64,000 nt of DNA. Source: Bacteroidales bacterium (GTDB lineage: Bacteria > Bacteroidota > Bacteroidia > Bacteroidales > VadinHA17). A program made the position numbers and the translations under genes. The notes below the pieces were generated by a model. It did no database searches and was not told where the DNA came from. It saw only the letters and a program-made list of their open reading frames with translations. Within the stretch, counting starts at the first letter, position 1. The number at the start of each line of letters is the position of its first letter. Shown here piece after piece: positions 1 to 64,000 of this stretch. The stretch spans positions 245,084 through 309,083 of the forward strand of contig JAOZPG010000001.1 of NCBI GenBank assembly GCA_029932855.1. Reading direction: 5' to 3'.

Positions 1-640
1 TGCATGCGTTTGCATCAGTAATAGTAACAGAATAGTTTCCGGCAGTAAGGCCGGAAATATCCTCTGTTGTTTCACCATTGCTCCATGCAAATGAATAGGG
101 CTGTGTCCCGCCTGAGACAGTAATATCAACAGAACCGTCATTACCTCCATTGCACAAAGCATCCGTGGCTGTCCCCGTAACAGATAGTGGTGCAGCGGGC
201 TCGGTAACAACATAATCACCAGTCTCTATACAGGCATTGGCATCAGTAACCGTAACAGAATAGTTTCCTGCTATAAGACCAGAGATATCCTCTGTTGTTT
301 CGCCATTGCTCCACAGGTATGTATATGGAGGTGTTCCTCCCGAAACAGTAATATTTATTGTTCCGTCGCTTCCCCCATTACATGAAACATTAGTTATTGA
401 TTCTGTAATTAGTATGGCAGCCGCAGGTTCATTAATAGTATAGTCAGCTGTTCCGGTACAACCTTTTGCATCTGTAATGAGTATAGAATAGTTTCCGGCG
501 GTAAGGCCGGATATATTCTCTGTTGTTTCACCATTGCTCCATGAATAAGTATAAGGTGTATTTCCCCCGCTTACAGAAATATCAATAGCACCATTATTCC
601 CGGCATAGCAAAGAATATCTGTAATACTTTCTGTGATTAC
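1..640 (-). repeat. In-frame tandem repeat, 228-bp period (76 aa), coding for SprB-type repeats
   Basis: The string tctgttgtttc(a/g)ccattgctcca recurs at about 63, 291 and 519, exactly 228 bp apart. Confidence 0.85.
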
Positions 641-964
641 AATAGGATCGGGTTCATAAAGGTTGACACCGGCACTTACTACCAGATGGTCGGGAGAGGA
701 TGAATCTTCAACATTCACCCAGTAGAAATTTTCACTAAGTCCTGTGATAATTGAAAATGTATCGGATGTTGAAAATTGCTGAAGGGTTGACCATGTGTAA
801 ATATACGGAGGGGTTCCGCCATCTACGTGAACGGTTATGCTCCCGTCGCTACCACCATTACAGCTAGCAGAGTCAACAGTAAAGCTTAGTGACATCTGGC
901 TGAAACCGGTCTGTCCCAGAAGGCTTATCAGAAAAATAAATATAGCAGTTACTATTTTTTTCAT
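1..964 (-). CDS. SprB-repeat (PKD-like) secreted adhesin-type protein, N-terminal part; runs off the window edge
   Basis: Not in ORF track because it has no stop in the window. Reverse-strand reading from ATG at 964 gives [58 protein letters not shown]... followed by repeats of the form [51 protein letters not shown]. Confidence 0.88.
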   Translation of the reverse strand, partial: [321 protein letters not shown]

Positions 965-1165
965 TTCCAGCTTCACCTTTATTAATAAGGCATATTATTC
1001 AGATGGGATATATTTTTATAAAACTACAAATCAAATTTAATAAAAAGACGAAAAATATGTTTATTTGCTTGCTTAATCTTATAAAGATAGGCCCTGGAGC
1101 AAATCTGTTGCATTAAATCAGAGTGATTTATATCACCGGAACAAGGTGATCTGCCTCATGGTTTA

Positions 1166-2389
1166 TTAGCTTTCCTGGATAATAAATTTGCGTGTAATAT
1201 AACGAACGGGATACCATGATGCCAGGTAGCCAATTATCATTACTGTAACAAAAACCATAAAAAAGTCGGAGGCAACCATCTTTACCGGGTAAGCATCAAT
1301 AACAAAAGATCCGCTTCCCTGTAGCCGGATAATACCAAAAGTTTGCTGTGCCCAGCATATTAGTGTGCCGAGTGCAAGTCCCATCAAAGTTCCGGATAAA
1401 GTGATTAACCAGCCCTCATAAAGGAATACTTTTCGTATTCGCTTAATATCAGCCCCCATGCTTCTAATAACAGTTATATCTTTCTTTTTTTCAATTATGA
1501 GCATGGTTAGCGATCCAATAATATTAAATGAAGCAACAATAAGGATAAAGGTAAGTATGAAAAATATGGCCCATTTTTCAGTTTTCATTATCCTGTATAA
1601 CAACTCTTCCTGTTCGTACCTGTTCTTTACAAGGAATTTTTCTCCCATAATAGTTTTTATTTCCTGCTGTACCTGCAAGGGATCATAGGCCGGATCAACT
1701 TTTAACTCAAGGAAACTGATATCTGAGCTGATATCCAGGAGTTTTCTTGCAAAATCTATGGGAACAATTACATATTTCTGATCAAAATCCTGCTGTATGG
1801 CAAATATCCCTGAAGGGAAAACATACTTTCTGTTAAATGCTCTGTCAGGGTTCATAGTTAATCTGGCATTTTTTTTGGGAACGTAAATTACCAGTGGATT
1901 GACAAAACTTAATCCTACAGCCAGTTTTATGGCAATCCCCTGTCCTATGACGGCATAATCATTATTCCCCTGCTGAAGGATAAAATCACCATCAATGATC
2001 ATGCTGTCTATACCACTCATTTTTACAAAATCATCACTTACTCCTTTTATGGTGGCTATATATTGCTTGTTTCCGTATTTAAGCAGTGCATTTTCTTCAA
2101 TAACCTCAGTGATATACAAAACACCTTTGTTTTGTCTTAGCATTGATATTTCAGGTAATTCCGATGAAAAACGTTTTCCTTCGGCAATACTGATCTTCAG
2201 GTCCGGATTAAAAGAATTAAACAGGGAATGTACAAGTGCATCAAAACCATTGAATACCGACAAGACCACTATAAGTGCCATTGTTCCTGTTGCAACACCA
2301 ATAACGGAGATTGCAGATATCAGGTTGATAGTATTCTGTGTTTTTTTTGCGAATAAGTATCTGCGGGCAATAAATAATGAAAAGTCCAT
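1166..2389 (-). CDS. ABC transporter permease, LolC/LolE/FtsX-MacB family
   Basis: MDFSLFIARRYLFAKKTQNTINLISAISVIGVATGTMALIVVLSVFNGF is typical of the LolC/E N-terminus; FtsX-like C-terminal TM region. Confidence 0.9.
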   Translation of the reverse strand: MDFSLFIARRYLFAKKTQNTINLISAISVIGVATGTMALIVVLSVFNGFDALVHSLFNSFNPDLKISIAEGKRFSSELPEISMLRQNKGVLYITEVIEENALLKYGNKQYIATIKGVSDDFVKMSGIDSMIIDGDFILQQGNNDYAVIGQGIAIKLAVGLSFVNPLVIYVPKKNARLTMNPDRAFNRKYVFPSGIFAIQQDFDQKYVIVPIDFARKLLDISSDISFLELKVDPAYDPLQVQQEIKTIMGEKFLVKNRYEQEELLYRIMKTEKWAIFFILTFILIVASFNIIGSLTMLIIEKKKDITVIRSMGADIKRIRKVFLYEGWLITLSGTLMGLALGTLICWAQQTFGIIRLQGSGSFVIDAYPVKMVASDFFMVFVTVMIIGYLASWYPVRYITRKFIIQES

Positions 2390-2440
2390 GAGGGATCTTC
2401 AATAGTAAGATTGCAATTTAGTTATTATTCTAATAAAAAA

Positions 2441-2520
2441 AGGGTCCCTGGCAGGATTTTAACCCGCACCTTTCTGCCTGAATGGGCAGCTTATTCTGTC
2501 AGTTAAAATACAGGGACCCT
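2441..2520 (-). ncRNA. tRNA-like element (degenerate or pseudo-tRNA cloverleaf)
   Basis: Minus-strand AGGGTCCCTGTATTTTAACTGACAGAATAAGCTGCCCATTCAGGCAGAAAGGTGCGGGTTAAAATCCTGCCAGGGACCCT: perfect 10-bp terminal inverted repeat, T-arm-like GCGGG-TTAAAAT-CCTGC, anticodon-stem-like CTGCC-CATTCA-GGCAG (6-nt loop), D-arm-like TTTTAACTGACAGAAT. Confidence 0.5.
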
Positions 2521-2642
2521 AGAATTGTGTTTTGCAAAAGTCTGGCAAAAATAAAAATTATTTAACAGGACTAAATGCCTGTATAGTGCCATTTATTGAA
2601 AGTTATGAACATTTACAGTGTCAAGCAACAAAAAGCTTAAGT

Positions 2643-2984
2643 TCAGGAGTTCTTTAATAATTGATCGATATTATCTGCATAATCCAGTGAATCATCCAGA
2701 TAAAATGCCAGTTCGGGGATAGATCTTACCTGGTGCCTGATCTTTTTTGATAATTCATTTCTCAGGAAACTGGTCTTCTCGATTATTTTTTCAAGGAGTT
2801 CATCTTTATTATCTGAAGGAAAAAGGCTAAGATATATTTTTGCCAGGCCCAGGTCGGGACTGACATGAACCACGGTAACCGTAATTATTGTTAAATTAGA
2901 AAAACTCCTTGCGTTTTGCTGAAAAATTATTGATAGTTCTTTTTGGATTAATCTTGAAACTTTTTTCTGCCTGGTAGACTCCAT
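2643..2984 (-). CDS. rbfA: 30S ribosome-binding factor RbfA
   Basis: MESTRQKKVSRLIQKELSIIFQQ...VHVSPDLGLAKIYLSLF...IRHQVRSIPELAFYLDDSLDYADNIDQLL matches RbfA architecture. Confidence 0.92.
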   Translation of the reverse strand: MESTRQKKVSRLIQKELSIIFQQNARSFSNLTIITVTVVHVSPDLGLAKIYLSLFPSDNKDELLEKIIEKTSFLRNELSKKIRHQVRSIPELAFYLDDSLDYADNIDQLLKNS

Positions 2985-3130
2985 CTTTTTGGATTTATAA
3001 TGTGATACAAAAGTACGATTTTTAATTTTTGTCTTCTATAAAGACTTCATTATCCTGTTTCCTTTATTATTAATTAACAATTTATAGCTTTGCAGTGTTT
3101 AAAACAAAGGCATTTATTTAAGTTTAGAAA

Positions 3131-4120
3131 ATGGATACAGTAGTCAGCGGAATAAGATCGACCGGTAAATTACATTTAGGTAATTATTTTGGTGCATTAA
3201 AGAATTTTGTAAAGATGCAGAATGAAAATCACTGTTATTTTTTCATTGCTGATTATCATTCTTTAACCACTCATCCTACACCTGAGAACCTGCATGAAAA
3301 TGTAAAACAGGTTCTTGCCGAATACCTTGCATGCGGGATAGACCCTGAGGTAGCTACAGTTTTTCTCCAAAGCGACATTCCCGAAATACCTGAATTATAC
3401 CTCCTGTTGAATATGAATTCTTATATAGGGGAGCTTGAGCGAACAACTTCTTTTAAAGACAAGGTAAGATTGCAGCCTGATAATGTAAATGCAGGACTCT
3501 TAACCTATCCTGTTTTAATGGCTACGGATATTATTATACACAAAGCAAGCAAGGTGCCTGTGGGCAAGGACCAGGAGCAGAATCTTGAAATGACAAGGAA
3601 ATTTGCCAGGCGTTTTAACAATATGTATAAGGTTGATTATTTCCCGGAGCCAACTGCCTATAATTTTGGAGAGACACTTGTTAAGATACCGGGACTGGAC
3701 GGAAGTGGTAAAATGGGTAAGTCGGAAGGTAACGCTGTTTATCTTACTGATTCTCCCGGTGTAATAAGGAAAAAAGTAATGAAGGCGGTTACAGATAGCG
3801 GTCCTACAAAAATGAACCAGGACCCCTCAGAGCCGATAAAAAATCTTTTTACAATTATGCAGGTAGTTTCGGAAGCTCAGACTTTTGATTATTTTAAGGA
3901 ACAGTATAAGAACTGTTCCATCAGGTACGGTGACCTGAAAAAGCAACTGGCGGAGGATATTATTAAGTTTACAGATCCTCTCAGGACCAGGTTTGAAGAA
4001 TTATATTCCGATAATGATTACCTGGGCAGGATAGTAAATATGGGTGCCGAAAAAGCCAGGCAAAGTGCTTCCCAAACATTAAAAGAAGTAAGGGAAATAA
4101 TCGGGTTTAAGAAGTTCTAA
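3131..4120 (+). CDS. trpS: Tryptophanyl-tRNA synthetase
   Basis: MDTVVSGIRSTGKLHLGNYFGAL (HxGN class I motif) and GKMGKSEGN (KMSKS-like). Confidence 0.95.
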   Translation: MDTVVSGIRSTGKLHLGNYFGALKNFVKMQNENHCYFFIADYHSLTTHPTPENLHENVKQVLAEYLACGIDPEVATVFLQSDIPEIPELYLLLNMNSYIGELERTTSFKDKVRLQPDNVNAGLLTYPVLMATDIIIHKASKVPVGKDQEQNLEMTRKFARRFNNMYKVDYFPEPTAYNFGETLVKIPGLDGSGKMGKSEGNAVYLTDSPGVIRKKVMKAVTDSGPTKMNQDPSEPIKNLFTIMQVVSEAQTFDYFKEQYKNCSIRYGDLKKQLAEDIIKFTDPLRTRFEELYSDNDYLGRIVNMGAEKARQSASQTLKEVREIIGFKKF

Positions 4121-4122
4121 AA

Positions 4123-4156
4123 AAAATAAAGCCAGGAATTGTATCCCTGGCTGCCT
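4123..4156. terminator. Candidate terminator hairpin between convergent trpS and the Na/Pi cotransporter gene
   Basis: AGCCAGG-AATTGTATC-CCTGGCT hairpin (about 4130-4152) next to an A-rich tract; lies between convergent genes. Confidence 0.5.
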
Positions 4157-4221
4157 TGAATTTAATCAAGTATATCGAAAGATTGCCTGTATTTAATAAG
4201 GCACAAAATCCATGCCAGAAG

Positions 4222-6312
4222 TTAACTCCATTCCAGCAAAATCCTGGCAATATTTGTTGCGTGGCTGGTAATCATTTTGAAACTGGTAATAAGTTCCAGG
4301 TGCATCTCACTGCTCTCAATAGACTGGCTTATTTCCTGTCTTATACGCTGAAAATGCTGTCTCTCAAGTTCAATTGCCACCTGGCGGTATTTCCGGTTTT
4401 TTTGTTTCATTTCTTTAGCTTTCTCAAGATTCAGTTCAGTAAAAACATTAATAGCCCGTCTGATCTGTTTTTGAGTGCTTGTATGATAAGCCATGAGTTC
4501 TTTCTTGCCTTCATCAGTAAATTCCTGAGAACTATGAACCCAGTCATATGCCCTGCTGATCAGATTTTTAGATATCAGGTCTGCAATTTGTTCAAATTCT
4601 TTAATAGTATACATGATCTGAAAGCTTTCGTTAACCCTTTCTTCACTAATATCTTCCCGCGTAATCTTTCTCAGGTATGAATTTATCTTATCATGTAAAT
4701 AATTAATTTGCTTTTCCTGTTTTCTTATATTTTCCAGTACCGCTATGTCTTTAACAAAGAATGGTAGAATTATATCATCTGCCATATCCTGCACCATATC
4801 ACCCATCCGGCAAACCTCTTGTTTTGCAAGTGAGAGAGCAAGAGCAGGGTTATTTATTATATTCTCATCAAGATATTTTACTTTGATCTCAGACTTTTCT
4901 TCAGGTATTTTATCGGGGAGTATTTTATCTATCAGAAGGACAAATTGTTTTGTAAACGGTAAAAACAGTATTGTAAGTGAAAGGTTAAATATAGTATGGG
5001 CATTGGCGATTTGCCTGGGAAGTACCTTAGCCATATATTCCATTCTTGACAATCCTGCCTCTGCTGCAGGAGATATTTGCTGAATAAGCTCTGCAAATTT
5101 TGGTATCCACCATACGAAGATCAATATACCTAAAATCTTGAATAAAGTATGTGCCAGGGCAACCTTACGGGCAGCCCTGTTTGCCTTAAGGCTTGCAAGT
5201 ATGGCTGTGATGGCTGTGCCCAGATTTGCTCCCAGTAAAAGAGAGATCGCAGCTTCCAGGCTTATCATTCCCTGGCTTGATATTATAATTATTATACCTA
5301 TAAAAGCACTGCTGCTCTGGAATAAAGCTGTAAGAGCGGCTCCTATTAATATTCCATACAGTGGATTTTCAAGTCCCAACAGAATTTGCATGAATGGCTC
5401 GTATGTTCTTAAGGGGGCCATTGCTTCCGACATAATTTGAATTCCAAAGAACAGTATCCCAAATCCCAGTATGCTGTCTCCGGCATTCTTAAATTTCCTG
5501 TTATTGGAGAACAGCTTTAAGCCAAAACCAATTGCAATAAACCATAATGAGTAATCGCTAAGCTTAAAGGCAATGATCTGTGCTGTTACGGTTGTTCCTA
5601 TATCTGCTCCCAGAATAATACCAAGCGATTGTGCAAAGCTCATCAGGCCCGATTGTACAAATCCAACCAGCATAACCGTTGTTGCACTGCTGCTTTGTAT
5701 AATCATTGTTACCAGTGCCCCCATAAATACTGCTATAAACCTGTTATTGGTCAGGCCTGTAAGTATGGTCCTCATTTTTTCCCCGGCAGCTTTTTTCAGT
5801 CCCTCACTCATCATTAGCATACCCATTAAAAACAGGCTCAAACCACCTATAAGTCCAGTTAATAAAATAAACAACCATTTTGAATCCCGGGCATGGGCAG
5901 AAAAAACCAGGAGCCCGCTTTTTATATTTATTGTCCTTGCAGATATATAATAATCTCCGGGTTCTGAACCCAGTTTTATATAGCATATTACATAGCCAAG
6001 ACTGTCGGAGACAGATACAGGAGAACTGATACTAAATCCTTCTGATCCCGGGGGTTGTGATATTAGCTCAAAACCAACTATTACTCCTTCAACTGCTTTC
6101 ATGTCTTTATCCACTACCTGTAAGCGCAAAGGCTTGGGGATCTTTTCCAGAGTTGTCTGATACTGGTTGTCACCTGAAAAATTAAGATAAAATTCAGAGT
6201 GGGGCTTGATCAGCTTTAAGGATGACTGATCCCTTCCTGACAGATGAACCGGGTTAATAAGGAGGGCAATGACAGAAATAAGGGAAACAATATATTTATT
6301 GAAGCTTATCAT
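4222..6312 (-). CDS. Na/Pi cotransporter family protein with PhoU-like C-terminus and N-terminal Ig-like domain
   Basis: GLIGGLSLFLMGMLMMSEGLKKAAG and duplicated QSSSATTVMLVGFVQSGLM / FQSSSAFIGIIIIISSQGMI motifs of NptA/PhoU-type transporters; extra about 130 aa N-terminal region after a signal peptide. Confidence 0.9.
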   Translation of the reverse strand: MISFNKYIVSLISVIALLINPVHLSGRDQSSLKLIKPHSEFYLNFSGDNQYQTTLEKIPKPLRLQVVDKDMKAVEGVIVGFELISQPPGSEGFSISSPVSVSDSLGYVICYIKLGSEPGDYYISARTINIKSGLLVFSAHARDSKWLFILLTGLIGGLSLFLMGMLMMSEGLKKAAGEKMRTILTGLTNNRFIAVFMGALVTMIIQSSSATTVMLVGFVQSGLMSFAQSLGIILGADIGTTVTAQIIAFKLSDYSLWFIAIGFGLKLFSNNRKFKNAGDSILGFGILFFGIQIMSEAMAPLRTYEPFMQILLGLENPLYGILIGAALTALFQSSSAFIGIIIIISSQGMISLEAAISLLLGANLGTAITAILASLKANRAARKVALAHTLFKILGILIFVWWIPKFAELIQQISPAAEAGLSRMEYMAKVLPRQIANAHTIFNLSLTILFLPFTKQFVLLIDKILPDKIPEEKSEIKVKYLDENIINNPALALSLAKQEVCRMGDMVQDMADDIILPFFVKDIAVLENIRKQEKQINYLHDKINSYLRKITREDISEERVNESFQIMYTIKEFEQIADLISKNLISRAYDWVHSSQEFTDEGKKELMAYHTSTQKQIRRAINVFTELNLEKAKEMKQKNRKYRQVAIELERQHFQRIRQEISQSIESSEMHLELITSFKMITSHATNIARILLEWS

Positions 6313-6450
6313 CTGCTGCGTTTATATCTTATATTAGCTAAGTTACTAAAATCCCGGCAATATTAATGTTGATCAATTTCCATGGAGACTGAAAGATGCA
6401 GCAGGCTGATCCCGGGTGAGTATATTATAAGATATTACCGGGAAAGAATA

Positions 6451-8880
6451 TTATGAGATACTATATTTAAGAGAGAAGAAAAAATTGCGACCCGGAGAAA
6501 CTATTCCTGATGAATATGGTCTGTACCTATAGTTCAGGATATTATCAATGCCAAGGAAAATAGAGACTTTTTCATTGGGCCGGAAAGCTGTTTTCAGGTT
6601 AAGAGTGTACCATGAAGGGGAGTAAGGTTTTCCCTGGTCGTCAAGTTCATACATGGCTGACTTTGATTGTTCTTCCGGAGCAAGGTTTTTATTTGAAAGC
6701 TTTCCGTTGTATAGTACAGAGAGGTTTGCATTAAGTTTCTCTTTTTCAAATAAGAGATGTATTCCTCCATATATGGGAGGAACGTGTCTTAAAGCCAGCT
6801 GCTTATTATCCCTTCCTTTAATAAAGGTGATGTCGCTTTTAAGCGAAACAAGTGATGACAGATAAAGCTTCATGTCAAGGTTAAATCCGTATATCCTGGC
6901 CTTTCCTGCATTAACTACCGCATAAACCTTACTTATTTCTCCATCATACATTATAGAATCCTGTCCGTTAAAATCAAATTCACGCCTGAGCATTACATTT
7001 TCCAGAAAAGTATAAAATGCTGTTATCTCAATATCAGCAATATCACCTGTTTTTTTTATCCAGCCCAGGTCTATATTATAAGAATATTCAGGTTCCAGAT
7101 TCTCATTAGGAACAACCACATTACCCGGTTCAGAGTCAAATATCTTGGCAACATCATCAATGTTCGGGGCCCTGAATCCTGATGCAAGGTTGATATTTAA
7201 TTGTGAATTTTCATTCTGTCTGTAAACAAGTCCCAGGGAAGTATTAAAAGCACCATTATCGAGAAGAATATTATCAAAGGGCAAATTATAAAATGAATTG
7301 TCTTCAATGGTCGAATGCAGGTAAACGTAATTATATCTCAGTCCCGTGTTGAGTGTATATTTTTCATTGAAATTATATTTCAGAATGGAATATAAAGCCA
7401 TTGAATAATAATGATTCAATCCATCGGGATACCGGCTTGAAACCGGAATATCAGACGACGGGGATGTCAAATTGTCTATATTTTCTCCACTGGCAACAGA
7501 TGTGACATTATTAAATATCCCTTCAAGGCCGTAGAAAGCGGTTAATGAATCCCCAAGTTTTTTATTCATATCAAGGTTAGCAGAAAAGATATCCACTTCT
7601 TCGAAGCGATGGCTTAGAATATTTTCATGGAGTTTTCTGGAGTGCCTGCTTTCCTGATAGTTCTGGTATGCAATTGTAAATTTTGAGTTATCATAAAAGC
7701 CTGTTTTCTTTTCAAAATTTCCATTAAGGGAATGCATTAACCATTTTTGGGGACCGTAATACCAGTCGGCATATTTCAATTGTTCATCTTTATACTGTAT
7801 AAGCCTGTCATATCTTGGGATATCCGAGCTGCCGGAATAATGGAAACTGTAATTAAGGTTCACCTTTTCCCGTGGCATGAACCTGATCTTAGTGCTTAAG
7901 TTCAATTGTGAGTAACCTGAGCTTTTCTGCACCAGGGGATTCTTATTAAGCAGGATAGTATCCCTGTTATCAATCCTTGCAACATATTCTTTCCTAAGGT
8001 AAGAATCCGGACCTTTTCTCCCCATAAGCAGGTCGCTATAACTACTATAGCTAATACTCCCCAGGAAAGCCCATTTTTTCAATCCTATATTCATATCGAG
8101 GTGACCCAACCGTTCATTATTGGCGCTTGAGAAACGTGTGAGTGCTGTAGTTGAAAAAAATATATTATTACTTGTTGAAAGCTTTGGAGATAAGCTATGA
8201 AAATCCATAACGCCTCCCAGGGCATCACTTCCGTAAATAACTGAACCTGGTCCGTATACTACCTCAGCCTGTTCAATAATATTAGGGTCCAGTGAGATTA
8301 CATTTTGCAGGTTGCCGCTGCGGTAAATAGCGTTATTTAAACGTACTCCATCAACTACCAGTAGCACAGAGTTTGCAGCAAAGCCCCTGATCATGGGACT
8401 GCCTCCGCCAAGTTGTGACTTTTGAAGAAACACTGAATTATCAATTCCCAGCAGATCGGCTGCAGTCTGAGGATTATTTATTTCGATATCCCTGCGTGAA
8501 AGGATACTTATTTTATTCGGCACCTCATTTTTTTCCTGTTCCCATCGGTTCACGGCAAGAACTATTTCATTAAGCAGTCTTACATCCCTGTCAAGGAAAA
8601 CCTGGAAGCCGGTTTTTCCCAGATCGGCTATACATATACTTATTCTTTTATAGGAGGGATGCTGTAAGAAAACCGTATCAACCGGAGAAAAAATATCAAG
8701 TGATGCCTTTCCATCCTGGTCAGTGATTACCGATCTGTTCATAGCCCTGTTAAAAACAGCAACATTTACCACCGGTAATCCGCTTGTCCTGTCACTGATC
8801 CTTATCACTTGTGCTTCAGCCCCAAGAGAAGGCATAAAGACCAAAACTGTTAATATGACTTTATATATATATGACAGCAT
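6451..8880 (-). CDS. TonB-dependent outer membrane receptor with carboxypeptidase-regulatory-like N-terminal domain
   Basis: Plug region GGGSPMIRGFAANSVLLVVDGVRLNNAIYRSGNLQNVISLDPNIIEQAEVVYGPGSVIYGSDALGGV; C-terminal beta-strand ending FFFSLKYSIS. Confidence 0.93.
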   Translation of the reverse strand: MLSYIYKVILTVLVFMPSLGAEAQVIRISDRTSGLPVVNVAVFNRAMNRSVITDQDGKASLDIFSPVDTVFLQHPSYKRISICIADLGKTGFQVFLDRDVRLLNEIVLAVNRWEQEKNEVPNKISILSRRDIEINNPQTAADLLGIDNSVFLQKSQLGGGSPMIRGFAANSVLLVVDGVRLNNAIYRSGNLQNVISLDPNIIEQAEVVYGPGSVIYGSDALGGVMDFHSLSPKLSTSNNIFFSTTALTRFSSANNERLGHLDMNIGLKKWAFLGSISYSSYSDLLMGRKGPDSYLRKEYVARIDNRDTILLNKNPLVQKSSGYSQLNLSTKIRFMPREKVNLNYSFHYSGSSDIPRYDRLIQYKDEQLKYADWYYGPQKWLMHSLNGNFEKKTGFYDNSKFTIAYQNYQESRHSRKLHENILSHRFEEVDIFSANLDMNKKLGDSLTAFYGLEGIFNNVTSVASGENIDNLTSPSSDIPVSSRYPDGLNHYYSMALYSILKYNFNEKYTLNTGLRYNYVYLHSTIEDNSFYNLPFDNILLDNGAFNTSLGLVYRQNENSQLNINLASGFRAPNIDDVAKIFDSEPGNVVVPNENLEPEYSYNIDLGWIKKTGDIADIEITAFYTFLENVMLRREFDFNGQDSIMYDGEISKVYAVVNAGKARIYGFNLDMKLYLSSLVSLKSDITFIKGRDNKQLALRHVPPIYGGIHLLFEKEKLNANLSVLYNGKLSNKNLAPEEQSKSAMYELDDQGKPYSPSWYTLNLKTAFRPNEKVSIFLGIDNILNYRYRPYSSGIVSPGRNFFFSLKYSIS

Positions 8881-8971
8881 ACCTGCTTTAATGGGTGTGA
8901 GGTTTTAACCGGGTTAAAGTTGTAGCAAAAACTATTCCATTTTTTGATGTTTTTTTAGGTTTTCCTCAATA

Positions 8972-9087
8972 AAAAAGTTTTACTTTTATACAGATTGTAT
9001 GCATTGCCTTTATGGTTTTATTTCTTTATGGGTATTACATTTGCTGATGCATAGAACATTAAGTCTTAGCTAAAAAGTTTTACTTTT
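8972..9087. promoter_or_regulatory. Duplicated palindromic motif AAAAGTTTTACTTTT in a divergent intergenic region
   Basis: aaaaagttttactttt at 8972-8987 and again at 9072-9087; each contains AAAAGT-TTT-ACTTTT dyad symmetry; spacing exactly 100 bp. Confidence 0.45.
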
Positions 9088-9089
9088 CA

Positions 9090-11852
9090 ATGAGCAGGAA
9101 GATCTGGAGTATAATACTGGCAATAATCCTACTTGGAATACTTGGTGCCGGTTATGTTTTTTTAAAGTCCGGATTTGCAACACAGGCAAGTCCATATAAA
9201 GCTGTCCCGCCGGATGCTGCATTAATAATTGAATCAACAGGTTTTAATAAGATTATTTCCCGTATAAGAGAAGATAACATGATCTGGGATCAGTTGAAAA
9301 GCATGGAAGCGGTGAAAAAGGCTGACAGGAAACTAGCTTTTATAGATTCATTGTTATTATCTGATAATGAGTTTTACAAACTTTTTGGAGACAGGAATTT
9401 TCTTTGCAGCGTTCATCAAACAGGTAAAAACGATCTGGAGCTGCTTATTTTGTTAAATACTGCTCCGAATACTACTTTTTCCGGCCTGAACAAAGTAATA
9501 TCTGAAATACCGGGTCCTGGCAATAATATTCGTATAAGAAATTATCAAAAAACCAGGATAGTTGAATTAAGTGACAAGTCAAAGAAGCTTAAGTATGTAT
9601 ATTCCCTGTACAAGGGGGTTTTTCTTTTCAGTTCATCACCAATACTTGTTGAAAGTGCTATAAGGCAACTGGATCTTGACAATAATATATTGCTTGAGAA
9701 TGGTTTCCTGGATGTTAAAAAAACAGCAGGGAAGAATACTGCAGCTAATCTTTATGTAAGCTTTGAGGATTTTCATCGTTTCCTGTCGGTATTTATGAGC
9801 AATGAGATGAACAAATGGCTGAGAAGCATCAATTCATTTGCCAACTGGGCTGAACTTGATTTTCATGCCGGGGAAGACAAAATAATGTTAAATGGCTTTT
9901 CATACAGCAACAATATTTCAAATAACTATCTTGACATATTTGCGGGGCAGTCACCTCAAAAAATTGAGGTGGACAGGCTGCTGCCAGACAATACTGTTAA
10001 CTATATCGCTTTTGGGATAAGTGATTTTGAGGAATTTTTTAAAAAGAGAAAAAACTACCTGGCATCAGGTAATAAATTCCAGGGCTATAAGCTTGAGATA
10101 GATAAACTAAGAGATTTATTGGGGATAGATATTATTGATATGTTTTCATCCTTAATTGGGAATGAAGCAGTGCTTGCACATACAGGCATTAAAAATATAG
10201 ATGAAAGTGAAAATCGTTTTGCCTTATTAAAGATTAACAGTGCAAGCCAGGCAAGACTGGCAATCCTGAAGCTCCTGGAGAATTATTCAAAATCATCATC
10301 CATACCACTTGAAAATATGATCTATGAAGCAAATATAGATGAGGAAAAACATTTTCAGGTTTATAAATTACCTTCATCCAATATTCCGGAATTATTGTTT
10401 GGCGGCTTTTTCAATAATTCCGATTTCACTTACATGAGTTTTGTTGAGGATTATATGATATTCGGGAATTCTATAAGATCAATTTCCAATTTCATTCATT
10501 ATCAACTGTTACAGCAAACCCTGATAAATGATTTTGATTACAGGGAATTTCTTGAAACGCTTTCATCAAGGTCAAATATCCTGTTTTATGCTTATGCGCC
10601 AAGGTCAACAGAGCTTTTACAAAGGATATTAAATGAGGAATATGTAAAGGGTTTGGCAGAGCACGAAGAAATACTGAAGAAGGTTCAGGCAATTGGTTTC
10701 CAGATCAGTGTTGAGAATATGATGTATTATAATAATTTGACATTGAAATATCAGGCCGAGTACAAGGAGAAAGCTGAAACTCAGTGGGAGAGCATGTTAG
10801 ATGCTACTCTCCTGTCAAAACCTGTTTTTGTAACTAACCATAATACCGGTGCTAAAGAGATATTTATTCAGGACGAGAAAAATAATATTTACCTTATTAA
10901 TTCAGCCGGAAGGATATTATGGAGAATGAATATACCTGAAAAAATCATAAGTGATATATACCAGATTGATTTTTACAGGAATAATAAGCTTCAGATATTA
11001 TTTAATACATCTAATTATATTTATCTTATTGACAGGAATGGGAATAATGTTGAGAACTACCCGGTAAAGCTAAGGTCTGAGGCCGGCAACGGAATCATGA
11101 TTTTTGATTATGAAAAAAATAAGGATTACAGGTTTTGCCTGACAGGTATTGATAAGAAAGTTTATTTATTTACCAAAGAAGGTAAAATTGTAAATGGCTG
11201 GTCCCTTCCCGAAACAGAGTCAATAGTCAGGAGTCCGGTTCGGCACTTCCGGTCCGGTACAAAAGATTATATTGTGTTTTCAGATGATTATAAATTTTAT
11301 ATACTTAATCGCAGGGGGAATATCCGGGTAGAGGTAAAAGAAACAATAAAAAAACCGGCAAAACAGAATATTCTCTTTGTAAAACATAAAGGAGAAAGTA
11401 AATTTGTAACAACACAGTCAGACGGAACGGTATGTTTTATTGACCTGGAAGGGAATATTGAGAAAAGGACATTTCAGGAATTTAGTCCCGATCATTACTT
11501 TGATTATAAGGATATAAACGGGGACGGGAAGTTTGAGTTTATTTTTCTTGACGGGAGAGAGTTAAAAGTGTTTAACTCAAATGGCAAAAAGAGATTTTCA
11601 TATGAGTTTAAAAGCGAAATAAGCAATAAGCCGGTATTTTATACATTTTCGGCAAAGGATATTAAGATTGGAGTGGTTTCTGTTACAGATGGTTTAATCT
11701 ATCTTATTAATAATGACGGGAACTTATATAATAACTTCCCTTTATCAGGACAAACATTGTTTTCAATAGGGAAATTCAGGAGTTCAAGCAGCAAATACAG
11801 CCTGATTGTTGGGGGAGAAGATAACTTTTTATATAATTATTCCGTAAATTAG
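9090..11852 (+). CDS. DUF3352-like membrane-anchored protein with C-terminal beta-propeller-like region
   Basis: N-terminal TM; SPYKAVPPDAALIIESTGF; C-terminal repeats (NIYLINSAGRILWRMNIP; DINGDGKFEFIFLDGRELKVFNSNGKKRF). Confidence 0.65.
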   Translation: MSRKIWSIILAIILLGILGAGYVFLKSGFATQASPYKAVPPDAALIIESTGFNKIISRIREDNMIWDQLKSMEAVKKADRKLAFIDSLLLSDNEFYKLFGDRNFLCSVHQTGKNDLELLILLNTAPNTTFSGLNKVISEIPGPGNNIRIRNYQKTRIVELSDKSKKLKYVYSLYKGVFLFSSSPILVESAIRQLDLDNNILLENGFLDVKKTAGKNTAANLYVSFEDFHRFLSVFMSNEMNKWLRSINSFANWAELDFHAGEDKIMLNGFSYSNNISNNYLDIFAGQSPQKIEVDRLLPDNTVNYIAFGISDFEEFFKKRKNYLASGNKFQGYKLEIDKLRDLLGIDIIDMFSSLIGNEAVLAHTGIKNIDESENRFALLKINSASQARLAILKLLENYSKSSSIPLENMIYEANIDEEKHFQVYKLPSSNIPELLFGGFFNNSDFTYMSFVEDYMIFGNSIRSISNFIHYQLLQQTLINDFDYREFLETLSSRSNILFYAYAPRSTELLQRILNEEYVKGLAEHEEILKKVQAIGFQISVENMMYYNNLTLKYQAEYKEKAETQWESMLDATLLSKPVFVTNHNTGAKEIFIQDEKNNIYLINSAGRILWRMNIPEKIISDIYQIDFYRNNKLQILFNTSNYIYLIDRNGNNVENYPVKLRSEAGNGIMIFDYEKNKDYRFCLTGIDKKVYLFTKEGKIVNGWSLPETESIVRSPVRHFRSGTKDYIVFSDDYKFYILNRRGNIRVEVKETIKKPAKQNILFVKHKGESKFVTTQSDGTVCFIDLEGNIEKRTFQEFSPDHYFDYKDINGDGKFEFIFLDGRELKVFNSNGKKRFSYEFKSEISNKPVFYTFSAKDIKIGVVSVTDGLIYLINNDGNLYNNFPLSGQTLFSIGKFRSSSSKYSLIVGGEDNFLYNYSVN

Positions 11853-11886
11853 TTATCTCTACTAATTAATTACAGTTCGAGCAATT

Positions 11887-13995
11887 ATGAAATACTTAAA
11901 TAATATTTTGATAATCTTTCTGGCGGGAGTATTTATAGTTTCAAATTCCTGTGTTAAGGAAGAATACGATTTTAATAAGTTGTCGACAGATATGTCACTG
12001 AGTCCCCGCTTTGTTTTCCCTGTTGTGACAGGGATTCTTACGCTTGGAAATAGTTTTGAAGAAAAAGATGATACTATTGTTGTAAATGAAGATGGTATTA
12101 TTAAGTTGATGTTTCACCAGGATTCATTATTTCAGTTTGATGTTAACGAGCTGGTAGATATAGAAGACCAGACCCCTCCTGTACCCGAAGCTGTTTTGCT
12201 GGGGAGTGTGTTTATTGAGAATTTTAGTTATAATGGCTTTTTAACGCTTGATGATATTTCTTTGAACTTTGATGCTCCAACGCGTAGCGACCTGGTGACA
12301 AAAAATAATACAACAGATATCTTTCCGGTAGTTTCTCCTCCAAATAGCGGAAATTTTGATATGCCGCCTTTTTCAAATTTTACCCAGGTAGTAGTTGATA
12401 GTGGAAAGATATCTATTGAAATTACCAATAACCTGCCTGTGGAGGTATCATTTACATTAAGACTTAAGCAGGCATCGGGTCAGATTGGAAGTGATTTCGT
12501 TTTTAGTTCGATAGCTGCAGGAGGAAGCCAAACCCGGTCGATTGATGATATCAGTGGTAACCTGACCAATGATTTTAATTTTGATATTATTGACTTCAGT
12601 TCTCCCGGGAGTAGTCCGGCTACTGTCCCGATATATTTGTCTGACCAGTTAGTTATATCCCTGAATTCAGATTATGTTGTTGCCTATTCAGGTACGGCAG
12701 TATTAATTGACCAGGTATTCTTTGAGGAGACAGATACCATAGACGTAGAGGTAGAATCGGGCACGGAAATTACCGACATAGAGTTTATTTCAGCAAATGT
12801 TAATTATACTTTTGATTCTGACATTCATGAGAAATTAACAGCCAACATCATTATTCCAAGCGGCATGCTTAATGGTGAAACCCTCAGGCATGATACATCA
12901 CTGGCTGCAGAGCAGACTATTAGTTCAAGCTGGTCACTTGCCGGAGCTTCCATTGATCTTGCATTTGATCCTGCCAGGCCGTATAATAAACTTCCCCTTA
13001 GCTTTTCTGCGGCAATTGAGTCTTCAGGTAATATGATAGATTTTGATTTTGTACATGCTTTTTTACGTGAATACACTATTACAGATATTAATATAGCTTA
13101 TGTTGAGGGATATTTCGGGCAGGAAATAATTAGTCTTGACCAGGATTCAATAGACCTGGATATGGAAGAGATTACTAAAAATATTACAGGGACACTTATA
13201 TTTACAAATCCAAGGATAAGCATTCCTTATACCAATAGTATAGGGGTTCCTGCCGAGGTGGAAATACTTCTGAACGGAGAAGATTCAGATGGTAATAATG
13301 TAGATTTAAATGCACCGGTAACAGATATTGAACGGCCGGCAGACAGGAATGATCCGGATGTTGAAGGCAGCATAGATTTTACAAGGGACAATTCAGCCAT
13401 TGTTGACCTGATTGAGCTCAGGCCCGAAACAATCAGATATTCAGGGGAGGTAAAGATGAACCCCGACGGACCGACTGGTACGAGAGATAATTTTTTAAAG
13501 AGCAACAGTTCAATTGTGGGTGACCTGGATGTTGAAATACCATCTTCAATAATTGCAGATAACCTGCTGCTGAAAGATACAATTGAGAATCCTTTTCATA
13601 CTGATGATCCTGATGAGTTTGGATTGGATGACCTGGAGTATTTTAATCTTTATGTCTCAGCTGTTAACGGCTTCCCTCTGGAGATAGGTTTTACAATTAC
13701 TCCATACGATGAGATAAACGGAGAGTATCCTGCTTTAGATGTTCCTCAGTTGTTTCCGGCTGCAGCTGTTGATGCAAGCGGAAGGGTTAGTGAGCCTGCT
13801 GAAATGAGTGAGCCCGTGGTGATAGAGTTAGATTCTATTATGCTTGCCAACCTGCAGAATGCAGACAGCCTTATTGTTCAGGCCCGGTTTAATACTACCG
13901 AGAACGGTACGGAAGGAGTAACATTCTATGTAGATTACAGCATTGACTTCAGGCTTGCTGTAGGAGTAGGCTTAAATATGACCATTGACAAATAA
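11887..13995 (+). CDS. Hypothetical lipoprotein with beta-rich extracellular domains
   Basis: Signal peptide with lipobox FIVSNSC; long ORF without a recognised enzyme motif. Confidence 0.7.
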   Translation: MKYLNNILIIFLAGVFIVSNSCVKEEYDFNKLSTDMSLSPRFVFPVVTGILTLGNSFEEKDDTIVVNEDGIIKLMFHQDSLFQFDVNELVDIEDQTPPVPEAVLLGSVFIENFSYNGFLTLDDISLNFDAPTRSDLVTKNNTTDIFPVVSPPNSGNFDMPPFSNFTQVVVDSGKISIEITNNLPVEVSFTLRLKQASGQIGSDFVFSSIAAGGSQTRSIDDISGNLTNDFNFDIIDFSSPGSSPATVPIYLSDQLVISLNSDYVVAYSGTAVLIDQVFFEETDTIDVEVESGTEITDIEFISANVNYTFDSDIHEKLTANIIIPSGMLNGETLRHDTSLAAEQTISSSWSLAGASIDLAFDPARPYNKLPLSFSAAIESSGNMIDFDFVHAFLREYTITDINIAYVEGYFGQEIISLDQDSIDLDMEEITKNITGTLIFTNPRISIPYTNSIGVPAEVEILLNGEDSDGNNVDLNAPVTDIERPADRNDPDVEGSIDFTRDNSAIVDLIELRPETIRYSGEVKMNPDGPTGTRDNFLKSNSSIVGDLDVEIPSSIIADNLLLKDTIENPFHTDDPDEFGLDDLEYFNLYVSAVNGFPLEIGFTITPYDEINGEYPALDVPQLFPAAAVDASGRVSEPAEMSEPVVIELDSIMLANLQNADSLIVQARFNTTENGTEGVTFYVDYSIDFRLAVGVGLNMTIDK

Positions 13996-14020
13996 AATGT
14001 TGAATTTCAAAAGAATCGGC

Positions 14021-15532
14021 ATGATAAAAAACTTAAATACTGACAAGAAGGAATATATTAGAAAAGGCAGGGAGTTAGTTATATTTCTTTTCTTATTGCT
14101 AATACCTGCTATTTCATTCTCACAACAAAGCCAGACCTTGTATTACCTTGATGTGCCACAATCAAGGCTTTTTAACCCGGCAATGGAAGGCCTTTGCAGG
14201 GGCTATGTTGGATTTCCGGGTATTAACTCGGTTTATACAGGCTTAAATAATAATTTTATTCAGATGGAGGATGTGATATTCAGTGGGAGTAATGAGTATT
14301 CAGACTCTTTAATAACCCCGCTGCATCCAAGTTATGACATAGATATTTTCCTGGATAAGCTTAAAGACCTGAACAGGTTGTCTCCTGAAGTATATGAAAG
14401 TATCTTAAGTTTTGGTTTTACTGCGGGAGATAATTATTTTTTCCTGGATATTGCCGACAGGCTGGATGCTAATGTTTCTATCCCCAAAGATATGTTTACG
14501 CTGGCACTTAAAGGGAATGTGGATTTTTTGAATTCTTCAGTCGATCTTTCTGATCTGAATCTTGGTGCCAGCTGGTACAGAGAATTTGGCTTTGGATTTT
14601 CAAGGGAAGTCTCCGGTAATTTGCGGATAGGGGCCAAGGCAAAAATATTGTTTGGTATCGCTAATGTGTCTATAAAAAATAATGGTCTCAATCTTCAGAT
14701 CGACGAATCTAATTTATTTTCACATACATTAAATGCCGATCTAAGCATAAATGTTAGTCGAAATATTGACTTTTACCGGGATCCTGAGACCGGAACTATT
14801 GATTCTATGTATATGGAAGAACCGGATCTTTTGCCATTGATAATAAATTTTAGTAATCCGGGCTTTGGGATAGATATAGGTGCGGTTTATAATATCAATA
14901 AGCAGTTTTCTGTTTCGGCAAGCATTGTTGATCTTGGTTATATACTGTGGAAAGAGCAATCTTCTAACCTGAATGTAAAAGGTTCTTATGAGTTTGAGGG
15001 GCTTAATATAAGCTCTATGCTTGTAGTAAATGACAGCAGTAGTATGGATGATGTTCTGGATGAGTTGTTAGATACTTTACTCGTGACCTTTGATCCTGCA
15101 GACAGTCATGATGCATATAAGACCTATACACCGGCCAAGGTTTATATTGGGGCAAATTATAAGGTGCATGATAATATTTCTTTCGGTCTTTTGTCGAAGA
15201 CACAAATTGAGAAGGGTAAATTATGGGAATCATTGACATTTTCTGCCAACCTTAGGGCAGGGAAGGCTCTAACGACCAGTTTCAGTTATTCCCTTACAAA
15301 CAGCATATATAATAATATTGGTGTGGGACTTAGCCTCAGGGGAGGCCCTTTCCAGTTTTATTTTGTAACAGATAAGATTTATTATAAGTTGTCGAGACTA
15401 AGAATGGATATTGAAAATTCAAGCGATATTATAATCCCATCTAATTTTGACAGTTTTAATTTCAGGTTCGGATTTAATATTATCTTCGGTTGTAAATCAA
15501 AGCGTCCCAAAGACAGGCCTATGATAAATTAA
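14021..15532 (+). CDS. DUF5723-like outer-membrane protein (start probably 14021 rather than 13985)
   Basis: MIKNLNTDKKEYIRKGRELVIFLFLLLIPAISFSQQ...LDVPQSRLFNPAMEG; OM beta-barrel-like C-terminus. ORF-track start at 13985 overlaps the preceding CDS. Confidence 0.7.
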   Translation: MIKNLNTDKKEYIRKGRELVIFLFLLLIPAISFSQQSQTLYYLDVPQSRLFNPAMEGLCRGYVGFPGINSVYTGLNNNFIQMEDVIFSGSNEYSDSLITPLHPSYDIDIFLDKLKDLNRLSPEVYESILSFGFTAGDNYFFLDIADRLDANVSIPKDMFTLALKGNVDFLNSSVDLSDLNLGASWYREFGFGFSREVSGNLRIGAKAKILFGIANVSIKNNGLNLQIDESNLFSHTLNADLSINVSRNIDFYRDPETGTIDSMYMEEPDLLPLIINFSNPGFGIDIGAVYNINKQFSVSASIVDLGYILWKEQSSNLNVKGSYEFEGLNISSMLVVNDSSSMDDVLDELLDTLLVTFDPADSHDAYKTYTPAKVYIGANYKVHDNISFGLLSKTQIEKGKLWESLTFSANLRAGKALTTSFSYSLTNSIYNNIGVGLSLRGGPFQFYFVTDKIYYKLSRLRMDIENSSDIIIPSNFDSFNFRFGFNIIFGCKSKRPKDRPMIN

Positions 15533-15610
15533 TTTGTCAGGCTTCGGTTTTAATTCTTTTACCAGCTTGGAAAAAATAAGTAAATTCGCAGCAATTGTAT
15601 CTATTGATCA

Positions 15611-15838
15611 ATGGCAGCATTATTCCGTATAATATTATTTCTTTTACTGGCCTATTACCTGGTAAAGATCTTTTCATTCTTGTTCAGGTCGCCGAATACA
15701 AATAAGAGGCCCGGAGAAGATAATTATCAAAGATCTTCCAGGAAGGAAGGTGAAGTAAGCATTGATCATGTTCCCGATAAGGACGAAACTATAAATAAAG
15801 ACAAAGGAGATTATGTGGATTACGAGGAACTGGAATAA
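15611..15838 (+). CDS. Small membrane protein, DUF4834-like
   Basis: 75 aa with an N-terminal TM helix and charged C-terminus; same strand and spacing as neighbours. Confidence 0.6.
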   Translation: MAALFRIILFLLLAYYLVKIFSFLFRSPNTNKRPGEDNYQRSSRKEGEVSIDHVPDKDETINKDKGDYVDYEELE

Positions 15839-15856
15839 AATTATTGATCAAATAAA

Positions 15857-18292
15857 ATGAAAAAGTTATCGCTTAAAAAAATTATTCCTCATGTTACAGC
15901 TGTTATTATCTTTCTGGTACTGACATTAAGCTATCTGAACCCTATGCTTGAAGGTAAAAAACTCAGGCAGCATGATTCTATGCAATTCAGGGGAATGTCT
16001 AAAGAGATAGTTGATTACAGGGAAGAAACGGGTAAAGAGGCACTTTGGACAAATAGCATGTTTGGAGGAATGCCGGCATATTTAATAAGTGTTTATTATA
16101 AGTCTAACCTGTTCAGGTACCTGGACAAATATGTTTCACTTGGTTTAAAAACTCCTGCCAGTTTTGTTTTCCTTGCTTTCCTTGGCTTCTATTTTCTTCT
16201 GGTAATCGGCTTCAGAATGGATCCATGGCTGGGAATTGCGGGAGCGATAGCTTTTGGTCTTTCCACGTATTTCTTTATAATTGCTGCTGCGGGACATAAT
16301 ACCAAGGCACATGCACTGGCTTATGCGGCCCCTGTTATAGCGGGGGTGGTAATGGTGTTCAGGGGACAAAAGCTATGGGGGAGCGTGGTGACGGCAATAG
16401 CGCTTAGTATTCAGATATCAGCTAATCATCCGCAGATCACTTATTACACCATGTTACTGATACTGGTATTTGGTGTTGTGTTTTTAACAGATGCTATAAG
16501 GGAAAAGACAATAGTGGAATTTAGCACTAAAGTCTCTTTGTTGTTGCTGGCAGTAATAGTTTCAATTGGGGTAAATATTACCAGCCTGTATCTGACTTAT
16601 GATTATGGAAAGGATTCAATAAGAGGTAAGACGGAATTAAGTTCTGAAAAGGAAAACAGGACAGGAGGGCTGGATAAGGATTATATCCTGAATGATTATT
16701 CATATGGAATTGATGAGACACTGAACCTTATGATACCCAACTTTAAGGGGGGTGCAACAGGAGGCCTGGACCTGAAATCGAAAACATATAAAGAGCTGCG
16801 CAGGAATAATGTGCCTAATGCAGCCAGGATAGTGAAATATAGTCCCCTTGCTTATTGGGGGAAACAACGTTTTGTATCAGGACCGGTTTATATTGGAGCT
16901 GTTGTTGTTTTCCTGTTCTTTTTTGCGGCATTTTTTGTTAAGGGCCCGTATAAATGGTGGCTTGTAAGTGCTACCATTTTATCTATTATGCTTGCCTGGG
17001 GGAAGAACCTTATGTTTTTTTCAGATTTTTTTATAGACTATTTCCCGGGCTATAATAAGTTCAGGGCAGTTTCAATGACCCTGGTTATTGCCCAGATTAC
17101 TATACCGTTGCTGGCCCTGCTGGCTCTTGACAGGATAATTAAAGGAGATTATAGCAGGAATGATTTTTTAAAGGCTCTAAAATATTCATTTGCAATAAGC
17201 GGAGGTATCAGCCTGTTTTTCGCATTGTTTCCAGGTTTATTATTCAACTTTTCTGCTCCTGTAGATGAGCAGTTAATAGCTTCAGGATGGCCACAAAAGT
17301 TATTACAGGCCGTGTTGCAGGATAGGAAAGAGCTTTTACAGGAAGATTCTTTTCGTTCTTTTATTTTTATAAGCCTTAGTGCTATTGTTCTTTACTCATA
17401 TTTCAGGGGGTGGCTGCAGGGAAAATATTTTATAGCTGTTCTTGGAATATTGTTTATTGCCGATTTGTGGCCTGTTGACAGGAGGTATCTTAATAAAGAT
17501 AATTTTGAGACTCCCAGGGAGCAAAAAAATACATTTGTTCCTGCACCTGCCAACCTTGCGATATTAAAGGATAATGATCCTGATTTCAGGGTTTTAAACC
17601 TGACGGTAAGTACTTTTAATGATGCAGTAACTTCTTATCATCATAAGTCTGTCGGAGGATATCATGGAGCCAAGATGCGAAGATACCAGGAACTGATAAC
17701 TCATTATATTAGTCAGAATAATATGGGGGTATTAAATATGCTGAATACTAAGTATTTTATTGTTCCCGGACCGGATAATCAGGCACAGGCACGTCTGAAT
17801 CCTGATGCATATGGTAATGCCTGGTTTATTGACAGCTTTCATGTGGTGGAAAATGCAGATGAAGAAATAAAGATGCTGGGAGAAATTAATACCCGCACGG
17901 AGGCTGTTGTTGATAAGCGCTTCGATGATATTATTAAAAACTTTGTAGCTGAAAAGGATACAACAGCTGTAATCAGCTTAAAGTCTTATGCTCCGAATTA
18001 CCTTGTTTATGAATATAAGTCTGCCAGTGAACAGTTTGCAGTATTTTCCGAGATATTTTATGATAAAGGCTGGACAGCCTATATTGATGGTGCTGAAAGC
18101 CCCCATTTCAGGACAGATTACGTTTTAAGAGGAATGATATTACCTGCAGGTGAGCATAAGATTGAATTTAAGTTTCATCCGGCAGCATATTATACGGGAG
18201 AGAAAGTATCACTGGCCAGTTCACTTTTTTTATTGCTTCTGCTGGGGATTTTAAGTTTCAGGTCAATTAAGCAAGCTGTCAAGAATGACTAG
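15857..18292 (+). CDS. YfhO family multi-pass membrane protein
   Basis: Multi-TM N-terminus; C-terminal FSEIFYDKGWTAYIDGAESPHFRTDYVLRGMILPAGEHKIEFKFHP is typical of YfhO-like proteins. Confidence 0.85.
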   Translation: MKKLSLKKIIPHVTAVIIFLVLTLSYLNPMLEGKKLRQHDSMQFRGMSKEIVDYREETGKEALWTNSMFGGMPAYLISVYYKSNLFRYLDKYVSLGLKTPASFVFLAFLGFYFLLVIGFRMDPWLGIAGAIAFGLSTYFFIIAAAGHNTKAHALAYAAPVIAGVVMVFRGQKLWGSVVTAIALSIQISANHPQITYYTMLLILVFGVVFLTDAIREKTIVEFSTKVSLLLLAVIVSIGVNITSLYLTYDYGKDSIRGKTELSSEKENRTGGLDKDYILNDYSYGIDETLNLMIPNFKGGATGGLDLKSKTYKELRRNNVPNAARIVKYSPLAYWGKQRFVSGPVYIGAVVVFLFFFAAFFVKGPYKWWLVSATILSIMLAWGKNLMFFSDFFIDYFPGYNKFRAVSMTLVIAQITIPLLALLALDRIIKGDYSRNDFLKALKYSFAISGGISLFFALFPGLLFNFSAPVDEQLIASGWPQKLLQAVLQDRKELLQEDSFRSFIFISLSAIVLYSYFRGWLQGKYFIAVLGILFIADLWPVDRRYLNKDNFETPREQKNTFVPAPANLAILKDNDPDFRVLNLTVSTFNDAVTSYHHKSVGGYHGAKMRRYQELITHYISQNNMGVLNMLNTKYFIVPGPDNQAQARLNPDAYGNAWFIDSFHVVENADEEIKMLGEINTRTEAVVDKRFDDIIKNFVAEKDTTAVISLKSYAPNYLVYEYKSASEQFAVFSEIFYDKGWTAYIDGAESPHFRTDYVLRGMILPAGEHKIEFKFHPAAYYTGEKVSLASSLFLLLLLGILSFRSIKQAVKND

Positions 18293-19178
18293 GATAAACT
18301 ATACGGGCTGTCCCCTCTGCAATAGTACAAAGCTTTATGGCTTTATGAAAATAAAGGATTACTTCCTGAGCGGGGAGAGCTTTGAGCTGCAGAAGTGCAA
18401 TTCATGTGGTTTTGTTTTTACACAGGGGCATCCGGATAAAAATGAAATAGCTGAATATTACAAGTCGGAAGAATACATTTCTCACAGCGATATCCGTCGG
18501 GGACTGGTAAACAAAACCTATCATTATGCCAGACAGTTTATGCTTGGCAGTAAAAGAAGGCTGATCCGGAAATATATAGGTGAGAGTTCAGGATCCATAC
18601 TTGATATTGGAAGCGGAACCGGGTTTTTTCTTAAACATATGAAGGATCATGGCTGGAAAGTAAAAGCTATTGAGCCCAGTGAGGAGGGGAGAGCCTTTTG
18701 CAAAAGGGAATTTTCGATTGATGCACAAAAGCCCGGAGAGCTGTTTAAGATGGAAGACAGGAGCTTTGATGCAATAAGCATGTGGCACGTGCTGGAGCAT
18801 GTAGAAGATATGAATGGCTATATGAAAAAGATCTTTTCATTGCTTAAAAATGATGGGAAAGCTTTTATTGCACTACCAAATCATTTATCCCTTGATGCAG
18901 CAATGTATAAAGATAAATGGGCAGCCTGGGATGTGCCCAGGCATTTATGGCATTTTACACCAAAAACCTTCGAAAGCCTGGCCCTTAAACATAATTTCAA
19001 GCTTCTGAAAAAGAAAAGTATGCCACTGGATGCTGTTTATGTTTCCATATTGAGTGAGAAATACAGAAATAAACCATTCCCACTTATCAGAGGAGGCCTG
19101 ATAGGAATAGTTTCTCTTATCCGGGGTCTTATCAGCCTTAATAAAAGCAGTTCGATAATTTATGTCTTAAATAAATAA
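18285..19178 (+). CDS. Class I SAM-dependent methyltransferase with N-terminal zinc-binding motif
   Basis: CPLCNSTKLY...LQKCNSCGFVF; ILDIGSGTGFFLKHMKDHGWKVKAIEPS; MWHVLEHVEDMNGYMKKIFSLLKNDGKAFIALPN. Confidence 0.88.
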   Translation: MTRINYTGCPLCNSTKLYGFMKIKDYFLSGESFELQKCNSCGFVFTQGHPDKNEIAEYYKSEEYISHSDIRRGLVNKTYHYARQFMLGSKRRLIRKYIGESSGSILDIGSGTGFFLKHMKDHGWKVKAIEPSEEGRAFCKREFSIDAQKPGELFKMEDRSFDAISMWHVLEHVEDMNGYMKKIFSLLKNDGKAFIALPNHLSLDAAMYKDKWAAWDVPRHLWHFTPKTFESLALKHNFKLLKKKSMPLDAVYVSILSEKYRNKPFPLIRGGLIGIVSLIRGLISLNKSSSIIYVLNK

Positions 19179-19236
19179 CCACTTTGCCAGGAGATCAGTC
19201 CCGGGAAGGATCAGGGTATAATCAATTGTTTGGTTT

Positions 19237-19641
19237 TTATTCAATACCCAGTTCTTCGAGTTTTTTTTCGGTTCTTTCCGATATCTCATCATATCGTTTC
19301 TGGTATTTTTCCTGAGAGGCGCAGTCCACAAGTTCGTTACTCCACTGGGTCATCCATAAAGACCCTTCCTGTGCCATCTTCATAAACTCTTCAGAAAGCG
19401 TGGCATCCATTGGGTTCTTCATATATTTTTCAACTAATTTAATGTAGTTATCTGTCCATTTTTCATATTTGTCAATAAACTCTTCACAATTGTTGGCTTT
19501 TTCAAGATCGCTTGACTTTACAGATTCATCCATTGATTGTTTTAAGGCATTGCTTGATTCTTTCTTTTCATTCGAGGGATTATTGCCACAAGATGCGAAC
19601 AACAGGCCTGTAAAAAGGATCAGGGAAATAATTGATTTCAT
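19237..19641 (-). CDS. Small lipoprotein (DUF6591-like)
   Basis: MKSIISLILFTGLLFASCGNNPSNEKK lipobox; charged helical remainder. Confidence 0.65.
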   Translation of the reverse strand: MKSIISLILFTGLLFASCGNNPSNEKKESSNALKQSMDESVKSSDLEKANNCEEFIDKYEKWTDNYIKLVEKYMKNPMDATLSEEFMKMAQEGSLWMTQWSNELVDCASQEKYQKRYDEISERTEKKLEELGIE

Positions 19642-19759
19642 AAGTAATGTTTTTATTTATTATTGGATTATAACTGAGAAGATTCTTTTATGTTTTTGGA
19701 TAAATTTACCTTTTTTATAAGATCTTTTAAATGAAATTTTAAATTGTTTTCAGGAATGT

Positions 19760-20392
19760 TTATTTATAATCATGGTTTTTGCTTAATAATTGTATAGCAG
19801 TTTCCAGGCTATCCTTATCATTAATATTAAAAAAAAGCCTGGGATGATAAAAACTTAATCCGGTGTGGAATTCAATTTCAGAATGTCTGCTTGCGGAGAT
19901 AAGATTCATTAGTTTGAGATCTTTCTTTTCAATTTGTTTTTCAATTAAAGGAAGCATTGATTTTGAATAAACACCACATAGAGGTTCCAGCCTTTTATTA
20001 TCATGAATGGGAATAACAGCTGGGAAATTGTCTGAATTGGCCAGGATGTAACTGATAGCATCTGAGCTAATAAATGGCATATCACATGAAAGAATAAAAT
20101 TAATCCCGGTACCGGAATAATTGAGGCCTGAATGAATCCCTCCTATTGGTCCCATGTTTGTATATATATCTTCAACAAAAGGGTATCCGAATTTTTTGTA
20201 ATCAGGATTGTTTGAACATATAATTATTTCGTTACAAAGGGGTTTAACAGTATCTATGGAGTACTGAACCAGGGTTTTACCATCCAGTTTAAGCAGCCCC
20301 TTATCTGTGCCCAGCCTTGAACTTTTGCCACCACAAAGTATAATAGCGTTTACTTTATTCATGCTGTGCCTTAATTTTTTTTGAATTTGCAA
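19760..20392 (-). CDS. mobA: Molybdenum cofactor guanylyltransferase (real start may be the internal MNKVNAIILCGG)
   Basis: NAIILCGGKSSRLGTDKGLLKLDGKTLVQYSID and FILSCDMPFISSDAI motifs of MobA. Confidence 0.88.
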   Translation of the reverse strand: MQIQKKLRHSMNKVNAIILCGGKSSRLGTDKGLLKLDGKTLVQYSIDTVKPLCNEIIICSNNPDYKKFGYPFVEDIYTNMGPIGGIHSGLNYSGTGINFILSCDMPFISSDAISYILANSDNFPAVIPIHDNKRLEPLCGVYSKSMLPLIEKQIEKKDLKLMNLISASRHSEIEFHTGLSFYHPRLFFNINDKDSLETAIQLLSKNHDYK

Positions 20393-20569
20393 ACTTGTTT
20401 GTGAATTCCGAAGATAAGAACTTGTCAGGACACAAAAAAGGCCACATGCTAATCATTACAGCCTGTTTTCAAAATAAGTATTGAAGGCAGGAAGATTGAT
20501 ATTATAAACCATGATCACCTGGAGAAGGTGTCGGAGACTGGAAAATAAAAAGATTATTTCCCGGTATGA

Positions 20570-20824
20570 TTATTCTTTATCCTTTTGAAGACTGCTGCAG
20601 TTACATTTCATACAGAGAACAGTCCATATTATTCCCAGCAGCAACCCAACCCCAAGAGCAATATAAAATACTGTCTTTGGCAAACCCAGGCAACAGCTTA
20701 AGAAGCCCAGAATGATAATTGCCAGTACACCTGCCATTCCGAGAATCATGCTGTGAAATCCTGCATTTACAAAAAAGTTTTTCATTTTCGAACAAGTATT
20801 GCTTTCTTCGCTTTCTTTATTCAT
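20570..20824 (-). CDS. Small cysteine-containing two-TM membrane protein
   Basis: 84 aa; two hydrophobic helices with CC and CMKCNC motifs. Confidence 0.5.
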   Translation of the reverse strand: MNKESEESNTCSKMKNFFVNAGFHSMILGMAGVLAIIILGFLSCCLGLPKTVFYIALGVGLLLGIIWTVLCMKCNCSSLQKDKE

Positions 20825-21161
20825 AATTATTGATTTTACTTATGAATCTGCAGTGTCATCATTATTTCTTGTGAACCTGGTACTACAATCTTCTAACCAG
20901 TACAGCCAGGTTCTTTAAGAACGGTCCACATTAAACATACGGAATTATTAGCTTAAAATCTTGAGGAAAAGCGTGACATTCATTAAGTTGGATTGTGATA
21001 TTTGTTACAAATGATATAAATCGAATATTATAACAAATCTGGCATAACTTATAGGATAATAAGCTATTAGCTGCTGATGTCGGGACATGGAAACAGGAAT
21101 GCAGTTTTTCATTTACCAATGAGCCTTGTTCTACTTTGGCATCTCCCGGATGTGAATATTT

Positions 21162-21632
21162 TTATTTTCCCCCCTGTTCATAAATATGAACTCCAAAAGG
21201 ATTTTTAATATATTCGTTTAATTTACGGCTTTCGACTTCTGAATTCTCAAGGATAAGCTGGAGCAGATCGTCTATTGATACTATACCAACAATATTATTA
21301 TCCTTCATAATTGGGATATGCCTGATATGCTTGCTTACCATCATATTCATTAGGCGTCTTGGAGTATCGGTTATCTCTCCGACAATAATATCTTCAACCT
21401 TTGTCATCAGGCTTTCAACTTCTTTCTCTCCAAGATGTGATCCGCTTTTGTAGCATTTATACAAAACATCTCTTTCGGAAAGTATCCCGGCAACATTTCC
21501 TTTTTCATCTACAACCATTAAGGCTCCAACACGATGTTCATCCAAAACTACTACTGCTTCAATAGCTTTGGTTGATTTATCAACTGTGAAAAGCGTTTTT
21601 CCTTTTCCTTTTATTATGTCTTCAATTTTCAT
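21162..21632 (-). CDS. CBS-domain pair protein
   Basis: Tandem CBS units: AIEAVVVLDEHRVGALMVVDEKGNVAGILSERDVLYK and MVSKHIRHIPIMKDNNIVGIVSIDDLLQLIL; 3 bp downstream of the preceding gene. Confidence 0.9.
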   Translation of the reverse strand: MKIEDIIKGKGKTLFTVDKSTKAIEAVVVLDEHRVGALMVVDEKGNVAGILSERDVLYKCYKSGSHLGEKEVESLMTKVEDIIVGEITDTPRRLMNMMVSKHIRHIPIMKDNNIVGIVSIDDLLQLILENSEVESRKLNEYIKNPFGVHIYEQGGK

Positions 21633-21635
21633 AAA

Positions 21636-23423
21636 TTATTTCTTATTTAAAAAATTATCAATTCCAATTGCTGCCTTATGTCCGTTGGCTATACCGTGTA
21701 TCACATCCGGGCCCTGTATCATATCACCACCGGCAAATAACCAGTCGAGTGATGTCTGGAAGTAATCATCAACATTTATCCTTCCCCTTGGTCCAAACTC
21801 AATCTTTTCTTTTAATTCTTCGGGAAGATAAGAAATATCCATTCCCTGACCAATAGATTCAACTATCATATCTGCTTCAAAGAAGTTTTTGTCATCTTCA
21901 TCAAGGCTGGGATTAAAACGACCTGTCTCATCAAATATAGATAAGCATCTTACTACATGCAGTCCTTTTATCTTACCATCTTCAATCTCAATTGATTTTG
22001 GTCCCCAGCCCGGATTTATTATTGAACCTTCTTCTCTGGCTTCAACTACCTCTTCCCTGTCGGCGGGCATTACTTCTTCTTTCTCAAGTGAGGTAGTAAT
22101 AACCCCGACTTTTCCATATTTTATTTTTTGCAGTCGTGCTATAGACCTGGTAATATCCATGGCAACATTACCACCACCTATTACCACCACTTTCTCAGGA
22201 ACCATTATTTCTTTCCCCTCGGTTATTTCACGCAGCAGGTCTATGGACTGGAATACATGCTCATGATCAGAACCGGGAATTGCTGTCGAACGTCCCAGGT
22301 GAAGACCAGTTCCTACATAAACTACATCATAATTTTCTTTCAGCTCCATGAATTTAGCTGCATCCACATTTGTATTATAGATGATTTCAGTACCCAATGA
22401 TTCAATATATTTTACGTCTTTATCTATCTGGTCGTATGGAAGACGATATTCAGGGATCCCGTACCTCATCATACCGCCTGCCTTATCGAGTTTTTCAAAG
22501 ATGGTACAGTTATGTCCCAGCAGGCTTAAATAATATGCAGCAGATAAACTTGCCGGTCCTGCACCAATAAGAGCAATTTTTTTATCGCCTTTATATATTT
22601 TCTGTGTATCCAGTATTTCCTTGTATTTATCAGAAGGCACCTGGTCGGCAATATAGCGCTTCAGCCAGCGTATTGACAGTGGATCGCCTTCATGTCCTAC
22701 AGAACATACATCCTCACATTTATGAGTACATATACGTCCGCATATCTCAGGAAGGGGGTTGGTTTCGTAAAGGACACGCATACCTTCTTCAATATCATCA
22801 TTACGGATTGCCTTGATATATTCCGGTATTCCCATATGGGCGGGACAGGTGGCAACGCAAATGCCGCATTCTACGCAGCGGTCTGCTTCCTTCTGTGCCT
22901 GTTCTTTTGAATAACCTTTTACGAATTCAATGAAAGAATCACCTCTCTCTTCAGCTTCCATCTCTTCCATACTAACACGTTCCTGTCCGTAGAAGTGGTA
23001 ATTCGGAACAGGCTTTTTCCATCCTTCTTCTTTTTCATCCCAAGGCTTTTTATCAATGCCGGGTATATATTTTAGTTCTTCGGGATCTTCGCATATCCAT
23101 GTATGTTCATTGCTAAGGCTTAATGATCCTGTTGTACAAACATCCACGCACAAACCGCACCAGCAACACCTTCCGTAGTCAACCAGGGGGCGTAGTCCGC
23201 TATCGCCGTCTTTTGTTTCTATCCCTTCAGCAGGAACCATAACAATAGCTTCATTTTCACAAATGGCCTCACAACTTCCACAGCCTATACAGGTATCTAC
23301 ATCGTTTTTGTGGAACCCTCTGTAACGGGGTGCTCCCTCACGCATAGGGTCTTTAAGGGTTACCGGTTTCTTGACCAGGTTTCCCCAGGCCTTGAATGGA
23401 ATTAATGTATCTTTTAAACTCAT
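21636..23423 (-). CDS. Fusion of a NuoI/MbxN-like 2x[4Fe-4S] ferredoxin with a GltD/NfnB-like FAD/NAD(P) oxidoreductase
   Basis: N-terminal CIGCGSCEAIC and CCWCGLCVDVC, then CVECGICVATCP...CGRICTHKCEDVC and dinucleotide-binding KKIALIGAGPASLSAAYYLSLLGHNCTIFEK and KVVVIGGGNVAMDITRS. Confidence 0.9.
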   Translation of the reverse strand: MSLKDTLIPFKAWGNLVKKPVTLKDPMREGAPRYRGFHKNDVDTCIGCGSCEAICENEAIVMVPAEGIETKDGDSGLRPLVDYGRCCWCGLCVDVCTTGSLSLSNEHTWICEDPEELKYIPGIDKKPWDEKEEGWKKPVPNYHFYGQERVSMEEMEAEERGDSFIEFVKGYSKEQAQKEADRCVECGICVATCPAHMGIPEYIKAIRNDDIEEGMRVLYETNPLPEICGRICTHKCEDVCSVGHEGDPLSIRWLKRYIADQVPSDKYKEILDTQKIYKGDKKIALIGAGPASLSAAYYLSLLGHNCTIFEKLDKAGGMMRYGIPEYRLPYDQIDKDVKYIESLGTEIIYNTNVDAAKFMELKENYDVVYVGTGLHLGRSTAIPGSDHEHVFQSIDLLREITEGKEIMVPEKVVVIGGGNVAMDITRSIARLQKIKYGKVGVITTSLEKEEVMPADREEVVEAREEGSIINPGWGPKSIEIEDGKIKGLHVVRCLSIFDETGRFNPSLDEDDKNFFEADMIVESIGQGMDISYLPEELKEKIEFGPRGRINVDDYFQTSLDWLFAGGDMIQGPDVIHGIANGHKAAIGIDNFLNKK

Positions 23424-23470
23424 CTTTTCTTTTTATTAATCAGCCTTTGCAATTTCTTGCTTATCAGTAA

Positions 23471-24655
23471 TTATCTTTCAATTTCAGGAGGACAGGTTTG
23501 CAGCGATACCATAATGGCCGCCACATCTGCAATATTTGCTCCTACCAGCAAGTCTTGCAGTAGGGCAACCGCCTGAGTGTAAGAAGGTCCTCTTAGGTTT
23601 ATCCTGCGCGGTTTATCGCTGCCGTCAGTAACCATATAAAGTCCATATTCTCCACGTGATGCTTCTGAGCGTACATAAGTCTCTCCCTTTGGGATCCGCC
23701 AGTGCAAAACGTTTGGAGTTTCTGCTTTTATATCACCTTTTTCAGGCATCTTTGCCATGATCTGCCTTATAAGGTCAACAGAAGTTTGTATATCGTACCA
23801 TCGAATACGGCTTCGGTTATAAATATCAGAGTGATTCATCACCTTGGGTTCGAAATCGAGCTGGTCGTATATCAAATAAGGATAATCTTTACGCACATCC
23901 CTGTTATATCCTGCAGACCGGGCAACCGGACCCACAGCACCGTATTTGTCAATCCATGAGGGATCAAGCACTGCCACATCAATAGCACGTTTCTTAAACA
24001 CCGAGTTGGAATACATCAGGTTGTCTATATTTATAACGAACTGGTCTATCTCTTTCAGGTTTTCTTCCATTCTCTTCTTAAAACCACCGGGCAGCAGACC
24101 CCTGACTCCTCCCGGGGTCATAAACATATGATAAACCCTGCCACCGGTAAGTTCTTCAAAGCGGTCAAGAATAAGTTCTCTCATATATACTCCCCATTGA
24201 ACACCCAGTCCCAGCGCAAATGTACCTCCCTGTCCCGGAACAACTCTCAGCAATGCCTGCAGGCGAGCCATTTCCAGTAGCAGGGCACGTATCCATTTTG
24301 CCATTTCAGGGATATCTATACCTGAAAGCTGTTCAACACATGTGCTGTAAACATATTCGTTTGAATCGGGCTCAGCCACACACATACGGATACTGGTAGG
24401 CAGTCCCTGTACAAACAGGCGGCGCTCAATAAGTTTTTCGAAACCGCGGTGCAGGTAGCCAACATGGGTTTTTGACTCAACTATCTCGTCACCGGCAAGG
24501 GTTAGCTCAAGGGCCATGTTACCTGTAACACCAGGATGGTTAGGCCCCTGCCACAGTTTCACATACTTATGTGAATCCAGGTCGATCTGAAGCTTACCAT
24601 CTTCACCTTTTACAGGATATTTGCTTCTGTCTGTTTCTATGTTTAAAAGACTCAT
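23471..24655 (-). CDS. NuoD/EchE/MbxL-type large subunit lacking the [NiFe] cysteine pairs
   Basis: KLWQGPNHPGVTGNMALELTLAGDEIVESKTHVGYLHRGFEKL; GGVRGLLPGG; C-terminal DVAAIMVSLQTCPPEIER. Confidence 0.92.
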   Translation of the reverse strand: MSLLNIETDRSKYPVKGEDGKLQIDLDSHKYVKLWQGPNHPGVTGNMALELTLAGDEIVESKTHVGYLHRGFEKLIERRLFVQGLPTSIRMCVAEPDSNEYVYSTCVEQLSGIDIPEMAKWIRALLLEMARLQALLRVVPGQGGTFALGLGVQWGVYMRELILDRFEELTGGRVYHMFMTPGGVRGLLPGGFKKRMEENLKEIDQFVINIDNLMYSNSVFKKRAIDVAVLDPSWIDKYGAVGPVARSAGYNRDVRKDYPYLIYDQLDFEPKVMNHSDIYNRSRIRWYDIQTSVDLIRQIMAKMPEKGDIKAETPNVLHWRIPKGETYVRSEASRGEYGLYMVTDGSDKPRRINLRGPSYTQAVALLQDLLVGANIADVAAIMVSLQTCPPEIER

Positions 24656-24690
24656 ATCTTTCTTTTTTGTAAAATTATTCTTACCGCTTT

Positions 24691-25254
24691 TTATTTCTTT
24701 TCCTTACGGTATTCTCCCCATTCGCCAGGATGCATTTGTTCTTTCATATATTCTTTGGGATCGTTTGTCTTTGGTCTTTCACGCGGAAAAAATGTGTCGG
24801 CAGAATACTGCTTGGTATCAAAATCCCTGCGCATGGGAGGGATATTGTCCCAGCCCTCAAGAATAAAAGGTTCATCAACACCCGGACTTCCCGGGAAATC
24901 CACCCCGAACATTTCTTTTATTTCACGCTGATAAGTGGCTATCTGCTTCCATAGGTGATGCGCAGAATCCATTGATGCTTCTTTACGGTCTATCATGCAA
25001 CGTATTCCAAGGTCGTATTTCTCTTCAGGCTTATTCAGGAAGTATGTTAATTGAAACTTATCGTCTTCTATCCAGTCAACACATGAGAGTAGTACAAAAT
25101 GTGAAAAACCTTCTATATCACGTAAATGTGTTATTAGATTGATAAGATTTTCCTTTTTTGCACTGAGGAAAGTTAAATCGTCACGCTGATATACAATATC
25201 TTCTATTTCAAATGATGCAGACAGTTTTTCAAGCACTTGTTTCATTTGTTTCAT
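24691..25254 (-). CDS. NuoC/EchD/MbxK-like 30 kDa-type subunit
   Basis: THLRDIEGFSHFVLLSCVDWIEDDKFQLTYFL; EIKEMFGVDFPGSPGVDEPFILEGWDNIPPMRRDF. Confidence 0.9.
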   Translation of the reverse strand: MKQMKQVLEKLSASFEIEDIVYQRDDLTFLSAKKENLINLITHLRDIEGFSHFVLLSCVDWIEDDKFQLTYFLNKPEEKYDLGIRCMIDRKEASMDSAHHLWKQIATYQREIKEMFGVDFPGSPGVDEPFILEGWDNIPPMRRDFDTKQYSADTFFPRERPKTNDPKEYMKEQMHPGEWGEYRKEKK

Positions 25255-25354
25255 TTCATTTTAGTTTTCTCAGTTTCACCTTTTTTAGCCATTGTCCTGT
25301 TTTTCTCGGTTTGTCCCGGACTTAACAGTTTACCGGTTTTTACTTCTGTAGTTT

Positions 25355-26026
25355 TTACCAATTATAATCCGGCATATTCCAGTCCTTAATTATTTTCTTT
25401 TGGTTTTCTTTGTACCAGTCAAAATTTGCTGCATACTCATTTGCCTTTTCACCTTTACCTTCTTTTATCAGCTCTTTCAGTCTGTTAAAGGCAGCCAGTA
25501 ATGCTTCCGGACGAGGCATGCAACCTGCAACATAAACATCTACAGGAATATAATGATCTAAACGGTTTATTGTATTATAACTGTCGAAATACATTCCTCC
25601 GTTTATTGTGCAGCTTCCAAGTGCCAGGACATATTTTGGGCTTGGCATTTGTTCATAACTGCGAATTACTCTTTTCAGGGTTTTAACAGCCAGGTATCCT
25701 GAAATAATGAAAACATTGGACTGGCGGGGTGTTGGCCTTGATTGAATACCGAAACGAAAAGCATCGAAACGGGGAGTCATTAACGGAGGTATCTCTATAC
25801 TGCCACAGCCGGTACCAAAACCAAGAACCCATAATGATTCTGCCCTGGCCCAGTTAAGGAATTTTTCAACAACGGGGATAGAGTTAGGTTCATATACCTT
25901 TGGCCTTTCATCGCTGAAATAATCTTTTATAGGGTCAACGATAAATTGTTTACCGTCGGGGCCTGTAACCTCTCTTTTGGCATAGTGAGGATTTTCAAAC
26001 TTGTTATTATTTTTTGTTTCTGACAT
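25355..26026 (-). CDS. NuoB/EchC/MbxJ-like [4Fe-4S] small subunit
   Basis: LGFGTGCGSIEIPPLMTPRFD; PKYVLALGSCTINGGMY; DVYVAGCMPRPEALLAAF. Confidence 0.92.
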   Translation of the reverse strand: MSETKNNNKFENPHYAKREVTGPDGKQFIVDPIKDYFSDERPKVYEPNSIPVVEKFLNWARAESLWVLGFGTGCGSIEIPPLMTPRFDAFRFGIQSRPTPRQSNVFIISGYLAVKTLKRVIRSYEQMPSPKYVLALGSCTINGGMYFDSYNTINRLDHYIPVDVYVAGCMPRPEALLAAFNRLKELIKEGKGEKANEYAANFDWYKENQKKIIKDWNMPDYNW

Positions 26027-26087
26027 TTTCTATAAAGAATTTTTCTTCATTTCATATTTTGCGCTCACATAAGGTCTTTGTTTCAGG

Positions 26088-26996
26088 TTACATATATAGT
26101 ATGATAGCAAGTACACCAAAAACAAGTGGTATTTTCAGGAACCATGCTACCGATTGTTCAATGCGGAAGCGCGGGAATACTACTCCAACAAATACCGACC
26201 AGAAGTAAATAAAGAATGTTTTTAAAATAAATTCAAACCAGTTTGTTGCACCACCGAAAAACAAGTTCATAAAGAGAGCTGCTTCAACAACATGAAGAAT
26301 GGCAGCGTTTGTTTGCAATACACCTAAAAAAGTAGAATGATATTCAGTGGGGGGACCAATTGGGATTTCATTAGGTGCTTTTACCAGGTTGAAGGGAGAG
26401 TGACTTAATGCCCCCAGCAAAGAAAACATTCCGGCAATTGTTGCAACAGGGTTGGTCCACATGGTCCAGTTCTGAAATCCTCCCTGCTGAGCTTTAACAA
26501 TATCAATAAGTGAAAGAGTATCATATTGAATTGCCAGCGAAATAATTGCCAGTGTCATGGGGACTTCAATTGTTGTGAATTGTGACAGGCCCCGGCTTAT
26601 ACCTATCGCCGAATATGGATGGCCCCCTTCACCGGAACCAAGGGCCATTCCAAGCATTCCGAAAAACTGGAAATACATTAACAATACAAGGTCTCCATGG
26701 AAAGAATAATTAAGCCATAGCTCACTTCCTATGATCATAGGCATGAAAAGGAAGAGTCCGACTCCGCCACCGATCCTGAATACAGGTCCCAGGTAAAACA
26801 TTATACCATGACTTATCTGTGAGCGTAATGCGTAATTCTTAACAAGGTCAAGCCAGGGCTGGAACCAGCGTATGCCATATCTTTTGGCTACTCTTGCTCC
26901 CAGTTTCCTCATGATGGAGCTCATCAGCAGACCCCAGTTGAGAACTATCAGCAGGCCCAGAAGTGTAAATCCTAATCTCTTTATATCGAAGTCCAT
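26088..26996 (-). CDS. NuoH/EchB/MbxM-like membrane subunit
   Basis: Multi-TM; ALSHSPFNLVKAPNEIPIGPPTEYHSTFLG matches the NuoH/HyfC quinone-loop region. Confidence 0.9.
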   Translation of the reverse strand: MDFDIKRLGFTLLGLLIVLNWGLLMSSIMRKLGARVAKRYGIRWFQPWLDLVKNYALRSQISHGIMFYLGPVFRIGGGVGLFLFMPMIIGSELWLNYSFHGDLVLLMYFQFFGMLGMALGSGEGGHPYSAIGISRGLSQFTTIEVPMTLAIISLAIQYDTLSLIDIVKAQQGGFQNWTMWTNPVATIAGMFSLLGALSHSPFNLVKAPNEIPIGPPTEYHSTFLGVLQTNAAILHVVEAALFMNLFFGGATNWFEFILKTFFIYFWSVFVGVVFPRFRIEQSVAWFLKIPLVFGVLAIILYM

Positions 26997-27015
26997 TATA
27001 TCGTCTTTTTATTAA

Positions 27016-30000
27016 TTAGAATATCATTATTAAGTAAAAGGCTATGATGTAAGCAAGCACGTATGTTGTATATACCTGGCCATTGCCACTGTACAACCTA
27101 CGGCCATATTCTGCAAGTGAATGTGCCCAGTCGCTCATTGTATCCCAGAATTCGGTGATCTTTGGAGCCACCATCCAGCCCAGAGCTTTATTATAGCCTG
27201 CATAAATATTATAAGAGACATGTGTTGTCTCAGGACGCTGGGGTGCTTCGGCAGAATACACTATATTGAACTGTCCAACCTTTACTGCTTTACTGCTCAG
27301 CAATAACAGCCATCCCAGCAATGCCATAAACATTATTCCTATTGTTATCATCACTCCCGTGCCGTTCCAGTAGCCATAAGGAGCTGTTGCCAGGCCTCCT
27401 TCCCATGACAGTCCCGCATTGGGATACCATACAGATATCATTTCTCCAAGAGGTTTCAATACCAGGTCAGGTTTGGCTGAAAATATCATCAGGCCGATAA
27501 TGAGAATATATATTGGTATGGCAAACCAAATGGAAATATCTTTTACATGGCGCAGGTTATCTTTCAGCTGGCCCAGGAAAACAGAATAAATAAGCTTGAA
27601 CAGGTAGAGAAAAGCAATTATACCTGAGAAAAACACAATAACTCCCTGGAAGTACCAGTGTTTATCTATTACAGCATTGTAAAACAACCATTTTCCGGCA
27701 AAGCCTGATAAAGGAGGAACTCCGGCAAGGGCAATAATACCTATTAACACTGCAATAAAGGCCAGGGGCATATTTTTAATAAGCCCTCCCATTTTATACA
27801 TATAATGAGTACCGACTTTCAGCACTACAGCACCTATGGTAAGGAATAAGATAGACTTATACAGGAAGTGGTTAATAGAATACACCATAGCTGTCATCCA
27901 TCCCAGGTGCGACATCATGGCCAGGGCAAAAAGGATATAGCCCAGCTGTGAAATACTTGAGTAGGCAAGCAGGCGTTTTGCATCTTCCTGGAATGCTGCT
28001 GCCAGGTTACCAACAAGAGCAGTCAGGGCACCCAGCCATCCCAGCACATAAGCTACCCTGGTGGCTTCAGGGTTATTACCCATAGCTATCATCAATATCA
28101 TTAGTCCGAACACACCTGCTTTAAGCAATATTGCTGATACCATAGGAGATACATCACTTTCAGCTTCAGCATGTGCTCCCGGGAGCCATATATGTAAACC
28201 AAGGGAGGCAGTTTTTGTCATAAATCCAATTGCCAGCAGGCTGAATATTACAGTTATATTTCCGCCTACAGCTGCCAGTGAGCTTAACTGGATGCTTGCT
28301 GTTTCTGCAAATGATAGTCCGAAGGCTGCAAGTATTGCATATGCTCCAGCCATTGAGAATAACATATAACTTAAGCCGTGAGCCATAGACTTCTTACCGC
28401 GGATGATTAAAAAGTATGATCCTGCTGTCATCAGTTCCCATCCAAAGAAAAACTCAAGTGTTGTTGAAGCACGGATGATAATTGCAAGTCCGGCATACAT
28501 TAACAGGGCAACCGGATAAAAGCCTTCACGTTTTCCCTTGTAGGCAAAACCTGCTATAAATGTCAGTATGCCCCCCACAAGGAAGATAAGGGTAAAAATA
28601 AATCTTAACATATCCTCGCTGTATAAACCAGGGAGCATGTACCAGGATACTAAGGCCAGGCTTAATATTGACAGGATATTTTTTACAGCAGCAGGAAGAA
28701 AGTCGAGTAAATAAATAATAAGGATAAAAGCAAGTGCTATGAAATATAATCCATTAAAGTTTTCAGCGAAGGTGGATGAATAATATCCCGCGAGGTAAAC
28801 AAGTATGCCGAATAAAACAGGTGGTATTACTTTATTCCATTCAAGCTTAAAGGTCCAGGATTCATTGGATTCCATTTTTATAGCATAACCCAGCCAGCGG
28901 AAGAGATAGATTCCTTCCAGGAAGGAGCCTGTCAGTATCATGGCCAGAGTAAAATATAAGCCCTGTTGTGAGAGGCTCATTATCAGTTCCCACTTACCGA
29001 AAAATGAGGGGAATGGAGGGAAGCCTATGAGTGAAAACACAAATGTTCCAAAGAGAACCAGGAAAAGCGGTTTTTTACGCAGCAAGGCCCAGTCTTTTAA
29101 TTTATCTTTCTTTAGTAATCCGGCTATCCAGAACAAGCCAGCTTTTGCCAGGTAATGTGAGATCAGTATTGTAATTGCTATATATTCAAATTTATCACCC
29201 AGGAATGGTTTAAGTCCCAATATAGTCATAAGAAGCCCCAGCTGCCCTATAGAAGAATATCCGAGCAAACGTCTGGCTCCGGTTTGCTTCAGTCCAAACA
29301 GGTTGGAGCCGACAAAAGTAATAAGACCTGCCGTAGAGATGATTTTATACCATTGAAGGTCGGCTATAGGCATTAGCTTAAATAAAACGAAATACATGGC
29401 CGTAGCTGAAGCTGCAGATATTAATGCTGCAATGCCAGGGTCGGATGCTTCGTAAACATCAAGGGCCCAGCCATTGGCCGGGAAAGGTTTGAGCTCCAGG
29501 ACAACTGAAACAATGATCATTAATACAGCAACGCTTCCTCCTTTAAATGCAAGCAGGTTTGAATTGCTTATATCATCTATATTCAGGCTGCCGCTGAAAT
29601 AATAGGCAAAGATGATTCCCAGCAAAAAAATACCGGCAATAATGCCTGTAGCTATCATATATTTAAAACCGGCCTGTATTGATTTTCCATCCTGGATAAG
29701 AATTATCAGGCCTGCGGTGGCAATGCTTACAACCTCCATGAATACGAAGAGGTTAAAAGCATCCCGGGTGAGGATTATTACATTCAGTCCCATTACAAAC
29801 ACAAGAAAGACCATTATTGCATGTTTCCCTGTGTTTTTAAGGTTTTTGAACATATACAAGCCTCCGAGAAAACCTGCAAGATTAATAAGACTGCTAAGCA
29901 GAGCTTCATTCAGTCCCATTCTTAAATTAATAGAATATGGAGGTTTAAAACCTGCAGTATATACCTCTATAGCTTCTGCTCCCTGGTAAAGCTTAATGAA

Positions 30001-30141
30001 CCATGAGGACGATACAGCAGCCATAAGGGCAATTGCAACAAGCATAAGGCTAACAGCCAGGCCATTTGATTTTTTATTTAAAAAGCCCAGGGCAAAGGCA
30101 GTTCCAAGTCCTATGCTTATTATATGTATGGGTGAAATCAT
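27016..30141 (-). CDS. Fused double antiporter-like subunit (two MrpD/NuoL-M-N-type modules, MbxH-MbxH'-like)
   Basis: 1041 aa with two copies of the module: FNLFVFMEVVSIATAG...GARRLLGYSSIGQLGLL...SHYLAKAGLFW, and EFFFGWELMTAGSYF...DAKRLLAYSSISQLGYI...NHFLYKSILFL; C-terminal amphipathic extension. Confidence 0.9.
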   Translation of the reverse strand: MISPIHIISIGLGTAFALGFLNKKSNGLAVSLMLVAIALMAAVSSSWFIKLYQGAEAIEVYTAGFKPPYSINLRMGLNEALLSSLINLAGFLGGLYMFKNLKNTGKHAIMVFLVFVMGLNVIILTRDAFNLFVFMEVVSIATAGLIILIQDGKSIQAGFKYMIATGIIAGIFLLGIIFAYYFSGSLNIDDISNSNLLAFKGGSVAVLMIIVSVVLELKPFPANGWALDVYEASDPGIAALISAASATAMYFVLFKLMPIADLQWYKIISTAGLITFVGSNLFGLKQTGARRLLGYSSIGQLGLLMTILGLKPFLGDKFEYIAITILISHYLAKAGLFWIAGLLKKDKLKDWALLRKKPLFLVLFGTFVFSLIGFPPFPSFFGKWELIMSLSQQGLYFTLAMILTGSFLEGIYLFRWLGYAIKMESNESWTFKLEWNKVIPPVLFGILVYLAGYYSSTFAENFNGLYFIALAFILIIYLLDFLPAAVKNILSILSLALVSWYMLPGLYSEDMLRFIFTLIFLVGGILTFIAGFAYKGKREGFYPVALLMYAGLAIIIRASTTLEFFFGWELMTAGSYFLIIRGKKSMAHGLSYMLFSMAGAYAILAAFGLSFAETASIQLSSLAAVGGNITVIFSLLAIGFMTKTASLGLHIWLPGAHAEAESDVSPMVSAILLKAGVFGLMILMIAMGNNPEATRVAYVLGWLGALTALVGNLAAAFQEDAKRLLAYSSISQLGYILFALAMMSHLGWMTAMVYSINHFLYKSILFLTIGAVVLKVGTHYMYKMGGLIKNMPLAFIAVLIGIIALAGVPPLSGFAGKWLFYNAVIDKHWYFQGVIVFFSGIIAFLYLFKLIYSVFLGQLKDNLRHVKDISIWFAIPIYILIIGLMIFSAKPDLVLKPLGEMISVWYPNAGLSWEGGLATAPYGYWNGTGVMITIGIMFMALLGWLLLLSSKAVKVGQFNIVYSAEAPQRPETTHVSYNIYAGYNKALGWMVAPKITEFWDTMSDWAHSLAEYGRRLYSGNGQVYTTYVLAYIIAFYLIMIF

Positions 30142-30174
30142 GAAATAAATTTTTAATGTAGTTCTTAATTTATT

Positions 30175-30531
30175 TTACCATTTAAGGTCCCTGAAACTCA
30201 TTATATCAAGGCTTTTCTTTTCCTTGTGCAACTTCATGGCATAAGCCAGCATAAGGGCAGTCACTCCCAGTCCGATTACTATAGCCGTTAGTACCAGGGC
30301 CTGAGGAACCGGATCGACAATTTTGTCTATTGCTTCATTTATTCCTACTGCTGAATCGAGGATAGGAGCGGTTCCTCCCTTAACATATGCCAGGGAAACT
30401 ATAACAATATGCAGTCCTGTATCGAAAATACTGAACCCGATTATCATCCGTAAAATATTCCGGTTTGTCATAATTGCCCATAGTCCGGCGATTATTACAA
30501 TAAAACCGATTGTTAATGATACATATTCCAT
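30175..30531 (-). CDS. MrpC/MnhC (NuoK-like) subunit
   Basis: YVSLTIGFIVIIAGLWAIMTNRNILRMIIGFSIFDTGLHIVIVSL...DPVPQALVLTAIVIGLGVTALMLAYAMKLHK. Confidence 0.9.
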   Translation of the reverse strand: MEYVSLTIGFIVIIAGLWAIMTNRNILRMIIGFSIFDTGLHIVIVSLAYVKGGTAPILDSAVGINEAIDKIVDPVPQALVLTAIVIGLGVTALMLAYAMKLHKEKKSLDIMSFRDLKW

Positions 30532-30553
30532 TTTTTTGTCTTTTTTACGAAGA

Positions 30554-31243
30554 TTACTTATCTGATTGTACTGACTTGAATTCGTTAAGAATGTTAGACA
30601 GCTCAGCTCCTACTTTCAGTCCCACAAAAGAGTAGATCACCGGTATTGCCCCGGCACTCAGCAATTTACCGAATGTGCCCAGGGGGAGAATGGTATTATC
30701 CAGGAATCCTGAACCTATCAGTGCTCCCAGTGCTGCAAGTCCCACAAATACAAGTCCCGAAATACTTTCCATGAATCCAAAGAATTTATGCTGAAAGGGG
30801 GCATCCGGAAATGCAAGGAACATAAGGATTACCGCTGAGGCGATCACCGCACCCCCCTGAAAACCTCCGCCCGGACTTAAATGGCCGTTCATGAATATAT
30901 AAACGCCAAACATTACCATTATAGGGACCAGTACCCGGGCTGCAGTAATAAATATCTCGCTGTTGGGGCGAAGTGTTCGAAGTGTGGATGGTCCTTTAAG
31001 GAAAAAAGCAATTATGGCGGCTGTTAAGAATAAGATTGTGACCTCTCCCAGGGTATCCAATCCCCTGTAAGTCACCACAATGGCAGTAACCAGGTTGACC
31101 GAATTTACTTTTTCAATATTTTCTTTCTGTGCATAATAAGTTGCCAGCTCAGATAGATGGTCATTGCCTGAGAAGCTTTGTATCAATGGATAAAGCATTA
31201 ATCCGAAAGCAGCCAGTATTATAATTATGAATAATTTTCTCAT
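30554..31243 (-). CDS. MbhE-MnhB fusion-type Mrp subunit
   Basis: LVTAIVVTYRGLDTLGEVTILFLTAAIIAFFL (MbhE/MnhA-tail-like) followed by MNGHLSPGGGFQGGAVIASAVILMFLAF (MnhB motif). Confidence 0.88.
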   Translation of the reverse strand: MRKLFIIIILAAFGLMLYPLIQSFSGNDHLSELATYYAQKENIEKVNSVNLVTAIVVTYRGLDTLGEVTILFLTAAIIAFFLKGPSTLRTLRPNSEIFITAARVLVPIMVMFGVYIFMNGHLSPGGGFQGGAVIASAVILMFLAFPDAPFQHKFFGFMESISGLVFVGLAALGALIGSGFLDNTILPLGTFGKLLSAGAIPVIYSFVGLKVGAELSNILNEFKSVQSDK

Positions 31244-31262
31244 CGGAGTTTATATGTTTTAA

Positions 31263-31529
31263 TTAAACTGTTTCCTGGTCTTCAGTCCCATTTGTGGTTC
31301 TGATGCGGTTCAGGACATAAAAGAAAATGATTGTTGACAGGCCGCTTCCGATAGCGGCTTCAGTCATTGCCACATCCGGTGCTGCCAGCAGCAGGTATAA
31401 TACCGATGCAAAAAGGCTTAATACCCCTGCAGCAATAATGGCTACTATCAGTTTTTTGTGAAAAACAGCTATTCCGGTTACTACCAGCATAATCACTCCT
31501 AATGCAATACTTATTAATAAAAAACTCAT
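31263..31529 (-). CDS. DUF4040/MbhD-like Mrp subunit
   Basis: LYLLLAAPDVAMTEAAIGSGLSTIIFFYVLNR motif. Confidence 0.88.
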   Translation of the reverse strand: MSFLLISIALGVIMLVVTGIAVFHKKLIVAIIAAGVLSLFASVLYLLLAAPDVAMTEAAIGSGLSTIIFFYVLNRIRTTNGTEDQETV

Positions 31530-31564
31530 TTTTTTAGCTTTAACAGATATCTTGTTAATAAGAA

Positions 31565-31954
31565 CTATTTACTTTCTATCTTGGTTTTAAGAACTTTTTT
31601 GCTCAGTTTTAATTTGTCAACTTTTGTTTTACTGCTAAAGGGTATCTTAATATAGTAAGCAGCCCTTGCCATAACATGAGATGAAACAGGGTTGGTCATC
31701 ATAATGAAAAAGACCAGTAAAACAAGTTTACCTGCCCATGCAGGAACAATAACTATTAAGCCTGCCAGGCTAAGAATGGTTCCCAGGGTTGTTGCCTTGG
31801 TTCCAACTTGCAGGCGGTTATAGACATCGGGCATACGTACCAGACCAATGGAGGCGATAAGCAGTACCAGGGATCCGATAAGGGTTATGATTGCACCAAA
31901 TATTTCCATTTTTTCAAGTATTTTTTTACAAACTCTTTTCCAGGTATTTAGCAA
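31565..31954 (-). CDS. MrpG/MnhG subunit (start probably at the internal MEIFGAIITLIGS)
   Basis: LIASIGLVRMPDVYNRLQVGTKATTLGTILSLAGLI; LVLLVFFIMMTNPVSSHVMARAAY. Confidence 0.9.
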   Translation of the reverse strand: MLNTWKRVCKKILEKMEIFGAIITLIGSLVLLIASIGLVRMPDVYNRLQVGTKATTLGTILSLAGLIVIVPAWAGKLVLLVFFIMMTNPVSSHVMARAAYYIKIPFSSKTKVDKLKLSKKVLKTKIESK

Positions 31955-32186
31955 TAATGATAACCGCCAGGAAGCTTAATAAACCATATACCAATGCTAT
32001 ATCCAGGTATATTATGCGTCCTGTCATTTTCGCAAGAACAGCTATCAGGGCAATAGAAGATACGGTCATAATATCAAAGGCAATAACCCTGTCAACAGAT
32101 GTTTTGCCAATAAGGAATCGTATCATACTTATGGCTATACTTAAAAGTATAATAGCCATAGCGATTGTTAGAATTGTATTAACCAT
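31926..32186 (-). CDS. MrpF/MnhF subunit
   Basis: IRFLIGKTSVDRVIAFDIMTVSSIALIAVLAKMTGRIIYLDIALVYGLLSFLAVIIIAKYL. Confidence 0.9.
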   Translation of the reverse strand: MVNTILTIAMAIILLSIAISMIRFLIGKTSVDRVIAFDIMTVSSIALIAVLAKMTGRIIYLDIALVYGLLSFLAVIIIAKYLEKSL

Positions 32187-32694
32187 AAATTACCTCCAGA
32201 TATTTTTCAAATTTTTCAACTATCTTTTTACTTGCATTTTCAATCTCGTCATCTTCCACATCTATCCAATGGATAAAAAAAGAATCATCCTTTACTTCAA
32301 CAGTCAGGGTTCCTGGAGTAAGGGTAATTGAATTTGCCAGGACCATACGGCCAAATTTTGATTTAAGCCTGGTTTTAACTTCAACTATCCCCGGATTAAT
32401 TGGCAGGGAAGGGGACAGAACACGGCGTGAGACGTCGATGTTTGACTTATATAGATCGATAAAGAATATTATCAGATAAACCAGTGTGTAGGCAAAAGCC
32501 TTTGGTGTGAGTTTAATATCCGAAAAAACTTCACACTTGCGACAAAAAAGCAGGCTGCTCAAAAGAGCAATGATTATGCCTGGGATAAGAATGTCGATTT
32601 GCAGAGTATTGTTCAGAAGTATCCAAACAATCATTAAAATAAGGAAAGTGATACTTATATTCTTCATGAGATCATCTTTTGAGAACGCCGGCAA
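32179..32694 (-). CDS. MrpE/MnhE subunit
   Basis: VVKTRLKSKFGRMVLANSITLTPGTLTVEVKDDSFFIHWIDVE-type MnhE signature. Confidence 0.9.
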   Translation of the reverse strand: MPAFSKDDLMKNISITFLILMIVWILLNNTLQIDILIPGIIIALLSSLLFCRKCEVFSDIKLTPKAFAYTLVYLIIFFIDLYKSNIDVSRRVLSPSLPINPGIVEVKTRLKSKFGRMVLANSITLTPGTLTVEVKDDSFFIHWIDVEDDEIENASKKIVEKFEKYLEVIYG

Positions 32695-32813
32695 TTAGTC
32701 ATTATTGGGCCGATAATTACATTCATATTTTAAATCGCACAAAATTAACGACTTGGAAGCTATTTTTTTGCTAGTAATGTATTTGATATATTTGCATTTT
32801 AATATAAATAGAT

Positions 32814-32867
32814 ATGAAAAAAAACAGATCTATGTCTGTTTGTTTTTTTATAGTGAGTGATATTTGA
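32814..32867 (+). promoter_or_regulatory. Possible leader ORF overlapping a terminator-like hairpin upstream of the Crp/Fnr gene
   Basis: ATGAAAAAAAACAGATCTATGTCTGTTTGTTTTTTTATAGTGAGTGATATTTGA reads MKKNRSMSVCFFIVSDI*; AACAGA-TCTATG-TCTGTT hairpin followed by a T-rich tract. Confidence 0.3.
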
Positions 32868-32885
32868 TCAGAGGGGATAAATGAA

Positions 32886-33581
32886 ATGAAAAAAACAAGG
32901 GATGAAAATTGTACACAATGTGAGAGCCTGGCCGATTGTTTTAAAAACTTATCGGAAGAACAGCTCAAGACTATTCAGGAACACAGGGTACATATTAGGT
33001 ATAACAAGAAGGAGATAGTTGCCAAACAAGGTTCTTTTGCTACGCATATTATATTTATCAGGCAGGGATATTTGAAATTATATATTGAAGGGGAGTCCGA
33101 TAAGGAAGATCTGATCATAAACATTTTTGGTCCGAATCAGTTAATAGGTCTTTCCTCCCTGTTTGATAATAATACTTATCAATACAGTGTATCAACCCTT
33201 GTTCCTTCTGAACTATGTCTTTTTGAGGTTAAGGATATACAAAAGCTGATAGCCGAAAATTCAGATTTTGGATTAGGTATACTTCGCCGTTCACACAGGA
33301 GTACCCTTCATGCCTATAAGCAGATGTACAATCTTACCCATAAGCAATTGCATGGCAGGATAGCAAGTGCATTTCTGTATTTGTCACAGCAGGTATTTGT
33401 TGGTGATTCTTTTAAGATATTATTGAACAGGAATGAGCTGGCAAACTTTACTGCAATGTCAACCATGAGTGCTATCCGCACAATTAACAGCCTGAAGCAA
33501 CAGGGCATAATAAGTGATGTTAAGGGGGTGATCAGCATTCTTGACAAGGAAGCTCTTGAAGAGATAAGCAGATTTGGTTAA
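32886..33581 (+). CDS. Crp/Fnr family transcriptional regulator with N-terminal Cys cluster
   Basis: CTQCESLADCF N-terminus (C-x2-C-x5-C); cNMP-binding-type fold; HTH ILLNRNELANFTAMSTMSAIRTINSLKQQGII. Confidence 0.88.
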   Translation: MKKTRDENCTQCESLADCFKNLSEEQLKTIQEHRVHIRYNKKEIVAKQGSFATHIIFIRQGYLKLYIEGESDKEDLIINIFGPNQLIGLSSLFDNNTYQYSVSTLVPSELCLFEVKDIQKLIAENSDFGLGILRRSHRSTLHAYKQMYNLTHKQLHGRIASAFLYLSQQVFVGDSFKILLNRNELANFTAMSTMSAIRTINSLKQQGIISDVKGVISILDKEALEEISRFG

Positions 33582-36364
33582 TTATCCCATTTTGGCAGTT
33601 TGCATTCAGGACTAAGTTGCTTTAACAATTCCTGGAAATCATCAAGGCTGCGCATCATGATATCTGAATCCTCATTATGGCAATTAAGACATACACCTAC
33701 AGTAAGTATTCTTTTTTGTTCATTGAGGCTAAAAGGCCTGAAGTTATTTCGTGTGGAGACCTGGGCCCTTCTTTCACCAAGGAATGGTATCCATGCATCT
33801 TCCGGCAGATTATCATGTTTATTTAACTCATAGCGTGGAGTAAAGCTCCACTTCCTGCTTTCGTTATTGAAACTGAGTTTTCCTTCCCCGTATCCCAGGG
33901 TTACGGGATCATTGTGACACGACTTACAGCTTCTGCCTTCAGCCTGGATAGTATGGGGCCCGGCAGGGGAGAACAGGCGATGAAAGCTAAAAGTATTTGC
34001 GCCAGATCTTTTTGGATACATGTCTTTATCAAGTGTCATTACCATTCCGGGTATAGCGGGTTTTATTATCCGGTCAGATTTATTTTTATCCCGAACTTTT
34101 TCGGTTTCAATATTTTTCCTATTGTGTAATTCCACTCCCAGGGTTGGAGCTATAGCCATATACTTACCGGCATATTCAACCCAGGATCCTTTAGTATATT
34201 TATTAGCATATATATCATAGCCGGTGGTATGAGGTTCATATTCGGTATGACAGCCAAGGCAGCGTGGTGCCCACGATGTATGGCATGCACTGCAGCCCAG
34301 GTCGTCATGGGCTTCTCCCCGGGTACATATTTCTGCAGGTGGGAGGACAGGGTGCAAGTTCCCGGATAACTTAGAATACAGCCACAGGGAATCATTGTTT
34401 ATAAATGTATTTACCAGGGGGTCGCCGGATTTGAGGACTGACAGGTAGCGATGAGCCTGATCGGTAATAGCTCTCAGGTCATGGATCTTTTTTGATTCGG
34501 AATCGAATTCACCGGGAAAGAATGTTTTTCCGGGATTCTTTGTATGACAATCTTCACAGCTTACTTTCAGCTGATCTTCCTTGTGCCTGTAGATATTTCC
34601 GTCTCCCATTAATTCATAGGATGTATGGCAATCAATGCAGGCCATACCTTTACGGTGGTGAATATCATCTTCCATACGCATGAATACTCTATGATCTTCA
34701 AGTACCCTGAAGCCAGGGTTATCTAAAAGGCTGTCATGCTCATCAAGCTGTGTTTCGTGCCAGCCTTCATAATTGGTCGATATTCTTCCCGACCGGCTAT
34801 GGCATCCAAAGCAGTGATCATTACTTATATTTATTGATAATGAAGGATGAGAATTGAAGTAATAATTATTTTGCCGCTTAGTTGAGTGATAATCATTATG
34901 TGCTTTTAGTGAGCTGTCGGAATAATCCAGGTGACAGGCATTACATCCTCCCCCCCTGCTAAGCTGAGTGACAGGACCGGTTTCGGTCTTTTCATTGCCC
35001 AGGTGGCAGGAGGCACAGAGATCGCGAAGATGGTTGTCGGCAGCAGATTGCCCCAGTCCGCTAACATGACTCAGTTCATTTAGGTCTAAAGCTTCGCCAA
35101 AAACAAAGCGATCGACAGTGATCATTCCGCTTAAGGAAGACATCATGGAGGACTTAACTCGGACCGGGATATCGGGGTGGCAATCGGTGGTACCACAACT
35201 ACGCGCAGCATCTGTATTATTTCCCGGTATTAATATCATATTCCTGTGGGCATGAACTTTGTTAAGTGAGAAAGAATTTCCCCCGTGGCAGGATACACAT
35301 CCTATGGCTTCGGGATCATGAGCCGGTGAGAATCCTTTCATCCCGGAATGACAGACCAGGCAGCCTTCTTCCCTGCCAAGTACAACAGGGATGCCTGATA
35401 TTTCAAGGCTGTCGCGGTAGCTATCCGTACCGGCATACAGGGGGTTAAATGGATTGTAAAACAGCCTGTTTATTCCTTCATTCCATGGCCATTGCCATCT
35501 CCAGTTTTCGCCACGAAAGAAATTGCCGGTTACCGATAGCAGGAGGTAGGCCCAGAATGAATAAAGGATAAGGTTTCTTGTAAGTTGTTCCGGCCTGTTT
35601 CTTAATGAAGGAAGAAAATATATAAGAATTAGTATGCCGGTAATAAGCATTAAGGAAATGCCCGGGTAGCTCAGCCAGTGTAATATTTCCTGTAAGCCGA
35701 GAAAATACCAGGGCCCTTTCATAACAGGATCGAGATTATTATGTAGAGGAGCCTGGAAGAATATTGAAAGAACAGTTGTGAAGGCCAGGAGAATTATAAA
35801 GGTCCTTAAACTGCCCCAGATCGTTTTGGCATGTTCTATAATGATTATTACTAAAAATATGCTTGTTGTTGCCAGGTGGTGAACATAAATGAGCTGAAAG
35901 TCGCCTTCAGATCCCAGTACAGTGTATGAGATAAGATCACCGAAAACAGGTATTGAAGAAAGCAGGGATTCAAGTATTCTCCTGGCCTGCATACTGTCGG
36001 CATCGGCTTTTAATATAAAGCCCGAAAGCATTAACAAAAAGATAAAAAGAATGGATATTACCAGCCTGAACCAAACTCCTTTACGCAGGCTTATCTCTTT
36101 TGATTTTTTCAGGTAGTCCCAGATATGCAAAACAGCAAGAACAAGAAAGAACTGGGCACTCCAGTAGTGAAGATTCCTGAACAGGCTTGCCCAGGGATTG
36201 GCTATCAGCAGTCTTCCTATTGAGGAGTAGGGGTTTTCAATATCAAATGGAATGGCAAGAAATATTCCGGAAACAAGGGCAATAAGGAAGAAGCTCAGGG
36301 ACATCATTCCGTAGCTGTCGAAAAAGATCAGCTTCTTAATATTTCCGGTCTTTCTTAGTTGCAT
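33578..36364 (-). CDS. Cytochrome b fused to a C-terminal multiheme (12 putative sites) cytochrome c
   Basis: N-terminal cytochrome b (RNLHYWSAQFFLVLAVLHIWDYL; VHHLATTSIFLVIIIIEHAKTIW; GPWYFLGLQEILHW); C-terminal heme motifs CLVCH, CVSCH, CGTTDCH (CX4CH), CASCH, CNACH, CFGCH, CIDCH, CEDCH, CSACH, CLGCH, CKSCH, CLNCH. Confidence 0.92.
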   Translation of the reverse strand: MQLRKTGNIKKLIFFDSYGMMSLSFFLIALVSGIFLAIPFDIENPYSSIGRLLIANPWASLFRNLHYWSAQFFLVLAVLHIWDYLKKSKEISLRKGVWFRLVISILFIFLLMLSGFILKADADSMQARRILESLLSSIPVFGDLISYTVLGSEGDFQLIYVHHLATTSIFLVIIIIEHAKTIWGSLRTFIILLAFTTVLSIFFQAPLHNNLDPVMKGPWYFLGLQEILHWLSYPGISLMLITGILILIYFLPSLRNRPEQLTRNLILYSFWAYLLLSVTGNFFRGENWRWQWPWNEGINRLFYNPFNPLYAGTDSYRDSLEISGIPVVLGREEGCLVCHSGMKGFSPAHDPEAIGCVSCHGGNSFSLNKVHAHRNMILIPGNNTDAARSCGTTDCHPDIPVRVKSSMMSSLSGMITVDRFVFGEALDLNELSHVSGLGQSAADNHLRDLCASCHLGNEKTETGPVTQLSRGGGCNACHLDYSDSSLKAHNDYHSTKRQNNYYFNSHPSLSINISNDHCFGCHSRSGRISTNYEGWHETQLDEHDSLLDNPGFRVLEDHRVFMRMEDDIHHRKGMACIDCHTSYELMGDGNIYRHKEDQLKVSCEDCHTKNPGKTFFPGEFDSESKKIHDLRAITDQAHRYLSVLKSGDPLVNTFINNDSLWLYSKLSGNLHPVLPPAEICTRGEAHDDLGCSACHTSWAPRCLGCHTEYEPHTTGYDIYANKYTKGSWVEYAGKYMAIAPTLGVELHNRKNIETEKVRDKNKSDRIIKPAIPGMVMTLDKDMYPKRSGANTFSFHRLFSPAGPHTIQAEGRSCKSCHNDPVTLGYGEGKLSFNNESRKWSFTPRYELNKHDNLPEDAWIPFLGERRAQVSTRNNFRPFSLNEQKRILTVGVCLNCHNEDSDIMMRSLDDFQELLKQLSPECKLPKWDN

Positions 36365-36772
36365 CTATGTCAGTTGTATGATTATGCTTTTACCGTCACT
36401 GGTCCTGCTGTAATTATAGCTTTCGAGAGACTTTTTGGCCGGACCTTTCAGGCATGTGCCGTTCAGGTCGAAAACCGAACCGTGACAGGGGCATATCAGT
36501 TTATTATTTTCCATATGCTTTATCCTGCATCCCAGGTGGGTGCATCTTGAAGAAAAAATGCTCAGCCTGTCATTTTCTTTTATAACAATTACCTGGTCAA
36601 GAAAATGAATGCCTGCAGAAATATCTGCAGGTATTTTTATTTCTTTATTCAGGTTTTGCAGGAGTTTATGGTTTTTTACAGAAATGTGCCAGATAAGATA
36701 AAATGGAAATAGCAATATTAGTCCCGTGAGCCTGAAAAAATCCTTTCGTGATATTTTTAGTCCTTTTTTCAT
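36365..36772 (-). CDS. Rieske [2Fe-2S] protein
   Basis: CTHLGCRIKHMENNKLICPCHGSVFDLNGTCLKGPAKKSLESY; N-terminal membrane anchor; directly abuts the cytochrome b gene. Confidence 0.93.
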   Translation of the reverse strand: MKKGLKISRKDFFRLTGLILLFPFYLIWHISVKNHKLLQNLNKEIKIPADISAGIHFLDQVIVIKENDRLSIFSSRCTHLGCRIKHMENNKLICPCHGSVFDLNGTCLKGPAKKSLESYNYSRTSDGKSIIIQLT

Positions 36773-37290
36773 TTACTTAAAGCATAAAACTACAATATAA
36801 TAGCTTAATATCAGAATAGCTTTTTCCCTTAAAAAGGATAGTATTCAATGATATAATTATGGCAAGTATTTCATTACTAATAATATAAATAGCAGTAAAT
36901 ATCTCTTAAAAAGTAATTAATCTAAATAAACACAAAAAAAGCTTTTTGGAGTTTTATAAGAAGTGTTTCAATTAATAAGGATGAGGCTAAATCCTTTTTT
37001 TGCTGCAAGTTGTGATATCTCAGGCAATTGGTGAGCTCAGTTTTTTTCTTTCCATTACAAACAGAAATAAATAATACAGGATCTTTTATTATATAATCTT
37101 AATATAAATAACTAGCTTAAAGGTCAGATAAACAGTAAGATACACTTAATATATTGTATAACATTTTTTTTCTTTCACTATCTGCCTGAATTTCTATATT
37201 TTCAATACCAATTAAAACTATTCAAAAAGTTTCACAGTAACATATATGAGAATATTGATGCGTTTTTAAGTATTAAGAAATATTTAGGAA

Positions 37291-39543
37291 ATGAAGAAAA
37301 CAAGAAGAGATTTCATTAAAATTTCCGCGGTAGGATCAGGTGGGCTTGCACTGGGTTTAAGTACGATAAAGATTGCTAATGCCAGTGATGGGGAAAATGG
37401 CCTTTTCAAGTCTTCGCATGCCAGGCCGGTTTTGCAGAACAGGTATCCTACCTATTGCGAGGTTTGTTTCTGGAAATGTGCAGCATGGACATATACCGAT
37501 GATAATGGGGAGATAGTTAAGATAATAGGTAATGACGAGGATCCTCATTGTGAGGGAAGGCTGTGTCCGAGGGGAACAGGAGGAGTTGGTATGTATCATG
37601 ATGAGGACCGCCTGAAGAAGCCTCTTATCAGGGTAGAAAAAGATGGAAAACAGGAGTTCAGGGAGGCTTCATGGGAAGAAGCCCTGGACCTGGTGGCCGG
37701 GAAACTTAATAAGCTCAAGGAAGAGCATGGTGCGGAAAGCCTTGCATTATTTTCACATGGTTCAGGAGGGAAGATGATGAGTCATCTGGTTAAAGCATTT
37801 GGCACGACCAGTATTGCAGCTCCTTCATTTGCCCAGTGTCGTGGCCCCAGGGAAGTTGGATTTGCTGCTACATTTGGAGAGACTGTCCTGTCTCCTGAAA
37901 GAACAGATATACGTGATACCAGATGCCTGGTGCTTATTGGATCACATATTGGTGAAAATATGCATAATGGGCAGGTGCAGGAAATGTCGGATGCCATAGA
38001 TAAAGGTGCTACAATTATTACTGTTGATCCCAGGTTTTCAACTGCGGCCAGTAAATCACAATACTGGCTTCCTATTAAGCCGGCAACAGACATGGCACTT
38101 TTACTGGCCTGGATACATGTTATTATATATGAAGGCTTGTATGATAAAGATTATATTGAAAAATATGCTTATGGACTAGATCAGCTGAAACAGCATGTTA
38201 AGAACATGACTCCTGAATGGGCTTATGGTATTACCACCATTGAACCGGATGTAATTCGTAAGACAGCTCATGAGATGGCAGCTGCCTCACCAGCAGTTAT
38301 TATTCACCCCGGAAGACATGTTACCTGGTATGGTGATGATACTCAAAGGTCAAGAGCTATTGCCATATTAAATGCATTGCTTGGTTCATGGGGCAGAAGG
38401 GGAGGCTTTTATAATCCTGAGAAGGTAAACCTGCCTGATTATCCCTCACCCGGGTATCCCAAGCCAAAAAGAACATGGAAAGATGCTTTTCCCGGTCAGT
38501 ATAAATTAGTTGACGAGGTGCTTTCTACAGGAATATGTTATTCCAGCATCCCAAATCCTGATATGGAGTTCAATATAAAGGCATGGATGGTTTACGGAAC
38601 GAATTTGCTTGCTTCTTTACCTGAACAGGAAAAAACAATAGAGGCAATTCAAAACCTTGACTTCCTGGTTGTTATAGATACCATGCCAATGGAGATCACG
38701 GGTTATGCTGATGTTATTTTACCTGAGTGTACTTATCTGGAAAGGTATGATATATTAAGAGCTTCCCCGCACAGGGAACCATATCTTGCTTTAAGAATGC
38801 CTGCCGTAAAACCAAAATACGATTCCAAACCCAATTGGTGGATAGCAAAAGAACTGGGTTCGCGCCTGGGACTTGAAGATTATTTTAAATGGGAAAATAT
38901 TGAAGAGTATCTTGACTGGCAGTTGAAGAAGGTAGGTTCATCACTTGAGGAAATGAAGAAGATAGGTATTAAGAAATTCCCCAGGGAATATGAAGATCTG
39001 TATGCATTGAACGGAGAGGATTTTGAGTTTAATACAAATACGGGAAAGATTGAACTTTATTCCACCGAGCTTGCAAGTGAAGGATTTGATCCATTGCCGA
39101 AATATACTCATCACAGGGAGCCCGATCCGGGTTATTACAGATTGAATTACGGACGTGCACCCATGCATACTTTCAGTCGTACGGCCAATAATCCAAATCT
39201 TACAGACCTGATGGATGAGAATAATGTATGGGTGAATCCTAAAGTTGCCAGTATTTGGGGATTAAAGAACGATCAGTATGTGTATCTAAAGAACCAGGAC
39301 GGAGTTGTAACTTCCTTCCCTGTAAAAATAAGGATAACCGAAAGGATACGCTGGGATTCGGTTTATATGGTTCATGGCTTTGGGCATGCTGATAAAAAAC
39401 TTACACGTGCTTATGGAAAAGGTGCCAGTGATTCGGAAATGATTACAAATGTTAAGATCGACCCTGTTATGGGTGGTACCGGCATGAGAGAGAATTTTGT
39501 GACTTTTATTACTGAGCTTGAAAAAAAGGAGGATAGATCATGA
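37291..39543 (+). CDS. Molybdopterin-dependent oxidoreductase catalytic subunit, PsrA/PhsA-like, Tat-exported
   Basis: Tat-type MKKTRRDFIKISAVGSGGLALG; [4Fe-4S] motif CEVCFWKC...CEGRLCPRG; Mo-ligand region FAQCRGPREVGFAATFG; C-terminal MGGTGMRENFVTF. Confidence 0.9.
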   Translation: MKKTRRDFIKISAVGSGGLALGLSTIKIANASDGENGLFKSSHARPVLQNRYPTYCEVCFWKCAAWTYTDDNGEIVKIIGNDEDPHCEGRLCPRGTGGVGMYHDEDRLKKPLIRVEKDGKQEFREASWEEALDLVAGKLNKLKEEHGAESLALFSHGSGGKMMSHLVKAFGTTSIAAPSFAQCRGPREVGFAATFGETVLSPERTDIRDTRCLVLIGSHIGENMHNGQVQEMSDAIDKGATIITVDPRFSTAASKSQYWLPIKPATDMALLLAWIHVIIYEGLYDKDYIEKYAYGLDQLKQHVKNMTPEWAYGITTIEPDVIRKTAHEMAAASPAVIIHPGRHVTWYGDDTQRSRAIAILNALLGSWGRRGGFYNPEKVNLPDYPSPGYPKPKRTWKDAFPGQYKLVDEVLSTGICYSSIPNPDMEFNIKAWMVYGTNLLASLPEQEKTIEAIQNLDFLVVIDTMPMEITGYADVILPECTYLERYDILRASPHREPYLALRMPAVKPKYDSKPNWWIAKELGSRLGLEDYFKWENIEEYLDWQLKKVGSSLEEMKKIGIKKFPREYEDLYALNGEDFEFNTNTGKIELYSTELASEGFDPLPKYTHHREPDPGYYRLNYGRAPMHTFSRTANNPNLTDLMDENNVWVNPKVASIWGLKNDQYVYLKNQDGVVTSFPVKIRITERIRWDSVYMVHGFGHADKKLTRAYGKGASDSEMITNVKIDPVMGGTGMRENFVTFITELEKKEDRS

Positions 39544-40073
39544 GATATGCAATGGCAATAGACACAAAGAAATGTGTCGGTTGTAGCGACTGTGTTGTCG
39601 CCTGTCAAACAGAGAATAATGTACCTGTAGGTTATTGTCGCGACTGGGTGGTGGAAAGTGTTGCAGGAAGCTATCCCCAGCTTGAGATTGAGATAAGGTC
39701 GGAAAGATGCAATCATTGTGATAATGCTCCTTGTGTGCGTTGTTGTCCCACAGGAGCCAGTCATATCGTTGATGGAGGAGTGGTGCTTGTGGATCCTGTA
39801 AAATGTATTGGCTGTGGGGCCTGTATTGAGGCATGTCCCTATGATGCACGTTATTCACATCCTGACGGACATGTTGATAAATGTACTTTTTGTATTCACA
39901 GGGTTGAAAAGGGGCAGGATCCTGCATGTGTTTCTGTTTGTCCTACAAATTGTATGTACTTCGGTGATCTGGATAATCCCAATTCTGATGTTTCCAAAGC
40001 TCTTGCAACCCGTAAGTATAAGGTGCTGGCACCTGAAGCAGGTACCAAGCCCCAGGTTTATTATTTAGTTTAA
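39540..40073 (+). CDS. 4Fe-4S ferredoxin electron-transfer subunit, PsrB/PhsB-like
   Basis: CVGCSDCVVACQTENNVPVGYCRDWV; CNHCDNAPCVRCCPTGA; CIGCGACIEACPYDARY; CTFCIHRVEKGQDPACVSVCPTNCMYFGD. Confidence 0.93.
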   Translation: MRYAMAIDTKKCVGCSDCVVACQTENNVPVGYCRDWVVESVAGSYPQLEIEIRSERCNHCDNAPCVRCCPTGASHIVDGGVVLVDPVKCIGCGACIEACPYDARYSHPDGHVDKCTFCIHRVEKGQDPACVSVCPTNCMYFGDLDNPNSDVSKALATRKYKVLAPEAGTKPQVYYLV

Positions 40074-40101
40074 GCAATATCCCAATAAAAAATAATTTGT
40101 T

Positions 40102-41043
40102 ATGAACGAAGAATTGATAATTAGTGGCAGAATGAACCCGGGGATTGATCCTTACTTACATGTATGGCACTGGCCAATCCCAACTTATCTTTTTCTTGGA
40201 GGGCTGGCTGCAGGCATATTGTTTTTTTCTGGTTTATACTATATACTGGGAAAAGAAAAGCAATTACCAACAGCTGTAAAATGGGCTTCTTTTCTTGCAG
40301 CTCCTGCCCTTGTAGTGGGCTTGTTTTTTCTTTTCATTGATCTGACCCACAAACTTTACTTCTGGCAGTTATATACAACAATTAGGCTTACATCTCCCAT
40401 GTCATGGGGCGCCTGGACACTTATGTTCATTACTCCACTGGCCTTTATCTGGAGTGCTACATACTTAAGGGAACTGGTGCCAAAATGGGACTGGAAGTTA
40501 AAGATCTTATGGAATTTCGAGGCGCTTGCGATTAAATACCGTACTCCCATCGCCTGGGTAATTATGCTCCTGGCAGTGATTCTTGGTATTTATACCGGTA
40601 TATTATTATCGGCATTTAATGCCAGGCCATTATGGAATACCTCCCTGCTTGGTCCCTTATTTTTAACATCGGGACTCTCAGCGGGAGCTGCTACAATTAT
40701 GTGGATGTCAAAAGATCATGCCGAACGTAGTCTTTTCAGTAAGATAGATCTGATACTGATAGGAGTGGAGCTGTTCTTTATTATTCATTTGTTTATGGGC
40801 TTCCTGGCTTCTACAGAGGTGCAGATACAGGCTGCTCAATTATTCCTTGGAGGGGAGTTTACTGTTTCATTCTGGGTATTCGTAATTATTATGGGCCTTA
40901 TCTTTCCTGCCCTGCTTGAAGTACTAGAATTACGAGGATTTAAAGTACCTGTTTTTATTCCTGCAGGACTTATACTTTTCGGGGGATTGATGTTAAGGTT
41001 TATTATGGTTGAAGCAGGACAGCTTACACGATATTTATATTAA
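40102..41043 (+). CDS. NrfD/PsrC-like membrane subunit
   Basis: HVWHWPIPTYLFLGGLAAGILFFSGLYY and multi-TM topology, directly after PsrB-like gene. Confidence 0.92.
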   Translation: MNEELIISGRMNPGIDPYLHVWHWPIPTYLFLGGLAAGILFFSGLYYILGKEKQLPTAVKWASFLAAPALVVGLFFLFIDLTHKLYFWQLYTTIRLTSPMSWGAWTLMFITPLAFIWSATYLRELVPKWDWKLKILWNFEALAIKYRTPIAWVIMLLAVILGIYTGILLSAFNARPLWNTSLLGPLFLTSGLSAGAATIMWMSKDHAERSLFSKIDLILIGVELFFIIHLFMGFLASTEVQIQAAQLFLGGEFTVSFWVFVIIMGLIFPALLEVLELRGFKVPVFIPAGLILFGGLMLRFIMVEAGQLTRYLY

Positions 41044-41064
41044 GCAACATTAAAGTGCAATAAT

Positions 41065-41601
41065 ATGCAAACAAAAGACATGGAAGAAAGGAGTAAACAA
41101 TTCATAAATCCCTATCTGGGAGGGGTGATGCTTGGCTTGTTGTTATTATTAACAATTTATATAACAGGCAGGGGGCTTGGGGCAAGCGGAGCTGTGAAAA
41201 GCACCGTAGTTACTGCTGTTGATAAAATTGCTCCGGCTTATGCTGAAAAGCAGGCTTATTACAGCAAGTTCCTGAGCGATGATCATCATCCTATGAACAA
41301 CTGGCTGGTATTTGAGACCATAGGTATTTTTGCAGGAGCTTTTTTATCGGGATTATTTGCCGGCAGGATTAAGAAATTCAGAGTTGAACATTCTCCTAAT
41401 ATAACGGCCAGGACAAGACTGATCTTTGCCTCCCTGGGGGGTGTGTTCTTTGGTGTAGGTTCGCAGTTTGGAAGGGGCTGTTCCAGCGGGGCTGCTATGA
41501 GTGGTACAGCTACTTTTGCCCTTGCAGGATTTTTAACCCTCTTATTGATGTTTGGTGTGGGTTACCTAATTGCTTACTTTTTCAGGAAGCTCTGGATTTA
41601 A
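41065..41601 (+). CDS. YeeE/YedE family half-transporter (first of pair)
   Basis: GGVFFGVGSQFGRGCSSGAAMSGTATFALAGFLTLLLMFGVGYLIAY motif. Confidence 0.85.
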   Translation: MQTKDMEERSKQFINPYLGGVMLGLLLLLTIYITGRGLGASGAVKSTVVTAVDKIAPAYAEKQAYYSKFLSDDHHPMNNWLVFETIGIFAGAFLSGLFAGRIKKFRVEHSPNITARTRLIFASLGGVFFGVGSQFGRGCSSGAAMSGTATFALAGFLTLLLMFGVGYLIAYFFRKLWI

Positions 41602-41628
41602 AATATAAACGATATATAAATATTTATT

Positions 41629-42219
41629 ATGGGACCATTAATAACACAGGGAATAATTAATCCGGAATGGAATTTTGTAATTGCCCTTGTCATTGGCATA
41701 GCCTTTGGTTATATACTTGAGGCCAGTGGTTTTTCATCTTCAAGAAAAATTGCAGGCGTATTTTACGGTTATGATTTTACGGTTTTAAGGGTATTTATGA
41801 CAGCCGTGGTTGTGGCTATGGTAGGCCTGGTTTATTTCAATTATATGGGCTGGATAGACCTTAGCCTGATATTTATTTTACCCACTTTTATGAAATCGGT
41901 GATCGTTGGCGGAGTACTTATGGGCTTTGGATTTGTTCTGGGTGGTTACTGTCCGGGAACCAGCTTTACAGGTATAGTTATTGGTAAGTTGGATGCCCTG
42001 TTTTTTACAGGGGGATTGCTTATAGGGGTATTTATCTTTTCTTCAATTTTCCCATGGATAGAAGCTATCTATTATGGAGGAGAAATGGGAGCTGTTACTG
42101 TAACTGAAGCATTAGGGATTTCAAGGGGGCTGTTTACATTTCTGTTTGTAATAGCCAGCCTTCTGGCTTTTATATTTACTTCATTAATACAATCAAAGCA
42201 GAAAAAGACAGATCTGTAA
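41629..42219 (+). CDS. YeeE/YedE family half-transporter (second of pair)
   Basis: FGYILEASGFSSSRKIAGVFYG; GGVLMGFGFVLGGYCPGTSFTGIVIGKLDALFFTGGLLIG. Confidence 0.85.
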   Translation: MGPLITQGIINPEWNFVIALVIGIAFGYILEASGFSSSRKIAGVFYGYDFTVLRVFMTAVVVAMVGLVYFNYMGWIDLSLIFILPTFMKSVIVGGVLMGFGFVLGGYCPGTSFTGIVIGKLDALFFTGGLLIGVFIFSSIFPWIEAIYYGGEMGAVTVTEALGISRGLFTFLFVIASLLAFIFTSLIQSKQKKTDL

Positions 42220-42230
42220 AAACTAATACC

Positions 42231-42863
42231 ATGAATAAAACATATTTTGTATTGATATTTATATTATTTGCTCTTGGCCTTGGGGCATTATTCCTGCCTG
42301 AAACACAGCACAATAAAGAAAGATCACCCAGGGAGCTTTTCCTCGCTATGAATAATCCTTCCAGGTTTGTAACTACCGACCAGGTTGCAAAAAAGATCAT
42401 TGAGGCAGATCCTACGCTTTTCCTTATTGATACAAGGCCATTCGATCAGTATGAATCTTATTCCCTTCCGGGGGCTGTAAATATTCCTCTGGAAAAATTA
42501 TTAGATACAAATGGTCTAATTTTTTCTGAATGGATGGATTACCTGGATATTGAGGGAGTGAATGCAGTGTTTTTCTCAAATTCAGATATTACAGCCGACC
42601 AGGTATGGGTAATATGTTCAAGACAGGGAATAGATAACTTGTATGTTATGAAAGGAGGACTGAACTATTGGGTGGAAACAATTCTGAAACCTGAAAAACC
42701 TGTTCAGTCAGCACCTTCTGAAGATTTTGCACTTTATGACTTTAGAAAGGGAGCATCACAATTTTTCGGTGCAGGTACTATTAGTATTGAGGCGGAAGTT
42801 ATTTCTGAGCCGGTGCCAAGGATGAGGAAGAAGAAAAAGACTGTGGCTTCGGGGGGGTGTTAG
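42231..42863 (+). CDS. Membrane-anchored rhodanese-like protein without an obvious catalytic Cys; C-terminal KKKKTVASGGC
   Basis: FLIDTRPFDQYESYSLPGAVNIPLEKL...VFFSNSDITADQVWVICSRQGIDNLYVMKGGLNYW; tail RMRKKKKTVASGGC*. Confidence 0.85.
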   Translation: MNKTYFVLIFILFALGLGALFLPETQHNKERSPRELFLAMNNPSRFVTTDQVAKKIIEADPTLFLIDTRPFDQYESYSLPGAVNIPLEKLLDTNGLIFSEWMDYLDIEGVNAVFFSNSDITADQVWVICSRQGIDNLYVMKGGLNYWVETILKPEKPVQSAPSEDFALYDFRKGASQFFGAGTISIEAEVISEPVPRMRKKKKTVASGGC

Positions 42864-42898
42864 TAGAATTTTAAGTTTTAAATCAATTATTTAAGATC

Positions 42899-43537
42899 AT
42901 GTTTCATGCAAATAATTCAAAGCGCTTAACAATTACGGCAATAGCTTTTGTACTAATTATTATTGTCGGATTGATAACTATGCACAAGCCCGAGCATATA
43001 TACAAGCTTAACCCGGCAGACCTTGTTGAGAGCATAATGATGAAGGATGGAGAGCTAACGCCCGGGAAAGCTGTTTACTATGCAGAAGAAAGCAATCCTG
43101 ATTTTGTGTTTATAGATATCAGGAATCAGTATGAATTTATTAAAGGGCATATACCTAATGCAATAAATATTCCTCTTACCGAACTGCTTTCAAAGGCAAC
43201 TCTAAAACAGTTTGATAAGTATTCTGAAGACAGTGTAACCATAGTTATATATGGCAACAGCCAGACGGATGCAAACGCACCCTGGATGATTTTGAAACAG
43301 CTTGCTTATCCGGATGTAAAAATCCTGCTTGGTGGATTTGATTATTACTCTAAAGACCATGCAGAGACAGGTGATACGGCCGGGATGCCTGAATATTATG
43401 TAGAGATCCCCAAATATGATTATGCAGCCATAGCAGCTGAAACATCATCAGGGGATGTTACCGGGCAGGACGTAAAAGCCGAACCGGTATTGCCTGTCAG
43501 GAAGAAAAAGAAAACAGTGGCTTCAGGAGGATGCTGA
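42899..43537 (+). CDS. Membrane-anchored rhodanese-like protein without an obvious catalytic Cys; C-terminal KKKKTVASGGC
   Basis: FVFIDIRNQYEFIKGHIPNAINIPLTEL...VTIVIYGNSQTDANAPWMILKQLAYPDVKILLGGFDYY; tail VRKKKKTVASGGC*. Confidence 0.85.
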   Translation: MFHANNSKRLTITAIAFVLIIIVGLITMHKPEHIYKLNPADLVESIMMKDGELTPGKAVYYAEESNPDFVFIDIRNQYEFIKGHIPNAINIPLTELLSKATLKQFDKYSEDSVTIVIYGNSQTDANAPWMILKQLAYPDVKILLGGFDYYSKDHAETGDTAGMPEYYVEIPKYDYAAIAAETSSGDVTGQDVKAEPVLPVRKKKKTVASGGC

Positions 43538-43540
43538 TAT

Positions 43541-44719
43541 TCAGCATTTATTAAGCGCCTGTTCAAGATCGGCAAGCTGATCCTCAACATTTTCAATTCC
43601 CACGGCTAACCTTACCAGTCCGTCACTTATGCCGGCCTTTATTCTTTCTTCGCGGGGGACGGCAGAGTGTGTCATGGATGCAGGATGCTGGATAAGTGTT
43701 TCTACCCCACCAAGTGAAACGGCCAGCAAGGCCAGCTTCATATTATCCATAAGGGTCTCGCCGGCTTTTAATCCTCCCTTGAGACCAAAGCTTATCATTG
43801 TCCCAAATCCCCTCATCTGTTGTTTGGCAAGTTCATGCTGGGGATGAGATTTTAGTCCCGGGTATTTTACCCATTCAAGCTTGGGATGCTTCTCCAACCA
43901 GGAAGCGATTATGGCAGCAGACTCCTGTGCTTTTTCAATTCTTATTGAAAGGGTTTTAACACCCCTGAGAACCATATATGCCTGGTGTGGATCCATGTTA
44001 AAGCCAAGATTTACCATCATGGGTCTTACCTTTTTATATAATTCTTCAGTCTTAGTTATAATTATCCCGCCAACTATATCGGCATGACCGTTAATAAACT
44101 TTGTGACTGAATGAAAAGAGATATCCGCACCCAGGTCAAGCGGACTTTGCAGGTAAGGGCTTGAAAAAGTATTGTCCACCACCAGTATCATATTATGTTG
44201 TTTTGCAATTTGTGCACATGCTTTTATATCTGACAACTGCATTGTAGGATTTGAAGGGGTTTCGAGATAAAGCATTTTGGTATTCGGCTTGATATGGCTG
44301 ATGATGTTTTCTATTGAAGAAGTATCAACATAACTTGATTCCACACCAAATTTTGAAAAATATTTTTCCATTATCACTCTTGATGGTCCGTAAACCGAAG
44401 CTGTACTTATCATATGGCTGCCCTGCTCCAGTATGCCCATATATATAGATGTTACGGCTCCCATTCCAGAGGAGGTGGCAATTGCACCGTATCCGTTTTC
44501 AAGAGCTGCAATATTATTCTCAAGTGCTTTAATTGTAGGATTGGCAATGCGGGTATAAATATATCCTTCTTCCTTTCCGGCAAAGCGGTCAGCACCTTGC
44601 TTTGCACTACGGAATGCAAACGTTGAACTTTGGTAAATAGGTACATTGGCACTTCCAAACTGGTCTATATCAATTCCGCCATGTACCATTTTCGTATTAA
44701 ATCCGGCTTTTTTATCCAT
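43541..44719 (-). CDS. Cys/Met metabolism PLP enzyme; methionine gamma-lyase or cystathionine gamma-lyase
   Basis: MVHGGIDIDQFGSANVPIYQSSTFAFRSAKQGADRFAGKEEGYIYTRIANPT; PLP lysine SVTKFINGHADIVGG. Confidence 0.92.
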   Translation of the reverse strand: MDKKAGFNTKMVHGGIDIDQFGSANVPIYQSSTFAFRSAKQGADRFAGKEEGYIYTRIANPTIKALENNIAALENGYGAIATSSGMGAVTSIYMGILEQGSHMISTASVYGPSRVIMEKYFSKFGVESSYVDTSSIENIISHIKPNTKMLYLETPSNPTMQLSDIKACAQIAKQHNMILVVDNTFSSPYLQSPLDLGADISFHSVTKFINGHADIVGGIIITKTEELYKKVRPMMVNLGFNMDPHQAYMVLRGVKTLSIRIEKAQESAAIIASWLEKHPKLEWVKYPGLKSHPQHELAKQQMRGFGTMISFGLKGGLKAGETLMDNMKLALLAVSLGGVETLIQHPASMTHSAVPREERIKAGISDGLVRLAVGIENVEDQLADLEQALNKC

Positions 44720-44746
44720 TTTTTTAAAAAAATTATAGTTAAGTAA

Positions 44747-45499
44747 TCATGTCTTGTTCTTTATATGTTTGGCAAGGCTGTTGGCAAAAACAAAATCATT
44801 AAGGTCATGGTTATCAGAATCCAGTATCTCGTTTCTGGTTCCTTCCCAGCATTTTTTACCCTTGAAGATAAAAACTACTTTTTCACCTATTTCCATGACC
44901 GAATTCATATCGTGGGTATTTACTACAGTGGTAATATTAAATTCCCTGGTGATTTCTTGTATCAGTGCATCAATAAGAATAGCTGTTTTAGGATCAAGAC
45001 CTGAATTGGGTTCATCACAGAAGAGATATTTCGGGTTTAGGGCTATGGCCCGGGCAAGTGCTACTCTTTTTTGCATTCCCCCGCTTATTTCAGCCGGGAA
45101 AAGATGACCGGCATTTTCAATATTTACCCTCTCCAGGCAAAAGTGTGCCCTGTCAAGTTTTTCATCATAAGAGTCAGTTGTAAACATGTCCAAAGGATAC
45201 ATTACATTTTCAATTACCGTTGCAGAGTCAAACAAGGCCCCTCCCTGGAACATCATTCCCACCTTCTGTCGTATTTTCTTCTTTTCTTTAAAGGCAAGAT
45301 CGCTAAAGACGATATCATCATAGAGTATTTTCCCTTGGTCAGGATCAATAAGACCTATTAAACTTTTAAGCAATACAGTTTTTCCCGAACCACTCTGTCC
45401 TATTACAAGATTGGTTTTCCCGGGATCGAATTTAACAGAAACATCATCCAGCACTTTTAGCTTTCCAAAAGACTTGGAAATATTTATTGCTTCTATCAT
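44747..45499 (-). CDS. ABC transporter ATP-binding protein, MlaF-like
   Basis: Walker A GQSGSGKTVLLKSLIGL; signature ISGGMQKRVALARAIALNPKYLFCDEPNSGLDP. Confidence 0.9.
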   Translation of the reverse strand: MIEAINISKSFGKLKVLDDVSVKFDPGKTNLVIGQSGSGKTVLLKSLIGLIDPDQGKILYDDIVFSDLAFKEKKKIRQKVGMMFQGGALFDSATVIENVMYPLDMFTTDSYDEKLDRAHFCLERVNIENAGHLFPAEISGGMQKRVALARAIALNPKYLFCDEPNSGLDPKTAILIDALIQEITREFNITTVVNTHDMNSVMEIGEKVVFIFKGKKCWEGTRNEILDSDNHDLNDFVFANSLAKHIKNKT

Positions 45500-46236
45500 G
45501 ACAGAAGAAGTTGAGTGAGGATAACATTAAATATGAGTATGACAATACTGCTGTATACCACTGCTTTTGTGCTGGCTCTGCCAACTTCTATAGAGCCTCC
45601 AGATGCGAAATATCCATGAAAAGATGAAACGGATGTTATAATAAAGGCAAAGAAAACAGTTTTGACCATAGCATATGTAATATAATAGGGTATGAAAGCA
45701 TATTGAATACCAATAATGAAATATTCAGAAGAAACCACACCGGTTGCAATAACTGCTATCCAGCCACCAGTAACTCCAACTATGATACTTATTGCAGTTA
45801 AAATAGGGTTAAAGAACAGGGCCGCAATAATTTTGGGCAGTATGAGATAGCTGGCCGAATTAACGCCCATGATCTCAAGGGCATCTATTTGTTCACTTAC
45901 TCTCATGGTTCCTAATTCGGATGCTATATTTGATCCTACTTTCCCGGCAAGAATAAGGGCTATCATTGTGGATGAGAACTCAAGCATCATAGAGTCGCGG
46001 CATCCCAGTCCAATCAGATATTTCGGTAGTAAGGGATTTTCAGTATTATAAGCAGTTTGCAGGGTAATAACAGCACCCATAAAGGCAGAGATGATTATTA
46101 CTATACCTATGGAATTGATACCCAAAGACTGAATTTCCTTAACAATTTGTTTATAATAGACACTTTTTTTTTCGGGCTTTGCAAATACTTTGGATAGTAA
46201 TATGAAATAACTGCCTATTTGTGATAAAATATTCAT
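45496..46236 (-). CDS. MlaE-type ABC transporter permease
   Basis: GAVITLQTAYN...SSTMIALILAGKVGSNIASELGTMRVSEQIDALEIMGVNSASYLILPKI. Confidence 0.93.
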   Translation of the reverse strand: MNILSQIGSYFILLSKVFAKPEKKSVYYKQIVKEIQSLGINSIGIVIIISAFMGAVITLQTAYNTENPLLPKYLIGLGCRDSMMLEFSSTMIALILAGKVGSNIASELGTMRVSEQIDALEIMGVNSASYLILPKIIAALFFNPILTAISIIVGVTGGWIAVIATGVVSSEYFIIGIQYAFIPYYITYAMVKTVFFAFIITSVSSFHGYFASGGSIEVGRASTKAVVYSSIVILIFNVILTQLLLS

Positions 46237-46585
46237 TTTTTGCTACTGCTTAACAAAATTAGTAATTTTTTTCCCCTTCTTTGAGATATATTTGTTTTTA
46301 AAGTAAATAAAACTTGGGTGTGTGGCGACAACTTTCATAATAAGTGACGAGCTTATAAGAAACATCAGCTTGTGAATAAGCAGCTCAATTTGTAATCAAA
46401 TTAACCATTATGTTGATTTGTTCGGAATGAATATATACCTATAATTAAAGCAAACTTAAATAATGATTTATCCGTATAATTAAAATAGTAAACATAAATA
46501 TTGAAACGAACATTAATAAATTTAATTGATTACTTTTCAGCAAACTTCGATTAATCTTATTAGTTAATTATAAAAATTTAAACGC

Positions 46586-47677
46586 GTGAATAAAAATAAT
46601 TTCTGTGTTATTATGGCAGGAGGTATTGGCAGCAGGTTCTGGCCATTAAGCCGTACTGCCAGGCCAAAACAATTCCTGGATATCCTGGGTACAGGGAAAT
46701 CACTTTTACAACATACTGTTCAAAGGTTTATGAATATTTGTCCTGTTGAGAATATATTCATTGTTTCAAATAAAGAATATGAAAGTATTATTAAAGAGCA
46801 GTTACCCGATTTTTCTGATTTCCAGATTATGCTGGAGCCATTAAGAAAGAATACGGCACCATGTATTGCTTATGCTAATTACAGGATTAAGCAGGTTAAT
46901 ACAAATGCTAATATTATTGTTGCTCCTTCCGATCATATTATTTTAAATGAAAAGGAATTTATTAAGAAAGTTATTCAGGGGCTTAAGTTTGTAAGTGAGA
47001 ATGATGCTTTGCTTACCCTGGGTATTAAACCAGGCAGGCCGGAAACGGGCTATGGTTATATACAAGGGATGAAGAAACCTGTTAAAAAAGGGATGCCTGA
47101 TCTTATGAAGGTAAAGACATTTACCGAAAAACCTGACCTTAGCTTGGCGAAAGCATTTTTACGAAGCGGTGATTTTTACTGGAATTCGGGCTTGTTTATC
47201 TGGTCTTTGAAAACGATACAGGATTCATTTAATACTCACCTGGCAGAAGTAGCTTCATTATTCAATGAATTGGAGACAGGTTTGTCTCCGGACAGTGAGG
47301 CTGTAGCTATAGGATCAGCATATAATGAGTCAAGAAACATATCCATTGACTATGGCATAATGGAAAAAGCCGAGAATGTTTATGTTTTGTCTGCTGACTT
47401 TGGCTGGTCTGACCTGGGGACATGGAGCTCTTTATATGATCATCATGAGAAGGATGAGAATAATAATACAATAAGTGGGAAGAGCATAATGATATATGAT
47501 AGCAAAGGATGTATATTAAATGCTCCGGATCAGAAAGTGGTGGTTGTACAGGGATTGAAGGATTATATTGTTGTTGATTCTGAAAAGGTATTACTTATTT
47601 GCAGGAAAAAGGATGAGCAGTCCATAAAGCAAATAGTAAATGATGTAAAGATGCGAAGAGGCGAAGAATATATTTAA
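46586..47677 (+). CDS. Mannose-1-phosphate guanylyltransferase (GTG start)
   Basis: CVIMAGGIGSRFWPLSRTARPKQFLDILGTGKSLLQHTVQRF; FTEKPDLSLAKAFL...FYWNSGLFIW. Confidence 0.93.
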   Translation: MNKNNFCVIMAGGIGSRFWPLSRTARPKQFLDILGTGKSLLQHTVQRFMNICPVENIFIVSNKEYESIIKEQLPDFSDFQIMLEPLRKNTAPCIAYANYRIKQVNTNANIIVAPSDHIILNEKEFIKKVIQGLKFVSENDALLTLGIKPGRPETGYGYIQGMKKPVKKGMPDLMKVKTFTEKPDLSLAKAFLRSGDFYWNSGLFIWSLKTIQDSFNTHLAEVASLFNELETGLSPDSEAVAIGSAYNESRNISIDYGIMEKAENVYVLSADFGWSDLGTWSSLYDHHEKDENNNTISGKSIMIYDSKGCILNAPDQKVVVVQGLKDYIVVDSEKVLLICRKKDEQSIKQIVNDVKMRRGEEYI

Positions 47678-47704
47678 GAATACAGCTTATATTAATTTTG
47701 TAGC

Positions 47705-47740
47705 AAAAAAAAACTCCTGATATGTAACAGGAGTTTTTTT
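47705..47740. terminator. Bidirectional rho-independent terminator between convergent genes
   Basis: aaaaaaaaactcctgatatgtaacaggagttttttt: stem AAAAAACTCCTG / CAGGAGTTTTTT. Confidence 0.9.
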
Positions 47741-47761
47741 ATTGATATAGTATTTATAATT

Positions 47762-48607
47762 CTAATATTCCCAAAGATCCTGTTCCATATTGAAAATAGC
47801 TTCCTTGATCTTCTCTGATTCAAGTAAGGCTCCTCTGCCGGTTTCATACTCTGTTACCGACCGGTTATCATAAACATTTGATTCGGCAAGAATATAACTG
47901 GCAAATCTTCGCTGCAGGAACAGATCATCATAGGAAATACGATGTGCGTCATTTTTCCTGTTATAGGCCTCATGATTTGCAAAGGTTGATCTGAAATCAG
48001 GATAAGATATCCAGAATAATTTCCTTTTTTCCGTATTCTGAGTATCATCGTTATAGGAGATTCTTATAGGACAAAGTCCCAATATTCTAACTTGCAATGA
48101 AGACAGTTTATTATCAAAATACCAAACCTCTTGTACTATATATTGTTTCACTTCGGATGATCTGGCATCAGTCCTGGTAATTTCCTGGGTGTATACTCCG
48201 GGATTATTTGGGTCTTCAACTTCAATAGTATCTACAGAAGCACCAAATTTCTTATCTATCTCTGAAAGGGTTGTTTGAATGGTCATATCTTCGCCCAAAT
48301 CACCATCATAAGCATTTACGGTCCCCGATTTAATTTCACCAAGGATAACATCTATTAAACTGTTCCAGTCACCTTTGGGTTCTGTGGGGAAGTATAATGG
48401 CTGATTCATTTTTTCCCTGAGATCAATTAACCTCCATATCTTTTTGGCCCACATAACATCTGCTTCCCTCAGGAAAGGATATGGTGCCGGGTCTCTTTGA
48501 CCGATTTGTTTTTCATATATCCAATTTGCCTGTTGTGCTTTTGTTTCCTGTGAATAGAAAACCAGAAGCATAAAAAGAATGGCAAATAAGCCTATTATTT
48601 TCTTCAT
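47762..48607 (-). CDS. gldN: T9SS/gliding protein GldN
   Basis: QQANWIYEKQIGQRDPAPYPFLREADVMWAKKIWRLIDLREKMNQPLYFP; downstream of gldM. Confidence 0.92.
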   Translation of the reverse strand: MKKIIGLFAILFMLLVFYSQETKAQQANWIYEKQIGQRDPAPYPFLREADVMWAKKIWRLIDLREKMNQPLYFPTEPKGDWNSLIDVILGEIKSGTVNAYDGDLGEDMTIQTTLSEIDKKFGASVDTIEVEDPNNPGVYTQEITRTDARSSEVKQYIVQEVWYFDNKLSSLQVRILGLCPIRISYNDDTQNTEKRKLFWISYPDFRSTFANHEAYNRKNDAHRISYDDLFLQRRFASYILAESNVYDNRSVTEYETGRGALLESEKIKEAIFNMEQDLWEY

Positions 48608-48628
48608 GTCTTTATTCTTTAATATTCA

Positions 48629-50254
48629 TTACTTGACTTTAAAAACCAGAGGAGGCAATTTCCTTGTTTTTCCATCCGGACCAACAGCCTTGATCTCACT
48701 TATATAAGCAGTCTGGTTACGCTTAAGTCTTTTTAACAGTGCTTTTTGTGCTGATGTGAAGAGATTATTGCCTGAATCCTCATCAATGGTGTATCCTTTA
48801 TCGGTTATAGATACCCTGAAGCCTGTAACTCTGAAGGAAAGGTCAAAATCAAAATTCTCAAGTTCAGCTACAACGCCCCTTTGTGCAGACAGGATTGCTT
48901 TAGATATATCTCCACCCTTGCTTCCGGCAACCTTGGCAACAGGATCAGGCACATTTTTTACCCTGAATTTAACAGAACCCATGGTTTTGGCTTTTCCGCC
49001 AACATTTGCTGTAACAGTAACTTTTGCTTCAACACCAGGTTTTCTGGGCCTGACTATGAAATTTCCTCTGAATCGTTTGGTTTTTCCCCGGCTGATCTTT
49101 CCGTTTGTCATACTTGCCCTGATCTGTGAGTCTCCAATTCCGGGAACTGAAATATTAACCGGGTTATCAACTCCAACATAAAAAACGTTCATAGCTGTCG
49201 GTGAAACAACCACGTTGGGAGCAGCTACCATATAACTTCCTTCAAAGGGATAAGCAATCTTAGATCCATCAGGAGCCTTTACCTTAATAAGACCTCCCCA
49301 TTTCTTTTCCCCAAGGCTTGAGGTTTTCTTTTTATAGATTCCCATCCCTCTTTCATCTATGGTAAGAGTTTCATAATCTCCTATCATTTTGTATTCTTTA
49401 GAACCGTTTGCAGCTGTAATGGTCTCATATTTTCCAACCTGTATCTCAGGCTTTTGAGTTGAGTCCATAGCTGCAATAAAGACTTTAGCCTCGTAATTAC
49501 TTCCACTTGTAATATGGTTGGAGCCAATTACAGTAGGGACAAGCTTATTGACTCTTATATCCGCTGCTCCAATCTGGCTAAAAAAGAAATCAAGAGCATC
49601 GGCTTCAGCATTTCTGACATCGTTTTGAATTTTCGACAGTATGGTAATAACAGCAACAAGGGGTAATGTATGAAAATTATGATACTCCCATAATACTGTT
49701 TGATCATGTTCCTTAACATCATTGGTAAGCAAGCTGTTTTCAATACCTGCTGTAACATTAGGATGTCCTTCACCAACTTGTTCAAGCAGGAACTCCCTGT
49801 AATCAATTATTGCAGCCTTAAGATCGAAAGCCTTTCCGTTATTGTTAGAGCCGATAAGTATTTCTGAAGGGATGTTAGTATCATCTATTCTTTTTATTTT
49901 CTCTGTTTCAACATGCCCGTCAACGATAGCATCCAGGTCTCCTGCAGTTTCAACAATTTCAACCTTTAATGATTGAATATATTCGTATAGTTCATTAGAG
50001 CGTTCTCTCACAGAGCGGGCAACCTTAACCCAGGGTCCGGCTTTGGCAGGGTTAGCAAGAGCTTTTGATTCGAAGTCGGCATAAACCACATTGTTCTTTT
50101 GCATAAAATTAGCTGTGGTTTTTACAAGACCTTCATCCACCCTCTTAAATGCTTCGACAGCTTCTTTTGATACATTCAGTGCCAGCAATGCTGTTAGCAC
50201 CAAATACATCATTCCTATCATTTTTTGTCTCGGAGTTTCTTTTCCGTGAGCCAT
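48629..50254 (-). CDS. gldM: T9SS motor protein GldM
   Basis: ETPRQKMIGMMYLVLTALLALNVSKEAVEAFKRVDEGL N-terminus; Ig-like C-terminal domains. Confidence 0.95.
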   Translation of the reverse strand: MAHGKETPRQKMIGMMYLVLTALLALNVSKEAVEAFKRVDEGLVKTTANFMQKNNVVYADFESKALANPAKAGPWVKVARSVRERSNELYEYIQSLKVEIVETAGDLDAIVDGHVETEKIKRIDDTNIPSEILIGSNNNGKAFDLKAAIIDYREFLLEQVGEGHPNVTAGIENSLLTNDVKEHDQTVLWEYHNFHTLPLVAVITILSKIQNDVRNAEADALDFFFSQIGAADIRVNKLVPTVIGSNHITSGSNYEAKVFIAAMDSTQKPEIQVGKYETITAANGSKEYKMIGDYETLTIDERGMGIYKKKTSSLGEKKWGGLIKVKAPDGSKIAYPFEGSYMVAAPNVVVSPTAMNVFYVGVDNPVNISVPGIGDSQIRASMTNGKISRGKTKRFRGNFIVRPRKPGVEAKVTVTANVGGKAKTMGSVKFRVKNVPDPVAKVAGSKGGDISKAILSAQRGVVAELENFDFDLSFRVTGFRVSITDKGYTIDEDSGNNLFTSAQKALLKRLKRNQTAYISEIKAVGPDGKTRKLPPLVFKVK

Positions 50255-50285
50255 AGTTGTATGGTATTAATTTAGAAAGACTGAA

Positions 50286-51188
50286 TTATTTGCTCATTAC
50301 ATTCATTGCTGCAAGCATATTACCATAAATGGTATTAAGAGCAGCAAGATTATCACTGAGCTTTGTAACTTCTTCCTTATATCTTTTAGTATTATCAGCA
50401 GAACTGATAAGATCATCCATCATGTTTTGCATGCCATCATAAAGAGCTTCAGTATTCTGTAAATGTTTATTTGTACCTTCCAGTTGCAATTCATAAACTG
50501 CATTAAGGGCAGCAAGATTCTTATTTACTGTTTCAAGATGATCGCCATATGATTTACTGCCGTCTTCAATAGTAGTAAATGACTGGGACAACTTCTGGTA
50601 ACTTGAACCTGACTCGGTAATAAGATTAGCTGTTTTGTCGTATGATTCTGACAGTCTTTCCACTGAGCTTTTCAGGGTCTGGGTTGACTCAACATATGAT
50701 TCTGTGTGGCTGTTGATTGTGTCAGCAGCTTTCTGAACATTTTCAACATAGTTATTACTGGCTACTGCTGCATCTGAAATATCAGTCAGGTTTTCAGTGG
50801 TAGTGTTCAGTGTTTTCAGTCCGTCACCCAGCTTCCTGAACAGGTCGGGTGTTATTTGTGCATTTTCAAGAAGACTGTCAAACTTCTCAAGGGCAGAAGA
50901 ACTACCATGAACAGGCTTGTGGTATTGTTCAAGTTCATCTTCATCTGTTAAACCTGCAAGTTCAGGATAGACCAGTGTCCAGTCAACTTCTTCATGCAAA
51001 GGTTCAAAAGCTGAGAAAAAGAAAATGACAGCCTCAGTGGAAAGGCCAAGGGTTAACATAAAGCCGGCTAAAGGCCAGTGCTGAATTTTAAAAAGTGCTC
51101 CGATAATTACAACGGAAGCCCCCAGGCCGTAAAGCTTAGCCATAAATGCTTTCCATCCGCTACTTTGTACAATTTCAGTAAGATTCAT
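50286..51188 (-). CDS. gldL: T9SS motor protein GldL
   Basis: SSGWKAFMAKLYGLGASVVIIGALFKIQHWPLAGFMLTLGLSTEAVIFFFSAFEP. Confidence 0.95.
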   Translation of the reverse strand: MNLTEIVQSSGWKAFMAKLYGLGASVVIIGALFKIQHWPLAGFMLTLGLSTEAVIFFFSAFEPLHEEVDWTLVYPELAGLTDEDELEQYHKPVHGSSSALEKFDSLLENAQITPDLFRKLGDGLKTLNTTTENLTDISDAAVASNNYVENVQKAADTINSHTESYVESTQTLKSSVERLSESYDKTANLITESGSSYQKLSQSFTTIEDGSKSYGDHLETVNKNLAALNAVYELQLEGTNKHLQNTEALYDGMQNMMDDLISSADNTKRYKEEVTKLSDNLAALNTIYGNMLAAMNVMSK

Positions 51189-51233
51189 AGTAGGTTGATT
51201 ATTTGATTACAATTTCTGTTTTTATTTAAAGAT

Positions 51234-52571
51234 TTACTTTAATCCCATATATGCCCTGACATTTCTGAACCCTATATATGATTTTGCAGAATCCTGATAT
51301 TCATAAGTGCGTGTACTTGTTTGCAGGTAATATGCAATATCTTTCCAGGAACCTCCCCTGATAACCTTTCTTTTCATTATAATAGGATCATCAGGACGTG
51401 CATTATGCTGATAATTAGGATTCATATCATGAGTAAACACATATGATGATTCATCAAATGTACTGGCTGTCCATTCAGCTACATTTCCAGCCATGTCATA
51501 TAAGCCAAATTCGTTCATGTCATATGATCCAACTGCATTTGAATAAAGGGCCCCATCATCAACGTACCTTCCCCTGAGGGGTTTGAAGTTGGCTAAGAAA
51601 CAACCCTGGTCATTTCTGGTATATAAACCTCCCCATGGATACATTGAAAAGTCAAGTCCGCCTCTTGCAGCATATTCCCATTCCGCTTCAAGGGGAAGCC
51701 TGTATTCCTGTACAAAAGTACCACCCTGAGACATGAGGTAAGAGTTTAAAAATTGCGTACGCCATATGCTGAATGCATTTGCCTGTTCCCATGAAACCCC
51801 TACAACAGGGTACTCATCAAATGAGGGATGCCAGAAATACATACTGGCCTGAGGCTCATTGTATGAAAAGGTGTAATCACGTATCCAGACAAGAGTGTCG
51901 GGATAACAGTTTATCTTATTGTGAAAAATAAATGATTGTCTTCCTGTTACTTTAACTTTTTCTCCGTCCTGGTTGTATGCTTCCCCGTCATAAGACTGAG
52001 TCTTATAATTATACCTGTTCGACTGTTTGGCAGCCTGTTTCATATCTATCCAGTAATATGCATAAATAAGTTTCCTGGTATCAATCTCTTTTCTACCAAA
52101 AAACCTTTCTTCGGGAGGATAATACATATCTTCAAGGATATCTGTGATCTCAGGAGTATCCTTGGGATTAATCTCTGTTTCCCAGTTAATACGGGGCGGG
52201 TCGTATGGGTCACCGTTTTCATCCACCTTAAAGAAGCCATCTATCTGTGCATCTCCCAGTTTGTAACGCTTTATGGAATCGCGTACATAATAAACAAACT
52301 GACGATATTCATTATTAGTGATCTCGGTATCATCCATCCAAAATGCATCCACAGTAACAGTTCTGCTCATGGCATTCATAGACCAGGCAACATCCTGGTC
52401 ACTCGGACCCATATTGAAGCTTCCCTGTGGAATGAATCTCATGCCATAAGGATTGGGTTCAAACCATTTTTTGCGTCCCTGGACACCAACGAGCTCACCC
52501 GTATATGAGCTGTTACCACAGCTACTCGCTAATAATATGGTTATAATTCCAACTATAAATATTTTTTTCAT
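51234..52571 (-). CDS. gldK: T9SS lipoprotein GldK (FGE-sulfatase fold)
   Basis: Lipobox LLASSCGN; FIPQGSFNMGPSDQD...FWMDDTEITNNEYRQFV...RLPLEAEWEYAARGG...GNVAEWT...VIRGGSWKD. Confidence 0.94.
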   Translation of the reverse strand: MKKIFIVGIITILLASSCGNSSYTGELVGVQGRKKWFEPNPYGMRFIPQGSFNMGPSDQDVAWSMNAMSRTVTVDAFWMDDTEITNNEYRQFVYYVRDSIKRYKLGDAQIDGFFKVDENGDPYDPPRINWETEINPKDTPEITDILEDMYYPPEERFFGRKEIDTRKLIYAYYWIDMKQAAKQSNRYNYKTQSYDGEAYNQDGEKVKVTGRQSFIFHNKINCYPDTLVWIRDYTFSYNEPQASMYFWHPSFDEYPVVGVSWEQANAFSIWRTQFLNSYLMSQGGTFVQEYRLPLEAEWEYAARGGLDFSMYPWGGLYTRNDQGCFLANFKPLRGRYVDDGALYSNAVGSYDMNEFGLYDMAGNVAEWTASTFDESSYVFTHDMNPNYQHNARPDDPIIMKRKVIRGGSWKDIAYYLQTSTRTYEYQDSAKSYIGFRNVRAYMGLK

Positions 52572-52618
52572 GACTTATCTAGGTTTAATATTGCAAGTAA
52601 TACAAATTTTTTAAAAAA

Positions 52619-53560
52619 TCATAGAAATCTAATACTTTTATAACGCTTAGGACTCCTGTCCAGGCCTAAACTAAAACAATAATTTACTAAAAATTCATGG
52701 CTTCCTGTTGTGCCTTGAATAATATTGGATGTGGGGAATTCATAAGCATAACCAAGCCTGATTCCGTTAAATAATTGTATTCCAATAAGACTGGCTACTG
52801 AAGCCCCCAGTTTATAGGAAACGCCACCCCAGAATTTTTTATTGTATAAAACATTTGTATTTAGTGCTATTTCTGATGTTGCTCCATCCGATAATATCTG
52901 TATTGAAGGGAGTATTTCGAACAATGGATTTGCTAAACTAAAATCATAGCCGGCAGTAAAATAATAATGCCTTTTAAGGAATGGATTTCCTTTGGTATAG
53001 TTGAAACCGGGCTGATTAAGGTGGGTGCTGGAGAATCCTATATGCAGTTCATCGGTTTTATAAAAGAGGCCAAAACCCATATCAAAGGCAAATACACTTT
53101 CATTATTAGTAGGAATAAGGGGATCTCCACCCGGATCAACATGCTGATCACTGGTAGGTATTGACCATTCGGGTTCAAGACTCTGATTATACATACCAAC
53201 ACTCAGGCCTATTCCAAGTTTACCCGGACCCAGGTCCAGCCGGTATGCATAAGAACCGGTTATATTCAGGTTCTTATAAAAGCCAGCCTGGTCAGTCATT
53301 ATCATCAATCCCACCCCGCTGCTTATTCCAAAAGGATTGATGGCAGCATTTATATGTGCTATAGTACTGGAAGGAGCTCCCTCAAAACCTACCCATTGCT
53401 GTCTGTTCAGAAGAGTGGCACATACCATATCATTGCTTCCGGCATATCCCGGATTATTAGCCATATTATTAAACATAAAATGGCTGAATTGAGGATCCTG
53501 CTGGCTGTGAAGATCTATAGCAAGCAGGGATACCAAAACAATGAAAATAATTTTTTTCAT
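52619..53560 (-). CDS. PorP/SprF family type IX secretion membrane protein
   Basis: QQDPQFSHFMFNNMANNPGYAGSNDMVCATLLNRQQWVGFEGAPSSTIAHINAAI. Confidence 0.94.
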   Translation of the reverse strand: MKKIIFIVLVSLLAIDLHSQQDPQFSHFMFNNMANNPGYAGSNDMVCATLLNRQQWVGFEGAPSSTIAHINAAINPFGISSGVGLMIMTDQAGFYKNLNITGSYAYRLDLGPGKLGIGLSVGMYNQSLEPEWSIPTSDQHVDPGGDPLIPTNNESVFAFDMGFGLFYKTDELHIGFSSTHLNQPGFNYTKGNPFLKRHYYFTAGYDFSLANPLFEILPSIQILSDGATSEIALNTNVLYNKKFWGGVSYKLGASVASLIGIQLFNGIRLGYAYEFPTSNIIQGTTGSHEFLVNYCFSLGLDRSPKRYKSIRFL

Positions 53561-53732
53561 ATAGCTAAAACTAAGCTTTTGAAAAACACCTAATTGTTCT
53601 TACGTAAAATAAGCAAAAATATTGCTTTCATACAAATTATCTATTTCCTGCTATATGCTGATACAGGACAAGCAAGTCAGCAATTTCTTTATACTTCGAA
53701 ACAGGGATTTTGTTACTAAAAAGACTAGAAAT

Positions 53733-54902
53733 TTAATTAATCCTTTGAAATGCCCTCCACCATCTGTCGGGAATCTCCTGCTTGCCAGCATTCAGGTAGT
53801 CCTGGTAAGAACATGAAATAAGGCTTGTTGCTTTTCCTGTTTTTCCGGGTTTCTTTAAATAGGGGACTTCTATCCACCAGCGATCCGTATGTTCACTTTT
53901 GTAAAAAATCAGCTCCTGTTCTATAGAATCAAGACTAACAATATATTTTGTGAAAGTTTCCGGGTCACCGGGTTTCTCAATTAATCTTTGCGAGTAAGCT
54001 TCTATGAAATACCATATTATTTGTGCACCCAGATGAGCTGTTTGATTATTATTATCGTACTTCGGGTTTATTTCAGAAACGATAAATGCAGAAAGCCTGT
54101 CGCTTAAACCTGCATATCTGGCTATTTGGCAGATTTCTTCGCCATGAAAGCCATTTGGAGACGGATGATAATGTCCCGGGGCGTCGGATTGTTTTACAAC
54201 ACTAATATCCAGGCTTACAAGATCAGCATCCCTGAAAACCGGTTCCAGGTTTTTTAAATCTGCCCGGGCCTCACCCAGCCGTATGGTTTCATAAAATAAA
54301 TTCTTGAGTAACTCAATATCCGTGGGATCGGTATAATGGATCTGGTTTCCAATATTGGTAAAATTGGATAGAAATTTTGTTTTCCGGCTTATTATGTGCT
54401 GAAGATAATTGCCTGAATTAATGCTTTTTCCACTTGCCTTTATATCGATCTTTGAGTCTATACTAACAAGATTAATTGTTTTTTGATTTTTTTCATATGC
54501 CAGGAGGGCACCATAGCTAATATCCTGAGACCCTCCTATAATCACCGGGATTACATTTTTTGAGAACAATTCCACCAAAACATCTCTTAAGCCGAAATAA
54601 CTGTCCTGGGCTGAAGGACCTTTTTTTAAGTTTCCCAGGTCAGCAATACTGTTTTTCTTTCCTGTCTGATATAATTTATAAAGAAAGAGGCGAAGCTTAT
54701 CAGGAGCATTCCCGCTTCCTTTGTTATCTGAATGCCTGTCTTCAGGAACTCCTATCAGCGCGATCTCAAAATTTTCAATATTATTGATCTTATGATTTTC
54801 TGTATGAACAAATATGTTCCTTCCAAATTCCTTTTTTGGAAGTATTATATTATAATTTGTTTTACTAAGGCTTACGGGATCAAAATAGTCATTAAGGTTC
54901 AT
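53733..54902 (-). CDS. Arginase/formimidoylglutamase-fold protein with substituted metal-ligand motifs
   Basis: IALIGVPEDRHSDNKGSGNAPDKLR; PVIIGGSQDISYG (canonical GGDHS); VSIDSKIDIK (canonical DAHxD); LVSLDISVVKQSDAP (canonical SxDxDxxDP). Confidence 0.85.
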   Translation of the reverse strand: MNLNDYFDPVSLSKTNYNIILPKKEFGRNIFVHTENHKINNIENFEIALIGVPEDRHSDNKGSGNAPDKLRLFLYKLYQTGKKNSIADLGNLKKGPSAQDSYFGLRDVLVELFSKNVIPVIIGGSQDISYGALLAYEKNQKTINLVSIDSKIDIKASGKSINSGNYLQHIISRKTKFLSNFTNIGNQIHYTDPTDIELLKNLFYETIRLGEARADLKNLEPVFRDADLVSLDISVVKQSDAPGHYHPSPNGFHGEEICQIARYAGLSDRLSAFIVSEINPKYDNNNQTAHLGAQIIWYFIEAYSQRLIEKPGDPETFTKYIVSLDSIEQELIFYKSEHTDRWWIEVPYLKKPGKTGKATSLISCSYQDYLNAGKQEIPDRWWRAFQRIN

Positions 54903-54938
54903 TGCCTGATTAATATTTTATTGTTTCACGAATGAACA

Positions 54939-57278
54939 TTATGTGCTTTTCTTTGAAGATTTTTTACCTGCCTGATGTGTAGGACGATTTTTTGCTTTTT
55001 CAATTATCTCCATGCATTTTTCAAGATCCATATCTTCGGGTTTTATGTTTTTGGGGATCTTAAAATTCTTTTTTTCATAACTGATATATGGCCCCCAGTG
55101 ACCATTCAGTATCTTGAGGTTTTCTTTTTCGGCAAAAGTTTTAATGAGCTTCTTTTTATCGGCTTCTCTTTTAAGCAAAATGATCTCAATTGCCCTTTCT
55201 TCGCTAATCTTTAAGGGATCATCTTCTTTTCCAAGGGAATAAAATTTTCCTTTATGTCTTATATATGGTCCATATTTCCCTGTTGAGATTACCAGGGGAT
55301 CATCTTCAAAACTTCCTGCTTCTCTTGGGAGCTTAAAGAGCTCAAGCGCTTCTTCAAGGCTTATCGTTTCTATTCTCTGATTTTCCCGTAATCCTGCAAA
55401 GCGGGGCTTTTGGTCGTTACCTGCCCTTCCGATCTGGGCAATTGGACCGTATTTACCCACCTTAACCAGTATATCTTCACCCGATTTGGGATCTTTCCCT
55501 AAAACCCGCTCTCCGGTAGATTTTTCAGATTCCTTAAGGGTTTTTTCTATTATTGGATGAAATCCGGAATAGAATTTATCTATCATTTTTACCCAATTGA
55601 GTCTGCCGGATGCTATTTCATCGAATTCTTTTTCAACAAGGGCTGTAAAATTATAATCGAGGATATTTTTAAAATGTGCAATTAAGAAATCATTTACAAC
55701 CATCCCAATGTCTGTTGGTAAAAGCTTGGATTTTTCCGATCCATATCTTTCATTTTTTTGAAACTCCTTAATAGTACCCTCAGTCATTTCCAGTATTTCA
55801 ATTTTTCTTTCTTCTCCTGACTGATGACCTTTTACGGCATAACCCCTGTTCTGAATAGTTGAAATTGTAGGAGCATAGGTGGATGGTCTGCCTATGCCCA
55901 GTTCTTCCATTTTCTTTACCAGGCTTGCTTCAGAATAGCGGTAGGGTGGCTGGCTATATTTCTCTGTAGCCATTATAGTCTTGTATTCCAGCTTTTTTCC
56001 TTCCCTGAGTGAAGGGGGAATTATTTTTGTACTTTTTTCGTCTTCTTCGTCAACAGATGCAGAATATATCTTCAGGAATCCGTCAAAGCTGATCACTTCG
56101 CCGCTTACCGTAAATACATCCTCCATATTGGAAACTGAGATGCTAACTATGGTTTTCTCAATTTCTGCATTACTCATTTGTGAGGCTATGGTTCGTTTCC
56201 ATATCAGGTCGTAAAGCTTAACTTCGGTGGCAGGACCCTCTACTGTCATATTTTCAAGGTATGTGGGGCGTATTGCTTCATGAGCTTCCTGGGCACCTTT
56301 AGATTTTGTTTTATACTTTCTTAAGAGGTGATATTTACTTCCATATTTATCACTTATTAGCTTGGAGGCGACATTTAAAGCCAGGCTTGAAAGGCTAAGC
56401 GAGTCGGTTCTCATATATGTTATCTTACCTGCCTCATATAATTTTTGAGCTACAGCCATAGTTTGGGCAACAGAAAAACCAAGTTTTCTTCCAGCTTCCT
56501 GTTGCAGGGTTGAGGTGGTAAATGGAGGTGCAGGAGAGCGTTTGCTGGATTTACTTGTGACGGAAGAAACTTCAAAAGAAGCATTGTGGCACTTTTCAAG
56601 GAAAATACGTGCTTCCGCATTATTTTTAAGTTTCCTCGACAGCTCGGCATTAACCTGAATTATTTCGCCCCCGGAGCCGGTAAAATAAAAAATGGCAGTT
56701 ATCTTATATGAAGAACTGGTTTTGAAATTCAGAATGTCACGTTCCTTTTCAACAAGTAAACGTACAGCAACCGATTGAACTCTTCCTGCAGAAAGTGAAG
56801 GCTTGACTTTCTTCCATAACAGAGGTGATAATTCAAATCCAACGAGCCGGTCTAAAACTCTTCTTGCCTGCTGTGCCTGAACGACATTATGATTTATCTT
56901 CCTGGGATTTTTGACAGCATCTTCAATTGCAGTCCTGGTTATTTCATGAAAAACAATTCGTTTAGTGTTTTCATCCTTTAATCCAAGTACTTCAGAAAGA
57001 TGCCAGGCAATAGCTTCTCCTTCCCTGTCCTCATCTGATGCCAGCCATACATATTTTGCCTTTTTTGCCAGTGATTTAAGCTCACTAACAATTTTCTTTT
57101 TACTGTCGGGCACAATATAAGATGGCTGATATTTATTATTAATGTCTACACCCAGGTCTTTTTTTGCCAGGTCGCGGATATGACCAAAACTCGACTTAAC
57201 ATTAAAATCCTTGCCGAGAATTTTTTCTATGGTTTTGGCTTTAGCCGGGGATTCAACAATTACAAGATTTTCTCCCAT
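54939..57278 (-). CDS. topA: DNA topoisomerase I
   Basis: MGENLVIVESPAKAKTIEKILG; WLASDEDREGEAIAWHLSEVLG; ITYMRTDSLSLS; C-terminal repeat domains. Confidence 0.97.
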   Translation of the reverse strand: MGENLVIVESPAKAKTIEKILGKDFNVKSSFGHIRDLAKKDLGVDINNKYQPSYIVPDSKKKIVSELKSLAKKAKYVWLASDEDREGEAIAWHLSEVLGLKDENTKRIVFHEITRTAIEDAVKNPRKINHNVVQAQQARRVLDRLVGFELSPLLWKKVKPSLSAGRVQSVAVRLLVEKERDILNFKTSSSYKITAIFYFTGSGGEIIQVNAELSRKLKNNAEARIFLEKCHNASFEVSSVTSKSSKRSPAPPFTTSTLQQEAGRKLGFSVAQTMAVAQKLYEAGKITYMRTDSLSLSSLALNVASKLISDKYGSKYHLLRKYKTKSKGAQEAHEAIRPTYLENMTVEGPATEVKLYDLIWKRTIASQMSNAEIEKTIVSISVSNMEDVFTVSGEVISFDGFLKIYSASVDEEDEKSTKIIPPSLREGKKLEYKTIMATEKYSQPPYRYSEASLVKKMEELGIGRPSTYAPTISTIQNRGYAVKGHQSGEERKIEILEMTEGTIKEFQKNERYGSEKSKLLPTDIGMVVNDFLIAHFKNILDYNFTALVEKEFDEIASGRLNWVKMIDKFYSGFHPIIEKTLKESEKSTGERVLGKDPKSGEDILVKVGKYGPIAQIGRAGNDQKPRFAGLRENQRIETISLEEALELFKLPREAGSFEDDPLVISTGKYGPYIRHKGKFYSLGKEDDPLKISEERAIEIILLKREADKKKLIKTFAEKENLKILNGHWGPYISYEKKNFKIPKNIKPEDMDLEKCMEIIEKAKNRPTHQAGKKSSKKST

Positions 57279-57398
57279 ATTATATTATGCTTTGTCGGAT
57301 TTATTTTTTAAACTAACCACAAAGAAAGCTAATTAGAAAAGTAAGTTCAAAATTTATTTTTAATTATTATTATTTTTGAGCCAATTAAACATCCATTT

Positions 57399-59756
57399 AT
57401 GATGCCTGATAAAAAAAAATACAGAGGAGCTATAATATTATTCTGGTTTTTATATTCTCTGCCTGTGATCCTTATTGTTACACTATTTGTATTGATATCC
57501 AATGAAAAACTTGGACCTATGCCGGGTTTTGAAGAACTTGAGAATCCTGAAAATAATCTTGCTGCCGAAGTATTTAGTGAAGATGGTGTATTACTTGGTA
57601 AGTTCTATGTTCAGAACAGGGTATGGTGTGATTACGAGGAGATATCTCCCTATGTAATTAATGCCCTTATTGCTACTGAAGATATCAGGTTTTACAGGCA
57701 TTCCGGTATTGACCTGAGAGGTTTGGGAAGGGTGCTTATAAAAACAGCCATTCTGGGCCAGGAACATTCAGGTGGTGGTTCTACAATAACCCAGCAACTG
57801 GCTAAGAACCTGTTTCCAAGGGATACCACAAGATACAGGTCGGGTATAGCAAGAAAAGCTCACCTTGGGATTGTAAAATTCAAGGAATGGCAAACAGCAG
57901 TTAAACTTGAGAAGAGTTATTCTAAAGAAGAGATATTAACAATGTATCTCAATGTTTTTGATTTCCTGTACCAGGCAGTTGGAATAAAATCAGCTTCACA
58001 GGTTTATTTCAATACTACTCCCGATTCATTGAATATTGAGCAGGCAGCAATGCTGGTGGGAATGGTTAAGAACCCGGCTTTGTATAATCCTTTGCGTAAT
58101 TACGACAGGATGTTGGCAAGGAGAAACACTGTCCTTTCACAAATGGGGAAATATGGATTTCTGGCCATGGAGGAAGCCGACTCACTTAAACAACTTCCGA
58201 TAGAAACTGAATTTATGGTACAAGACCATAATGTGGGCCTTGCAACCTATTTCAGGGAATACCTGAGAACTACTATGATCAGGCAGGAGCCCAAAAGAAG
58301 ATATTTTTACACAAAACAACAGTACGAAGATGCATTGTATGAATGGGAAAATAACCCTCTGTATGGATGGTGCCGGAAAAATAAAAAGCCGGATGGTACA
58401 AATTATAACCTTTACAGGGACGGGATAAAGATATATACTACCATAAATTCGAAAATGCAGAAGTATGCCGAGGAGGCAGTAAGGGAACATTTGTCGCTTG
58501 ATCTGCAAAATGTATTCAATGAGCATATTAAAAGCTATAAAAACCCGCCTTATTCTGACGATATTGATAAAAAGACAATTAAAAATATTCTTGAAATAAC
58601 CATGAAGAGAACCGACAGGTATCGCAGCCTTTCAAACAGGGGGGTCTCTGAAGATTCAATTAAGACTGTATTTAATACTCCCGTTGAGATGAAAGTGTTT
58701 TCATGGAAGGGGGAAGTGGATACAATTATGAGTCCCGGAGACTCGATATTGTATTATAAAAATTTCTTAAGGTCAGGTCTTATGAGTTTTGATCCCCATA
58801 CAGGTTATGTTAAAGCTTATGTTGGCGGACCCGATTTCAGGTATTTTAAGTTCGATGCGGTAATGACCCAGAAAAGGCAGGCAGGCAGTACAATAAAGCC
58901 ATTCCTTTATACCCTGGCGATGCAGGATGGTTTTACGCCTTGCTACAAGGTGCCCAATGTTGCCCAGACATTCCAGATAGGAGATTCGATATGGACTCCT
59001 GCAAGTTCGGGTAAGAAAGATTACTGGGGTAAAATGGTTACTCTTAAATGGGGGCTTGCTAATTCAGAAAATTATGTGTCAGCATGGTTAATGAAGCAGT
59101 TCAATCCCAAGTCGGTTATTAATCTTATAAAGAAAATGGGAGTACGAAGTTATATCGATCCTGTTTATTCACTCTTCCTGGGCACCTCAATAGTTTCATT
59201 ATATGAATTAACCGGGGCATTTGGGACATTTGCAAATAAAGGTGTATATACGCAACCGATCTTTGTTTCTGCCATAGAAAATAAGAATGGCGATGTGATA
59301 TCCAGGTTTTTTCCTGCTTATGAGGAAGCGATAAGTGAAGAGAATGCATATTTGATGATAAACTTATTGGAAGGTGTTGTTCAGGCAGGTACAGGGTCAA
59401 GGCTAAGATGGAAATATGAGTTAATGAATGAAATAGGTGGTAAAACAGGCACCACACAAAACCAGTCTGATGGTTGGTTTATTGGTGTTACTCCAAAACT
59501 GGTTACCGGGGTATGGACAGGCTGGGAAGACCGAAGCATACATTTTGAAAGTCTGTATCTTGGCAGTGGCAGCAATATGGCTCTTCCCATATTCGGTCTT
59601 TACCATCAAAAAATATATAGCGATTCAAGTATGGCTTATTACAAGGAAGATATTTTTGAATCTCCCCTGGGCTTTGAGCTTGAACTCGACTGTGAGAAAC
59701 TGGAGAATGAAGAAGGGAATGAAACCTACCAGATAGAGGACGAAAGTATTTATTAA
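57399..59756 (+). CDS. Class A penicillin-binding protein (PBP1A-type transglycosylase/transpeptidase)
   Basis: ATEDIRFYRHSGIDLRGLGR; GGSTITQQLAKNLF; QRQAGSTIKPFLYTLAM (SxxK region is RQAGSTIKPF); GGKTGTTQNQSDGWFIG. Confidence 0.95.
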   Translation: MMPDKKKYRGAIILFWFLYSLPVILIVTLFVLISNEKLGPMPGFEELENPENNLAAEVFSEDGVLLGKFYVQNRVWCDYEEISPYVINALIATEDIRFYRHSGIDLRGLGRVLIKTAILGQEHSGGGSTITQQLAKNLFPRDTTRYRSGIARKAHLGIVKFKEWQTAVKLEKSYSKEEILTMYLNVFDFLYQAVGIKSASQVYFNTTPDSLNIEQAAMLVGMVKNPALYNPLRNYDRMLARRNTVLSQMGKYGFLAMEEADSLKQLPIETEFMVQDHNVGLATYFREYLRTTMIRQEPKRRYFYTKQQYEDALYEWENNPLYGWCRKNKKPDGTNYNLYRDGIKIYTTINSKMQKYAEEAVREHLSLDLQNVFNEHIKSYKNPPYSDDIDKKTIKNILEITMKRTDRYRSLSNRGVSEDSIKTVFNTPVEMKVFSWKGEVDTIMSPGDSILYYKNFLRSGLMSFDPHTGYVKAYVGGPDFRYFKFDAVMTQKRQAGSTIKPFLYTLAMQDGFTPCYKVPNVAQTFQIGDSIWTPASSGKKDYWGKMVTLKWGLANSENYVSAWLMKQFNPKSVINLIKKMGVRSYIDPVYSLFLGTSIVSLYELTGAFGTFANKGVYTQPIFVSAIENKNGDVISRFFPAYEEAISEENAYLMINLLEGVVQAGTGSRLRWKYELMNEIGGKTGTTQNQSDGWFIGVTPKLVTGVWTGWEDRSIHFESLYLGSGSNMALPIFGLYHQKIYSDSSMAYYKEDIFESPLGFELELDCEKLENEEGNETYQIEDESIY

Positions 59757-60553
59757 TTTTGTCCGAATACTTTACGCAGTATTTCATTTACCCTGGCCCG
59801 GGGATCTTCACGTATCAGTTTTTCTTCTTGTGATATTTTTATAAATAATCCATCTACGGTCTTAGTTGTAACATATTCGGCAAGATCGGTTTCAACTTTT
59901 TTGGTAAATGGTATTTTATTATATGCTGTTGTAATATCATCCCAGTATGCAGTAAGCTGAATCTGGTCGAGCGTATTTTGGACATCAGGCTTGAAGGCTT
60001 TTTTAAGTTGGTCATATGTTTTTGAATGAAAATAGTTTGTGGCTTCATTCTCACTTCCGGCAAGTATCTTTTTTGCATCGGAGAAGCTCATACTTTTAAT
60101 TGCTTTAAGAAAAATCGGAGAGGCTTTCTTAACGGCTTTTTCTGCTCCCCTGTTCATGTTTATGATAAAATCATCAAGCATTTTGTTAAAACCCAGAGCC
60201 CTGAGTTTTTCTTCAACATATTTAACATCCTCGGGGAAAGGGATTTTATATAAAGGGTTGGCATAATAAGCATCTACCTGGCTTAAAGAACTTACCCCGT
60301 TTTCTGTTCCCACCCTGAGTGCTTCTTTCAGACCTGTAATAATATCCTGCTCTGTAAGTGGCTCGTTAAAGGGAATTTCCAGTTCTTTAAGAATATCACA
60401 TGCGGGAAAAATCAGTAATAAACTGAGTAGCAGGCTTATTATTAAGTTTTTCCCTGCCCGGGTTGAGAGAGTATTCTTAGTAAAGTTTTTAATAAACAAA
60501 GGCAGTGCTTTTATAAATCGCAGTTTACCGGAAATAGTATGGTTAGTTTGCAT
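59753..60553 (-). CDS. DUF4197 family lipoprotein-like protein
   Basis: EQDIITGLKEALRVGTENGVSSLSQVDAYYANPLYKIPFPEDVKYVEEKLRALG; convergent overlap with the PBP stop. Confidence 0.85.
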   Translation of the reverse strand: MQTNHTISGKLRFIKALPLFIKNFTKNTLSTRAGKNLIISLLLSLLLIFPACDILKELEIPFNEPLTEQDIITGLKEALRVGTENGVSSLSQVDAYYANPLYKIPFPEDVKYVEEKLRALGFNKMLDDFIINMNRGAEKAVKKASPIFLKAIKSMSFSDAKKILAGSENEATNYFHSKTYDQLKKAFKPDVQNTLDQIQLTAYWDDITTAYNKIPFTKKVETDLAEYVTTKTVDGLFIKISQEEKLIREDPRARVNEILRKVFGQN

Positions 60554-60573
60554 CTTAGATAATGTTTTTGGTG

Positions 60574-61926
60574 TTAAAATAATTCTCTTACAAGTTTTTC
60601 TATTTTATTTATTTCCACTATTTCTATATTGTATTTCGTTTTTTTCAGGTTTTTTATATTATATTTTGAAACAAAGATCTTTTCAAATCCCAGTTTATCT
60701 GCCTCAAGTATTCTTTGCTCTATCCGTGAAACAGGTCTAATTTCTCCTGACAGGCCAACTTCTGCCGAGAAGCAGTTTTTTTTACTTACAGGTTGGTCCA
60801 GGTTAGACGACAATACAGAACTTATTACTGCAAGATCAATAGCAGGATCGTTGACTTTTATTCCGCCGGCAATGTTTAAGAAAACATCTTTTGAGGCCAG
60901 CCTGAAGCCGGCCCTTTTTTCAAGTACAGCCAACAGCATATTCAATCTTCTCAGATCGAATCCTGTGGATGATCTCTGAGGTGTTCCATATACTGCAGAG
61001 CTTACCAGTGCTTGTGTTTCTATTAAAAAAGGCCGTATTCCGTCCATGGTGGCTGAAATAGATACGCCACTCAGATTTTCATCAAACTGGGATATCAGTA
61101 ATTCTGAGGGGTTATCGATCTCACGCAGGCCTCTGTCGTTCATTTCATAAATAGCCAGTTCGGCAGTTGAACCAAACCGGTTTTTATTAGCCCTTAATAT
61201 CCTGTATAGATGATTCCTGTCTCCTTCGAAGTAAAGAACAGTGTCAACTATATGCTCCAGGACTTTCGGTCCCGCCAGGCTCCCGTCTTTGGTTATATGA
61301 CCGATAAGAATAACAGGAACCCCCGTTTCTTTAGAATATTTCAGTAAAAGTCCGGCTGTTTCCCTAACCTGTGATACGGATCCTGGTGAGGACTCTATCC
61401 TTTCGGTATAGATGGTTTGAATAGAATCAATAATAAGCAGCCCGGGATTTAGTTGTTCAAGAATATTAAATATATTTTCAAGTTTAGTTTCACAAAGAAC
61501 ATAACTGTTTGAGTTATCCTGGCCTATACGTTCCGACCTTAACTTTATTTGTTGTTGGCTTTCTTCCCCTGAAATATACAGGCTTTTATGTTTAGGCATG
61601 TTCAATAATACCTGCAGGGCCATGGTGGATTTTCCTATGCCCGGTTCTCCGCCAAGTAATATCAGTGAACCAGGTACAAGGCCTCCTCCCAGTAATCTGT
61701 CAAATTCTTTACTGCCGGTTAATATTCTTTGGTTTTCATGGCCTTGTATATCGCTAATTGGACTGGGAACAGAACGGGTTTCGGCTTTTAAACTGAAACG
61801 ATCGGGTTTTTGAACCACTTCTTCAACATAAGTGTTCCACTCGTGACATACCGGGCATTTACCTATCCATTTCGAAGACTCATTACCGCAGTTCTGGCAT
61901 ACAAAAATAGATCTGGTTTTTGCCAT
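60574..61926 (-). CDS. radA: DNA repair protein RadA
   Basis: Zn motif CQNCGNESSKWIGKCPVCHEW; Walker A GGEPGIGKSTMALQ; KNRFG motif. Confidence 0.97.
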   Translation of the reverse strand: MAKTRSIFVCQNCGNESSKWIGKCPVCHEWNTYVEEVVQKPDRFSLKAETRSVPSPISDIQGHENQRILTGSKEFDRLLGGGLVPGSLILLGGEPGIGKSTMALQVLLNMPKHKSLYISGEESQQQIKLRSERIGQDNSNSYVLCETKLENIFNILEQLNPGLLIIDSIQTIYTERIESSPGSVSQVRETAGLLLKYSKETGVPVILIGHITKDGSLAGPKVLEHIVDTVLYFEGDRNHLYRILRANKNRFGSTAELAIYEMNDRGLREIDNPSELLISQFDENLSGVSISATMDGIRPFLIETQALVSSAVYGTPQRSSTGFDLRRLNMLLAVLEKRAGFRLASKDVFLNIAGGIKVNDPAIDLAVISSVLSSNLDQPVSKKNCFSAEVGLSGEIRPVSRIEQRILEADKLGFEKIFVSKYNIKNLKKTKYNIEIVEINKIEKLVRELF

Positions 61927-61946
61927 TTATTTATAAAAAAGATGTA

Positions 61947-62468
61947 TTAAAGAGCTTTAATTTTTTCTAACAATGATGATACTGAATATCCTTTGAGTAC
62001 ATCCAGGGTAACAATTTTACCGCCTTTAGAAGGAACCAGTTCAGTCCCGGCCGTATCATATATTAAGCGGTCAGATCCTTTAACAAGAATATCAGGATGT
62101 ATCATTTGTATGAGCTTTAAAGGAGTGTCTTCTTCAAAGATGATCACGTGGTCGACAAATTGCAATGAAGCCAGTATTATGGCTCTGGTTTTATGGTCCT
62201 GGACAGGCCTTCCCCTGCCTTTCTTCTGGGATGCGGATGAATCGGAATGAATGCCAACTATCAGTTTGTCACCAAGATCTGATGCCTGGGCAAGAAATTT
62301 AATGTGTCCCCTGTGAAGCAGATCGTAACAGCCATCGGTAAAAACAATTTTCTGATCTTTGAACCTGTATTCCGATAATTGGTATTGCAGGCTTATAACG
62401 TCAGATATTTTTTCCTGAATGAAATAGTATTTTTCCATGGTGAAAAAGTTAGTTACTATATGCTGCAA
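61947..62468 (-). CDS. Cytidylyltransferase-fold protein, RfaE2/HldE-C-like (start probably internal MEKYYF)
   Basis: KIVFTDGCYDLLHRGHIKFLAQASDLGDKLIVGIHSDSS; VKGSDRLIYDTAGTELVPSKGGKIVTL. Confidence 0.9.
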   Translation of the reverse strand: MQHIVTNFFTMEKYYFIQEKISDVISLQYQLSEYRFKDQKIVFTDGCYDLLHRGHIKFLAQASDLGDKLIVGIHSDSSASQKKGRGRPVQDHKTRAIILASLQFVDHVIIFEEDTPLKLIQMIHPDILVKGSDRLIYDTAGTELVPSKGGKIVTLDVLKGYSVSSLLEKIKAL

Positions 62469-62469
62469 G

Positions 62470-63468
62470 TTAAGTTTTTTTCCTGTTTAATCCGACCAAA
62501 ACGAAGGATATTGAACCAAGCAAGAGTATTAGCAACAATTGGGATTCATGAATAATGGTGGCATATACAAGACCTTTCTCAAAGGGGATATCAAAAATCG
62601 TTATGCCCCTTGATATTATCCAGTGAAATGCTCCTATTCCCCCCTGTACGGGAGCGGCCATGCCATATGATCCTATTACAAGCAGAAAGAGTCCGTCAGC
62701 CGGAGTGAGCATGGACGTCTCCGGGAGGGTAAAAACCATTATCCATGTCATGAGGAAGTAAAGTAGCCACATTAGAAGGCTATGCCCCAGGAATGCATAA
62801 AGTTTTTTCATTTTAGATACTGAAGTAATGCCCCTGAAAATGCCTTTTGCAATTGAACGGAGCTTTTGGTAGAACTTAAACTTAGAAAACATTCGCCTGT
62901 AATGCCAGGCCAAAAACAATACCATAAGTGGTATCCCTAAAAAAAGCCATATCCAGAGGGTAGAAGAGAATAAATTAAGGAATTTTTCAGATAATGGCTG
63001 ATATATGTTTTGTGTAATGAAATTACCGAATAAATCCAGTTCCATGAAGAAGACCAGGACGGTAAGAAGTATCAGGCTGATCAGGTCTATGGTTCTTTCA
63101 ACGATAACTGTTCCCAGCAATGAGTCTACAGGGATCTTGTCTGTACGGTTAAGAGAGCCACATCTTGAAACTTCTCCAAGGCGGGGTGCAGCAAGGTTTG
63201 CCAGGTAGCCAACCAGTATTGCTTTAAAAACATTGCCGGTTGATGGAGAATAGCCCAGGGGTTCTATAAGGAGTTTCCATCTCATAGCCCTGATGAGGTG
63301 GCTGAATACACTTACAATTAAAGCCAGGATTACCCATATGTAGCGGGCCTGCTTTAGGTCTGTCCATAATGATCTGAAATCTGTTCCCCTGAAAGCCAGG
63401 TATAACAATGCAATCCCAATGGACAGGAATAATAATAACTGCAAAGCACTGATAAGTTTTTTTCTCAA
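62470..63468 (-). CDS. Lysylphosphatidylglycerol synthase TM-domain (AglD/YbhN-like) protein
   Basis: SHLIRAMRWKLLIEPLGYSPSTGNVFKAILVGYLANLAAPRLGEVSRCGSLNR; PVQGGIGAFHWIISRG. Confidence 0.9.
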   Translation of the reverse strand: MRKKLISALQLLLFLSIGIALLYLAFRGTDFRSLWTDLKQARYIWVILALIVSVFSHLIRAMRWKLLIEPLGYSPSTGNVFKAILVGYLANLAAPRLGEVSRCGSLNRTDKIPVDSLLGTVIVERTIDLISLILLTVLVFFMELDLFGNFITQNIYQPLSEKFLNLFSSTLWIWLFLGIPLMVLFLAWHYRRMFSKFKFYQKLRSIAKGIFRGITSVSKMKKLYAFLGHSLLMWLLYFLMTWIMVFTLPETSMLTPADGLFLLVIGSYGMAAPVQGGIGAFHWIISRGITIFDIPFEKGLVYATIIHESQLLLILLLGSISFVLVGLNRKKT

Positions 63469-63474
63469 TGGTAG

Positions 63475-63828
63475 TTATTTGAGAAGTTTATTAGTGGCTG
63501 TATCGGGAAATACCAGATGGGGTGAAAAGGATTTTGCTTCCGTAAAATCCAGCATGGCATAAGAAATAATGATAATAACATCACCAACGGCAGCCTTCCT
63601 GGCTGCAGGCCCGTTGAGGCAGATATCACCAGAATCCCTCTCTCCTTTTATAACATAAGTTTCAAGGCGTTCTCCGTTATTAAGATTAACAACCTGGACC
63701 TTTTCATTTTCAATTATATTGGCGGCTTCCATAAGAGATTCATCAATAGTAATGCTTCCGACATACTGTAAATTAGCTCCGGTTACAGTAAGCTTATGGA
63801 TCTTTGATTTGACTACTTCTATAAACAT
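63475..63828 (-). CDS. panD: Aspartate 1-decarboxylase
   Basis: [33 protein letters not shown] (GS self-cleavage site); [21 protein letters not shown]. Confidence 0.96.
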
Positions 63829-63944
63829 AACATTACAAATTTACAGATTATCATATGATAGTGAAAATTATTAGCATTATTTTCACAATTAAGAATCAAA
63901 ATTCTTACAATATCCAATGATTATAAGTCCTGAAGTATTAATGA

Positions 63945-64000
63945 CTAATTATTATTATCCACCAGCTTATAATTGTCAATAAGTCGTACCGGCCCTATCT
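63945..64000 (-). CDS. panC: 3' end of pantothenate synthetase gene (partial, edge of window)
   Basis: Reverse-strand reading gives ...IGPVRLIDNYKLVDNNN*, the typical PanC C-terminus, directly upstream of panD; absent from the ORF track. Confidence 0.8.
   Translation of the reverse strand, partial: IGPVRLIDNYKLVDNNN

Follow-up and report, generated by a model that had tools for sequence, protein, structure and literature searches.

The window analysed here is a stretch of 64,000 nucleotides from a contig (JAOZPG010000001.1) of a Bacteroidales bacterium. On its forward strand, genes for a PsrABC-like reductase are followed by genes for the two halves of a split YeeE/YedE (Y1 and Y2) and for two anchored rhodanese paralogues, A and B, that end in the same tail. 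The features are:

37291–39543, forward strand: PsrA/PhsA-like molybdopterin catalytic subunit with a Tat-like signal.
39540–40073, forward strand: PsrB-like Fe-S subunit.
40102–41043, forward strand: PsrC/NrfD-like membrane subunit.
41065–41601, forward strand: Y1, C-terminal half of a split YeeE/YedE (PmpA / YedE1 type); Cys139 is invariant (136/136).
41629–42219, forward strand: Y2, N-terminal half of a split YeeE/YedE (PmpB / YedE2 / DUF6691 type); Cys108 is invariant (138/138).
42231–42863, forward strand: protein A, with a predicted anchor (residues 3–19), a Cys-less rhodanese domain (33–152), a helix (163–183) and a disordered arm (184–210) ending in GGC.
42825–42860, forward strand: tail of A, RKKKKTVASGGC; its terminal Cys210 is the sole conserved Cys of the A family (123/123).
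42899–43537, forward strand: protein B, an anchored Cys-less rhodanese paralogue with Gly119 at the active-site Cys position and the same tail as A.
43499–43534, forward strand: tail of B, RKKKKTVASGGC, with 8/12 codons synonymously different from those of A.

The products of 37291–41043 comprise the molybdopterin, Fe-S and NrfD subunits that define a PsrABC/PhsABC reductase. Since the PhsA model score (474.7 bits) lies under the cut-off of 694, no substrate was assigned to this enzyme. Y1 and Y2 are half-length Sulf_transp (PF04143) proteins with one invariant Cys each, as expected of a split YeeE. Cys139 of Y1 aligns with the third conserved Cys of S. thermophila YeeE, and in a hand alignment the position of outer Cys22 of that protein is occupied by a Ser of the Y2 GFSSS motif; the Cys22-equivalent stretch is devoid of Cys in 142 of 145 Y2 proteins. 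A sequence search with Y2 against the PDB gave no match. The split transporter YedE1E2 imports zero-valent sulfur in one direction and needs both of its conserved Cys, one in mid-membrane and one on the cytoplasmic side; these residues, homologous to Y1 Cys139 and Y2 Cys108, are essential, and neither has been reported on the periplasmic face (PMC10812762). A 2024 study of SoxT leaves open how sulfur on the periplasmic side is handed to transporters of the YeeE type (PMC11582611). A second Cys, six residues past Cys108 at position 114 (CPGTSxC), occurs in 89/138 Y2 proteins and is replaced by Thr in Y2 of the window; its presence or absence could distinguish two subtypes of the transporter.

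Both A and B match PF00581 (Pfam Rhodanese; E = 6e-12 and 2e-17, respectively) and no other Pfam domain. An AlphaFold2 model of A (60 sequences, mean pLDDT 88.5) adopts a rhodanese fold, with an anchor helix at residues 3–19, a further helix at 163–183 and residues 184–210 unstructured, and its best Foldseek matches are rhodaneses. Domain and fold thus place the proteins in the rhodanese superfamily. Neither qualifies as a catalytic rhodanese, since the loop Cys is replaced by Ser116 in A and Gly119 in B. An earlier note on this DNA, made without database searches, had described the loop as lacking Cys, and this holds family-wide: the alignment of 123 A and 66 B proteins contains no conserved catalytic Cys in the canonical loop, the position being Ser in 112/123 A (Cys in 2/123) and Gly, Ala or Ser in 56/66 B (Cys in 7/66). 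The terminal Cys forms the sole conserved Cys column in either family alignment, and 74/123 A and 37/66 B proteins have no Cys outside the last five residues.

The cores of A and B are ∼26% identical, and the proteins end in the same 12 residues. As the earlier note had claimed, 8 of the 12 codons differ synonymously (AGG AAG AAG AAA AAG ACT GTG GCT TCG GGG GGG TGT in A; AGG AAG AAA AAG AAA ACA GTG GCT TCA GGA GGA TGC in B). A degenerate tail pattern allowing up to three mismatches matched no site in the genome besides these two tails. No third tail protein was found in the window's genome, a weak negative, as this search had no positive control there. Further matches to a KK...GGC-stop pattern were obtained among 20 genomes; these are raw matches whose gene status was not individually confirmed.

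To what extent the tail is retained by relatives was assessed with sequence and profile searches. A first search of the genome collection with B alone as query returned no matches, and a profile search succeeded; with B as query against 99 related genomes, homologues were found in 55. The A profile matched 60/396 Bacteroidota genomes and, in the phylum of a Neomarinimicrobiota MAG, 35/149 genomes, where the tails mostly read KKKKAPxGGC. The 80 loci that were named, the best 80 of 315, span Bacteroidales, Prolixibacteraceae, Flavobacteriaceae (Lutibacter, Mangrovimonas, Yeosuana, Jejuia), Draconibacterium and Carboxylicivirga. Among distinct closed ORFs from Bacteroidota and Marinisomatota, a terminal Gly-Cys followed by at most one residue was present in 123/123 A proteins, 62/66 B proteins and 9/9 fusions of Y2 with A, so the tail is not absent from orthologues, which would have refuted the earlier proposal. 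By comparison, a GC(x) end was found in 5/1,259 of the remaining ORFs in these loci that are 150 aa or longer, and each of the five belongs to the tail system; among unrelated ORFs of this size (about 1,254) the count is zero. The invariant part of the tail is Gly-Cys. GGC is found in 107/123 A proteins and is replaced by EGC or DGC in most of the remainder, and the basic stretch differs between proteins in both length and sequence, so that of the Lys-rich motif ending in GGC that was originally put forward, the C-terminal Gly-Cys is near-universal, whereas the second Gly and the run of Lys are not fixed. We conclude that the tail is a real, conserved and unusual feature.

Four of the 66 B proteins are exceptions. 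Three, encoded at loci L034 and L035 from the window's own genus and at L098, are truncated just before the linker, indicating that B can do without its tail where that of A is retained. The L035 copy is also frameshifted, which suggests decay of B following tail loss. The fourth, L131 (329 aa), has two rhodanese domains and had been placed among the B proteins in error.

The gene order PsrA-PsrB-PsrC-Y1-Y2-A(-B) is found in nearly all loci, and A is kept beside Y1 and Y2 where B is absent or where an octahaem-type cytochrome and cytochrome b561 replace Psr. In the second architecture, seen in many other Bacteroidota, a regulator, an octahaem-type cytochrome (PF11783), cytochrome b561 and Y1 are followed by a Y2-rhodanese fusion with the C-terminus (K)RVxGGC. 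PF11783 is a family associated with octahaem tetrathionate reductase; such a substrate in these loci would be an inference from family membership alone. In the loci seen, A is fused to Y2 and never to PsrA. The redox enzyme varies whereas Y1 and Y2 stay, which singles out YeeE as the tail's constant partner. Of the upstream partners initially suggested, the YeeE pair is thus upheld by conserved gene order and by the fusions; the link to PsrABC is not general.

A periplasmic location of the A and B tails, which had been judged probable from the N-terminal anchors, is supported by the predicted anchor, by the layout of the fusions, in which the A part is placed after the last Y2 helix, and by lipobox proteins that carry the same tail. 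In a model of a Y2-A fusion (pLDDT 74.9), the rhodanese part is of high confidence, the membrane half of low confidence and the tail disordered; the membrane part was too weak for placing the tail relative to the channel. A third protein with the tail, present in some genomes, is a double-rhodanese lipoprotein that retains the loop Cys of both domains (L045:2903-4042, L048:521-1618, L063:12506-13600, L120:4721-5860 and L160:7334-8455); its tail is often similar to those of A and B in the genome concerned. Given its lipobox, this tail is very probably exported. Some homologues of the lipoprotein lack the tail, which must have been gained or lost within that family. The tail is not strictly a substitute confined to Cys-less proteins, since the double-rhodanese lipoproteins have both loop Cys and the tail.

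Co-variation of the tails within genomes was examined in 47 non-redundant A-B pairs, with tail identity scored over 5–12 residues. A tails share an identity of 0.72–0.80 with the B tail of their own genome versus 0.34–0.44 with B tails of other genomes, and none of 20,000 permutations reached the within-genome value. The A tail is closer to its own paralogue than to the nearest orthologue in 34/47 pairs and less close in 5/47. Examples within single genomes include QVISGGC twice, GVGGGC twice, EEEEGGC twice and GGGGGGC on three proteins, and where extra residues follow the Cys they are common to A and B in five of six cases (G, D, D, D, F). The match persists when K, R and G are excluded (2.53 vs 0.75 matches of 4), ruling out chance or low-complexity K runs. 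At matched tail residues codon identity is 0.54, compared with 0.49 expected from codon usage, and the window pair has 2/10 identical codons in this comparison. Near-chance codon identity, together with the 26% identity of the cores, leads us to reject recent duplication or conversion, in agreement with the earlier note. That conversion between neighbouring genes yields tail identity as a mere by-product is scarcely credible: the two genes are indeed adjacent and a few pairs have identical codons (10/10 at L173), but codon identity over the 47 pairs is near the codon-usage expectation, the window pair does not conform, and a lipoprotein gene on a separate contig (L246) encodes the tail EEGGC in a genome with EEEEGGC tails. 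Older conversion followed by synonymous drift could still account for part of the within-genome match. The simplest account, which rests on sequence comparison, is selection on the tail peptide, read by a common partner.

On balance, and with only modest confidence, we favour the view that A and B are periplasmic swinging-arm carriers of sulfane sulfur serving the split YeeE, in line with the inference drawn in the earlier note. Conservation of the tail, loss of the loop Cys, linkage and fusion to YeeE, co-variation of the tails and their predicted disorder were seen directly; persulfide loading, docking at YeeE and the direction of transfer are inferred. The rhodanese domain, without its catalytic Cys, would act as a binding or docking body anchored to the membrane in the periplasm, the chemistry having shifted to a flexible C-terminal arm of ∼27 disordered, Lys-rich residues ending in Gly-Gly-Cys. 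The terminal thiol would most likely bear sulfane sulfur as a persulfide or thiosulfonate, although there is no biochemical evidence of modification of the tail Cys. The sulfur might come from a periplasmic sulfur-converting enzyme, PsrABC-like here and an octahaem-type cytochrome in other genomes, and be delivered to the outer mouth of Y1 and Y2, where the tail would supply the periplasmic Cys that is absent from the split channel (the reach of the arm has not been shown); it would then pass to Y2 Cys108 and next to Y1 Cys139. Under this proposal the tails of A and B co-vary within a genome because both must fit one docking site. A thiol on a mobile tether, usually with positive charge close to an anionic substrate and with matching versions on proteins that would use one dock, would suit the periplasmic gap.

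Since the loci also encode redox enzymes, the arm might instead serve the reductase in the periplasm, be it PsrA/PhsA or an octahaem-type cytochrome, with linkage to YeeE being secondary. It would bring polysulfide or thiosulfate to the enzyme as Sud, the polysulfide-sulfur transferase of Wolinella, does for Psr. Like A and B, Sud is a periplasmic protein of rhodanese fold, and it acts with PsrABC; it works through its active-site Cys, which it retains, whereas A and B have lost this residue and carry a tail Cys instead. PsrABC shares the operon in most loci, the A profile matches Sud weakly (1qxn, E = 3e-5), and Sud is a periplasmic polysulfide carrier for Psr (PMC2628731). However, YeeE is constant and Psr is not, fusion-type loci use the octahaem-type cytochrome with b561, and A is joined to Y2 alone in the loci seen, so we regard service to the reductase as unlikely, if by no means negligible.

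In our judgement, a structural or redox role of the tail Cys is distinctly unlikely. The Cys would then form A-B or A-A disulfides, or act on YeeE or the reductase as a thiol-disulfide reductant, and the Lys-rich arm would keep the domains together or close to the membrane. Matched tails are compatible with parallel pairing, basic arms bind anionic lipid, and the single invariant Cys of Y1 and of Y2 are possible partners; the tail is nevertheless kept in genomes that have A only, some variants, EEEEGGC and GGGGGGC among them, depart from a uniformly basic character, and a GG hinge at the extreme end is better suited to a thiol that moves than to one with a structural role. A short C-terminal motif that occurs on different exported proteins and co-varies within a genome would also be expected of a signal for processing or attachment that a dedicated enzyme, sortase-like or lipidating, recognises. 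We hold this to be very unlikely, as the tail is limited to sulfur-handling proteins in the loci examined and no additional tail-linked gene stood out in them. Moreover, PEP-CTERM and MYXO-CTERM signals consist of a C-terminal transmembrane helix followed by basic residues, while the tail region of A and B is disordered and has no such hydrophobic segment.

Taken as sulfur carriers for YeeE, the tail proteins are best classed beside the swinging-arm carriers, as a variant whose carrier chemistry is unproven. SoxY (SoxYZ) is likewise a periplasmic sulfur carrier with its Cys on a flexible, Gly-rich arm, which the disordered arm and GGC end of A and B resemble (sulfur carriage by their Cys being inferred), and SoxY genes lie near YeeE in some genomes (PMC11237559). 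A and B differ in having a rhodanese fold, a membrane anchor and a Lys-rich arm, and no SoxY domain was detected in them, Pfam Rhodanese being the sole match. YeeD/TsuB also acts as a partner that adds an extra Cys, the cytoplasmic fourth, to the relay of YeeE/TsuA (PMC11073785), but YeeD is cytoplasmic and of TusA fold, unlike A and B, which are predicted to be periplasmic. PmpA/PmpB (YedE1/YedE2) are of the same split type as Y1/Y2, with one invariant Cys each, yet no anchored Cys-less rhodanese with a GGC tail is reported for them in the literature examined. To our knowledge, the split YeeE of other phyla works without such a tail-bearing partner. The YTD cluster of sulfur disproportionators similarly combines a YedE-type transporter with sulfur-transfer proteins, among them TusA and DsrE-like proteins (PMC12998232, PMC13047784); neither a TusA nor a DsrE gene is present among the annotated operon members of the window.

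No description of the GGC tail was found in the open-licence literature searched. We therefore raise tentatively, with slightly less than even confidence, the possibility of an undescribed class of periplasmic sulfur carriers that is widespread across Bacteroidota and Marinisomatota and has shifted catalysis out of the rhodanese pocket to a terminal Gly-Gly-Cys arm; the arm would be genome-specific and common to two or three exported proteins since all dock in the same split YeeE and provide its missing periplasmic Cys. For the periplasmic hand-over of sulfur to YeeE/YedE transporters, left open in PMC11582611, the tail family is a concrete candidate, linked genetically to the transporter and in part fused to it, that can be probed by mutating one residue. 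It suggests a pseudo-enzyme that has regained chemistry on its tail, and the tails of the paralogues clearly co-vary with one another, which predicts a shared docking partner. The gene set is present in cultured relatives (Lutibacter, Draconibacterium, Carboxylicivirga, Mangrovimonas) and is thus open to testing.

Several neighbouring genes were also recorded. Convergent with B lies a Cys/Met metabolism PLP-dependent enzyme (43541–44719, reverse strand); in two same-genus relatives an apparently different gene follows B. A complex-I-like cluster (21636–30141, reverse strand) encodes NuoH, NuoB and NuoD homologues, a GltD-like flavoprotein and a 1041-aa antiporter-subunit fusion that matches both NuoN and NuoM/L models. 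Between this cluster and the cytochrome genes is a Crp-family regulator (32886–33581, forward strand). Divergent from the Psr operon, 33578–36772 (reverse strand) encodes a 928-aa fusion of cytochrome b with multihaem cytochrome c and a Rieske protein, which might together be a partner complex resembling bc1. Both genes are again found next to the operon in L033, L034, L037, L056 and L067, and the cytochrome b protein was seen without a Rieske partner in Flavobacteriaceae loci.
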